Source: Ornithodoros turicata (lineage: Eukaryota > Arthropoda > Arachnida > Ixodida > Argasidae). Taken from it: a stretch of 64,000 nt of DNA. The notes below the pieces were generated by a model. That model saw only the letters and a list, made by a program, of their open reading frames with translations. It had not been told where the DNA came from and made no database searches. The stretch lies in NCBI RefSeq assembly GCF_037126465.1, contig NC_088202.1, positions 106,299,962 to 106,363,961 of the forward strand, given 5' to 3'. Shown one piece after another: positions 1 through 64,000 of this stretch. How positions within the stretch are numbered: the first letter of the stretch is position 1; every line of letters begins with the position of its first letter. The position numbers were made by a program, and so were the translations under genes.

Positions 1-519
1 TCAACATTGCAGATAGAGTTACAGAGGCTCGTTTAAACCACCGCATCATTCGCCCCCAACAACAGCAGATCTTCAAAGTGTCCTCCGCAAGGTTTGAGTT
101 GAGTTGAGTTGAGTTGGTTGAGGTTGAGGTTTGCTATTCTCTGCCCGGTAATAAGGCCGTGACGTGAAAGTGATTAATAGCCCTGCAGTGTATCTCATAA
201 GTTGTACATGTGCGTTGTGTTAGATGGCCCTTTGTCGCGATTCACAACCTCACGAGGAGTGGTTTTATTATTTAGATTACTTTTAATGGTGACAGCATTA
301 TTGCCCAAGCTCCTCAGAAATTGCTGTGGTCTGCGCCGAAAACTCAGCTCGGACGATAGATGGCGCCACTGAGACTGTGGGCGCAGAAAAGTTTATGGCC
401 GCTGTAAGGAATAAAAAAGACTAGTAAAAAACAGTAGTCGCATGGCAAGCAGAAGGTGGATGGTTGCCGTGTTGTGCGACCTTGAAACTAATTTTTTAGT
501 TAATAATTTTATTAGTTTA
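1..519. other. No gene seen; short GTTGA tandem run
   Basis: I see no convincing coding region here. A short run of the pentamer GTTGA/GAGTT lies at about 97-130. The rest is unassigned intergenic or intronic DNA. Confidence 0.4.
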
Positions 520-1250
520 ATATTTTTTTAGTTTTTAAACCTCAGGGCCGTGAGGCAATACAGAGGGAAGTATAATAATAATATAATGTTAATATGAGCA
601 GCATATACGGATATATTTACGAAGCCCACACGAACAAATTGCACAGATACGTGGAGGTAAATAAAAAAAGAAAAGGAAATATTTGTGTCAAGTAGAGCAA
701 ACAATGACAGCACAAGCGTACAACATGGAGATTGAAAAATGACCATGTAGCGAAATGGTCGCATAAACATTTCTTAAATTGCTTGGCGTCGGCAATAGAG
801 GAAATGGCACCGGGTAGGCGGTTCCAATCCAGCGGTGTACGAGGCAGAAATGAATCGTGAAATACCTTGTTGAGCAATGAGCACGAGGGAATTCCAACTT
901 TCAACGGGTGATCGGTACGAGCTGAGATATATGCGGGCTGCTGGATTACCGACTCTCTAAGGTAATTACTGTGATAATAAATTTTGTGAAACGAACAGGG
1001 ACCAGTTATTGATCGGCGAGTGGAAAGCAGAGACAGATTGAGGTTATGTTTCGTAGCAGTGACACTGGCGGTTGTAAGTACCGCATACGAATCCGGCTGC
1101 TCTGTTTTGTACTGTTTGTATTGAGTTCGAGATTGTGCTGTGTTCTGTACCCGCACGGAGGCTGCATATTCCAACTATGGAAGGACAAGCGATTTGAATG
1201 ACTATCAATGAGGGACATCGCGGTTCCTTCACTTTCACACCGGGCAACTA
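520..1250 (-). mobile_element. 5'-truncated LINE 3' end (RT C-terminal remnant)
   Basis: Read on the minus strand, this stretch holds the C-terminal end of a non-LTR retrotransposon ORF2 in two shifted frames, about 1247-1044 and 1174-780. The segment VQNRAAGFVCGTYN resembles the VQRRAARFV block found after the RT thumb in Jockey/CR1-type elements. The tail with RTPLDWNRLP matches the usual end, where a conserved W-N-x-L-P precedes the stop. The RT palm is absent, so the copy is dead on arrival, and at least one frameshift is present. The A/T-rich stretch near 520 is probably its 3' end. Confidence 0.6.
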
Positions 1251-1264
1251 CGTTGCGAGATGCA

Positions 1265-2160
1265 GAGTTCGAGGTAACTCGTTACTGTAACTAAGTTCCT
1301 TTTTTGGTAACTTGTAACTTAACTCGGTACTTTTGCGCCGTGGTAACCTTCAGAGGAACTCGTTTCTTTTTCAGGCAACTTTGCCAAAGTAACTTAAGTG
1401 AAGTCTCAAGTTGCTCTTAACTCGCTTTTCACTCACGTCCACATATTTTCTTGCTTTCTCTCCTGTTCCTTCATGACAGTTTTTGCCATAAAACGTGATA
1501 TTCAATCAATGACAGTATTTTATTCAGGAAGTAAAAACCGCTGCCATTGAAATGAAGCTGAACCATTGTGCGCCCACAGGGAGTAAGATGCAAAGCGTTC
1601 GAATAGACCTCTACAAGAGAAACGTCATCATGAGATTGGTAGACAGACTGAAACCGAAACAAATCGGAAGGAGAGGGCTGGGTTCCACGAACGGGCACTT
1701 GTTCGCTGCCTCCAACTGAAAGAAAAGCAGGACTGAGGGTCGCGCCCCTTTAAGAGACCATATCGTAATCCCCTCAAGACCGTGGCTTTTCTGCACGACC
1801 TTGTTCACCTCTAGCTTCGACCGTAGTTCAATTCTACCAAATTTGTGGCGCTGTCGAACACTATGACATCATTTGTTTACAAACAGGGAGATGTCTATTG
1901 TTGGACATAACCGAAAACGATCTAAGCGTGTTGCACTCCTCCGCAGGCAACTCAAGGTCTAACTCAACTGCTCACGCGCGCTGCACCTGCGTAATGCTAT
2001 TTTGTGTCCGAAGTAATTTGGAAGTAACTCGTTCTTTTTTTAAGTAACTCAGTAACTGCGAGTTACATTTCAGGCTGAAGAACTTCGTTATTAACTTAGT
2101 TACATTTTGCACACGTAACTTAACTTGTAACGAGTTCTTTTTGACCGGTAACTTCTCAAT
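1265..2160. repeat. GTAAC/AGTTAC-rich repeat, possible non-autonomous DNA transposon
   Basis: Both ends of this block are packed with short GTAAC, AAGTAACT and AGTTAC words in both orientations (about 1265-1410 and 2010-2155), around a more ordinary middle. Clusters of such subterminal words are common in non-autonomous hAT-type elements. I could not define exact termini or a target duplication, so the class is a guess. Confidence 0.3.
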
Positions 2161-2480
2161 ATATGGCGAGATGGTTATGTATCATTACAGCATAACTCAT
2201 TCCAGTTGTGCTCCCACATTTGACCCATATCTGCAAGCCGAAGTCCAACGATTGTTGTCGCATTACTCCTGGTTGCATCACCAGGGAGACCGCATTTTTT
2301 TTACCTAACCTTAGTTCAATATGTGTAATGGGTAGCCAAGAAATTCCACTCAGTTCATCAGTGGTTTCAGCAGCCTGACGTGCATAGTTTGGTCACAGAA
2401 AAATTGCAAGTAAAAAATGCGGCAATTCTCCCCGGACTCCCCTACTGAACTCGTGGAGAGCGCATACATGTACTGTACAC

Positions 2481-2580
2481 TGTGTACTGTACTGTACTGT
2501 GTACTGTAACTGTGTACTGTACTGTACTGTGTACTGTAACTGTGTACTGTACTGTACTGTGTACTGTAACTGTGTACTGT
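2481..2580. repeat. 30-bp minisatellite of TGTACTG words
   Basis: The 30-bp unit beginning TGTGTACTGT starts at 2481, 2511, 2541 and 2571, giving 3.3 nearly perfect copies. The open frames across it on both strands are artefacts of the repeat. A (CA)n microsatellite follows at about 2773-2794. Confidence 0.9.
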
Positions 2581-2794
2581 ACACGTACGGTTGTCTAAAA
2601 TCAGCACTCCGTGGTTTATCTCATTTCAAATCTCCAGGTGTTGCAAGACTATTTCTTTCGAGTAAGAAAAACGTGCAGCACATGGTCCGACTTCAAATAC
2701 AATATGGCGCAACCGAGGTAATGTGGGACGGCGAAGTACTGACAGGCGATTTTAGCTCCCCAACAGTACTTACACACACACACACACACACACA

Positions 2795-3640
2795 ACGGAA
2801 GCAGAAAAGCGGGATGCCGTGGGAAATTACGCTATTTGTGTGTGGCATTCCTCGGGGATCAGCTTTGCTCCACGCCTATTTTGGCGCTTATCTCACACAA
2901 TGCTACGGAGACCCGTAAATAATCGTTTTTTCTAACTGTTCGATCTAATATAGAAGCGTGCTCGTGCGATTGCTGATGGAACTTGAAGGAGCATAATATC
3001 ACCAAACGTTACACAGTGAAATATAACCATACGAAATCGCTTCCATAGCTTCCGATAATTTTGCAAGTTACAAAATTTATCCACACGAGTGATAAGATAT
3101 CAGGCAGATGCATAGAGTGGTGTGGGCGTGAACAATGTTTGAAAATACAAACTTTTCGATGTGCAGACTTGTATTTCAGACTTCTTTGTTGTGTTCATCC
3201 TCAGCTGCGCAAACATTTTGTTCACGCTTTGGTGCTGCAACGGCGGATTTCGTAGATTTATACTGCAGATGTGGCTTCACTCTGACTTTACTGTAAGGAA
3301 GCATAGCTAGAATTCACTTAGGAGTTGTTGCCTTATGATTACGTGCTATCATACAGCCGTGTAAAATGTTGTAACTCTGCTGCTACCGTGTAGTCGTATA
3401 TGATATTTTTGGCTGGGATATTTATTCTTCTTTCTTCTCCCTTGGGTACGCAGGAAGGAGTGCAATATGGCCTTTGATACAGCTCGTCTTCGTTCTCGCT
3501 GGCGCACGAGGTGAGTTTTTCACGGACCACCGGAGCAAGTAAAGTATGTACAGATATGGGTACGGACCTAAACATATGCATGAACAGGATGGCAGATAGC
3601 GTGGCCGTAACATCTAGAAAAGCCACTCTGAGCAACAGTC
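2795..3640. other. No gene seen
   Basis: Only short open frames without recognisable domains. No RNA gene or repeat structure was identified. Confidence 0.35.
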
Positions 3641-3643
3641 GTG

Positions 3644-3895
3644 CACTCTTACAAATGAACTTCACCGCATAGCACGCTCTTAGCCAACCATCATGTCTAA
3701 TGATATCGTTATCTGCCCTGATTTGTTGAAAACGGGAGGCGTACGCATTTTGTGTGACAATTATGAACAGCATAAGTGTCACAAAAAAAAAGCGTACGCC
3801 TCCCGTTTTCAACAAATCAGGGCAGATAACGATATCATTCGAGATGAGGGTTGGCTAGAAGCGTGCTATGCGGTGAAGTTCATTTTTTAAGAGTG
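3644..3895. mobile_element. Foldback MITE, family M, copy 1
   Basis: The element is almost entirely a long hairpin. It starts CACTCTTACAAATGAAC and ends with the inverted equivalent TTCATTTTTTAAGAGTG followed by TA. The internal arms carry GGCGTACGC and TTGTTGAAAACGGGAGG in opposite orientations. The same family recurs at 41241-41478, 43354-43790, 43565-43751, 44795-45030 and 47361-47584. The TA duplication, clearest at 41239/41479, suggests mobilisation by a Tc1/mariner-type transposase. It encodes no protein. Confidence 0.8.
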
Positions 3896-3899
3896 TATA

Positions 3900-5800
3900 C
3901 AGTATTATCCGCAATCAAAGCATTACGGCTATATGAAAGCAGTATAAAACAAAACACCAGCAGTATAAAACAAATGAAATCTCCTGTAGCGTTCTTATGA
4001 TTATTGTTCTGTGCAGAAAGAAATATGTGGAGATGTCGGCTCCTGCATTCAAGGAGTCGCCTACTCCAAATCGCCTCCCCGTGAAAGTTAATAGGAATAC
4101 GTTTATGGAAATGTATGTTTGTATGGCGTTATTGTTAGTCCCGTGCTCTACATATGCCCATGAGAAATCTCCCGCCTGCCAAGCAACCCTCCAATGAAGT
4201 TCTCCAGCATTAGTCTGGGCAATGTAGGACAAAGACTCTTCTACCCGTACCCCAGCCATCTGTGAAGCGTTTGACAACGAAGCAGCTTTCTATGACGTGT
4301 CCCTGTCGAAGCTACTCATGGTAATGCTTCGACGAAGTAGGTCATGCAGAAACGTTAACGATCTACAGATAACCGCTCAATTAAGACCAACTATATGTCC
4401 CAGCGAGAAAATAAACAGCAAGAGAAGTGTCACAAGTGCTGCCGGTCGATTGCATATTAATTAATTTGTGTCCCATGAAAGTCACGAAGTAACCTGTTTT
4501 GCTTTCGTGTGGATGCGTCATCATGAATTTTCCAGGTCTTTTTTTCCTTTTTTTTTGTACGCGTGGTATCTCCGTCAGCCCATAATATGAGCACGCCCAG
4601 TCGGGCGTTACAAAGATAGCTCTATTAGATTAAAAGCTTAAGCTAAGTATTCACGTTGATAAGCACTGAGTAGTGCAGTCTCGTTTTGACACGACGAGCA
4701 ACAGTATTATTGTTTATTCATGACACGGGCGTTCGGATACCAGCATCATCAGGTTAGCTCTTTAGGATAAACAGCCAGTAAGCTTGACAGACCCACATTG
4801 AAACCATGACCAAGCGTTCTCTCTTATGAATCTGCAGGCTCAATAACAGACACGGATATTTTTTAATAGATTTTTCGGCTCATTATGTGAAGAAAGAAGT
4901 ACTCTTCTTCTTGAAATTTAGAATGATACACTTGCTTTAACAAACAAACAAAAATCTTACCTTGCCGTTTGAATTATTTTGAGTGACAGATACCCAGCGC
5001 TGTCGCGATCGGCTTCCCTATTTTGAACGGGGAAGCGGCGGAACTTCAAACGCTTCCCAGTTTCGTTGTCAACATCGCTCTCAGTGTTAAAACAACGAAC
5101 GAAGCAACAGTATCTCCTGTTATGTGACCCTCCTTGGTTGACACGTTTTAGTGCTGGGATCTGCGTTTTCCATTACCCCACATTGCCACCATATGTCAGC
5201 CACCTACCCAGTTGGAAACGGCCTTCACGGGAAGGGGCGCTACCAGTACTCCGAAACTTTAGTGCTCGGTGCCTATAGAGAAGACGAACCGTAGCTACAG
5301 TGCGTCCAAGTATGGACTTTACAGTTTCTCCGACTGCTACTACTACTTAATTTACAGCGTTCAATCTTTTGCTCGTTTTCTCCTCTAATGTGACTGATCA
5401 ATCGTGGAGCCTATAGACCAGTTTCCGCGGGTGACGTCAGAAGGCCGGTGTGGGCAAAACAAATTAACAGATAGTCCGAAACAACGAGAATAATGTGACA
5501 CAGTTTGACAGAAATTACCATTCGACAACACCTGAATCAATCTGCAATTACATACGGCAATCGGGAGTCGCGTTCGTGTGGTTGCCCACACAACAATGGC
5601 GTTTTTTGTTTGTAAACGGAAAGAGGTGAACTTAAATTCTGATCTACATATATTTCTATGGGCCGTCCGAAATATGCCGGCCATGGTGTGAAGTGGCCGC
5701 GGGGTACCACAATAGGCACGGCCAAATTCTCGTTCTCATTAGTTCTGTTTAAGTTCGCAGCTAGCGTGGAATTGGTTGTATGTACCTCCTGCTGGAGCAA
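3900..5800. other. No gene seen
   Basis: No supported coding region. Open frames are short and share nothing with known families that I can recognise. Confidence 0.35.
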
Positions 5801-5808
5801 GGCAACTG

Positions 5809-6594
5809 TTGCGACCTGACCGCTGTCGGCGCGACGGAGAAAGTAGATGTGACGTCAGAAACACGTGTCCTTCCCCACTGGCGTACTGGCTTGGTAACGA
5901 TATAATAGGCCATCTTTCGATCCAGAGAAATTTAGTCACGTGTGGTGGAAAAATAGAAATCCTCCTTGTTGCTTGTCAGATAACGACGTCCCTCCACTCA
6001 AACTACAGTGGACTGCGAGTCTTTGTTCTAAGTTTGACTGCCGAACGGTGAGTATATAGACATTGCAGTACTAATGAAACAAGCTGGGGTAGTTGGTGCA
6101 TACTTGGTGAGGTGATGCGGTAAAGAAGAAAAAAAGGGGATGTGAGTCGCGACCAAGTTGAACTGGCTACCCCAAGTAGCCTATACGCATATAGTGAATA
6201 CAAACGGATGAACGGGTTAAAGTGATGGAGTGCAACATGTAGTTCAAACTATATAGTTGGTACATACATAGTTGGTACATATAGCTACACTTAAGCATCG
6301 CAGGACGGGAAGAAACTGTAAAGACTATCTTTGAACACTCTGTAACTATTAAAGGGACCGTGCCATGTCCCTCATTCGATCCTCAAATCATGTGTAAGCG
6401 TCTCTATTGCGTTCCTGGGCGCTAATACATTCACCCTGGAGAGTGTGAACTCAACATTAGTTAAAACAACGGAGATATTAACTAAAACCAAGTCAAAAAA
6501 TGCAACCGTTGCGACCCGACCACTGTCGGCGCGACGGGGAAACTCGGATGTGATGTCAGAAATACGTGACCTTCCACACTGGCGTACTGGCTTG
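5809..6594. repeat. Pair of dispersed direct repeats
   Basis: Two roughly 86-bp segments, 5809-5894 and 6507-6594, share GTTGCGACC, CTGTCGGCGCGACGG and CTGGCGTACTGGCTTGG with scattered substitutions. They are in the same orientation and about 700 bp apart, so they are likely fragments of one repeat family. Confidence 0.65.
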
Positions 6595-6676
6595 GAGTGA
6601 GCAAATGGTGCAAGTGACGTTGGGCCGCTTGCAGGGTGGTTGGTGGTGGTGGCGTTGGTAGTATACTGTAAGAAAA

Positions 6677-6935
6677 ATATCGGTAATTTTACTACAAGTG
6701 ACTGGTAACTCTGTTGCCGGCATATGTGCCGTAACCTATATGATGCACAAAATCCGAGTGCACACTGCACAGTTCCGGACTGGGCTTTCGCAGTTTAATA
6801 TCCCTTTAATGTAAATATCATTCTTTTCGATTATGGGAACTGGGCAGTGTGCACTCCAAACGGATTTTTAGCAATGACTAGGTTGCGGCACGTATGCCGG
6901 CAACAGTTAGCAGTCACTTTCGAGTAAAATTACAG
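6677..6935. repeat. Imperfect inverted repeat (foldback element)
   Basis: The segment at about 6677-6772 pairs with about 6837-6935. Both contain AGTGACTG/CAGTCACT, TTGCCGGCATA/TATGCCGGCAA and GTGCACACTGC-type words in opposite orientation. The spacer holds TCCCTTTAA, and TTAAAGGGA lies at about 6349, so a TTAA-flanked piggyBac-like MITE (6353-6805) may overlap. Its 5-bp termini are too short to be sure. Confidence 0.5.
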
Positions 6936-6949
6936 TTTTTCCTTCTTTT

Positions 6950-8596
6950 TTTTTTTTACACTGTAACAAACTATTGCAGGGTGTGTGTCTCGGGCGTGCG
7001 CTCGACGCTTTGTCTTTTTATTTATTTATTTATTTATTTTTTGCGCGTGAACTGCGCCCGCGTGGAATGAACTACAGCAAAAATAGCATGTATCTCAGAT
7101 AATAGTCATTCATGAGAACCATTCTCGACTGGTAGCTCAAAATTTCCAAAAATACTTTTATGGGTCCCCTTAATATAACCCTCCGCTGTGGAATTCGAGA
7201 CCAACAAGGCAAAAATGTCGAACAACGTAAGTGATGAAAAGTAAGGTCCATAAATGCTGCGCAGATGGGATATGGACGCACCACCAGAAGCCGTGCATCA
7301 ATCTACCGCTAAATATTACCGCTATATTTTTAAGATCAAACGGAGACGACACGTAAAAACGCTTCGGATACACAAGTATTCACGTCCGACATCCCACTTT
7401 TGAATGTTGACAGAGCCCAGCAGTTTCTGAGGCAACTGACAAGATTTGTGATTCAGATTCATATTTACCTCGATGGTAGACCGAAAGCCAGAAGATAGCA
7501 TTTTGCATTCATAAAACATATTGGCCGCTTCCCGCATAGATTTAAGACTGAGTGAAATTTGTATATCGACCCGTGCTTTATGTGCCGGCGGTGTCACCTG
7601 TATGGGAGTCGAATCCTCTTCTTTGTTCGTGTTTTTAACCTGTAAGCTATCTCGATGAAGTGTGCATTGTCCATGCAGTTTTTCTTTTTTTACGGAGGCT
7701 GCAGAAGCCCCCCCCCCCCCCCCAATAATTTCCACATTCATCGTCATGTCAATTATTTTTTGTTGAAGAACACGAAGAAACAAGGCGAACTGTTTGCATG
7801 CAGGCTATATCTTGTATCTTCAAGGTCCTATATGTGCCTCTACCCCGTATTCTACCAAAATATTGTGTCTCGATGTGACGCCGAAGTGTCACAAAAATTA
7901 ATTTGTACTTTCGAGAAGCACGACGTCATGGAGTGCCCTATTTATCTACGCGTCTGGCAACATTTCTCCTCGGAGGTCGATTTGTGTCTCCTCACTACAG
8001 CTGCTGGCAGTCTTCCAACGTGGGGCGTATGACTGAGACGTGTGCTGTTGCTGAAGACGCGACCTCCTCCTCGCCTCCAGACGCCAGAGCTCCTCGTGAC
8101 GTCACCCACTCTTGGAAAATCTGAAACTTTTGCGGGTTCTTCCGAAAATTTGAGGAAGTGTGTAATGTTCACTGACGGCATTTACGTTTCGCGCAATGAA
8201 TCTTCGGGCCAGGTGGATTTATAATACGAAATAAAATAAATATATATTTTAGTCCGCAGTGGACTTTAAAGTGCACTGCGGGCATGCGACTACAAGTAGC
8301 GAAAAGGTAAATCGAATTTTACATGAAACTTCTATATCTGCACACCCACATATAGCGATGGGATCACCTGAACAGCCATCTCCATCATCATCAGTCATTC
8401 TCTATTACAATTGGCCCTGGGGCAGCGCCCAGCCTGCTGGCCGGCATCAGCCCCATATCATCATCGTCTCTTTATGTGTATGTGTGTGTGGGGTGGGGGT
8501 AGAGTGGACGTGGACGTACTCTGCATGTCCTCCAATATCAAACAAATAACTTTCCACACAAACCGATACCAGCACTTTATTATATGACGGTATTCC
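6950..8596. other. No gene seen; T-rich and poly-C tracts
   Basis: The stretch contains (TTTA)n at about 7018-7038 and a C run at about 7710-7723. The 153-codon minus-strand frame at 7783-7322 crosses the C tract and resembles no protein I recognise. Confidence 0.35.
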
Positions 8597-11412
8597 TACA
8601 GTCTAAATACAGACCTTCACCGCATAGCACGCTCTTCGCGTCAACCACTGCCTCGAACGATACACTCTAAATACATAACTTCACCGTATAGCATGCTCTA
8701 CGCGCCAACCACTGTCTCGAACGATACACTCTAAATACATAACTTCACCGTATAGCACGCTGTACGCGCCAACCACTGCATAGAACGATACACTCTAAAT
8801 ACAGAATTTCACCACATAGCACGCTCTACGCGCCAACCACTGCCTCGAACGATACACTCTAAATACATAACTTCACCGTATAGCATGCTCTACGCGCCAA
8901 CCACTGTCTCGAACGATACACTCTAAATACATAACTTCACCGTATAGCACGCTGTACGCGCCAACCACTGCATAGAACGATACACTCTAAATACAGAATT
9001 TCACCACATAGCACGCTCTACGCGCCAACCACTGCCTCGAACGATACACTCTAAATACATAACTTCACCGTATAGCACGCTGTACACGCCAACCACTGCC
9101 TCGAACGATACACTCTAAATGCATAACTTCACCGTATAGCACGCTCTACGCGCCAACCACTGCCTCGAACGATACACTCCAAATACATAACTTCACCGTA
9201 TAGCACGCTGTACACGCCAACCACTGCCTCGAACGATACACTCTAAATACATAACTTCACCGTATAGCATGCTCTACGCGCCAACCACTGCCTCGAACGA
9301 TACACTCTAAATACATAACTTCACCGTATAGCACGCTCTACGCGCCAACCACTGCCTCGAACGATACACTCTAAATACAGAACTTCACCGTATAGCACGC
9401 TCTACGCGCCAACCACTGCCTCGAACGACACACTCTAAATACAGAACTTCACCGTATAGCACGCTCTACGCGCCAACCACTGCCTCGAACGATACACTCT
9501 AAATACAGAACTTCACCGTATAGCACGCTCTACGCGCCAACCACTGCCTAGAACGATACACTCTAAATACAGAACTTCACCGTATAGCACGCTCTACGCG
9601 CCAACCACTGCCTCGAACGATACACTCTAAATACAGAACTTCACCGCATAGCACGCTCTACGCGCTAACCACTGCCTCGAACGATACACTCTAAATACAG
9701 AACTTCACCACATAGCACGCTCTACGAGCCAACCACTGCCTCGAACGATACACTCTAAATACAGAACTTCACCGTATAGCGCGCTCTACGCGCCAACCAC
9801 TGCCTAGAACGATACACTCTCAATACAGAACTTCACCGTATAGCGCGCTCTACGCGCCAACCACTGCCTCGAACGGTACACTCTAAATACAGAACTTCAC
9901 CGCATAGCACGCTCTACGCGCCAACCACTGCCTCGAACGATACACTCTAAATACAGAACTTCACCGCATAGCACGCTCTACGCGCTAACCACTGCCTCGA
10001 ACGATACACTTTAAATACAGAACTTCACCACATAGCACGCTCTACGAGCCAACCACTGCCTCGAACGATACACTCTAAATACAGAACTTCACCGTATAGC
10101 ACGCTCTACGCGCCAACCACTGCCTAGAACGATACACTCTAAATACAGAACTTCACCGTATAGCACGCTCTACGCGCCAACCACTGCCTCGAACGGTACA
10201 CTCTAAGTACAGAACTTCATCGCATAGCACGCTCTACGCGCCAACCACTGCCTCGAACGATACACTCTAAATACAGAACTTCACCGTATAGCACGCTCTA
10301 CGCGCCAACCACTGCCTAGAACGATACACTCTAAATACAGAACTTCACCGTATAGCACGCTCTACGCGCCAACCACTGCCTAGAACGATACACTCTAAAT
10401 ACAGAACTTCACCGTATAGCACGCTCTACGCGCCAACCACTGCCTAGAACGATACACTCTAAATACAGAACTTCACCGTATAGCACGCTCTACGCGCCAA
10501 CCACTGCCTCGAACGATACACTCTAAATACAGAACTTCACCGCATAGCACGCTCTACGCGCTAACCACTGCCTCGAACGATACACTCTAAATACAGAACT
10601 TCACCACATAGCACGCTCTACGAGCCAACCACTGCCTCGAACGATACACTCTAAATACAGAACTTCACCGTATAGCGCGCTCTACGCGCCAACCACTGCC
10701 TAGAACGATACACTCTAAATACAGAACTTCACCGTATAGCGCGCTCTACGCGCCAACCACTGCCTCGAACGGTACACTCTAAATACAGAACTTCACCGCA
10801 TAGCACGCTCTACGCGCCAACCACTGCCTCGAACGATACACTCTAAATACAGAACTTCACCGCATAGCACGCTCTACGCGCTAACCACTGCCTCAAACGA
10901 TACACTCTAAATACAGAACTTCACCGTATAGCACGCTCTACGCGCCAACCACTGCCTAGAACGATACACTCTAAATACAGAACTTCACCACATAGCACGC
11001 TCTACGAGCCAACCACTGCCTCGAACGATACACTCTAAATACAGAACTTCACCGTATAGCACGCTCTACGCGCCAACCACTGCCTAGAACGATACACTCT
11101 AAATACAGAACTTCACCGTATAGCACGCTCTACGCGCCAACCACTGCCTCGAATGGTACACTCTAAATACAGAACTTCACCGCATAGCACGCTCTACGCG
11201 CCAACCACTGCCTCGAACGATACACTCTAAATACAGAACTTCACCGTATAGCACGCTCTACGCGCCAACCACTGCCTCGAACGGTACACTCTAAATACAG
11301 AACTTCACCGCAAAGCACGCTCTACGCGCCAACCACTGCCTCGAACGATACACTCTAAATACAGAACTTCACCGCATAGCACGCTCTACACGCCAACCAT
11401 TGCCACGAATGA
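8597..11412. repeat. 64-bp satellite array, 44 units, derived from MITE terminus
   Basis: The unit reads roughly CACTCTAAATACAGAACTTC, then CACCGCATAGCACGCTCTAC, then GCGCCAACCACTGCCTCGAA and CGATA. Unit starts at 8597, 8661, 8725 and 8789 continue to 11349 at exact multiples of 64 bp, so no net length change occurs over 43 periods. The unit matches the terminal inverted repeat of the nearby MITE family (CACTCTTAAAAATGAACTTC, then CACCGCATAGCACGCTC). Variant units recur in order. GCGCTAACC occurs at about 9661, 9981, 10557 and 10877, with spacings of 5, 9 and 5 units, implying an 896-bp (14-unit) segmental duplication inside the array. Confidence 0.95.
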
Positions 11413-11565
11413 TAGGGATATCTCTTTTGATTGGAAGATAGAAGGGGGGGGGGGTGCGTACGCCTCTTTGTAGCAATTTTCATATATCCAAATTGCCACA
11501 AAAAGGCGTACGTCCCCTCTTTCTTTGAATCAGAGGCGATAACCCCCGTAGTAGCACGAAAGGCC
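11413..11565. mobile_element. MITE interior continuing from the satellite
   Basis: Immediately after the last satellite unit the sequence passes into a hairpin with GGTGCGTACGCCTCTTTG and the opposite CAAAAAGGCGTACG, ending in ATCAGAGGCGATAACC. This matches the interior of the MITE copy near 42590-42710. The array therefore occupies the place of one MITE terminal repeat. Confidence 0.7.
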
Positions 11566-12760
11566 GCAAAAACGTCTTTATTTGGTCAAATTGGGATAGA
11601 AGATGATCAAGACGTCAACGAGACATCTAGAAGACGTAATTATTGTATTACGTTTATAAGACGTACCGATTTTATGTTTATAATACGTCTTTGCCATCTC
11701 TGTTGAAGACTTATCCCAAAGAAAGACCTCCTGTAAACGTCATCCGTTTATGCTTGCAAGATATACTAATTTTCCGTGGTGTGCACAGCGTAAGTTAACT
11801 TCCGATGGCACTTACTGAACGTCTGAAACCAAAAGCAGTAAGACACACAGAGGGCGTGTTGATGGTCAGCTAATACTCCCAGCAATACATCATTTCGGTG
11901 TTCTTCTTGTGTGTAATTTAATTAAACGTAAGACAGCTCAACCTCCGTTTTGACATACAGGTGAGCACAGACTCTCCAGTTTGCGGAAGCAACGTATGGT
12001 ATCTGTTTCCCCTTTGCTGCTCACACACACACGCTTCAAATCCGCGTACTGATCTTTCGCGGTGGAGGGAGGCGAAAGGGAGCCGGTCCTTCATATTTGG
12101 AGAAGGGCCCCTTGATAACGCGGGTCCGCCCGGGGGTGGGCAGTGTCTTTGTCTGGTACGGCCGATAAAAAGGTCGACGGGGCAGTACCGCTTGCGGTGC
12201 TGTTCCGGGAAAGAATTTTTCTTTCACACACGTTTATTGGCACACTAGCCATGTGTTCGTACCACCAGTAATTACGCCACCCAGGAAATAAATTTTTCCC
12301 ACACAAGTGAAGGTTTTTTTTTTCCACCACCGCCTCGAGATCGAACAGCGTCGCCACCATGCGGCTGCTCTGTGAACTACCTTTAGTGGGGATGCGCCGC
12401 TGGAGTCGGTGCTTTCGCTGTGGTTATCATGCTCGAAAACGTGCTTGGAAGGATGAATTTCTGGACATTTGAACTTTTAAAATTGCTTCAAAATGAGTGA
12501 AAATAACTTGGCGGAAGACTTTTTTGGACTTCTCTAGTTCTCTGCGTGCTTAGCAGGGAAGATAACTACCGAACGTGCATATGTTCCAGTATGCAGATTC
12601 CACTCGTCCTTTTTATATATGTTTGTCACTGCGGTTCTGTATGTCAAACAAAATATACCAAGAGCTAAGGTCGATGTTTTAAGTTTTTTTTTCTTAAATC
12701 ATAAGCATAAAACTATGCCGCAGTTATTTATTGAATGGTTTCTGTGCTAGCTGTTCGAAG
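11566..12760. other. No gene seen
   Basis: Short open frames only. I recognise no protein family, RNA gene or well-defined repeat. Confidence 0.35.
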
Positions 12761-12764
12761 TTTA

Positions 12765-15360
12765 CTTCATAATCTACAGGTGCCCTCGAGCAAGTACAGA
12801 TGTACTTCATGAATTGTCCCACTTTCTCGACACGAAATCTAAAGAATTTCCATCTGTGATTTTGGCTGGTGACTTCAACCTCCCGCTAATAGACTGGAAA
12901 AACATGTTGCCTGCAGCCGGATGTGAACACTCTCGGCTCTTAACTGATATCGCTTTTGATAACAACTTATCGCAGGTGGTAGATGCTCCCACGCGTAGGA
13001 CCAATGATGGCGAGTCGTTGATTGACCTTGTTTTCTTATCTTACGCTGCAGCAAATACGCTAATTGATGTGTCGATCGCAGACGGAATATCTGACCACGA
13101 TGCAGTTGTTTGCACATTGAACATGTCAATTAACTGGGGGACAAATATTGAGACCAACAAATATCGTGATTTCAGCAGGGCAAGTGATACTGATGTTGTG
13201 GACATGCTGGAAGAATCTTTTGACCGATTTGTTGTGCTTTGTGAGGATACCACAGTCTCTGTTGACAAAAGGTGGCTTTTCTTTAAGCATTTGGCGCTGG
13301 AGTGCATCGAAAAGTTTGTGCCTTTGCGCACAGTGAAGCGGAAGAAGCGTAATCCTTGGGTAACGCGTGAGATTTTACAGTTGAAACGTAAAATAAATAG
13401 GATAGAAAGGTTCCATCCAGGGCACAAAGGCTCACTCCCGGTATTGCGTCAAAAATTGCGTTTACTAGTACGCCGTTCTCGTTTCCACTTCTTTAATGTT
13501 ACTATGCACAGCTTTCTTAAACATAATCCAAGACGGTTCTGGAGTCATCTGGTTAAAAAGGACAATAAGATTAAAGAGATTAAACTCAATGGGGTGGCAG
13601 TTGTCGACGGCGCGAGAATCGCGGATGAATTCAACGGGTGGTTTGCCTCTGTGTACACCAACGACGACTGTACAGAACCACCTTTCTCTTCTACCTGCTT
13701 TGGTCTGAGCGATGTCGAAGTGTTCACAGAGGGTGTCTTAGATAGGCTCCTCCGGCTGGACACGAAGAAGGCGTGTGGTCCAGACGGGATACCCAATGCT
13801 TTTTTACAGCGGTATGCAGAGTGGTGTTCAAAGTTTCTTTGTATCATTTACCAATCCAGTTTAAGATCGGGTGAAATCCCGTCTGACTGGAAGGTAGCCA
13901 AAGTGGTACCAATATTTAAAAGCGGTGATAAATCAAACATTACTAACTACAGGCCGGTATCACTACTAAGTACTAGTAGCAAAGTTCTGGAACATATTGT
14001 CTTTAAACACATAATTAGCGTTTTGGAAGAAAGTGATTTCTTGGTGAAACAGCAGCACGGCTTTAGGCGAGGTTACTCAACAGTTACGCAACTTGTACAC
14101 ATAGTTCATGACTTTGCCTCTGTTGTAGACAAAGGTGGTCAAACGGACGTTGTGTTTTTAGACCTATCAAAGGCATTCGACAGAGTTTCGCACACTAAGC
14201 TGTTGTATAAATTGAAAAACATAAGTAATGATCGTATACTGCAGTGGTTTCACTCCTATCTTACTAATCGTAAACAGTTCGTGAGTGTTGGTGAAGCCCA
14301 TTCGCATTCCTTGGCAGTTCTCTCCGGAGTACCACAGGGGTCCGTGCTTGGACCGTTGTTGTTTCTAATTTTTATAAATGACCTCTGCATCGCCATTCCG
14401 GGAATCCAGTGTCGTTTCTTTGCTGATGATTGCATTTTGTATTCTAGTATAAACACTACTAACGACCAAGTCAAATTAAACAACTGTCTGCAATCTATTG
14501 TTACGTGGTGTGAAATGTGGCAGATGGAGCTCAGTGTGAAAAAGTGCGTGTTCATGTGTGTTACAACGAAGAAAACGTCATTGTCCTTTCCGTATAGCAT
14601 TAACACTACTGTGTTCAGTAAAGTGGAGAACCAAAAATACCTTGGTGTATCAATAGCATCAAACCTAAGCTGGGCCGAGCATGTTGAACAAGTTGCTACC
14701 AAAGCATCCCGTAAACTTTGGTCACTGAGGAGGACGATGCGCCACTGTACGTCTGCAACGAAGCTGACGGCTTACACTACGTTAGTGCGGCCAATTTTAG
14801 AGTACGCGGATATTCTTTGGGATCCCTACGTACAGACGCATACTAACATGCTAGAATCTGTGCAGAAAAAAGCCCTTCGATTTATATATAATGCATATGG
14901 TCAGCACACATCTTCGACTTCACTCTATGCTAAATCTGGTTTGCCAACCTTGGCTCAACGAAGGAAAATTCGGCGTCTCAAGTTTTTGCACGATATAGTC
15001 AGCGGTACTAATGGGCTCAAGTTCTGCGATTACTTAACTTACAATTCGAGCCGATCCACAAGACTGAAACATAGTAAATTAATCCGTGAGTTTCGTTGCA
15101 ATAAAGATGTGTTTAAATTTTCTTTTTTTCCTCGCACTGTACGAGAATGGAACAAATTGCCCTCTTGTGTTACACAAATTTCATCACCAACCCAGTTTTT
15201 ACAAGGTCTTGTAGACTAACTTTCTTTCTTGCCTTCAGATGTTTAACGCTTGACATTTTGCACTGTGTATAGCTGTATGTTGTATGTGTTGTATGTAGTG
15301 TACTCACCTCCTCTGCCATGGCCATCAAGAGATGGCCGGCAGTATCTTTCAAATAAATAA
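12765..15360 (+). mobile_element. 5'-truncated CR1/Jockey-like LINE
   Basis: This is the body of a non-LTR retrotransposon. It enters part-way through the apurinic endonuclease domain, continues through one uninterrupted RT frame, and ends in a 3' UTR finishing near CAAATAAATAATG at about 15346-15358. ORF1 and the endonuclease N-terminus are missing, as expected from truncated target-primed insertion. The uninterrupted ORF over 800 codons suggests a fairly recent insertion. Confidence 0.85.
12814..15219 (+). CDS. LINE ORF2 fragment: endonuclease C-terminal half and reverse transcriptase
   Basis: The 801-codon open frame begins inside the endonuclease/exonuclease/phosphatase domain. GDFNLPLIDW is the conserved GDFN block, and DGISDHDAVV is the catalytic SDH block. 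An RT follows with KACGPDGIPNAFL (finger), NYRPVSLLSTSSK, DLSKAFDRVSH (palm motif A), SGVPQGSVLGPLLF and the active-site box FADD, which replaces the usual YADD. Near the C-terminus are VQKKALRFIYNAYG and REWNKLPS. The protein would copy LINE RNA at nicked chromosomal DNA. The frame opens on a non-ATG codon and continues upstream, so this is a truncated ORF and not a natural start. Confidence 0.9.
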   Translation: MSHFLDTKSKEFPSVILAGDFNLPLIDWKNMLPAAGCEHSRLLTDIAFDNNLSQVVDAPTRRTNDGESLIDLVFLSYAAANTLIDVSIADGISDHDAVVCTLNMSINWGTNIETNKYRDFSRASDTDVVDMLEESFDRFVVLCEDTTVSVDKRWLFFKHLALECIEKFVPLRTVKRKKRNPWVTREILQLKRKINRIERFHPGHKGSLPVLRQKLRLLVRRSRFHFFNVTMHSFLKHNPRRFWSHLVKKDNKIKEIKLNGVAVVDGARIADEFNGWFASVYTNDDCTEPPFSSTCFGLSDVEVFTEGVLDRLLRLDTKKACGPDGIPNAFLQRYAEWCSKFLCIIYQSSLRSGEIPSDWKVAKVVPIFKSGDKSNITNYRPVSLLSTSSKVLEHIVFKHIISVLEESDFLVKQQHGFRRGYSTVTQLVHIVHDFASVVDKGGQTDVVFLDLSKAFDRVSHTKLLYKLKNISNDRILQWFHSYLTNRKQFVSVGEAHSHSLAVLSGVPQGSVLGPLLFLIFINDLCIAIPGIQCRFFADDCILYSSINTTNDQVKLNNCLQSIVTWCEMWQMELSVKKCVFMCVTTKKTSLSFPYSINTTVFSKVENQKYLGVSIASNLSWAEHVEQVATKASRKLWSLRRTMRHCTSATKLTAYTTLVRPILEYADILWDPYVQTHTNMLESVQKKALRFIYNAYGQHTSSTSLYAKSGLPTLAQRRKIRRLKFLHDIVSGTNGLKFCDYLTYNSSRSTRLKHSKLIREFRCNKDVFKFSFFPRTVREWNKLPSCVTQISSPTQFLQGLVD

Positions 15361-15361
15361 T

Positions 15362-15547
15362 GCTGAGTTATGATATCCTGCACGCGCTAAACACAAATTG
15401 TATCGAATGCATGAATATATATAATATCTATTTATGACACAGGTGTTTTTAAATGTGTGAATTTCAAGCTTTCATCTCATTTCATCTGACCGTATGACAG
15501 GCTAGACTTTCACATACGTAATCATTGGAACACATGTGCAGAGGAGG
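15362..15547. other. No gene seen; A/T-rich spacer
   Basis: A short spacer between the LINE 3' end and the tandem LTR array, with nothing recognised. Confidence 0.4.
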
Positions 15548-17242
15548 TGGTGTCCCTCTACATGAGTCCTGACCGGCGATGATGGAATGTCCCAGCGGGC
15601 AGATGGACGTGGCCTCACGCTAGGACGGTGCCGGTAGAACTGGCTGGCAGGCGCAGTGGCACGCGCCAGCAGAGGCACGTGGTTGTCATTGTCGTCCTCG
15701 GGCCGCCACATCACTCCCCCCCTCAGACGCGGAGCGGTGCATGCGGCTGAGGTTCGCGTCGATACCATGAAGAGAATGATGACGGCTCGTAGATGGTGGA
15801 CGACTGGGCACACGGCTTGTGCTTTTGGCTGTTGATGCAGCAGCAGCGGGATGGCGGGAACAAGAGCGCTGCGATCCGGGCGGGTTCCAGTGATGGGATG
15901 TGAATGCCGATTGGTTGAGTGGTTGGGTGCTTGAGTGGTTGCTGATTGTGTTGAGTGTCTGCTGAGTGCGTTGAGCCCTTGTTGAGTGCACTGAGTGCTT
16001 GCTGAGTGATTGCTGCCGAGCGTTGATTGTTGCTGAGTGAGTGGGTTGCGGTGTGCTCATTGTTGCTGCGTGAATGCGTTGAGTGGGCGACAGTACCGCG
16101 ACCGGTACGAGAGCGTGAATGCTGGTTGTCGCCAGAGAAGTGCCGGGGAGGTCCATCATGCAGCAGGTGGAGGCCGGAAAGTCAGCGTACTGTGGTCTCC
16201 CTGCGGGTCCCCGGTGGAACAGTGGTCCCGGTGCGCCTTGCCTGCTAGAGGGTGGTTCGCCGCTGGTTTGCCGAAAAATTTAGGATGTTGCATGGCCGAA
16301 TTACGCCGAACATGGTGTCCCTCTACATGAGTCCTGACCGGCGATGATGGAATGTCCCAGCGGGCAGATGGACGTGGCCTCACGCTAGGACGGTGCCGGT
16401 AGAACTGGCTGGCAGGCGCAGTGGCACGCGCCAGCAGAGGCACGTGGTTGTCATTGTCGTCCTCGGGCCGCCACATCACTCCCCCCCTCAGACGCGGAGC
16501 GGTGCATGCGGCTGAGGTTCGCGTCGATACCATGAAGAGAATGATGACGGCTCGTAGATGGTGGACGACTGGGCACACGGCTTGTGCTTTTGGCTGTTGA
16601 TGCAGCAGCAGCGGGATGGCGGGAACAAGAGCGCTGCGATCCGGGCGGGTTCCAGTGATGGGATGTGAATGCCGATTGGTTGAGTGGTTGGGTGCTTGAG
16701 TGGTTGCTGATTGTGTTGAGTGTCTGCTGAGTGCGTTGAGCCCTTGTTGAGTGCACTGAGTGCTTGCTGAGTGATTGCTGCCGAGCGTTGATTGTTGCTG
16801 AGTGAGTGGGTTGCGGTGTGCTCATTGTTGCTGCGTGAATGCGTTGAGTGGGCGACAGTACCGCGACCGGTACGAGAGCGTGAATGCTGGTTGTCGCCAG
16901 AGAAGTGCCGGGGAGGTCCATCATGCAGCAGGTGGAGGCCGGAAAGTCAGCGTACTGTGGTCTCCCTGCGGGTCCCCGGTGGAACAGTGGTCCCGGTGCG
17001 CCTTGCCTGCTAGAGGGTGGTTCGCCGCTGGTTTGCCGAAAAATTTAGGATGTTGCATGGCCGAATTACGCCGAACATGGTGTCCCTCTACATGAGTCCT
17101 GACCGGCGATGATGGAATGTCCCAGCGGGCAGATGGACGTGGCCTCACGCTAGGACGGTGCCGGTAGAACTGGCTGGCAGGCGCAGTGGCACGCGCCAGC
17201 AGAGGCACGTGGTTGTCATTGTCGTCCACGGGCCGCCACACA
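15548..17242 (-). mobile_element. Tandem TRIM-like array: three LTRs, two internals
   Basis: A 765-bp unit is repeated almost perfectly (15548-16312, 16313-17077), followed by a partial third copy (17078-17242). The part present three times (about 166 bp) behaves as an LTR on the minus strand. It begins TGATGTGGCGGCC just after a purine tract (minus strand GAGGGGGGGAG at about 15714-15724) and ends GAGGGACACCA. The 600-bp internal part is present twice and holds no gag or pol, as in terminal-repeat retrotransposons in miniature. No clear primer-binding site or target duplication was found, so an ordinary tandem duplication is the alternative. Confidence 0.55.
15900..16030. repeat. TGAGTG/TTGAGTG-rich tract (also at 16665-16795)
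   Basis: Both internal units contain a degenerate run of GTTGAGTG, GCTGAGTG and GAGTGCTTG words. It explains the serine- and histidine-rich open frames on the minus strand, which are not considered genes. Confidence 0.7.
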
Positions 17243-18130
17243 TGCATTCAAGGTAAAATGCTATGACCATCACTGAACGTTCTATGTAAAACACGCGTGT
17301 TTTTTTGGGGGTATGAAGCGCAACAGCGTGTCTCAGAATATACCTGCCGCTGGAACCAAAAACTTAGTTTATATGTAGTTATTACCTGACCGTTAGCACC
17401 CGACACAAAGTCAAGTCCACCACACAGGTGTGGTCATCTCGTAACATATTTTAGCACCATTTAATGAATGCCCACACAAGAAACGAATCTTACCTCGAAC
17501 CTCTCCCGGACTCGCACGACTTGAATAACCACTGCTGTTATTCGACGCAAAAAATTGTAGCGAAGGGCTTGAATACTTAATGGGCCATTCTGCCATTATG
17601 CTGCATTTTTGCACATTTGTACATTCAGATTCATTGTCGTTGTTGACTAGTACATTGTACATTTAGATCAGTGGGGACAGGAATTCTGAGTGTTCTTTTT
17701 TTTTTTAATCCTTGTTGTCTCGACGTAAGATAAAAAGGTACAGGGAAAGACAGCTATATACACAAGCGACGAATAAATATTCCAGCGAGAGCTGCAAAAG
17801 ACTAATACAAAATCCAGCATGGAACAAAGGAGGTGGTGTTTCCCTTCAAAGCGCACAGGAGATTTTCTTTTCACAACTTCGCGACTTGAGCGTTTCGCAG
17901 TGCAGCACTTTTTGTCAACTTTCACACCTTATCAGCGTTCCAAGTATCGCATTTCAACACATCCCAATATGTGAGGCACTGACAGCAGCATTTCATCCAG
18001 AAACTCTGCGATATCTGCATAGAAAAGCCAGAGCCTGCTGCGTCCGATCATGCCGTATCCCCCGTATCCCCACCAGGGCATCCGTCGCAGCGCCACCTAC
18101 AGTTCGATCTCGAGGCGTGAACTATACCCA
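17243..18130. other. No gene seen
   Basis: No recognisable protein. The 159-codon frame from 17712 has no family features and runs into repeat DNA at its 3' end. Confidence 0.35.
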
Positions 18131-18135
18131 TAAAC

Positions 18136-18209
18136 GATCGGCCTACGCGAGGCCACACGTATGTACTTCTATCTTGGATTCGCGGGAATAAAGGTTTGCT
18201 ACTGACATG
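18136..18209 (+). mobile_element. Fragment of a gypsy-type LTR 3' end
   Basis: ACGATCGGCCTACGCGAGG, CACGTATGTA, GGATTCGCGGGAATAAA and CTACTGACA match the LTR segment at 41210-41240 plus 41481-41522, once the MITE inserted in that second copy is ignored. AATAAA lies 18-20 bases before the CA end, as expected for an LTR polyadenylation signal, and TGG follows directly. Confidence 0.5.
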
Positions 18210-18226
18210 GTTTGCTACTGATATTC

Positions 18227-19425
18227 TTTTTGGCGGCAGTGGCAGCTTGTGTGCCACAATCTTACGATATCTTCGAATATTTCAGATGAACCGCATGCGA
18301 ATTTTCTGGCGTTGGGAAGGCATCGGGCCACGTGTATACCTACGCTTCTAGCAAAACAAGTTTGAATCAACGACAGCTGCTTGCTGATACCTTCACGCTA
18401 TCGTGAAAGAACTTTCCAAAGTGTCCGCTACGCCGTATCTCGTCCATAGGCTGCTTCCACGTCATCGTAGTCTCCCTACATAAAGACACTTCGCCGCTGG
18501 AACCTCTTCTTTTTGGCGGCAGTGGCAGCTTTTGTGCCACAATCTTACGATCTCTTCGAATATTTCAGATGAACCGCATGTGAATTTTCTGGCGTTGGGA
18601 AGGCATCGGGCCACGTGTACACCTACGCTTCTAACAAAACAAGTTTGAATCAACGACAGCTGCTTGCTGATACCTTCACGCTATCGTGAAAGAACTTTCC
18701 AAAGTGTCCGCTACGCCGTATCTCGTCCATAGGCTGCTTCCACGTCATCGTAGTCTCCCTACATAAAGACACTTCGCCGCTGGAACCTCTTCTTTTTGGC
18801 GGCAGTGGCAGCTTGTGTGCCACAATCTTACGATATCTTCGAATATTTCAGATGAACCGCATGCGAATTTTCTGGCGTTGGGAAGGCATCGGGCCACGTG
18901 TATACCTACGCTTCTAACAAAACAAGTTTGAATCAACGACAGCTGCTTGCTGATACCTTCACGCTATCGTGAAAGAACTTTCCAAAGTGTCCGCTACGCC
19001 GTATCTCGTCCATAGGCTGCTTCCACGTCATCGTAGTCTCCCTACATAAAGACACTTCGCCGCTGGAACCTCTTCTTTTTGGCGGCAGTGGCAGCTTTCG
19101 TGCCACAATCTTACGATCTCTTCGAATATTTCAGATGAACCGCATGTGAATTTTCTGGCGTTGGGAAGGCATCGGGCCACGTGTACACCTACGCTTCTAA
19201 CAAAACAAGTTTGAATCAACGACAGCTGCTTGCTGATACCTTCACGCCTTCACGCTATCGTGAAAGAACTTTCCAAAACGTCCGCTACGCCGTATCTCGT
19301 CCATAAGCTGCTTCCACGTCATCGTATTCTCCCTACATAAGGACATTTCGCCGTTGGAACCTCTTCTTTTTGGCGGCAGTGACAGCTTGTGTGCCACAAT
19401 CTTACGATCTCTTTGAATATTTCAG
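18227..19425 (+). repeat. 283-bp tandem monomers upstream of LINE A ORF1
   Basis: Units begin with TCTTTTTGGCGGCAGTGGCA at about 18227, 18510, 18793 and 19076, with a partial fifth near 19368 after a 9-bp insertion. Units 1 and 3 share variants (CTTGTGTGCC, CGATATCTTC), and units 2 and 4 share others (CGATCTCTTC, CATGTGAA), so the underlying repeat is a 566-bp dimer. The array runs straight into LINE A ORF1. This resembles the tandem promoter monomers at the 5' end of some mammalian L1 elements. That it is a promoter is an inference. Confidence 0.7.
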
Positions 19426-19547
19426 GTTGGTGGCTCCCGTTTTAGTTTTGTGATTAGTACCCTTGTTTTTGCTGTCACTGCTGCCAAGGTGCCTGTAGTG
19501 TGACCTGTGAATATTTATATGCATTCTCGCTTAAAGTGACTAAGGAA

Positions 19548-20250
19548 ATGTCGAAAGAAATTTTGCGTGAACTAACTAAAAAGTTCACCGACTTCAAAGT
19601 CGAACTGAAAAATGAAACCAAAGAGGATATGAAGCGAGAATTCAAGTCCTTCCGAGATTCCTTTGAAAAGGAACTCCGCAATGAGCTGAGACACATAAAA
19701 ACTGATCTTCAGGAGATAAGAAAAAAACATGATCACGATTGAAAGTGAACATGAAGTGCAAGAGGCAGAGTTATCACGTGTGCGGGACGAGAACAAGAAG
19801 CTTTGTCAATCGATTGGTGACTTGCAACTTAGGGTAACGCACTTGAGTCAGTACTCTAGAAATCACAATATTGAGATTCAAGGGGTCCGTGAAGTAGAAA
19901 ATGAGAATTTATCAGTCATCGTTACTCAACTTGGAGAAGCAATTGGCGTTTCTATGACTCAGGACGACTTGGAGGCCTCTCATAGGGTGCCTACTAAGCA
20001 AGGCAGAACGAGACATGTTATTGTTCAGTTCAAATCGCGCGGCAAGCGGGACGAGGTACTTGTGCAGTGCAAAAAGAGGAAACTCACTTGCCGTGCTTTA
20101 GGATTTGAGAGTGATGGTTTAATTTATGTAAACGAGCATTTGTGCTCTGAATTGGAAGCGTATGTTTGGTATGGCATCCGCCAGAAGGAAAACGTGCGAC
20201 TTGTGGAGGAAAACGTACTTGTGGGTCCGAGGCGGCAAAATTTTCGCTAG
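19548..20250 (+). pseudogene. LINE A ORF1 protein, one frameshift
   Basis: The reading starts at ATG 19548 with a lysine- and glutamate-rich coiled coil (KEILRELTKKFTDFK onward). It shifts frame at the A-run near 19722-19735 and continues to the stop at 20248-20250. The second part contains a further heptad region, then SQYSRNHNIEIQGV, ASHRVPT, RHVIVQFKSRGKRD and VNEHLC. This pattern is typical of LINE ORF1 proteins and related gag-like proteins, where a coiled coil precedes an RRM-like nucleic-acid-binding fold. Such proteins coat LINE RNA as a chaperone. The shift makes this copy inactive unless it is a sequencing error. Confidence 0.75.
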
Positions 20251-20459
20251 GAAGTCTGACGGGTCACCTGTGATTCATATTCGTTGTGAAACTGATATTG
20301 AGAGAATATCGTGAAAGAAGCAAATGTTACGCATATTGTTATGAAAGTGGAGTGGTTCCTACCTACCCGACCTTTTGTCTTTGTTTGTTTATTTGTATAA
20401 TTCTTTTTTTTTATGATCTATTTGCCTCATACTGTTAAAAGTACATTGTTGTGTGATGC

Positions 20460-20715
20460 TCCTTTGTACACTTTTTTTCACTTGAATGCACGATCACTGA
20501 GATCGAATGCTTGATGACATGCAAATAGAATTTGATGTGCTCATGTTGACGGAAACATGGTACCAAACAGAAACTGACTGTTTTACTTTGCCTAACTATT
20601 CACATTTTTCCTTAAATCGGTCTGACGGATTTGTTGGGGGTGTTGCTATGTTAATTCGCTCAGAAAATTTCTCTATTTACAGTGATTACTGTATATGTAC
20701 TGCAGATTATGAAGT

Positions 20716-20718
<3 letters not shown>
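20460..20718 (+). pseudogene. LINE A endonuclease, N-terminal part
   Basis: LNARSLRS, then FDVLMLTETW, then NRSDGFVGGVAMLIR form the first half of an apurinic/apyrimidinic-type endonuclease of a non-LTR retrotransposon. A frame change lies between the LNARSLRS block and the rest. The frame stops being coherent at DYEVL, where the antisense LINE B begins with its (TAA)n tail. The domain resumes at about 38554 with MLAVVYRPPQGN, so one ORF2 is split by about 17.8 kb of inserted DNA. Confidence 0.8.
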
Positions 20719-20752
<34 letters not shown>

Positions 20753-21303
20753 TTTTATTGGTGCCCAAGAACGGTCGTGACGACCCTAATGTTGGCGCAC
20801 ACAAATACAATACAATGCCCTACAAATAGACACAATATACATACAAATACAGTAATACAATATGCACTAACAACAAGACACGATCTACGTGGTCACACAC
20901 ACAAAAACAAAAACAAAAGAGACTGTACATGAAGAAAAAAAATACATGACTTGAATTGAAAACGAGAAAAGAGCACACGCACATTGTAATGTGAGAAACA
21001 CATGCAATCGCACTGCAACAAAAGGGAACTTATCTGAAAAAGTCAAAGAAAAGAAATCTCCGAAAAATGAGAAGAGATATGACACCTAAATGATGTACAT
21101 GATGCTGAAAAAATATCAAAAGAAGAAGGGAGCGAGTTAAACAAGATCTGGCATCGTGTAAGGGGGTCATTAGGACAGTAGTGGTTGACATAGAACGTTG
21201 GGGGTTTCCGCAGAGTAGCACGCGGGAGACAAAAATTTAGGCGACCTAACAGAAAAGGGGAATCAAATATCGAGTGCACACATTTATAAAGAAATATCAT
21301 GTC
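20719..21303 (-). mobile_element. LINE B, 3' part (left of Polinton)
   Basis: On the minus strand this is the end of LINE B. The last part of its ORF2 (about 21303-21043, with RRATLRKPPTFYV-type C-terminal sequence) is followed by a 3' UTR, TGCCCAAGAA near 20762-20771 on the plus strand, and an (ATT)n tail at 20749-20719. It continues on the other side of the Polinton at 36757. Simple-repeat tails of this kind are typical of CR1/Jockey/RTE-group LINEs. Confidence 0.8.
21298..21303. repeat. 6-bp target-site duplication CATGTC (left)
   Basis: CATGTC directly abuts the first base of the Polinton inverted repeat. The same six bases follow its last base at 36751-36756. Six-base duplications are the hallmark of Maverick/Polinton integration. 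Confidence 0.95.
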
Positions 21304-21313
21304 AGTAGTAGTG

Positions 21314-21488
21314 TATCAGCTCAAGTATCCGGCAAGTCACATCTTCGTCTGGACGCCATTAATTAGCAATTAGAGCAATTTGGGACCCCCCACAGTAATC
21401 AGGACCATCAGGGAGTCATTACACTAATTGGGGATCATCTAAGACACGTCCAGACGAAGATGTGAGTTGCCGGCTACTTGAGCTGATA
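21314..21488. repeat. Terminal palindrome within the Polinton inverted repeat
   Basis: A 42-base arm (21314-21355, TATCAGCTCAAGTATCCGGC onward) pairs with 21447-21488 at 40 of 42 positions, around a loop of about 91 bases. The right end carries the equivalent palindrome at 36565-36740. Each element end could therefore fold into a hairpin or cruciform. Confidence 0.9.
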
Positions 21489-22500
21489 AAAAATAAAAAA
21501 ATAGGTAGAAAATAAAATGAAAAGATAGAAATAGAGTGGAGAGAAACAATTTATTCGAAAATCAACGATGCCGCGGCGAAGAAACGGCTCCGGGGTGACC
21601 AGTGCTTGTTGACGTCGGGTAGTTGCAGAGATCGACGACAGGTGGCCACTTAGTTGCAAGGCATCACACCAGATGGCGCCACCATCATAGCTCTAGAGGA
21701 GAGAGAGACAGAGAACAAGATACTAGCGGCAGGTAAAAATGACAGCACTGCTAAACAAGTCTAGGCATGCGAGAGAAAAGGTCTAACCGCTACTGCTAAA
21801 CAGAAAACAGTACACATCGGGGAAAAAGGGCTTACGGGGGGACGATCGCTTAGGCCTAACCACAACACTACGCAGCTAACACAAGGCGGGAACCACACAT
21901 CGCTAAACATGCGAGAAAAGGCTTAACACGAGCGCGGTCACCGCTAAACACGGCAAACATACGAGGAAAGAGGCTTACGGGGGGCGATCGCTTAGGCCTA
22001 ACCCCAACACTACGCAGCTAACACAAGGCGGGAACCACACATCGCTAAACATGCGTCAACAGGCTTGGACACCGCAAAACAAGTCTAAACATGCGAGAAA
22101 AGGCTTAACACGAGCGCGGTCACCGCTAAACACGGCAAACATACGAGAAAAGGAGCGCGTCAAATCACTCACCTTTTCCCCCGCGGCAACTTCCAGGCAG
22201 AAACTGAGCGAGCGCGGAGAACATACGTCTGCTCTCTACGAGAGGCAGCCAGCAACTGAGCGAGCGCGCGGAGCGCACGTCCGTCTTCCGCGACGGTCCG
22301 AGAGAAACTGAGAGAGGCGACGCGCGCGCGCCCTCTGCTCCACCCGTCCGCGCATGCGCGCGCGCGCGCTCCTAGCGCCCCCTGCGCCGGCCGCGGGTGT
22401 TTTCGGTTTCGGCTCTCTGCTGCGCGCGCGCTCCTAGCGGCGACGGGTGGCTTTTCAGTTTCGCTTTCATTCTCCGTTCGTTGCGCGCGCGCGTTTATCT

Positions 22501-22535
22501 CTATAAAGGCAGCGCGCACCGCGCTCGCGTCATCA
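22501..22535 (+). promoter_or_regulatory. Core promoter at inner edge of left inverted repeat
   Basis: CTATAAAGGC (TATAAA at 22502-22507) lies about 30 bases before TCATTC, a plausible start site near 22532, and 54 bases before ATG 22561. It lies inside the inverted repeat, so an identical box faces inward at the right end (35545-35550, minus strand). Confidence 0.7.
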
Positions 22536-22560
22536 TTCTGACCGATACGTGAAAAACGCC

Positions 22561-22836
22561 ATGTGTGGTTTATTCTCCTGCGCTTCTCGTCGTCGCAAGG
22601 AAAAGACAAAAAACGAAGAACTTCGCGAATTTATTCGCGGCATCGTGGAGGAAGCCTTTCAAGTCCACCGCCTGGAATGGTTGCAAGCGCGTCAAGAAAT
22701 GTGTCAGGACAAGATGAAGACGCTCGACCGCATCTTAGCGGCGGACAGACTGGCGAAAAAGAAGTCCAACTTTAGCCTGGACAATCTGTATTGGGAACGC
22801 AGTTCCGATGTAGAGGACGACGACGAGGATGTGTAA
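22561..22836 (+). CDS. Polinton left-end protein, 91 aa, unknown function
   Basis: The first rightward gene starts at ATG 22561, the first ATG after the TATA box. The protein opens MCGLFSCASRRRKEK, with two early cysteines and a basic patch. A charged, probably helical middle follows (EELREFIRGIVEEAF, LEWLQARQEMCQDKM), and the tail is strongly acidic (SSDVEDDDEDV). I recognise no family. The stop TAA is embedded in TAAATAAAAG, so AATAAA (22836-22841) serves as a polyadenylation signal directly at the stop. Being driven by a promoter in the inverted repeat, it may be expressed together with the right-end gene. Confidence 0.7.
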   Translation: MCGLFSCASRRRKEKTKNEELREFIRGIVEEAFQVHRLEWLQARQEMCQDKMKTLDRILAADRLAKKKSNFSLDNLYWERSSDVEDDDEDV

Positions 22837-22845
22837 ATAAAAGCG

Positions 22846-23542
22846 ATGCATTTCTCTTCGAGTCTCAGTCTCTTCTTTTTCTTCGTGCAACGTGTACGCA
22901 CGCAACATGTCTTCCCCGAACCTTTTCGTTTCCGTCATCCCTTTCGCTGTATCTTAAGCGGTCCCCTCCATGTGCGGCAAATCTACTTTCGTTGCTAACG
23001 TGTTGAGGAACCTGAACGACGTGGTAGACAAGCCTCCGTCACAAATATTCTACGTGCAGAAATATGCTTCGCCGAGCATGCAGGACGAATTCGGGGACTC
23101 CGTAAAATTTACCAAGGAGCTACCGCGAGAGTGGGACACGTCGCGCGCTACGCTGATCGTCGTCGACGATCACATGACCGACGCCGGTTCCTTGAAGGAG
23201 GTGACCGATCTTTTCATTCGGGGTTCTCACCACGCCAACGCGTCGATCTTCTTACTCGTTCAAAACATCTTTTTCGACAGTAGCCATTTTAGAACAATAT
23301 CCTACAACGCCAGTTACGTCGTCCTGTGGCGCACCGTGCGCAGCGTGCACCAGATGGAACATTTCGGCCAACAGCTATTTGGCAGAAAAAGATTGGAGTA
23401 TTTTCTGGACGCATATAAACAAGCGATGTCGTCGCCCCACGCATATTTACTCGTGGATCTTCACAACTATACGCACGAGGATCACAGGTTGCGTAGCAAT
23501 ATCTTTCCGGGAGAACGTCAATATATCTACGCTCCGAAATGA
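22846..23542 (+). CDS. Polinton DNA-packaging ATPase (FtsK/HerA-like), frameshifted in the P-loop
   Basis: This ATPase powers packaging of element DNA into capsids. Two frames together carry the signature. The frame open from ATG 22846 gives HPFRCILSGP, and the frame from 22967 gives SMCGKSTFV, which together make a Walker A motif. The shift falls at the C-run at about 22961-22965. Walker B is ATLIVVDDH at about 23150. FLLVQNIF and the C-terminal half are typical of Polinton/adintovirus A32-like ATPases. The start is uncertain: ATG 22907 is in frame with the downstream part but not with the HPF block. Either the gene is broken by one base or the base is a sequencing error. From 22970 the frame is 190 codons and open. 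Confidence 0.85.
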
Positions 23543-23668
23543 ATCTCCGCCCTCACCTCACTTTACTCAAAGTACTCTCCACTCTACCCCCTCCACGCCG
23601 CCGCGACGTCTTGAGACGTTCGTCCTCGTCCGACATGAAACACCTCTCCGAAATTTGTCCTCAATGTA

Positions 23669-23884
23669 TTGAACGGAAAGGTGGCTCTAGCTCCAGATAC
23701 GTTCGCGCGTTTGAAGAAGCACAAACGCTTTTTACGACGGCTCGCCTACAAAAAGATTCACAAGAATCCGCAACGTTTGAAGCGCTATCTGTCTCAGCAG
23801 CGAGGACAGGGCGTTCTTTCGTCGGTGGTTCCTCTCCTGCTTTCCGCCGTGTTGAACCTTTTCGCCAATGGCCAAGAGAATTGA
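23669..23884 (+). CDS. Polinton small basic protein (PX-like, possible virion core peptide)
   Basis: The 71-codon frame is rich in lysine and arginine (FARLKKHKRFLRRLAYKK) and ends in a hydrophobic stretch, GVLSSVVPLLLSAVLNLF. This layout is that of the small protein conserved beside the ATPase in many Polintons. It may bind DNA or membranes in virions, which is an inference. No in-frame ATG is present: the frame opens on TTG 23669 shortly after a TGA at 23636-23638. The start may have been lost by mutation, or a shift may link it to ATG 23635. It overlaps the next gene by 17 bases. Confidence 0.6.
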   Translation: MNGKVALAPDTFARLKKHKRFLRRLAYKKIHKNPQRLKRYLSQQRGQGVLSSVVPLLLSAVLNLFANGQEN

Positions 23885-24347
23885 AGTGACCACCTCCTCC
23901 ATCGGAAACATTCTTTCCTCGAAGGAGAGTGACGACGTCAAAGTGAAACTCATACTGCAAGCACTGTATCGCATACTCAAGCAGTACGGATTTGACCCCT
24001 ACGACAATAAAAACAAGGCGTCCGACGCTACAAATGACTTTGACTATTCGCTCCTCTCTCCAGAGGTGGACGAAGAGGAAGCGGAAAGGGTCGTCTCGGA
24101 ATTAAAGAAGGTTCTTTCCTGGGATCGCGAGGGTTGTGTCTCCGTGTCGGGCAAGCCCATCAGACACTCCTCCGTTTACGAACTCGTCAATTATTTGTTG
24201 CAACGTAAGACGGGAAAGAAACCTTCCTGGTTCCCCAAAGTCTCGAAACTATTGCGTCTGATTTCTCTACCCAAATCTCGCGAGCCTCAACAGCAGCAGC
24301 AGCAGCAGCAGGCCTCCATTGCGTGGACGACTTATGGAGGGATATGA
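23868..24347 (+). CDS. Polinton PY-like protein, 159 aa
   Basis: ATG 23868 overlaps the end of the basic-protein frame. The protein has a helical N-terminus (KVKLILQALYRILKQYG), an acidic middle (LLSPEVDEEEAERVVSELKK) and a C-terminal block with WDREGCVSVSGKPI, then SSVYELVNYLLQRK. That block resembles the conserved part of the PY protein in other Polintons. A polyglutamine tract encoded by a (CAG)n run follows at about 24291-24310. Its role is unknown. The last 14 bases overlap the integrase start. Confidence 0.65.
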   Translation: MAKRIEVTTSSIGNILSSKESDDVKVKLILQALYRILKQYGFDPYDNKNKASDATNDFDYSLLSPEVDEEEAERVVSELKKVLSWDREGCVSVSGKPIRHSSVYELVNYLLQRKTGKKPSWFPKVSKLLRLISLPKSREPQQQQQQQQASIAWTTYGGI

Positions 24348-25377
24348 GAAACCAGAGGGTGGTTTGGGGGGTGTGGAACGCTATAGAAAAGCGCATCACT
24401 TGAGCAAAAAGAAGGCTCTCGCCATTCTCAGAAAGCTGGATGCCTACACGCTCCACCATCCGGTCAGAAGAAAGTTTAATAGGAGACGCATCATCGCGCT
24501 CAAGATCAACGACGTGTGGCAAATGGACCTCGCCGATTTTTCAAAATACAAGAGATTCAACGGTGGCTACCGCTACATTCTCGTGGCAATCGATTCCCTC
24601 TCCCGCTTTCTGCGCACCCTCCCGCTAAAGACGAAGCGCCCCGCCGAAATGAAAAGGGCCATGATAAGACTTTTTCGGGGAGGTAACGTACCTACACGCA
24701 TCTTTTGCGACAGAGGCGGGGAATTCTACAACAAGACCGTCAAGGAGTATCTCTCACGAAAGAAGGTACAGATGTATTCTACCTTCTCTCCAGTAATCAA
24801 AGCGTCGCAGGCAGAGCGCGTCATACGGACTTTACGCGACAGAATATTCCGTTATTTTAGAGTAACGGGAAAATACCACTTCGTTTCCGCGCTTCCCAAG
24901 ATCGTGCGCGACTACAACACCACCAAACACAGGACTTTGGGCATCAGCCCGTCCGAAGTCACGCCCGAAAACGAATTGGAGCTGTTCAATAAGATAAATG
25001 GGAAGCCCGTCGTACCCTCCGTGAAAAAGAAGCTCAAACTGGGGGATAAAGTGAGGGTCCTACTTCACAGAAAAGGTTTTCATAAGAGCTCGGAAGGGAG
25101 TTGGTCGCCTCAGATTTTCACCGTCTCCCGCCTGAGAGACACCTCTCCTCCCGTCGTACACCTGGAAGATTACCGGGGTAAGGAAGTGGACGGATCTTTC
25201 TACCCGGAGGAGGTACTCGTCGTAACCCGAGACGCCAATCAGCCGTGGCCAGTAACGAAAGTGCTGAGGAAGAAGCAGGTGAACGGTCAGAGCTTCTCCT
25301 TGGTTCGCTGGTTCGGTTACGACAAAGAACACGACAGTTGGGTTCCGAGCAGCGACGTGGTCAAGATTGGGAAATGA
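24334..25377 (+). CDS. Polinton retroviral-like integrase with C-terminal chromodomain, 347 aa
   Basis: It catalyses insertion of element ends into chromosomal DNA. The rve core carries the catalytic triad: Asp in WQMDLADF (about residue 62), Asp in FCDRGGEF (about 127) and Glu in KASQAERVIRTLRDR (about 163). An SH3-like basic region follows (KLKLGDKVRVLLHRKG). The C-terminus is a chromodomain with SLVRWFGYDKEHDSWVP, of the kind that can steer integration to methylated histone tails. The frame is open from ATG 24334. The stop overlaps the start of the minor capsid gene (ATGA at 25374-25377). Confidence 0.95.
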   Translation: MEGYEKPEGGLGGVERYRKAHHLSKKKALAILRKLDAYTLHHPVRRKFNRRRIIALKINDVWQMDLADFSKYKRFNGGYRYILVAIDSLSRFLRTLPLKTKRPAEMKRAMIRLFRGGNVPTRIFCDRGGEFYNKTVKEYLSRKKVQMYSTFSPVIKASQAERVIRTLRDRIFRYFRVTGKYHFVSALPKIVRDYNTTKHRTLGISPSEVTPENELELFNKINGKPVVPSVKKKLKLGDKVRVLLHRKGFHKSSEGSWSPQIFTVSRLRDTSPPVVHLEDYRGKEVDGSFYPEEVLVVTRDANQPWPVTKVLRKKQVNGQSFSLVRWFGYDKEHDSWVPSSDVVKIGK

Positions 25378-26652
25378 TGTCAGACATCTACGTCCACCTG
25401 CTCTCGAACGCCAGCATGGATAAGTTTCCCTCGAATAAACTCAACGCCTTCACGGTAGCTTTCGATAGTCCGCTTCAGCTCTCGAATCGGTATAAAGTCG
25501 GTCTGATGGATCTCAGCATAAGTAACGATTTTTTAAATATCGGCTACGAAAGGCAAGATGCGAAAATCGAGGTTTCTTTCGAGGACACGGTGGAAGCCGG
25601 CAGAACTTTTCGTGTCACCTCGGATCTCGAGAGGGATTTGGGAAAAGCCCTTTCGGAATTCGACGTTTCTTTCGCGTACAATAAATCGCGATACGACTTC
25701 GTCTTACCCGTGGACGTGAAAGCCGTGGAATTGGACCCTCGGCTCGCGCAAGCGCTCGACGCCTCGCTAGCGTCCCGCGAAGCAGGTCGTGCGGTGAAAC
25801 CCCCCAAATTGAGCGAACGCGAAGCCACCTCCATCGTATTGGAGCACGCCGCAGCCGCCGTCGCTTTCGGCGACGTCACTCTGAATTCGGAAACCACGTC
25901 CCTACGGAACACACTCAACAAGTATTTCCAGACGCACAAGCTGGACGCCTCGCTAGAATTCGCGGATAACGTGTACTCTCTGAAAACACCGAAAGGGTTG
26001 CACGTACCGGAACCCTTTGTCAAGCTGCTACATCTCACAGCCCGTCGAGGGACACGAAGAAACGCTACGCGTCTCTCTCCCCGTAGCGCGTCAATTTTCT
26101 TTCACGATCAAGACGAAAATTCCTCGATCTTTGCAAGTACATGTGCCTCCCGGCTATTATGCGACGCCGCAAGCACTTCTAAATGCGATTAATCAGCGCG
26201 TAGGCGAACGCGCGCGCTTCAGCTTCGACGGAACCGAACAGAAATGTAAAATTCGGCTTTCCGAGGGCACCTCCACCCTAAGACTTTCCGAGTACCTGGC
26301 CGTGCTTTTGGGCTTCGAATCGCGTACCGTGTTCACGGGGGATGAGGATGCTACGAGCTCCGTCGAGGTACTCCTGGAACCCCCGTTTCACAACATAATC
26401 GTGTACACGGATATCGTGGAACCCACGTACGTGGGGAGCGGGAAAAAACCGATATTAAAAATACTACCCTTTTATTACGAGAAAGACAAGCACGTCGTCA
26501 CCTACACGTTAGATAACATCCAGTATTTTAACCTGTCTCAATTCGAAATTCCTTCAGTGACGATCGTTCTCGCGGACGAAACGGGAAGACGTTTGCCGTT
26601 GCGGTCCAAAGGCAGAACCAATCTAACGTTGCATTTCAAATATGTACCGTAA
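25374..26652 (+). CDS. Polinton minor capsid protein (penton-like), one frameshift
   Basis: The first frame starts at ATG 25374, overlapping the integrase stop. It carries the signature opening SDIYVHLLSNASMDKFPSNK and YKVGLMDLSIS of Polinton penton-like minor capsid proteins. Sense is lost near 26020-26040 and resumes in the next frame through PPGYYATPQALLNAINQ, PFHNIIVYTDIVEPTYVG and ILPFYYEKDK to the stop at 26650-26652. Single-jelly-roll proteins of this type form capsid vertices. The full product would be about 425 residues, close to the usual size. The single shift means either a broken gene or a base error. Confidence 0.88.
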
Positions 26653-26971
26653 TTCCCCCAAAATAATTCCCGTGTACACGGGACCCCTTTTCCAACGAGG
26701 GGGCGGTGTGTTGAGCAACATATCCAAGTTTATCGTTCCCATCTGGCAGCAAATAAAACCGATCGCCAAGAGAACGTTGAAGCGCTTGGCGCGGAATTTG
26801 GCCGATGGCGAAGGAATATCGCGCGCAGTAAAAAAGACGGCCATAGCAACGGGGAGAGACGTGCTGGATTCCATGGAGGGCTCTGGAAACAACAATGGGA
26901 AGAAACGCCGCAAACGACAACAAAAGGCGCCGACACACGACGCACCTGCAGATATCTTTGGTACGCCGTGA
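26642..26971 (+). CDS. Polinton pVI-like small basic protein, 109 aa
   Basis: ATG 26642 overlaps the minor capsid stop by 11 bases. The protein opens with a short conserved leader (NSPKIIPVYTGPLFQRGGG), followed by an amphipathic helix (LSNISKFIVPIWQQIKPIAK), a basic region (RTLKRLARN) and a KKRRKRQQK cluster. This order of a glycine-rich stretch, an amphipathic helix and a basic tail, between minor and major capsid genes, matches the adenovirus pVI/pX-like proteins of Polintons. Such proteins are thought to be packed in the virion, bind DNA and disturb membranes. Function is inferred from position and composition. Confidence 0.7.
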   Translation: MYRNSPKIIPVYTGPLFQRGGGVLSNISKFIVPIWQQIKPIAKRTLKRLARNLADGEGISRAVKKTAIATGRDVLDSMEGSGNNNGKKRRKRQQKAPTHDAPADIFGTP

Positions 26972-27001
26972 AGGTCACACATCCGCTGCGCGCGCTCCGT
27001 C

Positions 27002-28291
27002 ATGACGTCAACGAAAGGAAAAATACAGACGCCGATCTGTCTAACGAGTGACGTGATGATATTCGAACCCCCTTCCATTCAATACGGCGTGGAAGATACT
27101 TCGTACCAACTTTTTTATCCGGTCAACGGAGTAAATAATTCCGTGATCGAGTTTTGTATTCAAAATTTGCAAAGGGCACACTTGGATCTCTACGGCAGTT
27201 TCGTGTCTTTGACCGTGCGCATTGTTCGCGACGACGGGGAAGAAATGGACGAGAAAGATGTCGTTTTCCCAATAAACCACCTGTTGAGCGGCATGTTTAA
27301 GACGGTCACCGTTTACGCGAACAACAAACTCGTCAGTTCCAACGAGTTGTACGCCTACAGGAGTATTTTGGACGTCGTGCTTCATTCCACGCCCGCGGCT
27401 CAAGAAACAGTGCACGCGGCTGGACTTTATGTCGAGGACGACGAACATTTAAAGGACGATTACGACGTCTCGTCTCGCGGTCCGAAACAACGTTACGAAG
27501 CGACGAAGGGTGGAAAATACTTTAACCTGGTCGGTCAGATCAATACCGACCTGTTTCAACAGCCGCGCCTGATGGTACCTGCAGTCGAAATTCGCGTCGT
27601 TTTCCTGTTAAACAACGACGAATTTAAACTCGTATCGGTCCCCAAAGACAAGAAAACGTACAATTACGAGGTGGACATTAAAGAAATGACGTTACACTTG
27701 AAAAAGGTGACGCTGGCACCTTCCCTATTTTTGGAATACGAGCGGCGGCTTCAGACCACGCCGGCCATCTACGTGTTACGCGGATTGGAAACCAAGGTGC
27801 GGAGCTTGAGTGCCGGGAGCTTGGACGCTCACTTTGAAAACGTTTACCCCGAAAGGGTACCTTCCAAATTATGCGTCGCCCTGCTCGCCACGTCCGACTT
27901 TCTCGGCGACATCCAATCGAACCCCTACAAATTCCGTCATTACGACCTGTCTCATTCGATGCTCTCCGTGGACGGACAGCAAGTGCGAGCCGAGTACGAC
28001 TTTCAGAACGACCTCGTCAAAATTCCCTACTTTAACTTCTTGCAAGAACTGGGAGAGAAACATTTCAAGTATAGCTACGAGCGATTTAAAACGAACGGGT
28101 TCCTTCTCTACTTCAACTTGGACGTGGACAAGTGTTCTTCTCCTTCGCATTTGAACGAGTGGCGAAAAGGAAACGTTCGCCTGCAATTACGCTTCGCTAA
28201 AGCCCTTCCACACGCGGTCACCGTCCTCTTGATTTCCGAGTGTCCCAAGCTCATGTACGTCGACAAGGACCGTACGGTCACCTTCCCATAA
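27002..28291 (+). CDS. Polinton major capsid protein (double jelly-roll), 429 aa, intact
   Basis: This protein should form the trimeric hexon-like capsomers. Recognition rests on family patterns near the N-terminus (EPPSIQYGVEDTSYQLFYPV and LVSSNELYAYRSILD), the acidic stretch before GQINTDLFQQ, and the C-terminal half with VALLATSDFLGDIQSNPY and FNLDVDKC, all typical of Polinton/adintovirus major capsid proteins. The length is a little short of the usual 450-600 residues. ATG 27002 is the first ATG after the previous stop and the frame is unbroken. It lies in the structural block and is followed within 7 bases by the protease. Confidence 0.92.
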   Translation: MTSTKGKIQTPICLTSDVMIFEPPSIQYGVEDTSYQLFYPVNGVNNSVIEFCIQNLQRAHLDLYGSFVSLTVRIVRDDGEEMDEKDVVFPINHLLSGMFKTVTVYANNKLVSSNELYAYRSILDVVLHSTPAAQETVHAAGLYVEDDEHLKDDYDVSSRGPKQRYEATKGGKYFNLVGQINTDLFQQPRLMVPAVEIRVVFLLNNDEFKLVSVPKDKKTYNYEVDIKEMTLHLKKVTLAPSLFLEYERRLQTTPAIYVLRGLETKVRSLSAGSLDAHFENVYPERVPSKLCVALLATSDFLGDIQSNPYKFRHYDLSHSMLSVDGQQVRAEYDFQNDLVKIPYFNFLQELGEKHFKYSYERFKTNGFLLYFNLDVDKCSSPSHLNEWRKGNVRLQLRFAKALPHAVTVLLISECPKLMYVDKDRTVTFP

Positions 28292-28297
28292 GAAAAG

Positions 28298-28738
28298 ATG
28301 TACGAGAGCGACATCTTGGAACTCGTGTCCCTGAACCCCCTCGCTTCCTCCATGCTGAGAGGCATTTGCGCTTCCAACGAAGCCTTCGTTTTACGCAAGC
28401 CCGGTTATTTAATCATCAATACGGAAGAGCGAAGAAGACGCGGGCAGCACTGGGTGCTCTACCTGAAAAACTACGACGGGTCTACCGTGTTTTTCGACAG
28501 CTACGGACTTCCCCCCATCGAAGCAAACCTTCGAAGGACTTTACCTGTAGTGGACGAGTATAACGACAAGTGTATTCAATCACCCTTTTCGCCTTACTGC
28601 GGGCTTTTTTGTATCTACGTAGCCACGCGCATGTCGAAACGCTACAGCTTGAAAAGTTGTGTATCCATGTTTTCCTGTAACCTCGAAGAGAATGACGAAA
28701 CAATAAAACGTCTCCTCGTGAGCGAACTCGTTTCGTAA
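28298..28738 (+). CDS. Polinton adenain-like cysteine protease, 146 aa, intact
   Basis: This maturation protease of the Ulp1/adenain fold is expected to cleave capsid precursors. The catalytic residues can be placed: His in RGQHWVLYL (about residue 50), Asp in VFFDSYGLPP (about 68), Gln in KCIQSPFSPY (about 98) and the nucleophile Cys in YCGLFCIYV (about 103). It begins 7 bases after the major capsid stop, in the order common in Polintons. The TAA at 28736-28738 is followed by an A/T-rich stretch shared with the convergent gene. Confidence 0.93.
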   Translation: MYESDILELVSLNPLASSMLRGICASNEAFVLRKPGYLIINTEERRRRGQHWVLYLKNYDGSTVFFDSYGLPPIEANLRRTLPVVDEYNDKCIQSPFSPYCGLFCIYVATRMSKRYSLKSCVSMFSCNLEENDETIKRLLVSELVS

Positions 28739-28758
28739 AAAATAGACTATTTATTTAT

Positions 28759-29154
28759 TCACGACATACACAAGACCCTTGCGAGACGATCTTCCAACGT
28801 GCTGACCCGACGCTCACCGCCGTCGTCGCCGGTCTGCACCGTGACGTCGAGGGATGTGTGGAGAAGCCAGTAGCGACGGACGATAGGTCGGTTGAAACCC
28901 GCGTTGATGAGACACGGGTCGACTGTCTCTCCTCGTCTATACTTCTCCAGCAGCTCGAGCTTGTAATCTACGAAACGCTTCATTTTCTTTGCAATCTTCC
29001 CACTGACGGTGAACAGACGTAAGGGTATCGTCTTGAGAATCGAGCGAAAGTCTCCCTCGCAGCTATCGCCGTGAATATAATCGCGTAATCGCAGCAAGTC
29101 CCGATACATTCGCGTTTGCACAAAGGTGGCAAACCTCTGCTCGGGCGTCATCAT
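28759..29154 (-). CDS. Polinton 131-aa accessory protein; relative at the palindrome centre
   Basis: The gene runs leftward from ATG 29154 (an adjacent ATG at 29151 is possible). I recognise no named family. The middle is basic (SGKIAKKMKRFVDYKLELL). The C-terminus INAGFNRPIVRRYWLLHTS, LDVTVQ and RRVSTLEDRLARVL is clearly related to a decayed frame at 55420-55690 in the giant palindrome, so it is a conserved protein with relatives beyond this element. AATAAA on the minus strand (28753-28758) touches the stop codon. The promoter may be the A-rich ATAAAAAAAAGG just upstream. It converges on the protease gene. Confidence 0.7.
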   Translation of the reverse strand: MMTPEQRFATFVQTRMYRDLLRLRDYIHGDSCEGDFRSILKTIPLRLFTVSGKIAKKMKRFVDYKLELLEKYRRGETVDPCLINAGFNRPIVRRYWLLHTSLDVTVQTGDDGGERRVSTLEDRLARVLCMS

Positions 29155-29183
29155 GACTGAGACGGAATGAGAGTAGACAACCT

Positions 29184-29196
29184 TTTTTTTATTTCT
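29184..29196 (-). promoter_or_regulatory. Combined polyadenylation signal and TATA-like box
   Basis: Minus strand GAAATAAAAAAAAGG lies 17 bases after the stop of the upstream spliced gene (AATAAA at 29188-29193). It also lies about 35 bases before ATG 29154, the same spacing as the TATA box of the 29870 gene. One A-rich tract may serve both genes. The dual role is an inference. Confidence 0.4.
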
Positions 29197-29209
29197 CGTT
29201 ACACACGAA

Positions 29210-29522
29210 TTAGGCTCCAGCTTTGGTTTCGTAGCCGGGAAGGCAGCCCAAATACGGACGAAGGCTCGAGTCTAACCAATGGCTGGGGTTTCTCGACCAG
29301 AGTCCACCGCAGCGACAGGTAGTCAGTTGATCGCCGATTCGCAAAAAGAAGGTCTTTGGAGGAGGCTTGAAGGTTAGGACCAGGGGTAGATCTCCCGTCA
29401 GTAGCCATTCGTAATCTGCAACGAAAGGAGTGTGAGAAACGCATGTTTTTTATATCTCAAACACACACGCACGTACAATCTTCTTCAGTCACAGAGTGAC
29501 ACTGATGGTCCATCTTCTCCAT
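29210..29522 (-). CDS. Spliced Polinton gene B, CGGLWS-motif protein, 83 aa
   Basis: Two exons are proposed: 29522-29477 (ATG 29522, donor GTACGT at 29476-29471) and 29415-29210 (acceptor after TTTCGTTGCAG, stop TAA at 29212-29210). The 61-base intron joins the frame exactly: 252 coding bases, 83 residues. The second exon encodes EWLLTGDLPLVLTF, then TTCRCGGLWSRNPSHW, then SSLRPYLGCLPG. The CGGLWS..HW..RP-LGC pattern is shared with gene A, so they look like tandem duplicates, probably zinc-binding. The first exon overlaps the end of gene A in another frame. Function unknown. Confidence 0.7.
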
Positions 29523-29870
29523 CTTCCTTCAATAGTCGAAGTCCTTCGCAACGTACGTCGAACGGTACCGTCCGACAGCCGAGAAACGGGCGAATCAATC
29601 GGTCCGTCCAATGCTTTTGCTCTGGAAAAAAATGTGAACGATTATAGAACGTATTAAAAAATAACGAGGAAGCGTACCTTTGGACCACAATCCACCGCAA
29701 TTGGTGCAGAAGAAGCGGGCGCTGCCAATCTCCCGAAATATGTGAGGCGGGAAAAAACCGACTTCACGCGCAGCAAAAGTGTTGTACACTGGAAACGAAA
29801 CTCTTCAAACATTTCGACGATGATGATGACGTCATGGGTATTACTTACGAGGATCTACCAAGCTGATCAT
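29485..29870 (-). CDS. Spliced Polinton gene A, CGGLWS-motif protein, 89 aa
   Basis: Three exons are proposed: 29870-29849 (donor GTAAGT), 29788-29678 (acceptor TTTCCAG, donor GTACGC) and 29621-29485 (acceptor TTTTTTTCCAG, stop TGA). Introns of 60 and 56 bases fit the frame exactly: 270 coding bases, 89 residues. The protein carries EVGFFPPHIFREIG, then FFCTNCGGLWSK, then HWTDRLIRPFLGCRT. Two CxxC-like pairs plus the conserved W and H suggest a small zinc-binding fold. TATAAAT at about 29901-29908 (minus strand) lies 31-38 bases upstream of the ATG. The gene ends 37 bases inside gene B. Confidence 0.72.
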
Positions 29871-29900
29871 AATGGAATGACGATCGACCATTCGCTTCGA

Positions 29901-29908
29901 CATTTATA
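29901..29908 (-). promoter_or_regulatory. TATA box of gene A
   Basis: Minus strand ACTATAAATG, 31-38 bases upstream of ATG 29870, predicts a very short 5' leader. Confidence 0.6.
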
Positions 29909-29933
29909 GTAAAGCTTTGCCTCTCACTCTCTA

Positions 29934-30200
29934 TGACGTCATTGAACGTGTTTGGGCATGTTAAGACGTGTTTGAACATGTTCGGACACGGGCGGCGAAC
30001 CGTCGGAGTCGCCCCTGGACACACTCGTTCCTCTCTCTTCCTCTTTATGACGTCATTGAACGTGTCTGAACATGTTTGGACGTGTTTGAACATGTTGTGA
30101 CGTCACTGAACATGTCTGAACATGTTTGGACGTGTTTGAACATGTTGTGACGTCACTGAACATGTCTGAACATGTTTGGACGTGTTTGAACATGTTGTGA
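29934..30200. promoter_or_regulatory. 50-bp repeats with CRE and p53-like motifs
   Basis: A unit of about 50 bp is repeated at 30048, 30098 and 30148, with a diverged copy at 29934. Each begins with the palindrome TGACGTCA, the consensus CREB/ATF site. In the last two copies this is followed by GAACATGTCTGAACATGTTT (30108-30127, 30158-30177), which is two perfect RRRCWWGYYY half-sites with no spacer, the p53-family consensus. GACGTGTTTGAACATGTT closes each unit. A further TGACGTCA lies at 29827-29834. The block separates the leftward gene A promoter from the rightward polymerase promoter. It could be an enhancer or a replication origin; binding is not shown. Confidence 0.75.
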
Positions 30201-30244
30201 CGTGTGTAGACACGAACCCCGCAATACGAAAAACGTCACGCAGT

Positions 30245-30320
30245 ACGAATTAGATTGATGGTTAGTGTGTCGCGCCCAGTGTAGAAGGATCCTGGGTTCG
30301 AATCCCACTCTGGGTCTTCT
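30245..30320 (+). ncRNA. tRNA-like sequence with pol III A and B boxes
   Basis: TGGTTAGTGTG resembles an A box and GGTTCGAATCCC is a perfect B box about 33 bases later. A good T-arm is present, but the acceptor stem does not pair well. This looks like a tRNA-derived SINE head or a decayed tRNA and not a working tRNA gene. No T-run terminator is visible nearby. Confidence 0.4.
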
Positions 30321-30500
30321 CGTTGTCATGTACAAGTCGTCCCAGAGTGTTAGCTAGAAATTAGTGTAATGTTTTATTCAACGTCGATGGTATCATTGTC
30401 ATATGCGACATCGCAAAAAAGGCGCGAAAGACGGAAGGCGGGGTGGTCAAAGTACAGACGACACCGTCGCAATGCGAGGAGGAGGAGAGCGGTGTAGCGA

Positions 30501-30510
30501 CTATAAAAGG
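30501..30510 (+). promoter_or_regulatory. TATA box of the DNA polymerase gene
   Basis: CTATAAAAGG is a strong TATA box with no other gene downstream before the polymerase. Transcription would start near 30535. The leader appears to be spliced: donors GTGAGT at about 30570 or GTAAGT at about 30594, acceptor TTGTTTTTCAG ending at 30649, donor GTGAGC at about 30747, acceptor TTTGACCGCAG ending at 30797. Confidence 0.65.
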
Positions 30511-30839
30511 TGCGCTGGTTCTACGACGATTGACAGGAAGCCCACGAGGGGCATCCATCCATCCACGACGTGAGTCGTTTCGTGGACCAAAATGTAAGTT
30601 GACCGTCTCTGCTGTGAGAGTGTATTCTATGCATGACATTGTTTTTCAGGAACCAATAGCCGCTGTCACCGCATGACACTGAACACAGGGTCTCATCCCA
30701 TCCTCTCTCATCATCAATCTCAAGCGTTCCTCAACTGAAGGGAAAAGTGAGCATTGTTTCGTGAGGGGGAATCTCGTACTGATTTTGTTTGACCGCAGTG
30801 CCGCGCTGTCTCGTATGTCAGTACGACCCCATCGATGCC

Positions 30840-33800
30840 ATGCTCGTGGCCGTAGAAAGAGAGCACGAAGCTAGAATAGAGAATCTCGGTAATAGCCCAG
30901 TCGTCCTTTCAGATGACGACGACAGAGACAGTAGTCCGCCTTTCGTAATACCTGAAACGGACGACGACGACGACGACGACGAACCCCTAGATGGACATGA
31001 CAATGCAGACGAATTGCTCATGTGGGAAGGGGATCAGTCGTATGCAGATTTCATTCCTCTGTCTGGTAGGGTTCGAGATGAATCACCAGATGCAAGCCCA
31101 GAATTTCGAAACGAAGCTGAGCCTGTCCAGGGTCGTAGAATCGTTGAATTGAGAGAACACGTCGTAGAGAATCATCCCTCCGTCACGGAGAGACGATTCC
31201 TTCCTTTCTTTGTCACAGATGAGGCATTTGACGGAACGGCTACTAGGTACACGCTTCTCTGTTCCCCGCACGACGACAACGTCGACGATTTGCGACTCTA
31301 TCTACCGAGCATAGCTCCAGTAATCACGCGCGTCCTCGAAGCTTATCCCATGCCTTTCAAATTTTGTCTGTGCTCGAAGGCGCTCATGGTTAAGGACGGA
31401 GCCGACGGGTTGACTTCTCATCTCCTTCACGTGAACCTTCACATGAGAGTCGTTCATAACCGCCAAGAAATCGAAGGCGCGATAAATGCTGCCATCGCAG
31501 AGTCCTCGCAACGCGTTGAAAACTATGCGAGAGAAGGGTCTGGTTTCACCTCGAACGACGTCCAATGTGTCGACTTAAAACTAACGCGCTTAAAACCGAA
31601 GCGGATTGGATGCACGATCGAGCTTCCCGAAATGTTGAAGAAAAAAACAAAGACTCTCACAAACGTCAAACTTCCACCGAATCACGAAAACGAGTGTTTC
31701 AAGTATAGCGTGCTGGCACTCTTGCATCCGTTGAGAAACAAACCAAACGATTATGTCAGATACCACAAATACATGAATCCTTCGAATCCGGAGACGCGCG
31801 TAACGTACTGGCCACCCTGCTTCCCAGTCACTTACGAAGACATTGCCCTGTGGGAGAGAAAAAACAAAATCTCCGTCTACATCTACGTGTTCGACGAGCA
31901 GACGAGTTCGATATCTACCGGGCGGATTCCCTGCACGCTCTATCAGGATAAAGTCCACCTGCTCGAGGTTAGGGATCATTTCTATGGAATCAGAAAATTT
32001 AGCACTTTCATGGGACGAGGAGACTATTTTTATTGTGAGAAATGCACTAGCGGTTATAGGACGAGAGGGGCGTTGGAGCAGCACGAACGTTTGTGTCGAG
32101 ACGTAAACGAAGTAATTCTCGAAATGCCAAAAGCGGGGGAGAGCGTCTCCTTCACCAAGATACAGTACATGCATCCCTACCCCTATTTTGCGGTGTTGGA
32201 CACGGAAAGCATACTGGAAAAGGACGCGCTCGTTAAGGACGCCTCGAGTGTGCACAGGATGAGCTCGTATAGCATTGTGCTAGTGAGAAGTTGTGATGGG
32301 AAAATAATGGACGTAGATGGCTATTTGGGACCCAACGCGGCAGAAAAATGCTTGCTCGCACTAAAGCGATTTAGCGAACAAATCGATAGGCTGAACCGTC
32401 TTCCCTCACCGTTGGTCATGAGTATGGAAGACCACTTTCGGCACGCGAGCGCTACGCACTGCGAATTTTGTGGAATCGAATTTAACCGACATACGCGGAA
32501 GGTGTCGCATCACGACCACACCCGTTTCGTAGACCCCGGTTCCTCGAATTTTGTCGCGACGCTGTGTGATACGTGTAACCTTACGTGTCGTAACACCAAA
32601 GAACTCGTCGTGTGCGTGCACAACCTGCAGTACGATTTGAGCTCCCTTCTCCGCCACATGCACGTTCTAAATCTGGGCGAACCGTGGATCTTAGCTTCGA
32701 GCTCGGAAAAAATACGAGGGTTCAATATTGGAGATCTCTATTTCCGCGATACCACGCAGTTTTTCAACCTCTCGTTGTCTAACCTGGTAGAAACGCTCCT
32801 CTCCAGCGGTGGCGAGAGTGCGTTTCATTGCACCCGTCAAATGTTTGGTGACCGTTTCCGACGGCTTCTCAAGAAGGGAATTTACCCGTACACCTTCGTC
32901 GACAGTTTCGAAGCGTACAATTTGCCCGCACTACCGCCAAAGGAAGCTTTCAAAAGTGACCTGAACGATGAAGAGATCACGGACGAGGACTATCAGTACG
33001 CCCTCGAGATTTTCGAATTGTTCAAATGCAAGGACCTAGGAGATTACACGCGTCTCTACGTCACGCTCGACACCTGTCAGCTGTGCGACATCGTGCTGTA
33101 TTTCAGAAAGATTGCGCTAGAGACGGATGGGATAGATATCTTACGCACCGTGTCCCTCGCCAGTTACGCGTGGAGTAGCGCTTTGAAGCTCACCAATGTC
33201 AAACTCGAGCTCATAAGCGACCAAGAGATGTACGAAACGATCGAGAAGGGGATCAGGGGAGGCATTTGTAACAGCTTCCACAGATACTGTAGGGCTAATC
33301 ACGAGGGGTGTGACGATTACGATCCCCACCAAGAAAAGACTTTTATCCAGTACCTCGACGTGAACAGTTTGTACCCGTACGCGATGACTTTCCATCTCCC
33401 GACAGGTGGTTTTGAGTGGGTGGATCCTTCGAGGTGGAGCGAGATCGATTTTCTCAACATTCCTCACGATTCGGAAGTGGGTTACGTGTACGTGGTAGAC
33501 TTGTCGTATCCCGAAGAACTGCACGCACTCACCAGGGATTTTCCCCTGGCACCCGAACACAGGTGCGTGGACGAGGACGAACTCTCCCCCTACCAACGCC
33601 ACCTGAAAGATGCGTTGTCGCTGAACGCCCCTCCCACCAAGAAACTCTTGCTGACGTGCTACGACAAAGAACGTTACGTCGTTCATTATGCATTGCTCGC
33701 TCTGTACGTGAGGTTGGGCATGAAAATAAAACGTGTTCACAGCATCCTCTCGTTCCGCCAAGACAACTTTTTGCGAACCTTCGTGCAGAGAAACGTCGCG

Positions 33801-34728
33801 TTGAGGAATGCCGCGTCCACGAAATTCGAGCGACTTCTGTACAAAACCATGTCGAACAGTACGTTCGGTAAGACGATACAAAATGTAAGACGGATGAAAA
33901 GGTACGCTATAGCCTACGACAAAGAAAGCGCGCTCAGAAAAGCTAGCTCCGTCGACTGTCAGCATTTTCTCATTCTGAGTGACAAGTGCATCTTGTACGA
34001 GATGAAGCAGCGCCGCATCAAATGCACGCACCCCCTTTACGTGGGCTTCGCCATTCTAGAAATATCCAAAGTCCGAATGTACAGCTTCATCTACGAGTCG
34101 CTCTTTTCTCGCTTGTCATGTCCAGTGCAATTGATCTATAGCGACACGGATAGCATAATTTTTTCTCTCACGTGTGAAAGCCTGGAAGAGCAGCTGGTGA
34201 AGATTGAGAGTGAGTTAGATCTGTCTTCCTATCCGCCAGACCACCCGCTTTTCAACGACGAGCACGCGAATCAGATGGGGTACTTCAAAGACGAGACGGG
34301 GGGTGGAGTTATTCAGGAAGTCGTAGCCATCCGAGCGAAAATGTACAGCATTCTCTTGGCTGGGTCACACAAACAGATCGCGAGAGCGAAAGGAGTTAAG
34401 AAGGACGTGGTGAGGAAACATTTATTGCACGAAGTGTACCGAGATTCTCTGTTCAATGAAACGGCGGTCTCTCAGAAGCAGTGCACCATCCAGAGTATAA
34501 AGCAAACGATGTACACCATTTCGAGACTCAAGAAGAGCTTGGTCCCCTACGACGACAAGCGCTATCTCGTGGATGCCGTACACTCCTTCCCTTATGGGAG
34601 CTGCGAATACGGTAAGCTTTGTTATGTTTTGACGCGTATAGGATTACGATAGTGCTCTCTCTCTTTGTGCAGCAACGGAAAACCCGGAAGAGAGCCCGAG
34701 AGCGTCGACGTCGTCAGGCATCGAGTAA
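30840..34728 (+). CDS. Polinton protein-primed-type family B DNA polymerase, about 1,275 aa
   Basis: It replicates the element. The first in-frame ATG is 30840. An acidic N-terminus precedes HENECFKYSVLALLHP and a C2H2 finger (YCEKCTSGYRTRGALEQHER). Exonuclease motifs are LDTESILE (Exo I), VHNLQYDLSSL (Exo II) and YVTLDTCQLCD (Exo III). Between Exo I and Exo II lies an HNH-like zinc module (CEFCGIEF, HHDHTR, CDTCNL). Polymerase motifs follow: LDVNSLYPYAM (A), KTMSNSTFGKT (B) and YSDTDSI (C). The main exon runs to 34611, with donor GTAAGC. After the acceptor ending at 34672, a 56-base exon reaches TAA 34726-34728 in frame. Without splicing the frame ends at 34652. All motifs are intact. Confidence 0.96.
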
Positions 34729-34899
34729 CCGCGGAACAAAGAGCTGCACGCGCATGTAATCGAGAATAAAAGTTCTAGTCGAGACATGCTTCTCTCTCTC
34801 TCTCTCGCAGACAGGAGAAGTACGGGTCATCGTGGCAGTGTGGTAGCGGAATGGGTGTACGAAAAGAATGACCATTCCGTCATCGTGCTGGTGCAGTGA
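34673..34899 (+). other. Two alternative 3' coding exons of the DNA polymerase
   Basis: From the donor at 34611/34612 two acceptors keep the frame. One ends at 34672 (CTCTTTGTGCAG) and adds 18 residues to the stop at 34728. The other ends at 34810 (a CT tract then CGCAG) and adds 29 residues to the stop at 34897-34899. AATAAA at 34765-34770 follows the first, and AATAAA at about 35005-35010 follows the second. Both splice forms are inferred from sequence only. Confidence 0.45.
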
Positions 34900-35047
34900 C
34901 CCGCGCAATGACGACGCTGCGATGAAGATACCCCATATCCTTTCTCTTGAGGCAAGTCAGGGAGGGTGCAGGCATCTATCGACCAAGTCCTTTGTATGTA
35001 TTCAATAAAGATGTTTCAGTGAAAGAACACACAGAGTCTCGTCAAAG
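34729..35047. other. Polymerase 3' UTR region with two polyadenylation signals
   Basis: Contains AATAAA at 34765-34770 and at about 35005-35010, and a (CT)n tract before CGCAG at 34790-34810. No further independent gene is seen. Confidence 0.5.
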
Positions 35048-35506
35048 TTATTCGGACTGTTTAATGCGTTGCATGTCAATAACCAAGCGGTATTTCAATA
35101 AATCAGTGACAAAGTTGGCGATGTAGACTGCTTGCAAATGTCGCTGCTTCCGTAGAGCGTGCTTAATATGAGCGATGGCACGAGCGAGAAGGTCCACGAT
35201 GTCTGCAGCGATGTAGTTGAATTCTGCGTTGGCCAAGCTCACAAATTCGCTCATCAGTCCCAGGGGTCCGTCAGGAACCGTTATGCAGACGTTCTTGTAA
35301 CGGGCGTAAATTCGACGCACCATCTCCTGCAGCGGCCCCGGCGAGATCTCTCCTATATTGCCAAAGCCTACCATGTCTATCACGTAGCGAAAAGCAGTGA
35401 TGACGAGCTCGTTGCGGGGACTTTCGCCGTTGAAACATTCCTTCTCCACTTCTTCCCAAGAAGCGTGGGTGCGGGAACAATTTTGTAAAGAGTGGTAGCT
35501 GAACAT
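35048..35506 (-). CDS. Polinton right-end protein, 152 aa, unknown function
   Basis: The gene runs leftward from ATG 35506, 39 bases after the inward-facing TATA box in the right inverted repeat. The protein has a polar N-terminus (MFSYHSLQNCSRTHASWEEV) and a long helical C-terminal half (DIVDLLARAIAHIKHALRKQ, FVTDLLKYRLVIDMQR). No family recognised. A short frame at the palindrome centre (55212-55442) shows a similar helix pattern, including DIxxxL and LxK, which may be distant homology. Shared promoter sequence with the left-end gene suggests both are expressed at the same stage. Confidence 0.7.
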   Translation of the reverse strand: MFSYHSLQNCSRTHASWEEVEKECFNGESPRNELVITAFRYVIDMVGFGNIGEISPGPLQEMVRRIYARYKNVCITVPDGPLGLMSEFVSLANAEFNYIAADIVDLLARAIAHIKHALRKQRHLQAVYIANFVTDLLKYRLVIDMQRIKQSE

Positions 35507-35516
35507 CTTCACGTAG

Positions 35517-36750
35517 TGATGACGCGAGCGCGGTGCGCGCTGCCTTTATAGAGATAAACGCGCGCGCGCAAAGAACGGAGAATGAAAGCGAAACTGAAAA
35601 GCCACCCGTCGCCGCTAGGAGCGCGCGCGCAGCAGCAGAGAGCCGAAACCGAAAACACCCGCGGCCGGCGCAGGGGGCGCTAGGAGCGCGCGCGCGCGCA
35701 TGCGCAGACGGGTGGAGCAGAGGGCGCGCGCGCGTCGCCTCTCTCAGTTTCTCTCGGACCGTCGCGGAAGACGGACGTGCGCTCCGCGCGCTCGCTCAGT
35801 TGCTGGCTGCCTCTCGTAGAGCGCAGACGTATGTTCTCCGCGCTCGCTCAGTTTCTGCCTGGAAGTTGCCGCGGGGGAAAAGGTGAGTGATTTGACGCGC
35901 TCCTTTTCTCGTATGTTTGCCGTGTTTAGCGGTGACCGCGCTCGTGTTAAGCCTTTTCTCGCATGTTTAGACTTGTTTTGCGGTGTCCAAGCCTGTTGAC
36001 GCATGTTTAGCGATGTGTGGTTCCCGCCTTGTGTTAGCTGCGTAGTGTTGGGGTTAGGCCTAAGCGATCGCCCCCCGTAAGCCTCTTTCCTCGTATGTTT
36101 GCCGTGTTTAGCGGTGACCGCGCTCGTGTTAAGCCTTTTCTCGCATGTTTAGCGATGTGTGGTTCCCGCCTTGTGTTAGCTGCGTAGTGTTGAGGTTAGG
36201 CCTAAGCGATCGTCCCCCCGTAAGCCCTTTTTCCCCGATGTGTACTGTTTTCTGTTTAGCAGTAGCGGTTAGACCTTTTCTCTCGCATGCCTAGACTTGT
36301 TTAGCAGTGCTGTCATTTTTACCTGCCGCTAGTATCTTGTTCTGTCTCTCTCTCCTCTAGAGCTATGATGGTGGCGCCATCTGGTGTGATGCCTTGCAAC
36401 TAAGTGGCCACCTGTCGTCGATCTCTGCAACTACCCGACGTCAACAAGCACTGGTCACCCCGGAGCCGTTTCTTCGCCGCGGCATCGTTGATTTTCGAAT
36501 AAATTGTTTCTCTCCACTCTATTTCTATCTTTTCATTTTATTTTCTACCTATTTTTTTATTTTTTATCAGCTCAAGTAGCCGGCAACTCACATCTTCGTC
36601 TGGACGTGTCTTAGATGATCCCCAATTAGTGTAATGACTCCCTGAATGATCCTAATTACTGTGGGGGGTCCCAAATTGCTCTAATTGCTAATTAATGGCG
36701 TCCAGACGAAGATGTGACTTGCCGGATACTTGAGCTGATACACTACTACT
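35517..36750 (-). repeat. Polinton right terminal inverted repeat
   Basis: This is the reverse complement of 21304-22535, 1,234 bp. It holds the inward TATA box (minus strand CTATAAAGGC, TATAAA at 35550-35545), the CG-rich stretch, the repeated GGCCTAAGCGATCG blocks and the terminal palindrome at 36565-36740. Confidence 0.95.
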
Positions 36751-36756
36751 CATGTC
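36751..36756. repeat. 6-bp target-site duplication CATGTC (right)
   Basis: Direct copy of 21298-21303. Removing the element and one copy lets the LINE B reading frame continue from one flank to the other. Confidence 0.95.
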
Positions 36757-38548
36757 ATGAATGTGGCGGCGGTTAACAAGAAGAAGCAAGTGCAGGTAAG
36801 TGCATAGTCATACGATAAAAATGCGGGGACATTCCGCAAGAAACGCGAGTGAATAATATGAAGTGCCCTCTTTTGCACAGCTTCAAGACGTTTGATATCG
36901 GTGGCACATAAAGCATTCCATACCACTGACGCATATTCAAGTCGGGGAAGGACGCAAGCTTAGTAGAGAGTAAGAAATACCGTGTGAGAAGAAAACATTT
37001 TACAGCTGTAGGTGAGCAAACCAAGCATAAGCAGAGCAACAGAACGAATTGCTCTGACATGCTCATGAAATTGAAGCTCCGCATCAAAGACAACGCCGAG
37101 ATCATGAATGCCGTAGACTCGGGCTATTTCGCCATCACAAAAGTACTGAAATCGGGTTACTTGAGACTTGCGCGTGAATGAGATAACTTTAGTTTTTGAC
37201 GTGTTGATTTTGAGGAAATTAGAAGTACACCAAGAAATAACACTGTAAACATCCTCCTGAAGCAGTAAGCAATCAGAAGGCGAGGTTATGCTTTTCATTA
37301 TTTTGAAGTCCTCAGCATACTGTAGCATGGTGGAATGTTTAACACAAGATACAAGATCATTAATAAAAATATTAAACAGTAGAGGCCCGAGATTTGACCC
37401 TTGGGGTACACCAGACGTAGAAACATAGGTGTCAGAGTAGAATCCGGACACACACACAGAGTATAAGCGATGCCGTAAGTACGAGGCAAAGAAAAATACA
37501 AGAGAGTCAGAAACACCATATAAACAAAGCCTACGAAAGAGCAGATCATGGTTCATATTTTTCTTTCTTTTCCAATCCAATCCAATGGTTCATTAAGTCA
37601 AATGCTTTCGAGACGTCAAAATCGATTTCATCCATCTGACCACGAGAAAGAACCGCTGGGGAACAGACTGACATGAACGATACAAGATTTGTGACTGTTG
37701 ATCTCCCATGCATAAAGCCATGCTGACTGTCTGCAATTTTGCGCTTAAAGAACGAGGACAGAAATGTGTTCAAAGACTTTGGAGCAAGCGCATAAAATAC
37801 TTATAGGTCTATAATTAGTAACAATGTTATGGCTGCCCGATTTATGGACAGGAATGACCTGGGAAGACTTCCACGGTTGTGGAAAAATATTTCGTTTAAG
37901 AGAAATATTAAATATGAATACGAGCACAGGCGAAAGGATGTCACGATAAACTTTAAAGAAAATAGCAGGGATACCGTCTGGTCCCGGTGTCGTTGTGGGC
38001 CTTAGTTTACTAATTGAATTGTGGACATCATTCTCAGTAATAACAAACGAGGACAGATGATCATCGTGCATTTGCGTAAAAGAAAATGCAGAATCTGTGC
38101 TGGCCCAGTCATCAAACACAGATGAAAAGTGTGACGCAAAGATATTTGCCACGACAGGCGGATTGCATTGCATCACATTACCGTCAAACAGAGACATAGT
38201 GCTAGCATTCTCACGCTTGCATCGTTTATGCCAGGTCCAAAAATTGCGAGGATTTCTTTTTACGTCATCTTGAATTCCTTCCAAATACGCATTAGGGTCT
38301 GAGTCAGCAGACTTCTTGAAGAGCCGCCGAAAAACAGCAAATTGTTCATAGTCAAACGCCCTTCCAAATTTCTTAAATCTTCTATGAAAATATCTCTTTT
38401 TGCTAAGATAACTGCGTGTGAGAGCAGAAAACCAAATTGGGTATTTGCGCCGACGTGGTATGGTATATGGGACAAACTCAGAAATAGCATTTCTAATAAT
38501 GTTTGTGAAATTCAACACTGCATCATCAGGATCAATACAGTTATGCGT
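36757..38548 (-). mobile_element. LINE B, RT region (right of Polinton), frameshifted
   Basis: On the minus strand an ORF2 runs from about 38547 in at least three frames. The linker and finger come first (RNFWTWHKRCKREN, TTTPGPDGIPAIFFK, SQVIPVHKSGSHN, NYRPISILCACSK; 38547-37745). Then come QHGFMHGRST and DFDVSKAFDLMNH (37773-37560), and STSGVPQGSNLGPLLF with the active-site box decayed to YAED (37550-37100). The thumb region follows in another frame to 36773. The Polinton interrupts the C-terminal part. The endonuclease is absent, so LINE B is 5' truncated, and its right end lies inside the LINE A endonuclease. Confidence 0.85.
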
Positions 38549-40115
38549 TAAGCACAATAATCAAATGCTAGCTGTGGTTTATCGCCCTCCGCAAGGCAAT
38601 ATTCCTAGGTTTTTGGAATTCATCGATAAAGTTCTTTCGAATGCTTGTGAAAATAAGTATAAACTTTTCTTAGGAGGTGATATGAATATCAATCTTCTCT
38701 GTGATTCTCGTCCTCGCAATGATTTTGTTTCCTTGCTCACTTCTTATCATTTTTCTAACCACATTGAGACGGCCACTCGAATTACAGTCTACCAGCACCC
38801 TGTTAGATTTATTTATTACAAATTAACGTGAGGACAACGTAATATCTGGTTGTATTTCTTGTGATATTAGCGACCATTTGCCAATTGTAGCTCGACGTAT
38901 CTCAAATAAAATCAAATCAAATATCTCGACGTACTCGTACAAATGCCATTTATATTCAGGACGTTACGCCTGCAACTCTAGACCTTTTTTGTTCGTATCT
39001 CTCTGCAGTTGACTGGCAGTTTTTGTACAATCATGCAGATGTAAATGATGCATATTCTAGTTTCCTCGCTGTTGTGAAGGAAACTTACCAAAAATGTTTT
39101 CCCCTTAAAAAGATTAGAAAAACAAAGCGCGCGAAAAAAGCATGGGTTACTCATGACTTATTAATGCTAATCCGAAAGAAATATGCCTTGTATAATGCCT
39201 TTTTAAAAACCAAAGATTTAACGAAACTAAACGAATTTAAAAAGTTTCGAATCATGTGAACGCCGCATTAAGGAAGGCTAAACAAGCCTACTACAGTAAC
39301 CTGTTCGACGCTACTTCTTGTAGAAGCTCGGAGTTGGTGTGGAACTACTTAAAGATTATTACGGGTCTAGCGTTACATTCGAACGATATTGAGAACATTC
39401 TTATTGATGACAAGGTAATTTCCAGAAATGAGCTTGCAAATGCTTTTAATAATTATTGTATTAATGTTGGCGTAGGTACCCCCGCGCAAAGAGTAGTGCA
39501 CAATAAAGATTCAAACGCGCACTCGTTGTTTTTAGACCCGACAGATGCAAACGAATTTCGAACAGTAATGATGAGCCTTAAAAACTCTAAAGTATTGATG
39601 CAGATAATATGCAAATCATACCTCTCAAATACGCTTGTGATTACTTAGCCTGCCCACTTGCTTTTATTTGCAACTTGTCTCTGAGCAGCGGAGAATTTCC
39701 TCACCTGATGCAAGTTGCCAGGGTAATTCTATTGCATAAAGGGGGCACCAGGAATGATTTTTCACATTATCGTCCGATATCGATCTTACCGGTATTTTCA
39801 AAAAATTTGGAAAAAAATCATCCACACCCGATTCCCCAAATTTCTTGATAAGCATAAATTGATTGCGACTGAGCAGTTCGGCTTTAGAAAGGGTCTGCCC
39901 ACTGAACATGCACTTCTTACGCAAAAGGATTATATCTTAAGAAATTTCGAGGCTGGTCTTCTGACTTTGGGCTTATTTTTAGATTTTAGCAAGCCTTTTG
40001 ACTGCCTAAATCATGACGTTCTTATTAAAAAATTGCATTATTACGGGTTTAGAGGGATAGTATCCCAGCTGGTTAGTTCATATCTTGGCCATAGGAAGCA
40101 GTTCGTTCCAATGGA
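38549..40115 (+). mobile_element. LINE A, endonuclease remainder and RT, 3' truncated
   Basis: MLAVVYRPPQGNIPRFLEF, then LFLGGDMNINLL, resume the LINE A endonuclease. After a frame break, the linker AYSSFLAVVKETYQKCFPLK, KKAWVTHDL, LRKAKQAYYSNLF and ELVWNYLKIITG are seen. The RT finger and palm A follow in shifted frames, with SHYRPISILPVFSK, EQFGFRKGLPTEHALL and LFLDFSKPFDCLNHD (Pro replaces the usual Ala after Lys). The sequence changes abruptly near 40115 into a gypsy fragment, so the catalytic YADD region and 3' end are lost. Confidence 0.82.
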
Positions 40116-41085
40116 CGTCAGAGGATAAAGCGATTGTTGATCAACTCAAGCAAGTCTTAAAGAAGCCCCCAGTTTTGGCAAGCTTCAGCAGCACATGCTC
40201 AACAACAGTCTACGTAGACGCAAGCGGAGGCCTGAAGTTGTCCTGACAGATCAGGCTCGGGGATTCATGAACCGCAAGGTGTCATCTTTGCATAAAAGAC
40301 TCGGAGTGACGCACGTGAGTTCTCCCCCTTACTGACCGTAAATGAACGGACTCATTGAGCGGATGATTGGCACTATCAAACGAGTCGTGCCGAAGCTAGT
40401 CGAGAGTCACGAGGACTGGCTAGCAGTCTTGCCGGACGTAATCTTTGCGATCAACGTTAGCAAGCATAAGTCGTTCAATCACAGTCCGTTTGGGCTCATG
40501 CATGTCTACAACCAAAGACTTACCGGTGAACTCAACATCGGCTCGATCCAGGACGACATAGACGAGTCGGAACGTCTTCACCATGCAGTTAGCACAGAGC
40601 CGCGTACAGTGCCAAGAAAACGTCGAAGCAAGCCAACATGCATCGGAGATACGCTACTACTCGAGGAAGAACCCTCCTCATTTCGTGATTGGTGACCTCA
40701 TCTACGTAACCGTCGGTGCCAGAGCAAGCACACTGGACGACCGTTACGAAGCACCGTACCGAGTTACAGAACTACACGGATCTAATACTGCAGTAGTGAA
40801 GCGAGTGACACCGGTGAAGGGAAGATCCAACACGCGGACAGTTAACACAGAGCAACTTCGCTGATAACAGTGTCGAGACGTAGAACCTGTAGAGCTATCG
40901 GACACATTCATAGGGCCAGTCTCTCAGGAGCCAGCTGTTCCTTCGGCCAGGGACGACAGCAACGAAAACTCCACTCGTGGATCGGGCATACGACGAACAA
41001 GCAGGAACTCACAACGGTATCCGGACTTCGAACTGTCTTACGCTTCCGAGTGACCTGAGGACAGGTCAGATCAACAGAAAGGTCG
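40110..41085 (+). pseudogene. Ty3/gypsy pol remnant (RNase H start and integrase end)
   Basis: The fragment begins with IVDQLKQVLKKPPVLASF and VYVDASGG, the start of a gypsy RNase H domain. It jumps after about 40240 to an integrase core, LTDQARGFMNRKV, MNGLIERMIGTIKRVVPKL and FAINVSKHKSFNHSPFGLM, then a basic C-terminus with GDLIYVTVGARASTLDDRYE. A large internal deletion and stops (for example before MNGL at 40334-40339) show it is dead. The LTR follows at 41086. Confidence 0.8.
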
Positions 41086-41522
41086 TGTCACGGATTGAGT
41101 TGAAAAGGACGATGAAGTGAACGTTTGGTGTATCACGTCATGTCACGTCATGTCACGTCAACGTTTGGTGTATCACGGTGTATCACGTCATCATTCTATA
41201 ATTCTGCAACGATCGACCTACGCGACGTCATACGTATGTACACTCTTAAAAATGAACTTCACCACATAGCACGCTCCTAGCCAACCATCACCCCGAATGA
41301 CAACGTTCTCGCCCTAGATTTGTTGAAAACGGGAGGAGGAGCCTATTTTGTGTCGTGCATAATCGGCATAAAATAGGCTCCTCCTTCCGTTTTCAACAAA
41401 TCAGGGGCGAAAACGTTGTCATTCGGGATGGTGGTTGGCTAGGAGCGTGCTATGTGGGGAAGTTCATTTCTAAGAGTGTACTTCTGTCTGGGATTCGAGG
41501 GAATAAATGTTTCCTACTGACA
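41086..41522 (+). mobile_element. Gypsy LTR carrying an inserted MITE
   Basis: The repeat begins TGTCACGGATTG after the pol remnant and ends CCTACTGACA, giving TG..CA termini. It has tandem GTGTATCACGTCATGTCACG words near 41128-41190 and AATAAA at about 41501. A family M MITE sits inside at 41241-41478. The 3' part matches 18136-18209. Confidence 0.65.
41241..41478. mobile_element. Foldback MITE, family M, copy 2, with clean TA duplication
   Basis: CACTCTTAAAAATGAACTTC and its inverse GAAGTTCATTTCTAAGAGTG flank a hairpin. TA is present on both sides (41239-41240 and 41479-41480), and the interrupted LTR is continuous across it. This copy defines the family termini. Confidence 0.88.
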
Positions 41523-42420
41523 GTCACAATAAGCAACCGCGGTGTCTTGTTTTTCTTTCATTCTGCCGTTTGAAACGCCATGGGAGATACGAGAGACAAA
41601 CAAAGGGTAGAAATGGACAAGGAAACATACGTGGGTGGTGACGGTGGCTCAGGTAAAAGAAAAGAGAGGCAGATCTTCATAAGACTATATCTGATAGATA
41701 TCCACAGGACTCAATTTTCAGCCTGGGTAGGGGAAAGGGTGTACTGTGTTAACGTCCTGGAACAGCATAGAAACATATAATAAACGTCTTATACCTTTGC
41801 CGCACGGACGCCGAACTGCGTCGCCGCAGTCACACGGACGGCCGAACGGAGGTTACGCCGCCAACCGTGGTTATAGGAAACCGAACTTGGCAACCTCGGT
41901 TCCGCGATGTAACCGAGGAAAATGGATGAAAGCTTTAACCGCGGTTTGCGCTGCCCGTGTGACATTTGCCGCAAATAATCATGTGCGTACCGTGCATTTA
42001 ATGATTGTTCAGCTTTTTAATTACCATGATGCCATTTTCTTTTTATGATATACAGCGTAATCAAAATATACATGGAGCTGGTATCACAATCACGTGGTCA
42101 CTGCTAGCATGTCACAAACTTCCGTGTGACAACAACAAACCGTGGTGCACGATAACCGCGGTTTGATCGGGTACTGGCGGTTAACCGTAGCCGCGGTTGA
42201 AACTGCCCGTGTGACAAGGGTACTAGACACGCACATGTGCCTTTGAAACATATAATAGACATCTTCAAGACCTACTCGAGGACGTATTCAAGACTTTAAT
42301 AAGCGTCACATTAGCCGAAGCTAGAAGACGTCATTTAGACTGAATAGAAGACGTCTTCTAAACACACACACACACACACAAAAAAAAACAGTCTTGCCAG
42401 CACCTTTTTGAGACTTTTGC
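41523..42420. other. No gene seen; possible MITE with GTCACACGG ends
   Basis: Inverted GTCACACGGACGG (about 41829) and CTGCCCGTGTGAC (about 42203-42215) with ACCGCGG-rich subtermini suggest a short non-autonomous DNA transposon at about 41829-42216. A (CA)n run is at 42363-42380. No coding region recognised. Confidence 0.3.
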
Positions 42421-42547
42421 AAATCGTTTTGTGCTGCTAGGGGCCCGTCATTCGTGGCAATGGTTGGCGCACAGCGTGCTATGCGTGAAGCTATGTTTAC
42501 GGTGCCCACTCCTGTGTGGCCAACAACGGCTAGCCGAGTAGGACCCC

Positions 42548-42770
42548 CCCCCTACCCCCTCTGTTTCTAGAGTGTAGGTTTACCGCTTCTGATTCGAAGA
42601 GAAAGGGGGGAGGGAGGCGTACGCCTTTTCGTGTCAATTGCTATATATCTACGCTGACACAAACAGGCGTACGCCCGCCTCTTTCTTCGAATCAGAAACG
42701 ATAACCCTATCTTTCGTGGCAATGGTTGGTGCAGAGCGTGCTGGGCGCAGAAGTTCAGTTTTTAGCAGTT
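42548..42770. mobile_element. MITE related to family M (AGAAAGG/GCGTACGC variant)
   Basis: TTCTGATTCGAAGAGAAAGG and its inverse CTTTCTTCGAATCAGAA flank GGCGTACGCC arms. The right side continues into GGCAATGGTTGGTGCAGAGC. The same interior lies at the end of the 64-bp satellite (11413-11565). Confidence 0.65.
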
Positions 42771-43353
42771 CAGCAAGTCATGGGGCTGGTGTTCAAGTTC
42801 GCTGCTCACGCTGCACAGAGCCCTCATTCTCTCGTGTATCCTGTACGTGTCACCGTACGTAGGTCTGGGACCTTCACAATGGCAGGCTCTTGAGCGGCTC
42901 CATCGGGCAGGAATAAGAACGGCGCTTGGAATACCCAGCTTCTCTGGAATTACCCAGACTTACCTGGAAGACAAGGAAAAGCCCGTTAGCATTCATTTCG
43001 AGCTTAGGGGGCTCTGGTACTTAGACAACTTGGCCACGTCCGGAAGCAAGCACTCTCTTTTTTCTGCCCTCGTAAGAAGGTCACACACGTCCCTCGGCCG
43101 CTTGGCCTGCGAATACGCTACTAGCGCCCTGACCCACAGTGAGCGATCGCCTCAACATCCTGCTGGGTTACCTTTGGTGCCATGGCGGGAGTTTGCACCG
43201 GGTATAACGCTCTACGTTCCGGGCATTCATAAAAAGAAAGAATGTAGCCCCCTGGTCGCTAGAGTGGCGGCTGAGAACCCTATAAGCGACTTCTACCACT
43301 CGCATACTCTAGTATGCGATTAGTATTCACTGATGGCTCTATTGACGACCGTA

Positions 43354-43790
43354 CCCTCTTAGAAATGAACTTCACCGCATAGCACGCTCCTAGCCAACCA
43401 TAATCTCGAATGATATCGTTATCTGCCCCGATTTGCTGAAAACGGGAGGCGTACGCCATTTTTGTGACAATTATGAACAGCATAAGTGTCACAAAAAGGC
43501 GTACGCCTACCGTTTTGGACAAATCAAGGCACACAGCGATATCATTTGAGTAGGTGGTTGGCTACACTCTTAAAAATGAACTTCACCGCATAGCACGCTC
43601 CTAGCCAACCCTCATCTCGAATGATATCGTTATCTGCCCTGATTTGTTGAAAATGGAAGGCGTACGCCTTTTTTGTGACACTTATGCTGTTCATAATTGT
43701 CACAAAAAAGGCGTACGCCTCCCGTTGCGGTGAAGTTCATTTTTAAGAGTGTCGGAGCGTGCTATGCGGTGAAGTTCATTTTTAAGAGCG
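43354..43790. mobile_element. Family M MITE, copy 3, inserted in LINE C and split by copy 4
   Basis: The element starts at 43354 after TA and ends at 43790 before TA, within the LINE C RNase H region. Its right arm is interrupted at GGTTGGCTA by another copy of the same family (43565-43751), after which GGAGCGTGCTATGCGG completes the arm. Confidence 0.8.
43565..43751. mobile_element. Family M MITE, copy 4, nested in copy 3
   Basis: Begins CACTCTTAAAAATGAACTTC directly after TA 43563-43564 and ends TTCATTTTTAAGAGTG. Its right arm is shortened, with CGCCTCCCGTTGCGGTGAAG lacking the middle of the arm. Confidence 0.8.
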
Positions 43791-44794
43791 TACCAAAAGT
43801 GCTACTTGTGCCTTCCACTTCCCATCAGTGAACGTGGCCTGGCAGGGAAGATCATCGCGTTACCCGATATCCTCCACGACTGATGAACTCCTGGCTCTCC
43901 TGCACGCAGCTGCTGCGTGCAGGTGCGAGGGTTCGCCAGGGCAGTCCTACTCACAGACTCGAGAAGCGCTCTATGGGACGTGATGAGCCCCATGTGTGAC
44001 AACATCTTAGCGCGAAGCATCAGAAGATCGTGTAATCAGCATAAACAAACCGGAGGCGATATCGTCTTCCAATGGATCCCGTCCCACGTCGGAGTCGGCC
44101 GCAACGAAAGGACGGACCAGCTGGCGTCCTCGGCACACCTGGGCTGCAGCAATATTTTGCCAACTCCGGACGACACCGACAGGCAAATGGCCGTTCAGCT
44201 GCTTGTTGAACTGCGTCACCCTGGGATACGGGACATCATGCACCATCATCGCCCCTTTCTTCCCATGAAAGACCTTCCTCGAAGCATACAGACCATGCTC
44301 CATAGGCTCCGCACTGGGTATGCGTTCACCAACTCTCAACTATTCAAGATCGGCTCTAGGGGTGACGCCTGCTGTGGCCACTGTCAACAACCTGAAACAA
44401 TCGAACACATCCTGCGAGACTGCCGAGCGTACAATTCTGCGGGCGAAGGCTATCTCCCTCGCTCCACCTCGGGCACCCTAGCGGACATCCTCTACCCCGG
44501 TGGTTCTTCAGTCGAACGTTCCGCTAAAGCAAGAAACCTTATTCTCTTTCTGCAGAAGGCAGGTCTTGCTCAACGACCCATCTAATACTTTGCTCTCCCC
44601 GACGAACTCATGCATCTCCACCCTTCATCATTCATCCTCTATCCTCCATCCGTCCGTCCTTCTTCTTTTTTTTTTTTTTTTTTGCTATAGTCGTGACGAC
44701 GCCCACTTCTGTGTGGCCAACAACGGCGAGCCGATCCTGCCATCACCCCACCCCCACCACCACCACCACCACCCCTCAGTTTTTAGAGTGAACG

Positions 44795-45030
44795 CTCTAA
44801 AAACGGTCTTTACCGCATAATATGCTCCTAGCCAACCATTACGCAAAATCATATAGTTATCACTGTTGATTTGAAGAGAGAGCGGGGCGTACGCCTTTTG
44901 ATGACAATTAGCATATATCCAAGTTGTCCACAAAATGGCGAACGCTTCCCATTTTCAACAAATCAAGAATGACAACAACATCATTCTGGATGGCGGTTAG
45001 TTCTGGGCACGCTATGAGGTGAAGTTCTGT
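44795..45030. mobile_element. Family M MITE, copy 5, diverged
   Basis: Inverted arms with CTCCTAGCCAACCATTACGC and GGCGGTTAGTTCTGGGCACGC, and internal GGCGTACGCC/GGCGAACGC, match family M with many substitutions. It follows the LINE C 3' end and a (CCA)n-like run. Confidence 0.6.
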
Positions 45031-45273
45031 TGATTGATTGAAAAATAAAAAGTATGGAGATATCAGTCACGACAAAGTCGGGACAGGGTACTCTAGAACA
45101 CGTGAATAGAAAAGAAAGTAGGATTATGTTGATGTTGAAGTTCCGTTCTTAGGATGGCATGTTTCTCTGCATACAATGTTCACAGGACCGGGGCCTGGAC
45201 ACTTGGCCAGACTTCTATGGGACAGTGGAGCACGAATCGAACATCCTAAGCACCCTAACGCATCTTTTTGCAG

Positions 45274-45422
45274 GTCACCTGAACCGTAGCAGCTGCAATG
45301 ACCTGTGGATGTACCACAAAGTGCGGACGTCCGGCACCTACCAGATCGACGTTGATGGTGAAGGACCGCTCAAGCCATTCTACGTGGACTGCGAGATGGG
45401 CGACGGAAGAGAGATATTTCAG
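45274..45422 (+). CDS. Exon of a neurexin-IV/Caspr-like gene (fibrinogen-like domain start)
   Basis: Acceptor CATCTTTTTGCAG ends at 45273, and the exon ends CAG before GTTTGA at 45423. It encodes SSCNDLWMYHKVRTSGTYQI and PLKPFYVDCEM, the opening of the fibrinogen-like domain of neurexin-IV/contactin-associated proteins, with its cysteines and the SGxYxIDxDG pattern. These are single-pass adhesion proteins of septate and axo-glial junctions. The exon is 149 bases, enters in phase 2 and leaves in phase 0, matching the exon at 63451. The upstream exon is not visible, so the preceding intron may hold the Polinton. Confidence 0.75.
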
Positions 45423-45452
45423 GTTTGATGCACGCTTCCCGGAACAGACTTC

Positions 45453-45677
45453 ATGCAAAATTTGTTTAGGGGATTTTTCATTAACTTCAACTGTCCTGAT
45501 CAAAGTTTAAAGGAGCACGGAAGGGCTCGAAAAAGATATGTCAGGAGGGATTACGATTACAAGCCCATGGATATATACTCGCACAAAAACTATGAGTACA
45601 GCGCGCAATCCTGGTACGCAAGAGAACTTTCAATCTCGCGGGCCAGAAAAGCTGCTTCCATCGCTGCCAAACTGTAA
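45453..45677 (+). other. Unrecognised 74-codon frame
   Basis: An open frame with a basic, tyrosine-rich end (RRDYDYKPMDIYSHKNYEYS) lies in the intron after the neurexin exon and starts on a non-ATG codon. AATAAA occurs later at about 45822. I recognise no family, and it may be chance or a decayed repeat. Confidence 0.2.
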
Positions 45678-46031
45678 CGTCACGTCTTCCGCCCAATAGG
45701 CGCGCGCCTTCTTTTTTCTTTCTTTTTGTGGTTGTATTTGGCGCCCCCCGTCCCTCGTCTTACACAGAGCAGTCGACCTGTCGCCTTCCTCACTCGTCCT
45801 AGCAAACTATTCCAGGCAGCCAATAAAACGGCTCGATGATCTGACGTCACAACACTTCAAAAGGAGCGGGAAAAGATCGTCCCCGCCGCTCGCGCTGTTC
45901 TGAACTAATTTTCTCGGAAAATGCAAGCTTCCCAAAGCAAATATTTTGCGCGACAGTTCCTGAAGGTATTATGTTCATATCACGCGGTAAAAAAAAAAAG
46001 GCATACCCGATGGGCCTACATACTGATTTAA

Positions 46032-46504
46032 AGGTACTGTAAACCAGTAGAGCAGCTCAGAAAATGTATCTATTCGATGTCCTAAACCCTCAGTACTCTT
46101 ACGTCACAATTTTCGTTGCACTTACGCTCATAGTTCTTTAGAAAATTAAAATGGAAAATTACGGACAACCCTGTGTCGAAGACGCCACCAACTGCGCATT
46201 TCTCGTCAAGTACTGCGGTAAAACTACATTGCGTGTGCTGGCTAAAAGAAGCCGGCTACGTATCGGCTACGCAGCCGTCAGGAGCAGCAAGCCAACTGGG
46301 AGCATAGACCACTGTGACTTGACAAATTGGGGATTATTTGCCACCATGCGTCTCCCCGAGCCGTATTACCGCAATTTTACTGACAAATTAAAAACATTTA
46401 GCGTACCCTGTCACATGCATGACTTGTTGTGCTGGGTTTACAAGCAACACTAAACTAAACTACGCCGCTAACATAACCTCTCTGTCTGCTGCTTTACAAT
46501 ACCT
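46032..46504. mobile_element. TTAA-flanked MITE (possible piggyBac type)
   Basis: AGGTACTGTAAA at 46032-46043 pairs with TTTACAATACCT at 46493-46504 (11 of 12 positions), and TTAA lies outside each end (46028-46031, 46505-46508). TTAA duplication is the piggyBac signature. The 100-codon frame inside (46151-46453) resembles no transposase. Confidence 0.5.
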
Positions 46505-46509
46505 TTAAA

Positions 46510-47360
46510 GGGACGATCGCATCCGTCCCGGCCGATTCCGAAACTATGGTGCCGTTTTGCTCCGCGTTCATCTCTGATAATAACGCCGAAAATACGACGC
46601 GAATTGGTGGCGTTGTTCCTGTGCAGTTTGATGTGACACATGGCAAGAGCAGACGACGCATATTGAGAGTATTCCGGGATTCTTTCTGGAAACGTCACCC
46701 GGACAAGGCCAATCAGAGAGCGCCCTTTGGCGCGGACGAGACCAATGAGGGAGCGGCTGGAGGAGCCTTGGCTAACCAACCCACCGACAGTCGGGCGGGC
46801 GAGCCGGAATACTAGGGGACGGCGTCTGCTCTGCGATCGGCTTGCGGAATGTTGTTTTTGGTTAGCGTCGGACGTGTTCGTACAGCCAGGAGCGCAACAC
46901 CGTGTTTCATGCTACAGGGTCATGTCAGAACTCACACTGGTAAGCGAAAGTCGGCGTATTTACCGAGGGCTTTTCACTTGGTATATTGCGATGCGAACGC
47001 CAAACAGACGACCTCAGAGACAATCGCCTGCGCTGCGCTCCCATTCGTGTGCCTGGCTTACGTCATCATGGTGTTAGCTGCAGACGTTCCCGGATGCCAT
47101 AGTTTGCTGATGCTGATGTGTAACTGTGTAGTCGTTCAGCGAAGAACATATTCCTTTGTTCATTCACTACCCTAAGAAATTAATAAAATTTATTGATACT
47201 CAAATTCTGTTGGAGGTTTTTTAATAATCATAGTCACGCACCTTTAAAGGAGCTATGAACTCTCCCAAGCTAGCCCGACGACTGTGTCGGCTATACAAGC
47301 GGCGACTTTAACTTGTTTGCTCTGACACCTTTTGTAGAGATGGATCCGATAGGTCCGTAT
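46510..47360. other. No gene seen
   Basis: Further TTTAAAGG words at about 46503 and 47245 suggest related TTAA elements, but termini are not resolved. No coding region supported. Confidence 0.3.
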
Positions 47361-47584
47361 CTTCACCACATATAGCACGCTCCAAGCCAGCCATCATCCC
47401 GAATGACACCGTTCTTGCCCATGATTTGTTGATAACGAGAGGCGGAGCCTACTATGTACCATGATGTACGGCTACAAAACGGGCCCCGCCTCCCGTTTTC
47501 AACAAATCAAGGACGAGAACATTGTCATTTGTGATGATGGTTGGCTAGGAGCGTGCTATGTGGTAAAGTTCATTTTGAAGAGTG
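47361..47584. mobile_element. Family M MITE, copy 6
   Basis: CTTCACCACATATAGCACGC to TAAAGTTCATTTTGAAGAGTG, with inverted GCCAGCCATCATCCCGAATG and GATGATGGTTGGCTAGGAGC arms. The left extremity is worn. Confidence 0.7.
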
Positions 47585-48960
47585 TAGAGCAGAATGTTAT
47601 GTGTGCCTCCGCGTTGGAATCTGATTGGGTGATACAATTCTTCAAATGACGTAACAATGGATTGAGGTATCTAGATAACGGTATACGACTACTCGCCCGT
47701 ATAAAAAAAAGTGCGTTTTTTCTATTTACAACAACAACAACAGTAAATGATGACGATGAGATGGGGTGTTTCACCGCGGTGGTGCGGTACCCTACCCCAT
47801 TGCACGTGGAACATTATGTGAAGATGATGAAGGAAGGATGAAAATACAAGAAACGCTACACATGTTATGAACCAGAAGTATTGAACAATGAATTGTAAAT
47901 AGAATTACGAAGCGTAGAAGAGCAACATTACACCTATTACAGCTGTAACTAAATACCTGCAGATAGGAGTTCTTACCTCCTTTAATAGAGCCCATGACAA
48001 TAACGCGAGTGTTACAAACTTTTTTTACGCGTTTTTTGTTTGTATGTGTTCGTTTGTGTTGGGCGTCAGTTAGTAAAGTACGTGTCGACAATTTGGTGCG
48101 AAGCGCACAACAATTTCGCAGGTTTGAGAAACATGTTCAACTTGTTATGTAAGTAGAATTTGCCAGTGCTATGAAATACCTCATCGTTCATCGGGCAGCC
48201 CTGTCATGACAGGCGAAGGATGCGCTGATATGCGCACGATTGATCGTCAATCACGCGGCGGACGATGATGGATGTTGATATTGGTAAAAAAAAAAGAAGA
48301 AGAAGGGAGAGATTGAAACGCGGTGGAACTAAAGTAGGGATGCCCACGCAATAGCTTTTGCATTATGTGCATAGATTACTGTAGATGCCGCATAGTTTCA
48401 GTCTGTACTACAGACTCAAGTTATAAAGTGCGTATGTATCGCAATCGACGAGGCGTTTCTACACCTTGAACAAGGTTTGTGATTTACGCACGAACAAAAC
48501 CAGAGTTTGCAGCATCCCTCTTCTCCTCTTCTCAGGAAGCGCGACAATGCGGAGCGGAGTCCCATTGGTCTCCTCACACGATTTGTCCAATCGCGAGAAG
48601 TGCGGTTTGAGGTGAACGAATGGCACGCCTCTCCGCATTGTACGTCGCGGTTCTTGAGAAAGACAGGAGAGGGAAGGTGCAAACTACGGCTTCGTTGGCG
48701 CATAAATCACGAACGGCGCAATGGCTGAAACCCCTTCCTCCTGTGTTGGGAAACGTTCCTTCTGTGTTAAGGTAACGACCTGTTTCATTCCGCGAGGTTG
48801 GTGTTGGGACGCGTTCCTTCTGTGTTAAGGTAACGACATGTTCCATTCCGCAAGGGGGAAAATTCCACTTTGGTGCCCTTTTAACGTAGAATACGTTCAC
48901 TGGCCGGATTTTTGTCAGCTTCAGAGGATGCTGCGTACGGTACTCGAGTAGGATAGTTTA
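47585..48960. other. No gene seen
   Basis: Short frames only. GTTGGGAACGTTCCTTCTG-type sequence is repeated at about 48749 and 48801. Confidence 0.35.
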
Positions 48961-48989
48961 AGGCTGTATAAGAACCAGACTGTATAAGA

Positions 48990-49990
48990 ACCACTTTTTT
49001 TCTAATCCAAGATGGCCTATTCTAATCCAATTCCAAGCCAAAATCCGGTTCTAAGCCAAAACAATCCAGTTCTAAGCCAACACAAGCCAATTCCAAAGCC
49101 ATCTGATTGGCTGCCATTAGCTCCGCCCACTTCACGTTGATTGGTCCACGCCAAGCCCCACTGATCATTGATTGGTCAATCGTAGCTCCACCCTTTATGC
49201 TAATTAGTTGCTTAGCTCCGCCAACTTCACGCTGATTGGCCCATGCTAAGCCTACTGATTGGTTGACTCTGCCCCTTTATGCTAATTACTTGGCTCCTTC
49301 ACGCTGATTGGTGCACGCCGATCGCTGAGCTCCGCTCCTAATTCACCGGCTCAGCTGATTGGTTCTACTGATCACTCTCGCAGCCCTCTGATTGGCCGTC
49401 CCCAATCTAAGCCTATCGATTGGCCCACTGATTAAGCCTGCTGAACATAGCCTTCGTTAGCGCCCGCCCGCTCGGCAGCGACCCCGCTGTGGCTTTATCT
49501 CAGATGTCCAAACTTGCCTCGTGGCGTAACTGGCTCCGCCCACTTCATGTTGATTGGTCCACGCTAAGCCTGCTGATCACTCTCCCAGCGCTCTGATTGG
49601 TCGTCCCCAGTCTAAGCCTACCAATTGGCCGTCGTTCTAAGTCCACTGGCACCAGATGGCGCAACTCTTTACTCGCTCCACCTGCTTCATGCTGATTGGT
49701 CTGTTCTAAGCCTACTGACTTCTAAGCCAAACCACGATAAGCCTACTGATTGGGCCTTCACACCGATTGGTTCATTATAAGCCTACCGATAGCTGGCCCC
49801 TGATTGGTCCACGATACTTACCTTGTGGCGCAACTCTTTATTGGCTCCACTCACTTCATGCTGATTGGTTCTACTGATCCAGACTTCTAAGCCAAACCAC
49901 GCTAAGCCTACTGATTGGCCCTTCACACCGAAGCCTACCGATGGCTGGCCCCGATTGGTCCACGCTAAGCCTACTGAACAGTGATTGGCT
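48990..49990. repeat. Array of ATTGG (CCAAT) words, left arm
   Basis: About twenty GATTGGT or GATTGGC words occur at short intervals, often in the context TGATTGGTCCACGCTAAGCC. The words are inverted CCAAT boxes. The right arm has the matching CCAATCA array at 61465-62320. The array looks like an expanded degenerate tandem repeat. Confidence 0.8.
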
Positions 49991-51065
49991 AGCCTGAATT
50001 TGTCGGCACCAGGCAGCCGCTTCAGACAAGACACAGCAATTGTTGATTTCAACCTTTATTTGGTGCAACAGCCTCCTGGTCTAGCTGCGGGTTGGTTCAG
50101 CTGCATCAGAGAGATCGTTAGTCCCAGTCATCTCTTGCGCTCATTGGTACTCAGCTCCCTCGGTAGATGCCATCTGGCTCATCTAACGGCAGGTGGTTGT
50201 GGTCATTGGCCCATCTGACTACAGGCCTCTCATTGGTCACTTATGTCTAGAATTCCCTAACAGGCTCGAACTGCAATTGGTCACTTCCACTCACCACTAG
50301 ACCCGACTGCTATAATATAAGTTTAAATGTGGGATATTGGAACTTTTACCATAAGATACGTTTAGCCGGGAGCTGGTAGGCTCCAACTGCTATCAACCCA
50401 TGCCTCCATCCGGGTGCTCACTGGTTCACAATGAAACTTTTTCACATGCTCTGATGGCGCCGAAGAAGGTTCCCTACACATATAATAGATGGCGCCGGTT
50501 GTACGCCCTCTTTGCAAAGATAGACAGCCGTGACACGAGTGTGAAAAAAAAAAGTCAATTTCATTGGTGACTCATTTCCATCCATCTGGTTCATACTTCT
50601 AGAGAGCCAGCGTTAGAAGGCTGAACAGCTTACATGCCGCCACCTCCTGCTGTTGGTTCACAATGAAACTTTCTCACATGCTCTGATGGCGCCAAAGAAG
50701 GTTCCCCACACATACAATAGATGGCGCTGGTTGTATACCGTCTTTGCAAAGAAGGCTGAGGCTGGACAGCCACGACGCGAGTGTTGATAACGTCCACTCT
50801 AACTGCATTGGTCACTCCTTTCTATGCGACTGGTTCATACATCTAGCAAGAGAGCCAGCATTAGAAGCCAAATCTGCTGCTGAACATTACAAAACATGAA
50901 TAAAACAGCTTACATCAATATGTTCGGTGCTGCCATCTGAAGTCAGCGTCCTTCATGCTATCCATGAATGCTATCCACACTATGCTATGCCACGCTTCAT
51001 GCTATCCACGATGAACACATCTTAAAACACACTCTACCCATCTCTCCATATAACACGAGTAAAGT
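49990..51065. other. Left-arm-only segment with a duplicated block
   Basis: This stretch has no counterpart in the right arm. CACATGCTCTGATGGCGCC and AATAGATGGCGC blocks are present twice (about 50450-50530 and 50675-50780). No gene recognised. Confidence 0.45.
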
Positions 51066-51869
51066 GGGCTTAACCATGTGTTATGCATGCGTAGGGGGAA
51101 GCCCACCACTGGGAACAAGCTTTCGTTTTTGTGATAGTGCGCCTTTGCCCTTCAACGTCAAAATGTAGTTCAGTGTTTATCAAGCAGAATGGAGAGGGAA
51201 AAACATAAATAATACTATAGAGTGAAGCTGAAGAACGAATTTTGTCGCAGATAGTGTGCTTCAACAACAACAAAAAAAAAGAAAAAGTCTTCAATGTTTA
51301 ATAAGCAGAGCGCAAAAAAAAAAAAGAAAAAAAACTCTTCGTGATGCCAAGCAGTGAAACCCACTAGCTCCGGACGCGTTCGTACTAAAAAGCTGAGCAG
51401 GAAGACGCACATGATAGAGAAACATGGATAGTTGATGGTGTGCAGAGAAGCTTGTTTTAGAGAAAAACGATTTCAATGTCGATTGAGCAGATGATCAAGA
51501 AACCCTGTAGAGCTGTACCTGCAAGGAAGCTTAGGATCATTTTGTTTTAGACAGTGTGCGTTGCACTTCAACACAAGGAACTAATTAAATGTTTATCAAG
51601 CAGAATGGCAAAGCATAGTAATGCTATGCGGTGAAGCTCAAGATTGTTTCTCTCACTGACGCTCCAACGCTTATTAAACTAAGTGATCGAGTAGAGTCAT
51701 AGTGGTTAGTGCTATGCAGTGAAACTCCGCACGTACTCAATATTAAAAAGAAGACTCAACCCAAGCTGAGTAGCAAGAAACACAATTTCAGATTGCCTTC
51801 GGAACTCTGACGGAGGCGTTCTGTGGAAACGTATCCAGCGTATATTTCACGCGACACACCTAGCACGCG

Positions 51870-53520
51870 TTCCTTCAAAACAGTACGCAAGATCACTATT
51901 AGACAGTAAGAAGCACCATTAGAAATATAAGTTAAGGGTGATCACACAGATTCAAAATGAACGAAGTTCATCACATTATAAGCAAGTTCATCTCAGAATA
52001 AATGTGTTCACTTTAAGAGTATCACAGCTACAAACATGACAGGTTTTACACCATTCACGGTGCGTCACGCGACACGAGCACCATACAGCACGCAATATCA
52101 GACAGCTCACGCGATTTTAGCCTGCCCATATCCGCGTATATTGGAATTTTTCACCTGAGAAGCATGCACACACCGTTATCACGTAGCTATGCATACACAC
52201 ACAATACGATTTTGAATACGTAATCTGCGTATGATCGCGACGCACGGGCTCAACATGCGCGATATAGACACATCAAACTGTCGCGCACCTTCCAGGTTTA
52301 CAAATCTACATCACACCTCATGTGCGCACCACAAACGTAGCCAGCGTAGATTTCACGCAACACACCTCCGCGTTCGCAGGAGCACTACTGAACAGCAAGA
52401 AGCACCATTAGAAATATAAATTTAGGGTGATCACACAAAAACGCACTCAATCTTAAAAAGTAGACTCAACCCAAGTTGAAAAAACACAATTTCAGATTGC
52501 TCTCCCAGAACATTCTGTGCAAACATAGCCAGCGTATATTTCACGCAACACACCTCGCACGCAGAGCACTACTCGAAGCACCATTAGAAATGACAGGACA
52601 CAACGTCGCATTATGAACAACTTCATCTCGGGAAAAAAAAATGTGCACCTTCGCAGACGGGCACATAGATTCACGAGCACCATGCAGGAATATCTGAAAT
52701 ACGAATTTCCGACGGCGCGCGCGCAGCTCACGCGACTTTAGCCTGCCCGTGTCCGCGTATATTGAGGTTTTAGACAGTGTGCTTTCAACGTAAGAAATTA
52801 ACTAAATCAACCAGAATGATAGAGCACAGTGATGCTATGTGATAAGACTCTCACTGACGCTCCAATGCTTATTAAACAATGCTATGCAATGAAGCTTCGC
52901 ACGTACTCACTGTTAAAAAGAACACTCAACCCAAGCGGAGTATGAAGAAACACAATTTCACATTGCACTCCCAGAACATTATGTGCAAATATAGCCAGCG
53001 CACGCAACCCACCTCGCACGTGCTCCTTCGAAACAGAGTATACAACTGGAAGCACCATTAGAAACATAAATTTAGGACAATCACACGGCGTCGCATTATG
53101 AACAAGTTCATCTCATAAAAAAAGGCTCACCTTAAGAGCATCGCAGACGGGCACATGGATTCATAAACTTGCGGTACAGCAGGACACGAATTTCGGCCGC
53201 GTGGACAGCTCACGCGACTTTAGTCTGCCCATGTCGGCATATATTGCAGTTTTAGACAGATGGTGTTCAACTTAAGCAATTAATTAAATCATGCGGAATG
53301 ACAAAGCATAGTGATGCTATGTGGTGAGGCTCCAACACTTATTGAACCGAAATTGGTTGTTGCTATGCACGCACGTACTCAACCCAAGCTGAGTATGAAG
53401 AAACACCATTCCAGATTGCCTTCACAGAACATCCCGCGCAGTCGCGCCTCCGCGTTCCTTCTCTACTGGAAGCACCAATATCAGAAATATTAGGATGGTC
53501 GCATTATGAACAAGTTCATC
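51870..53520. repeat. Roughly 480-bp degenerate tandem repeats, left arm (inverse at 57540-59000)
   Basis: The words GAAGCACCATTAGAAATA, GCATTATGAACAAGTTCATC and CAACCCAAGCTGAGTA recur near 51905, 52390, 52585, 53050 and 53470 at irregular spacing. Read from the right arm, each unit includes TCGCGTGAGCTGTCC and, in some, AAGGTGAGCC, which could be splice donors. I cannot assign a function. Confidence 0.65.
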
Positions 53521-53523
53521 TCA

Positions 53524-53769
53524 TCAAGAAAATGAGCTCACCTCATCACATCGGTGTGACGCACGCAGATTCTTGTCGGGCGACGCGGCACAGCAGGGCA
53601 CTGACTTCGGGCGCGTGGACAGCTCACACGATTTTAGCCTGCCCGCGCACACAGGCTCAACATGCGCTGACACACCAAAATGTCGCGCACCTTCCAGGTT
53701 CACACCCGCATGTCGACCACTTACCGTGCCAGCCGCACAGAAAACTAGATAGCCGGAACACAGGCGCAT
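53524..53769 (-). CDS. Cysteine-rich ORF in left arm (counterpart of 57245)
   Basis: The frame opens MRLCSGYLVFCAAG and continues with VCAGRLKSCELSTR and VPCCAASPDKNLR. It lies in the same position as the right-arm frame but differs by small indels after the first 14 codons. GTAAGT follows the first exon-like part. TATAAAA lies about 37 bases before the ATG in both arms. I do not recognise the protein. Confidence 0.3.
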   Translation of the reverse strand: MRLCSGYLVFCAAGTVSGRHAGVNLEGARHFGVSAHVEPVCAGRLKSCELSTRPKSVPCCAASPDKNLRASHRCDEVSSFS

Positions 53770-53969
53770 AATATACCCATCTCGGTTGGGACCATCTGTT
53801 TTATATCAATGCTCGCTCGTTTCCGCAAGGTTGCAAGTCCGAGAAATTGGGTCACCTTGAAGATGAGCCGGTGTTCGAGCCATCTGTTTAATATCAAAAC
53901 GCACTTCCACCCGTCATGGCCAAACTGAGTACTCTGCGGCGGACCCCAGCGGGAAAAAAAAATGTTGCG

Positions 53970-54395
53970 TCAAGGTGATGTAAATAGGCTTTCTCCGAGA
54001 AACTGGGTCACCTCGTAAATCATGTTTTCCGAGGCCGCGCGTATTAAAATCGAAAGTAAACAGTGATCACACAACGCTATGCGAAGAAAAAAAATATCCC
54101 TATGAGCCCGCATCACCACCTGCTCATTGCCGAAACAAGCTTTCTCTGACCAAAAGGGTTCGCTTATGCAGTTTCCAAGAAGTTCCAAATGTCCACGCGC
54201 GCGCATCGGGCCGTACCTGCGTGATTGTGTAAACAAAATCGCACCACCCTCCAAGGGCGCATTTGAGTTCCGTCTGTCGGTCGACTCTGGGTCAAGCGCA
54301 CGACGAGGAAGGACTATTGTCTTCAAGATGAGGAAAGTTCTCATTTTCAGTTCATTCGGTGTGCGTAGAAACTGAGAAGTCATGTCATCTGTTTT
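53970..54395 (-). CDS. Conserved ORF in left arm, about 137 aa, unknown
   Basis: The codons from ATG 54393-54395 downward match the right-arm ORF at 56630-57046. It contains TSQFLRTPNELKMRTFLILK, NSNAPLEGGAILFTQSRR and LLSILIRAASENMIYEVTQF. The only length difference is one codon, and the other changes are substitutions, so the frame has survived arm divergence. The antisense frame (54127-54375) is also open, so which strand codes is not certain. Confidence 0.4.
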   Translation of the reverse strand, partial: KTDDMTSQFLRTPNELKMRTFLILKTIVLPRRALDPESTDRRNSNAPLEGGAILFTQSRRYGPMRARGHLELLGNCISEPFWSEKACFGNEQVVMRAHRDIFFLRIALCDHCLLSILIRAASENMIYEVTQFLGESLFTSP

Positions 54396-54636
54396 CGAAA
54401 AGCCGGATAAACCCGGTGAGGGGGGCATTGTTCCGGAGAACGAAAAGCTGGACGTGTTGGTCGACACGGGGAGACCGAGTACGCGGCACTCCTGATGGAA
54501 AACGATAAACGCGTAAAGGTGCCCAGTCGTCTTAAGCGATTCACAAATGAAGAGTTGCAAGAAATGCGTGCATTACCGGATCTGAAACTGGAGAAGAGAC
54601 TCATGGATGGACCGCCCGAAATCCACGCGAAGTGAC
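54382..54636 (+). pseudogene. Divergent ORF of left arm, frameshifted, unknown
   Basis: It starts at ATG 54382, inside a CATG-containing junction with the minus-strand ORF. MSSVFEKPDKPG is followed by a frame change near the G-run 54419-54424, then TEYAALLMENDKRVKVPSRL, FTNEELQEMRALPDLKLEKR and a stop after EIHAK at about 54634. The right arm has the same downstream frame. Function unknown. Confidence 0.35.
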
Positions 54637-55211
54637 GCACCCCACAGCGAAAGTGCGCGCGCCCCATATGTAATCATCAGTAAAATAAGTGTATTTCCTG
54701 TTTTAAGATAAAAAAAAATGCCGTGCGGTGTGATGGAGAAGGAAGCTGTATAGATAAGACTCTAGCATGTGTTTATTTGTTAAGAATACTTCTGACAATA
54801 AAAATGTCATAGAAGGAGTGGCATACAAGGTAATAAGTAATACACTGAACAACTGAACAGTGAGATTACATAGTTCTAGCTGAATATGAATAGGAAGGTT
54901 ATAAAAAGATATTGCTTATTTATCGACTAAGCGAGTATAGTTTGTGGAGAGGATACCACACTTTCGTAAAGCAATTTTATATCATATCCCAAACGTTCTG
55001 CGCGATCAAACAAGTCAGAGCATTATGGAAAGAAGAACACCGCTTCACACTTCACGGCATGTGCAATACCATAGCTTGTTTCGGCTTGCTCAAACAAGTT
55101 CTGGCATTTGTGCGTTGTGGCGAGGCGTGGGACACGTTGCGGTAAATGACGCGTATAATGGTACAGATTTGTAAGAAACACTGAAGAGATTCAAGGGGGA
55201 GGGGGGGGGGT

Positions 55212-55442
55212 GATAAGAGATCCTCCGACATTTGTTTCGACATCCTCTTCTTCATTGTTTACGCACAAATATCACGTAATCTCAATGAAGTCCTAAAGAA
55301 GTCGGAATACGAAGACATTGTACCTGTAGATATCTTTCAAGCTCTCCTTCTGCTATGCGTGCAGGTCTGTCGGTGGAATCAATGTTGTTGTTGCGTGATT
55401 TATGAAGCGAGCGGTCGGTTTATCTTTTCAAGGATTGAGTGA
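55212..55442 (+). pseudogene. Palindrome centre frame, possible relative of Polinton right-end gene
   Basis: A frame with DILFFIVYAQISRNLNEVLK and VDIFQALLLLC resembles the helical end of the 35048-35506 protein (DIVDLL, IAHIKHALRK, FVTDLLK) in spacing and pattern. Identity is low, so this is only suggestive. It precedes the clear 131-aa gene relative in the same orientation, the same order as those two genes on the Polinton minus strand. Confidence 0.3.
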
Positions 55443-55690
55443 AATGGTACAGCGCTTTCGGCAAATAAACGTTTAGTTGCATCAAAAATCTATGGATGAT
55501 CGTGAGATACAAGTTGGAGTGATATAGAAACGGAGAACCCATGAACGAGACAATCATAAATGCCGTGTATACCATCCCCGTGGTGCGTGACTACTGGAAA
55601 AAGAACCACACGAGCTTGGACGTTACCGTCGTCGAGGGAAAGGAACGTGTTGTCTCCACATTAGAAGACGTCCTCGCTAAAGTGTTGTGA
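55420..55690 (+). pseudogene. Decayed relative of the Polinton 131-aa gene
   Basis: The C-terminal part from ATG 55541 reads NETIINAVYTIPVVRDYWKK, then HTSLDVTVVEG, then RVVSTLEDVLAKVL and a stop. It aligns with INAGFNRPIVRRYW, HTSLDVTV and RRVSTLEDRLARVL of the Polinton protein at 28759-29154. Upstream VRYKLE and YRNGEP match DYKLELL and YRRGET but are separated by an in-frame stop near 55525. AATAAA (55690-55695) overlaps the stop, as AATAAA abuts the stop of the Polinton gene. The homology is strong; activity is unlikely. Confidence 0.75.
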
Positions 55691-56378
55691 ATAAAGGACA
55701 CCGTGTTTACCACAAACAAAAATGTTTTCATCATCTTTATTGATTTTAGCAGCGATATGGGAAGCGTATGTTTGTGACACAAAAGTTCGCATGAAATAAA
55801 TGCGGGAATGGAGCAACCACTACTTTTATTATATAAAACAAATCCCCCTCGCGAACGCCAACTACGTGCGGTAAGCATATTGCCCCCACAAGCGTACGCC
55901 TCCCCACAACGCACAAATGCCAGAACTTGTTTGAGCAAGCCGAAACAAGCTATGGTATTGCACGCGCCATGATGTGTGAAGCGGTGTTCTTCTTTCCATA
56001 ATGCTCCGACTTATTTGATCGCGCAGAACGTTTGGGATATGATATAAAATTGTTTTACGAAAGCGTGGTATCCTCTCCACAAACTATACTCGCTTAGTCG
56101 ATGAATAAGCAATATCTTTTTATAACCTTCCTATTCATATACACCTAGAACTATGTAATCTCACTGTTCAGTGTATTACTTGTTACCTTGTATGCCACTC
56201 CTTCTATGATATTTTTGATGTCAGAAGTATTCTTAACAAATAAACACATGATATAGTCCTATCTATACAGCTTCCTTATCCATCACACCGCACGGCATTT
56301 TTTTCTCTTAAAACAGGAAATACATTTATTTTACTGATGATTACATATGAGACGCGCGCAGTTTCGCTGTGGGATGCG

Positions 56379-56630
56379 TCACTTCGCGTGGATTTCGGGC
56401 GATCCATGCATGAGTCTCTTCTCCAGTTTCAGATCCGGTAATTCACGCATTTCTTGCAACTCTTCATTTGTGAATCGCTGAAAACGACTGGGCACCTTTA
56501 CGCGTTTATCGTTTTCCATCAGGAGTTCCGCGTACTCGGTCTCCCCGTGTCGACCAACACGTCCAGCTTTTCGTTCTCCGGAACAATGCCCCATCACCGG
56601 GTTTATCCGGCTTTTCGAAAACAGATGACA
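56379..56630 (-). CDS. Divergent ORF of right arm (counterpart of 54382), unknown
   Basis: The frame carrying ETEYAELLMENDKRVKVPSR and FTNEELQEMRELPDLKLEKR is open to the stop at 56379-56381. The ATG matching the left arm (56630-56628) lies in a different frame from it. Charged and helical; no family recognised. Confidence 0.35.
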   Translation of the reverse strand, partial: CHLFSKSRINPVMGHCSGERKAGRVGRHGETEYAELLMENDKRVKVPSRFQRFTNEELQEMRELPDLKLEKRLMHGSPEIHAK

Positions 56631-57046
56631 TGACTTCTCAGTTTCTACGCACACCGAATGAACTGAAAATGAGAACTTTCCTCATCGTGAAAACAATTGC
56701 CCTTCCTCGTCGTGCGCTTGACCCAGAGTCGACCGACAGACGGAACTCAAATGCGCCATTAGAGGGTAGTGCGATTTTGTTCACACAATCACGCAGGAAC
56801 GGCCCGATGCGCGCGCGCGAAGGACATTTGGAACTTCTTGGAAACTGCATAAGCGAACCCTTTTGGTTAGAGAAAGCTTGTTTCGGCAATGAGCAGGTGG
56901 TGATGCGGGCTCATAGGGATATTTTTTTTCTTCGCATAGCGTTGTGTGATCGCTGTTTACTTTCGATCTTAATACGCGCGGCGTCGGAAAACATGATTTA
57001 CGAGGTGACCCAGTTTCTTGGAGAAAGCCTATTTACATCACCTTGA
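56630..57046 (+). CDS. Conserved ORF in right arm, 138 aa, unknown
   Basis: Starts at ATG 56630 within the palindrome CATG and is shared head-to-head with the minus-strand ORF. It is the same length as the left-arm copy apart from one extra codon (MRAREGHLEL instead of MRARGHLEL), with a handful of substitutions. The C-terminal part (DIFFLRIALCDRCLLSILI) is hydrophobic and helical. No family recognised. Confidence 0.4.
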   Translation: MTSQFLRTPNELKMRTFLIVKTIALPRRALDPESTDRRNSNAPLEGSAILFTQSRRNGPMRAREGHLELLGNCISEPFWLEKACFGNEQVVMRAHRDIFFLRIALCDRCLLSILIRAASENMIYEVTQFLGESLFTSP

Positions 57047-57117
57047 CGCAACTTTTTTTTTTCCGCTATGGTCCGCCGCAGAGTACTCGTGTGGCCATGG
57101 CGGGTGGAGGTGCGTTT

Positions 57118-57215
57118 TGATATAAAACAGATGGCTCGAACACCGGCTCATCTTCAAGGTGACCCAATTTCTCGGACTTGCAACCTTGCGGAAACGAGCG
57201 AGCATTGATATAAAA
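57118..57215 (+). promoter_or_regulatory. Duplicated TATA elements before the cysteine-rich ORF
   Basis: GATATAAAACAGATGG at about 57118 and GATATAAAATAGATGG at 57207-57222 are about 90 bases apart. The second TATAAAA (57209-57215) is 36 bases before ATG 57245. Both are conserved in the left arm (about 53800-53895 inverted). Confidence 0.5.
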
Positions 57216-57244
57216 TAGATGGTCCCAACCGAGATGGGTATATT

Positions 57245-57502
57245 ATGCGCCGGTGTTCCGGCTATCTAGTTTTCTGTGCGGCTGGACACGGTAAGTGGTC
57301 GACATGCGGGTGTGAACCTGGAAGGTGCGCGACATTTTGTGTGTCAGCGCATGGTGAGCCTGTGTGCGCGGGCAGGCTAAAATCGTGTGAGCTGTCCACG
57401 CGCTTGAAGTCAGTGCCCTGCTGTGCCGCGTCGCCCGACAAGAATCTACGTGCGTCATACCGATGTGATAAGGTGAGCCCATTTCTGAACGCTTTTGTGT
57501 GA
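57245..57502 (+). CDS. Cysteine-rich ORF in right arm, 85 codons, possibly spliced
   Basis: From ATG 57245 the frame reads RRCSGYLVFCAAGH, then WSTCGCEPGRCATFC, then VCAGRLKSCELSTR and VPCCAASPDKNLR, with more than ten cysteines. A donor-like GTAAGT follows codon 15 (57290-57295), and AAGGTGAGCC lies near 57469-57478, so the mature form may be spliced. The short hydrophobic start could be a weak signal sequence. A small secreted protein is possible, but the left-arm copy is shifted and the evidence is thin. Confidence 0.35.
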   Translation: MRRCSGYLVFCAAGHGKWSTCGCEPGRCATFCVSAHGEPVCAGRLKSCELSTRLKSVPCCAASPDKNLRASYRCDKVSPFLNAFV

Positions 57503-59484
57503 ATAAACATATACCCCCCCCCCCCCCCATTTTCTTGATGAGATGAACTTGTTCATAATGCGACCATCCTACTATTTCTAATATTGGTGCTTCCAGTAGA
57601 GAAGGAACGCGGAGGCGCGACTGCGCGGGATGTTCTGTGAAGGCAATCTGGAATTGTGTTTCTTCATACTCAGCTTGAGTTGAGTACGTGCGTGCATAGC
57701 ACCAACCAATTTCGGTTCAATAAGCATTGGAGCCTCACCACATAGCATCACGATACTTTGTCATTCCGCTTGATTTGATTAATTGCTTAAGTGGAACGCC
57801 ATCTGTCTAAAACTGCAATATACGCCGACATGGGCAGACTAAAGTCGCGTGAGCTGTCCACACGGCCGAAATTCGTGTCCCGCTGTACCGCGAGTTTATG
57901 AATACATGTGCCCGTCTGTGATGCTCTTAAGGTGAGCCTTTTTTTTTTGTGTGTGTGAGATGAACTTGTTCATAATGCGACATTGTGTCCTGAGCTTATA
58001 TTTCTAATGGTGCTTCGAGTAGTGCTCTGCGTGCGAGGTGTGTTGCGTGAAATATACGCTGGCTATGTTTGCACAGAATGTTCTGGGAGAGCAATCGGAA
58101 ATTGTGTTTCTTCATACTCAGCTTGGGTTGAGTCTGCTTTTTAAGATTGAGTGCGTTTTTGTGTGATCACCGTAAATGTATATTTCTAATTGCGCATGTA
58201 CTGTTCAGTAGTGCTCGTGCGAACGCGGAGCTGTGTCGCGTGAAATGTACGCTGGCTACGTTTGTGGTGCACACATGGGGTGTGATGTAGATTTGTAATC
58301 CTGGAAGGTGCGCGATAGTTTGATGTGTGTATATTGGCGCATGTTGAGCCCGTGCGTCGCGATCATACGCAGATTACGTATTCAAGCTCGTATTGTGTGT
58401 GTATGCATAGCTACGTGATAACGGTGTGTGCATGCCTCTCAGGTGAAAAATTCCAATATGGGCAGGCTAAAATCGCGTGAGCTGTCCAAGCCTTTCTGAT
58501 CATGCGTGCTGTATGGTGCTTCTGTCGCGTGACGCACCGTGAATCTATGTGGTGTAAAACCTGTCGTATTTGTAACTGTGATACTCTTAAAGTGAACACA
58601 TTCATTCTGAGATGAACTTGCTTATAATGTGATGAACTTCGTTCATTTTGAATCTGTGTGATCACCCTTAACTTATATTTCTAATGGTGCTTCTTACTGT
58701 CTAATAGTGATCTTGCGTACTGTTTTGAAGGAACGCGTGCTAGGTGTGTCGCGTGAAATATACGCTGGATACGTTTCCACAGAACGCCTCCGTCAGAGTT
58801 CCGAAGGCAATCTGAATACGTGCGGAGTTTCACTGCATAGCACCAACCACTATGACTCTACTCGACCACTTGGTTTAATAAGCGTTGGAGCGTCAGTGAG
58901 AGAAACAATCTTGAGCTTCACTGCATAGCATTACTATGCTTCGCCATTCTGCTTGATAAACATTTAATTAGTTCCTCGTGTTGAAGTGCAACGCACACTG
59001 TCTAAAACAAAACGATCCTAAGCTTCCTTGCAGGTACAGCTCTACAGGGTTTCTTGATGATCTGCTCAATCGACATTGAAATCGTTTTTCTCTAGAACAA
59101 GCTTCTCTGCACAGCATCAACTATCCATGTTTCTCTATAATGTGCGTCTTCCTGCTCAGCTTTTTAGTACGAACGCGTGCGGAGCTAGTGGGTTTCACTG
59201 CTTCGCATCACGAAGAGTCTTTTTTTTTTTTTGCGATTTGCTTATTAAACATTGAAAGCTTTTTTCTTTTTTTTGTTGTTGTTGTTGAAGCACACAATCA
59301 GTGACAAAATCCGTTCTTCAGCTTCACTCTATAGTATTATTTATGTTTTTTCCTCTCCATTCTGCTTGATAAACACTGAACTACATTTTGATGTTGAAGG
59401 GCAAAGGCGCACTATCACAAAAACGAAAGCTTGTTCCCAGAGGTGGGCTTCCCCCTACGCATGCATAACACATGGTTAAGCCCA

Positions 59485-61457
59485 ACAACAACAACTAAAT
59501 CATGACTATGGTCTGGGGTGATTCACCGCTTGAGAGCAGTACCCTACCCCATTACACGAGAAGCATGAGATGTGAAATATGAAAATGAAGTTATGTGCAA
59601 GTCCAACTCGAACTCCCGTCGTCTGGTTGCGCAACGCTATACGTCGCACAAAAGGAAGAAGCACATGAAAGAAGCGCCAATGGTCCTTGAGGTGCAGGGG
59701 TGGACCCTACAGCATCTGGAGCAAGCCGGTAGCCAAGAGGAACTCCAAGAACATCAGAAGTCCTCGACGGGGTTGGACATGGCTCTGACATGGGCCAAGA
59801 ATTGCAGCCAGGTTGAACGTCTGTCGGCTAGCACCACTCAGCTGAGCACAGAGTTGCCGTCTCTCCGTTTCGTAGAGCTTACATTCTATTAGGACGTGCT
59901 GAATGTTCGCTTCAACGCCACATTTGGAACATAGGCAGCTGTCACAGTATCCGATTCGGCACTTGAATTGGGGAGTGAAGGCAACGTTGAGACGAAGCCT
60001 GTGCAGGAGGGACGTAAAATAGCGTGGTAAACGGTCAGGAACTGAGAAGGACATAGTGGGATCCACAGAATACATGAGAGACCTGTCAGTGATGTCCCGA
60101 CTCCACTGCTGGCGAGCTAGTGGCTGAATGAGCTCATTCAGAAGTGATCTCCTGTCTCCTCTTGATAACACCGTTGGTACAACAGCCCGAGACTGTTGGG
60201 CAGCCGTTGCCGCTCTGTCGGCTTCTTCGTTTCCGCTCAAACCACAGCGACCCGGGACCCACTGCAGGGATATATGATGACCGTGATCGCTTAGAAGCTG
60301 AACCTGATGGAGGATATCAGTGACAACTGGGGCGAGCGATCCACGTATTCCCATGTTGGCTATACATTGAAGAGCAGCCTTTGAATCTGAGTAGATGACC
60401 CAGGCCCGCGGATCGTCACAGGGCGTCTTACGTAGAAACAACAGGATAGCATATAACTCAGCCGACGTTGATGATGTGCGGTGTGATAGACGGTATCCAT
60501 GTGACACACCGTCAGTTGGAATAACAAATGCAGACGATGAACATTCATGACTGGAGGATCCGTCAGTGAAAACTGCAGTGTGGTCAGAATAGCGATTGTG
60601 CATCATATCCGCTGCAAGCTGTTTCAGAACTGATGTAGGCACTTGGTTTCGTTTGACATTAAGACCAGGAATTGACAATGCGATCGATGGTACTGGAAGC
60701 GACCACGGAGGCGCCGTGGGCACCACTGATCTTGCAGAAAACGGGGGAACCTTAGGTTTCACTTCCATGAAACAGTTGTATGCGTTACATTGCTTCCGGC
60801 GACAAACTTTTGCTATTAGTGGATGGCGGCGGTGGTGTGCTCTGAGGCGCAAGTAATGGCGAATGGTCTCCCTCTGCCGTAAGACTTCAATGGGTATTTC
60901 GCGGGCTTCTGCTATCACCATCCGCGTTTCCGCGGCTCTCGGGACGCCAAGACATACCCTTAAGCTCCGCGCTAGAATACACCGCAGTCGTTGTTCTTGC
61001 GTCTGTGAAATTCCGTGCAAGACTGGTAGGCTATATAGCAGAGTCCCTCGGACTAGGGCTTTGTGGATGGCCAGAAGAGACTTCTCATTCATTCCCCACT
61101 TCGGCCCAGCAAAGTGGCGAATGACGGAAATCCACCGGTGTGCCTTTGTGTCCAGGTGATCGATGTGTTTCTTCCAGGACAAGTTGGAGTCTAGGATGAC
61201 ACCGAGGAATCTATGGTGTGCTACCAGCCTAAGAGGCGTATCGCCAAGGAAGAGCTGATACCGATGCATATGCTTCCGAGTAAAAGCCATGACTGCTGTT
61301 TTCTCAGTTGATATATCCATGCCTGCCTCTGTTAGGTACCGCAAGATGTTATCCAGGGAATGCTGAAGACGGCGTAGGATTGCAGGCCTCGATTTCCCAA
61401 CAGTCCAAATGCAGACGTCATCAGCATAGATAGATATATTGACTTTAGGGGCGATAC
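59485..61457 (-). mobile_element. LINE D, 5'-truncated R1/I-like LINE with RNase H, inside the right arm
   Basis: The insertion interrupts the right arm. It ends on the minus strand with a GTTGTTGTTGTTG tail at about 59495-59483 and starts abruptly at about 61457, just upstream of the RT catalytic box YADD (about 61430-61419). The long open frame suggests it inserted after the arms formed. Confidence 0.85.
59707..61455 (-). CDS. LINE D ORF2 C-terminal part: RT end, RNase H and zinc motif
   Basis: Minus-strand reading begins with IYADDVCIWTVGKS (RT active site) and continues without a stop to 59707, about 580 codons. RFLGVILDSNLSWKKHID is the RT thumb region. The RNase H domain shows its acidic residues in AVFTDGSSS, STSAELYAIL, VIYSDSKAAL and GNEEADRAA. 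A CCHC-type motif, CDSCLCSKCGVEANIQHVLIEC apart from its last two residues, is near the C-terminus. This layout is that of I/R1-type LINEs. The first ATG in the frame (61344) is internal and not a true start. Confidence 0.88.
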   Translation of the reverse strand: MAPKVNISIYADDVCIWTVGKSRPAILRRLQHSLDNILRYLTEAGMDISTEKTAVMAFTRKHMHRYQLFLGDTPLRLVAHHRFLGVILDSNLSWKKHIDHLDTKAHRWISVIRHFAGPKWGMNEKSLLAIHKALVRGTLLYSLPVLHGISQTQEQRLRCILARSLRVCLGVPRAAETRMVIAEAREIPIEVLRQRETIRHYLRLRAHHRRHPLIAKVCRRKQCNAYNCFMEVKPKVPPFSARSVVPTAPPWSLPVPSIALSIPGLNVKRNQVPTSVLKQLAADMMHNRYSDHTAVFTDGSSSHECSSSAFVIPTDGVSHGYRLSHRTSSTSAELYAILLFLRKTPCDDPRAWVIYSDSKAALQCIANMGIRGSLAPVVTDILHQVQLLSDHGHHISLQWVPGRCGLSGNEEADRAATAAQQSRAVVPTVLSRGDRRSLLNELIQPLARQQWSRDITDRSLMYSVDPTMSFSVPDRLPRYFTSLLHRLRLNVAFTPQFKCRIGYCDSCLCSKCGVEANIQHVLIECKLYETERRQLCAQLSGASRQTFNLAAILGPCQSHVQPRRGLLMFLEFLLATGLLQML

Positions 61458-61464
61458 AGGACTT

Positions 61465-62320
61465 GGCTTAGACAGTTTGGCTTAGAAGTCTGGATCAGTA
61501 GGACCAATCAGCATGAAGTAAGTGGAGCCAGTAAAGAGTTGCGCCACAAGGTAAGTAGCGTGGACCAATCAGGGGCCAGCCTTCGGTAGGTTTATAATGA
61601 ACCAATCGGTGTGAAGGCCCAATCAGTAGGCTTAGAAGTCAGTAGGCTTAGAACAGACCAATCAGCATGAAGCAAGTGGAGCAAGTAAAGAGTTGCGCCA
61701 TCTGGTGCCAGTGGACTTAGAACGAGGGCCACTTGGTAGGCTTAGACTGGGGACGACCAATCAGAGCGCTGAAAGAGTGATCAGCAGGCTTAGCGTGGAC
61801 CAATCAGCATGAAGTCGGTTGGAGCCAGTTACGCGACGAGGTAAGTTTGGACACCTGTGATAAAGCCACAGCGGGGTCGCTGCCGAGCGTGCGGGCGCTA
61901 ACGAAGGCTATGTTCAGCTGGCTTAATCAGTGGGCTTAGAACGAGGGCCAATCGATAGGCTTAGATTGGGAACGGCCAATCAGAGGGCTGCGAGAGTGAT
62001 CAGTAGAACCAATCAGCTGAGCCGGTTAATTAGGAGCGGAGCTCAGCGATCGGCGTGCACCAATCAGCGTGAAGGAGCCCAGTAATTAGCATAAAGGGGC
62101 GGAGTCAACCAGTCAGTAGGCTTTGGATGGGCCAATCAGCGTGAAGTTGGCGGAGCTAAGCAACTAATTAGCATAAAGGGTGGAGCTACGATTGACCAAT
62201 CAATGATCAGTGGGGCTTGGCGTGGACCAATCAACGTGATGTGGGCGGAGCTAATGGCGGCCAATCAGATGGCTTTGGAATTGGCTTGTGTTGGCTTAGA
62301 ACTGGATTATGTTGACTTAG
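61465..62320. repeat. CCAAT array, right arm
   Basis: Inverse counterpart of 48990-49990, with CCAATCA words at short intervals, for example GGACCAATCAGCATGAAG and GGCCAATCAGAGGGCT. Confidence 0.8.
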
Positions 62321-62429
62321 AACTGGATTGTATTGGCTTAGAACCGGATTTTGGCTTAGAATTTGATTAGAATAGGCCATCTTGGATTAGAAAAAAGTGG
62401 TTCTTATACAGTCTGGTTCTTATACTGTC

Positions 62430-63450
62430 TATACTACTCACTTGTCCGATCACGATTGTCCCATTCTATTCGTCCACCTCTCCTCGCCTCAGAAAAAGAA
62501 TTCTTTTTCGATCTAGGATCGGGCTTGTTTCCCTTGGGACGGAAAGCAAACGTCTTACCTGAGGGCGTTGAACTTTTTTTTAAACTGATGTATTGGAATC
62601 AGACAGTTACGAACGTGCTCCTTGCATGTTATTCGAAAGCGAGGGTATATCCCGTGGGACCCAAATTTCGCGATGCATGCTCTCCATCGTTATACAAGCA
62701 TACCCTTCTCTTGTGAGCCTGATGCCCCGTTCATCCACGCATCGGAGAGCTTTGAGGGAGTATGGAACCACGCAATGATGTTAGAATGAGCGTAGCATCC
62801 GCGTTCAATGATTGAACACGTTGCCAGATGTGTCAAAATAATGAGGGGATTACAGTAAACTGTGCTTAGTGCTCTTCGACTTCGCGCCACTCGTTTGTTG
62901 AAGGTTCCAGCGCCTTTACTTTTCTGTCATCGTTACTAATGTTTCATAGGATCTTGATTTCGCGTGCCAAAGTGACGATCGTGAAATTCGCGGGAATTAT
63001 GTCCTCGCAAGGGGTACTAATTGTACATTATGCAGTGTTGTAGACGCTATGTCTGTGAAACTTTGACGTAGTGTACTCATTTGATGTACCGTAAGATAAA
63101 TGCTGGCCGTCGCGGAAACTCTTCTAGTGTGGTAATATCTAGGGTTTACGATAGCTTCTTTTAGCAAACACTGGTAAATAGGAAAACAGTAAATTTCAAG
63201 ACCTCACGGACAAATGTTTCGCAAGCGACGAAGGATACGGCATAAATGCAGGCGAGTCGGTGGAGAAACTCCGTACTGAAAAATGGGCACAGGATTTGTG
63301 GGCTGTCGTCGTTTTTCCCTACCCCAAACTCGAGACTTTTTCAGTATGGTGTCGTCAGCGGTACGTCGTGCGGTTTTGCTCGTACAAATGCTAGCAAATA
63401 CCCCGTGGTTTTCTGTGGACAGAACAAAAAACCTGTCTGCATCTGCTTAG
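62430..63450. other. No gene seen; intron before neurexin exon
   Basis: No coding region recognised in this stretch, which belongs to the intron ending with acceptor CTGCATCTGCTTAG at 63450. Confidence 0.4.
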
Positions 63451-63665
63451 GTACTGACAATTGTGCGTCACAACCTGGAAGATGCAATGCAAGTGCGCGG
63501 CAAAGAACCCCCAGGTTCTTATTCCCGAAATGTGACTTACGGGGACGCTACAGAAGAGCACCTGACACGCCTCATCGACAGCATGTTCTCCTGTCAGCAA
63601 TACGTGCGATGGGACTGCAAGGGGGCCATGTTCGGCTTTTGGTATCCACCAGGCCTCGACAGCTG
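63451..63665 (+). CDS. Exon of a neurexin-IV/Caspr-like gene (region after fibrinogen-like start)
   Basis: The exon follows CTGCATCTGCTTAG and ends before donor GTAAGG (63666). It encodes TIVRHNLEDAMQV, PPGSYSRNVTYGDATEEHLT and FSCQQYVRWDCKGAMFGFW. These match the HNLE, GSYxRxxxY and CxQFxxxxCK pattern that follows the fibrinogen-like start in neurexin-IV/contactin-associated proteins. It is 215 bases, enters in phase 0 as the 45422 exon requires, and leaves in phase 2. The two exons together give a continuous fibrinogen-like segment. Confidence 0.8.
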
Positions 63666-64000
63666 GTAAGGAGGAGTGTACATTGTTGTAAATATGTTCA
63701 AATGAAATTTACCGTTCAAGGATGTTAGCACGCCCGGCGTGTAAATGGGAAACAGAAGGCAGATGGAGGTTAATATTGAAACGACACGTCAGTCAAGAAC
63801 GGTTCCTCACTGACGGTTCTGACTATATGAACCTATGAAAATATTCCTGACGTTTAATCGTCGCGACAGTAAGATGTCGGAAAGCTTTTCGTTGTTCGCA
63901 GAGTATACCGGACGGCTACATACTCTATTCAAAATGCAGAACAGCGTAAGTTGATATGTTGATAAGTAAATGCTATTGCGCAGCCATTTATTATTGTTTT
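63666..64000. other. Start of next neurexin intron
   Basis: Follows the GTAAGG donor. Nothing else recognised before the window ends. Confidence 0.5.

What the first reader, a model, noticed from the sequence alone, without database searches (positions are those of the whole stretch)
48962..62428. Giant diverged palindrome whose centre carries a Polinton-related gene
Seen: two roughly 6-kb arms in inverted orientation around a 776-bp unique centre. The centre encodes a decayed relative of the 131-aa Polinton gene (shared INA, YW, HTSLDVTV and STLED blocks), with AATAAA next to the stop in both. Inference: this is a Polinton-related relic or a non-autonomous element with giant inverted repeats, possibly mobilised or packaged by Polintons. 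I know of no described element with this layout.
Basis: partly seen in the sequence, partly recalled or inferred. Interest (0 to 1): 0.88.

Follow-up and report, generated by a model that had tools for sequence, protein, structure and literature searches.

The report
Giant palindromic Polinton hitchhiker in ticks
This 13.5-kb stretch of soft-tick DNA is one copy of a family of jumping elements that are mostly one giant inverted repeat; they carry the end marks and insertion footprint of virus-like Polinton transposons but none of the Polinton machinery genes we searched for, so they probably spread by borrowing it.

Summary
The element spans 48947-62438 (13,492 bp): arms of 6,182 and 6,543 bp around a 767-bp centre. 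It has relatives elsewhere in the same 1.07-Gb genome, inferred to be Ornithodoros turicata. Seventeen elements gave 23 readable ends: 21 begin exactly AGTAGT, two differ at one base. This is the commonest published end motif of vertebrate Mavericks/Polintons. In the six elements with both ends read, a 6-bp target duplication is perfect in four, 5/6 in one and 4/6 in the window copy; no other length from 2 to 10 bp is perfect in any. Of ten proteins of the window's Polinton, including integrase, PolB and protease, only the 131-aa one has a relative in the element. In other copies that relative is 45-53% identical to the Polinton's; C1:124.7 has two convergent copies. A genome search shows 28 convergent pairs, 10 exactly 2,103 bp apart, suggesting a recent burst (those 10 were not read). 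Best explanation: non-autonomous Polinton satellites made of giant TIRs, integrated in trans by a Polinton integrase (supported by ends and duplications) and probably copied by Polinton polymerase (inferred). New variant of a known kind.

The parts
48941..48946 (.). left target-site duplication TACTCG
   Evidence: matches the right side at 4 of 6 positions, both differences transitions
48947..55128 (+). left arm (giant terminal inverted repeat), begins AGTAGG
48966..48993 (+). subterminal GTATAAGAACCA twice, 16 bp apart (mirrored at 62398-62425)
49024..49101 (+). 21-bp subterminal tandem repeats (mirrored at 62270-62368)
49898..51064 (.). left-arm stretch with no counterpart in the right arm
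54382..54635 (+). second small reading frame of the family (ATG to TGA; frame broken here), mirrored in the right arm; no relative found in the window Polinton
55129..55895 (+). unique centre
55484..55687 (+). decayed relative of the Polinton 131-aa gene; TGAATAAA follows at 55688
55896..62438 (-). right arm, ends ACTACT (AGTAGT read inward)
59485..61474 (-). right-arm stretch with no counterpart in the left arm; holds an RNase H ORF (59707-61344), probably from a non-LTR retrotransposon
62439..62444 (.). right target-site duplication CACTTG
21304..36750 (+). Polinton in the same window: 1.2-kb TIRs (99.0% identical), AGTAGT ends, perfect TSD CATGTC, Pfam-supported integrase (rve), PolB and C5 protease; ATPase and capsid genes only guessed, no Pfam support
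28759..29154 (-). the Polinton 131-aa gene, relative of the palindrome gene

Best explanation
A non-autonomous Polinton (Maverick) satellite family made mostly of two giant terminal inverted repeats. Its ends are read by a Polinton-type rve integrase supplied in trans, which inserts the linear element and duplicates 6 bp of target (shown: end motif and duplication; inferred: trans-acting enzyme). While extrachromosomal it is probably copied from its ends by the protein-primed Polinton PolB, which would need only the terminal sequence (inferred). It probably arose by inverted duplication of one end of a Polinton-lineage genome that carried the small gene, giving a palindrome with the same end on both sides, as in palindromic defective genomes of other protein-primed replicons (inference; the analogy is recalled). 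Afterwards the two arms seem usually to have been inherited as separate sequences with patchy conversion, rather than rebuilt by fold-back each cycle.
For: Multi-copy: the centre has 115 matches, with 40 of 332 candidates scored; the family gene has 150 matches, 150 of 3,032 candidates scored. Own inverted arms were detected in 8 of the 10 loci fetched at length. Ends: 23 ends in 17 elements, 21 exactly AGTAGT and 2 with one mismatch, across end types A-D that share the first 7 bp (A, B and D the first 10) and then differ. Commonest vertebrate Maverick motif in print is (AGT)2//(ACT)2, with 6-bp TSDs (PMC8097293, passages). TSD perfect in 4 of 6, then 5/6 and 4/6; of lengths 2-10 only 6 gives perfect matches. 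The window's Polinton has the same kind of end and a perfect TSD. Shared gene: 45-53% identity in near full-length matches. A Polinton pool exists: 150 P0001 matches (150 of 3,527 candidates scored), 97-100% identical, no stops.
Against: No Polinton was found that shares arm or TIR sequence with the palindromes beyond the first 7-8 bp, so the actual helper is unidentified; the abundant Polinton may not be it. The second arm gene has no relative in the window Polinton. C3:38.97 shows no inverted arms of its own at the threshold used, C4:51.72 only 246 bp; C5:43.84 shows no AGTAGT at its left boundary. In 11 of the 17 elements only one end was found. No empty site was tested. The window copy's own TSD is imperfect (4 of 6 positions). 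Replication by PolB and packaging are untested.
Confidence: 0.82

Rival explanations
1. Internal-deletion derivatives of an autonomous Polinton family that itself has 6-kb terminal inverted repeats, so the palindrome form is just what remains after the genes are lost.
For: A survey of Polinton-like viruses accepted TIRs of 100 bp to 8 kb (PMC12220804, passages). A decayed PolB of about 40% identity lies roughly 4 kb left of the centre of copy C6:28.3, whose left arm is cut at 28304697.
Against: Apart from that PolB and the 131-aa gene, none of the ten Polinton proteins matches in loci L009-L061 or in C6:28292000-28299800. The gene lies in both arms of C1:124.7, which a simple internal deletion does not predict.
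Confidence: 0.3
2. An unrelated foldback transposon that captured a Polinton gene fragment.
For: Long, internally repetitive inverted arms resemble Foldback/Galileo-type elements (start of the Galileo abstract seen).
Against: (AGT)2 ends, a 6-bp TSD, and a gene present across copies rather than in one.
Confidence: 0.05
3. Chromosomal inverted duplication or assembly fold-back artefact.
For: At C25:4.43 two copies have flanks that are themselves inverted copies of each other; this locus was left out of the end and TSD counts.
Against: Separate loci with different flanks, shared ends and target duplications; arms 4-5% diverged in the window and C2:11 copies.
Confidence: 0.03

Closest known systems
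Polinton/Maverick (vertebrate Mavericks, PMC8097293, passages seen)
   Same: (AGT)2 ends, 6-bp TSD, inverted terminal repeats; one small gene shared with the window Polinton
   Different: none of the Polinton machinery genes searched for; most of its length is inverted repeat
Foldback / Galileo elements (start of abstract seen)
   Different: Galileo is classed with P elements by its transposase; here the ends and the 6-bp TSD are Polinton-type
Palindromic defective genomes of adenoviruses and yeast linear plasmids (recalled; the listings of searches showed no paper on them)
   Same: protein-primed linear replicon reduced to an inverted duplication with one end type on both sides
   Different: those are free replicons; this is an integrated, repeatedly inserted family with divergent arms
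Polinton-like viruses of cryptophytes (PMC12220804, passages seen)
   Same: rve-type 6-bp TSD; TIRs accepted up to 8 kb
   Different: those were found as capsid-gene-bearing elements with TIRs at the borders

Membership tests
Polinton/Maverick | 6-bp target-site duplication | tested here: met
   Both ends read in 6 elements: 4 perfect, one 5/6, window 4/6; no other length from 2 to 10 gives a perfect match in any. C25 copies excluded.
Polinton/Maverick | (AGT)2 or (AG)3 end motif | tested here: met
   21 of 23 ends AGTAGT, 2 of 23 one mismatch; C5:43.84 left boundary without it; motif from PMC8097293
Polinton/Maverick | terminal inverted repeats | tested here: met
   6.2- and 6.5-kb arms
Polinton/Maverick | encodes PolB, rve integrase, ATPase, protease and capsid proteins (autonomous element) | tested here: not met
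   tblastn of 10 proteins of the window Polinton (integrase, PolB, protease by Pfam; ATPase and capsid only guessed): only the 131-aa gene matches in the window element; in other loci also only that gene, apart from a decayed PolB beside C6:28.3. A machinery gene too divergent for tblastn would be missed.
Polinton/Maverick | mobilised by Polinton proteins | not testable with these tools
   needs experiment
Galileo/Foldback (P superfamily) | 8-bp-type target duplication (recalled) | tested here: not met
   0 of 6 elements match perfectly at 8 bp
Galileo/Foldback (P superfamily) | P-type transposase in a family member | not tested
   autonomous partners were not searched

The most novel reading that the evidence does not exclude
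A living satellite of an animal virus-like element: giant palindromes that parasitise Polinton replication, integration and perhaps capsids in the tick germ line, the animal counterpart of defective interfering genomes or virophages, amplified recently (28 convergent gene pairs, 10 with identical 2,103-bp spacing) alongside a large, very young Polinton family, and possibly curbing it.
Probability: 0.35. Interest if true: 0.87.

Novelty: new variant of a known kind. Interest (0 to 1): 0.72.

Why it matters
Polintons have been placed at the core of the evolution of eukaryotic DNA viruses (PMC6431247, passages), yet the listings and abstracts of my searches showed no non-autonomous or palindromic derivative. 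A family that keeps only Polinton ends would show what the integrase (and perhaps the polymerase) recognises, would let Polinton activity be tracked through its parasites, and would make satellite or interference biology of an animal Polinton testable in a tick with a recent Polinton burst.

Tried and rejected
Considered a 3-bp CTG duplication with ends at TATAAGAACC; dropped when C2:11.37 and other copies showed that the element starts about 20 bp further out. Considered dating insertions by arm divergence (K2P 0.0465 over 3,109 positions of the window arms, 0.041 C2:11, Polinton TIR 0.0049); rejected because the two arms of one element are nearer each other than to another element in only 6 of 16 comparisons (C25a left out; one of the ten misses, C5:43.84 at 0.216, is probably a mis-paired repeat unit). 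Purifying selection on the gene among fetched copies: pooled pN/pS 0.74 (7 copies, 97 codons) and 0.94 (11 copies, 55 codons in register; 0.84 without the window copy), so little sign of it; the 0.92 (69 codons) had the window copy partly out of register and is replaced. Structure of the 131-aa protein: mean pLDDT 55 from two sequences, too poor to search. Protein search with the palindrome gene: 2 candidates, none at E <= 0.001; with P0001: one of 8 candidates, on a 949-bp contig. Viral-contig scan with the end repeat: none. Pfam and NCBIfam: no family for P0001 or the palindrome genes at its cut-off. No end found in what was fetched: C5:43.84, C3:38.97, C10:4.65, C1:126.0 (one side fetched only). 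Second end not found for C2:75.70, C3:59.43, C4:51.72, C1:124.7, C1:47.19, C6:28.3, C193, C3:35.9, C3:44.1, C9:8.18, C7. Empty-site search planned, not run. One search returned nothing because of a file-path error and was redone.

Full report
What is there. The window holds an inverted repeat running from 48947 to 62438 (13,492 bp). Its arms are 6,182 and 6,543 bp around a 767-bp centre at 55129-55895. Leaving out the unrelated stretch, 13 of 17 alignment windows (300 columns, gaps not counted) are 94-99.6% identical and the other four 82-94%. The unrelated stretch is 49898-51064 on the left and 59485-61474 on the right, the right one holding an RNase H ORF. The outer arms carry GTATAAGAACCA twice at each end, 16 bp apart, and 21-bp tandem repeats. 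The centre contains a broken relative of the 131-aa gene of the Polinton at 21304-36750: 53% identity over 74 residues, with TGAATAAA at the stop of both genes.

It is a family. The window lies at C2:106299962-106363961 of a 1.07-Gb assembly. Contig lengths C1, C3 and C5 equal those given for three NCBI proteins of Ornithodoros turicata; a fourth length there, 59,514,574, is close to but not equal to C7 (59,511,306). I take the host to be that soft tick (Argasidae); this is an inference. The centre gave 115 matches, 40 of 332 candidates scored. Besides the window I fetched stretches of 21 loci. Of the ten fetched at length, eight show inverted arms of their own at the threshold used: C2:11.37, C5:43.84, C2:75.70, C3:59.43, C4:51.72 (only 246 bp), C1:124.7 (1,048 bp around the centre), C1:47.19 and C25:4.43; C3:38.97 does not, and C1:126.0 was fetched on one side only. 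Matches to the window element lie on both sides of the centre in nine of the ten. Copies differ in length, indels and the make-up of the centre.

Ends and target sites. Ends were found from BLAST boundaries or similarity to known end sequences, in part with the help of a motif scan. Leaving out C25:4.43, where two copies have flanks that are inverted copies of each other, 17 elements gave 23 ends: 21 begin AGTAGT, the window left end reads AGTAGG and C3:38.13 left reads AGGAGT. Against this, the left boundary of C5:43.84 shows no AGTAGT (its match to the window begins about 100 bp inside the end), and 11 of the 17 elements gave one end only. Four end types share the first 7 bp (A, B and D the first 10). 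Six elements have both ends: C1:131033944-131051234 (AACCTC/AACCTC), C3:38127040-38139954 (GATGCG/GATGCG), C6:38046162-38058008 (AATGTT/AATGTT), C127:609452-622358 (AGCATC/AGCATC), C2:11373568-11385781 (CAAATC/CAAGTC) and the window (TACTCG/CACTTG). Lengths 2-5 and 7-10 give no perfect match in any of the six; among 2,500 offset pairs per element, 3 perfect 6-mers occur away from the ends over all six (the left flank of the C6 element is partly N). The window Polinton has CATGTC on both sides. The commonest vertebrate Maverick end motif in print is (AGT)2//(ACT)2, with 6-bp TSDs (PMC8097293; passages only).

Gene content. Of ten proteins of the window Polinton (integrase, PolB and protease supported by Pfam; ATPase and capsid genes only guessed), the 131-aa one alone matches the window element. 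In loci L009-L061 the same holds, except for a decayed PolB (about 40% identity) beside copy C6:28.3, at C6:28300353-28302751; that copy's left arm is cut at 28304697, and whether the PolB belongs to the element is open. The palindrome gene is 45-53% identical to the Polinton gene in near full-length matches; shorter matches reach 62%, one gapped match 32%. Fetched copies show little constraint (pN/pS 0.74 and 0.94). A second small reading frame in the arms has no relative in the window Polinton. In C1:124.7 the gene lies in both arms, convergent, around a short loop. A genome search with that gene scored 150 of 3,032 candidates and lists 150 matches, 134 of 150 without a stop. By eye these include 28 convergent pairs 1.1-3.3 kb apart, 23 of 28 between 1,985 and 2,130 bp and 10 at exactly 2,103 bp. 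That the 2,103-bp pairs are young palindromes is inference from pairing, spacing and homology.

How it works. Shown: a repeated element with Polinton-type ends and a Polinton-type 6-bp target duplication, and no Polinton machinery gene detected in the window copy among those searched. Inferred: integration in trans by a Polinton integrase; copying in trans by the protein-primed PolB, which starts at the ends; origin by inverted duplication of one genome end. The two arms of one element are nearest each other in 6 of 16 comparisons, with patches of near identity (C2:11.37: 0.5% in one segment, 2.9-6% in three others). So arms seem usually to be inherited as separate sequences with patchy conversion, not remade by fold-back each round, and arm divergence does not date insertion.

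Helper. P0001 searched against the genome lists 150 matches (150 of 3,527 candidates scored), 97-100% identical and without stops, so a young and abundant Polinton family exists; the list is of the best-scoring candidates. The window Polinton's TIR shares no detectable sequence with the palindromes beyond the first 7-8 bp, so it need not be the helper of this family.

Novelty. Four searches of the paper library (listings of 15 of 45, 9 of 9, 3 of 3 and 7 of 7 papers) returned nothing that, judged from titles and abstract starts, describes a non-autonomous or palindromic Polinton; the passages I saw of PMC6431247, PMC8097293, PMC12220804 and PMC10120064 mention none. Most subscription papers and all preprints are missing from that library, and Repbase was not searched. 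I rate it a new variant of a known kind.

Noticed in passing
window 21304-36750; genome-wide: A Polinton with 99.0% identical TIRs; its 131-aa gene has at least 150 matches at 97-100% identity without stops, pointing to a recent and large Polinton expansion in this genome.
   Followed up: partly
G000 C6:28300353-28302751 (L029, L049): Decayed, divergent PolB (about 40% identity) next to a palindrome copy with a cut left arm; may mark the parent Polinton lineage.
   Followed up: partly
G000 C25:4433144 to beyond 4459999 (L025-L027): Two palindrome copies in a larger inverted arrangement whose flanks are inverted copies of each other; secondary duplication or assembly fold-back within about 75 kb of a contig end.
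   Followed up: partly
window 8597-11414: 64-bp-period tandem satellite of about 2.8 kb.
   Followed up: no
window 15548-17240 and 18224-19425: Two tandem duplications, units of 765 bp (99.9% identical) and about 283 bp.
   Followed up: no
window 3635-3897, 41238-41487, 43350-43796, 47361-47587: Short palindromic MITE-like repeats related to one another.
   Followed up: no
window 12814-15219: 801-aa ORF with endonuclease and reverse transcriptase domains, a non-LTR retrotransposon.
   Followed up: no
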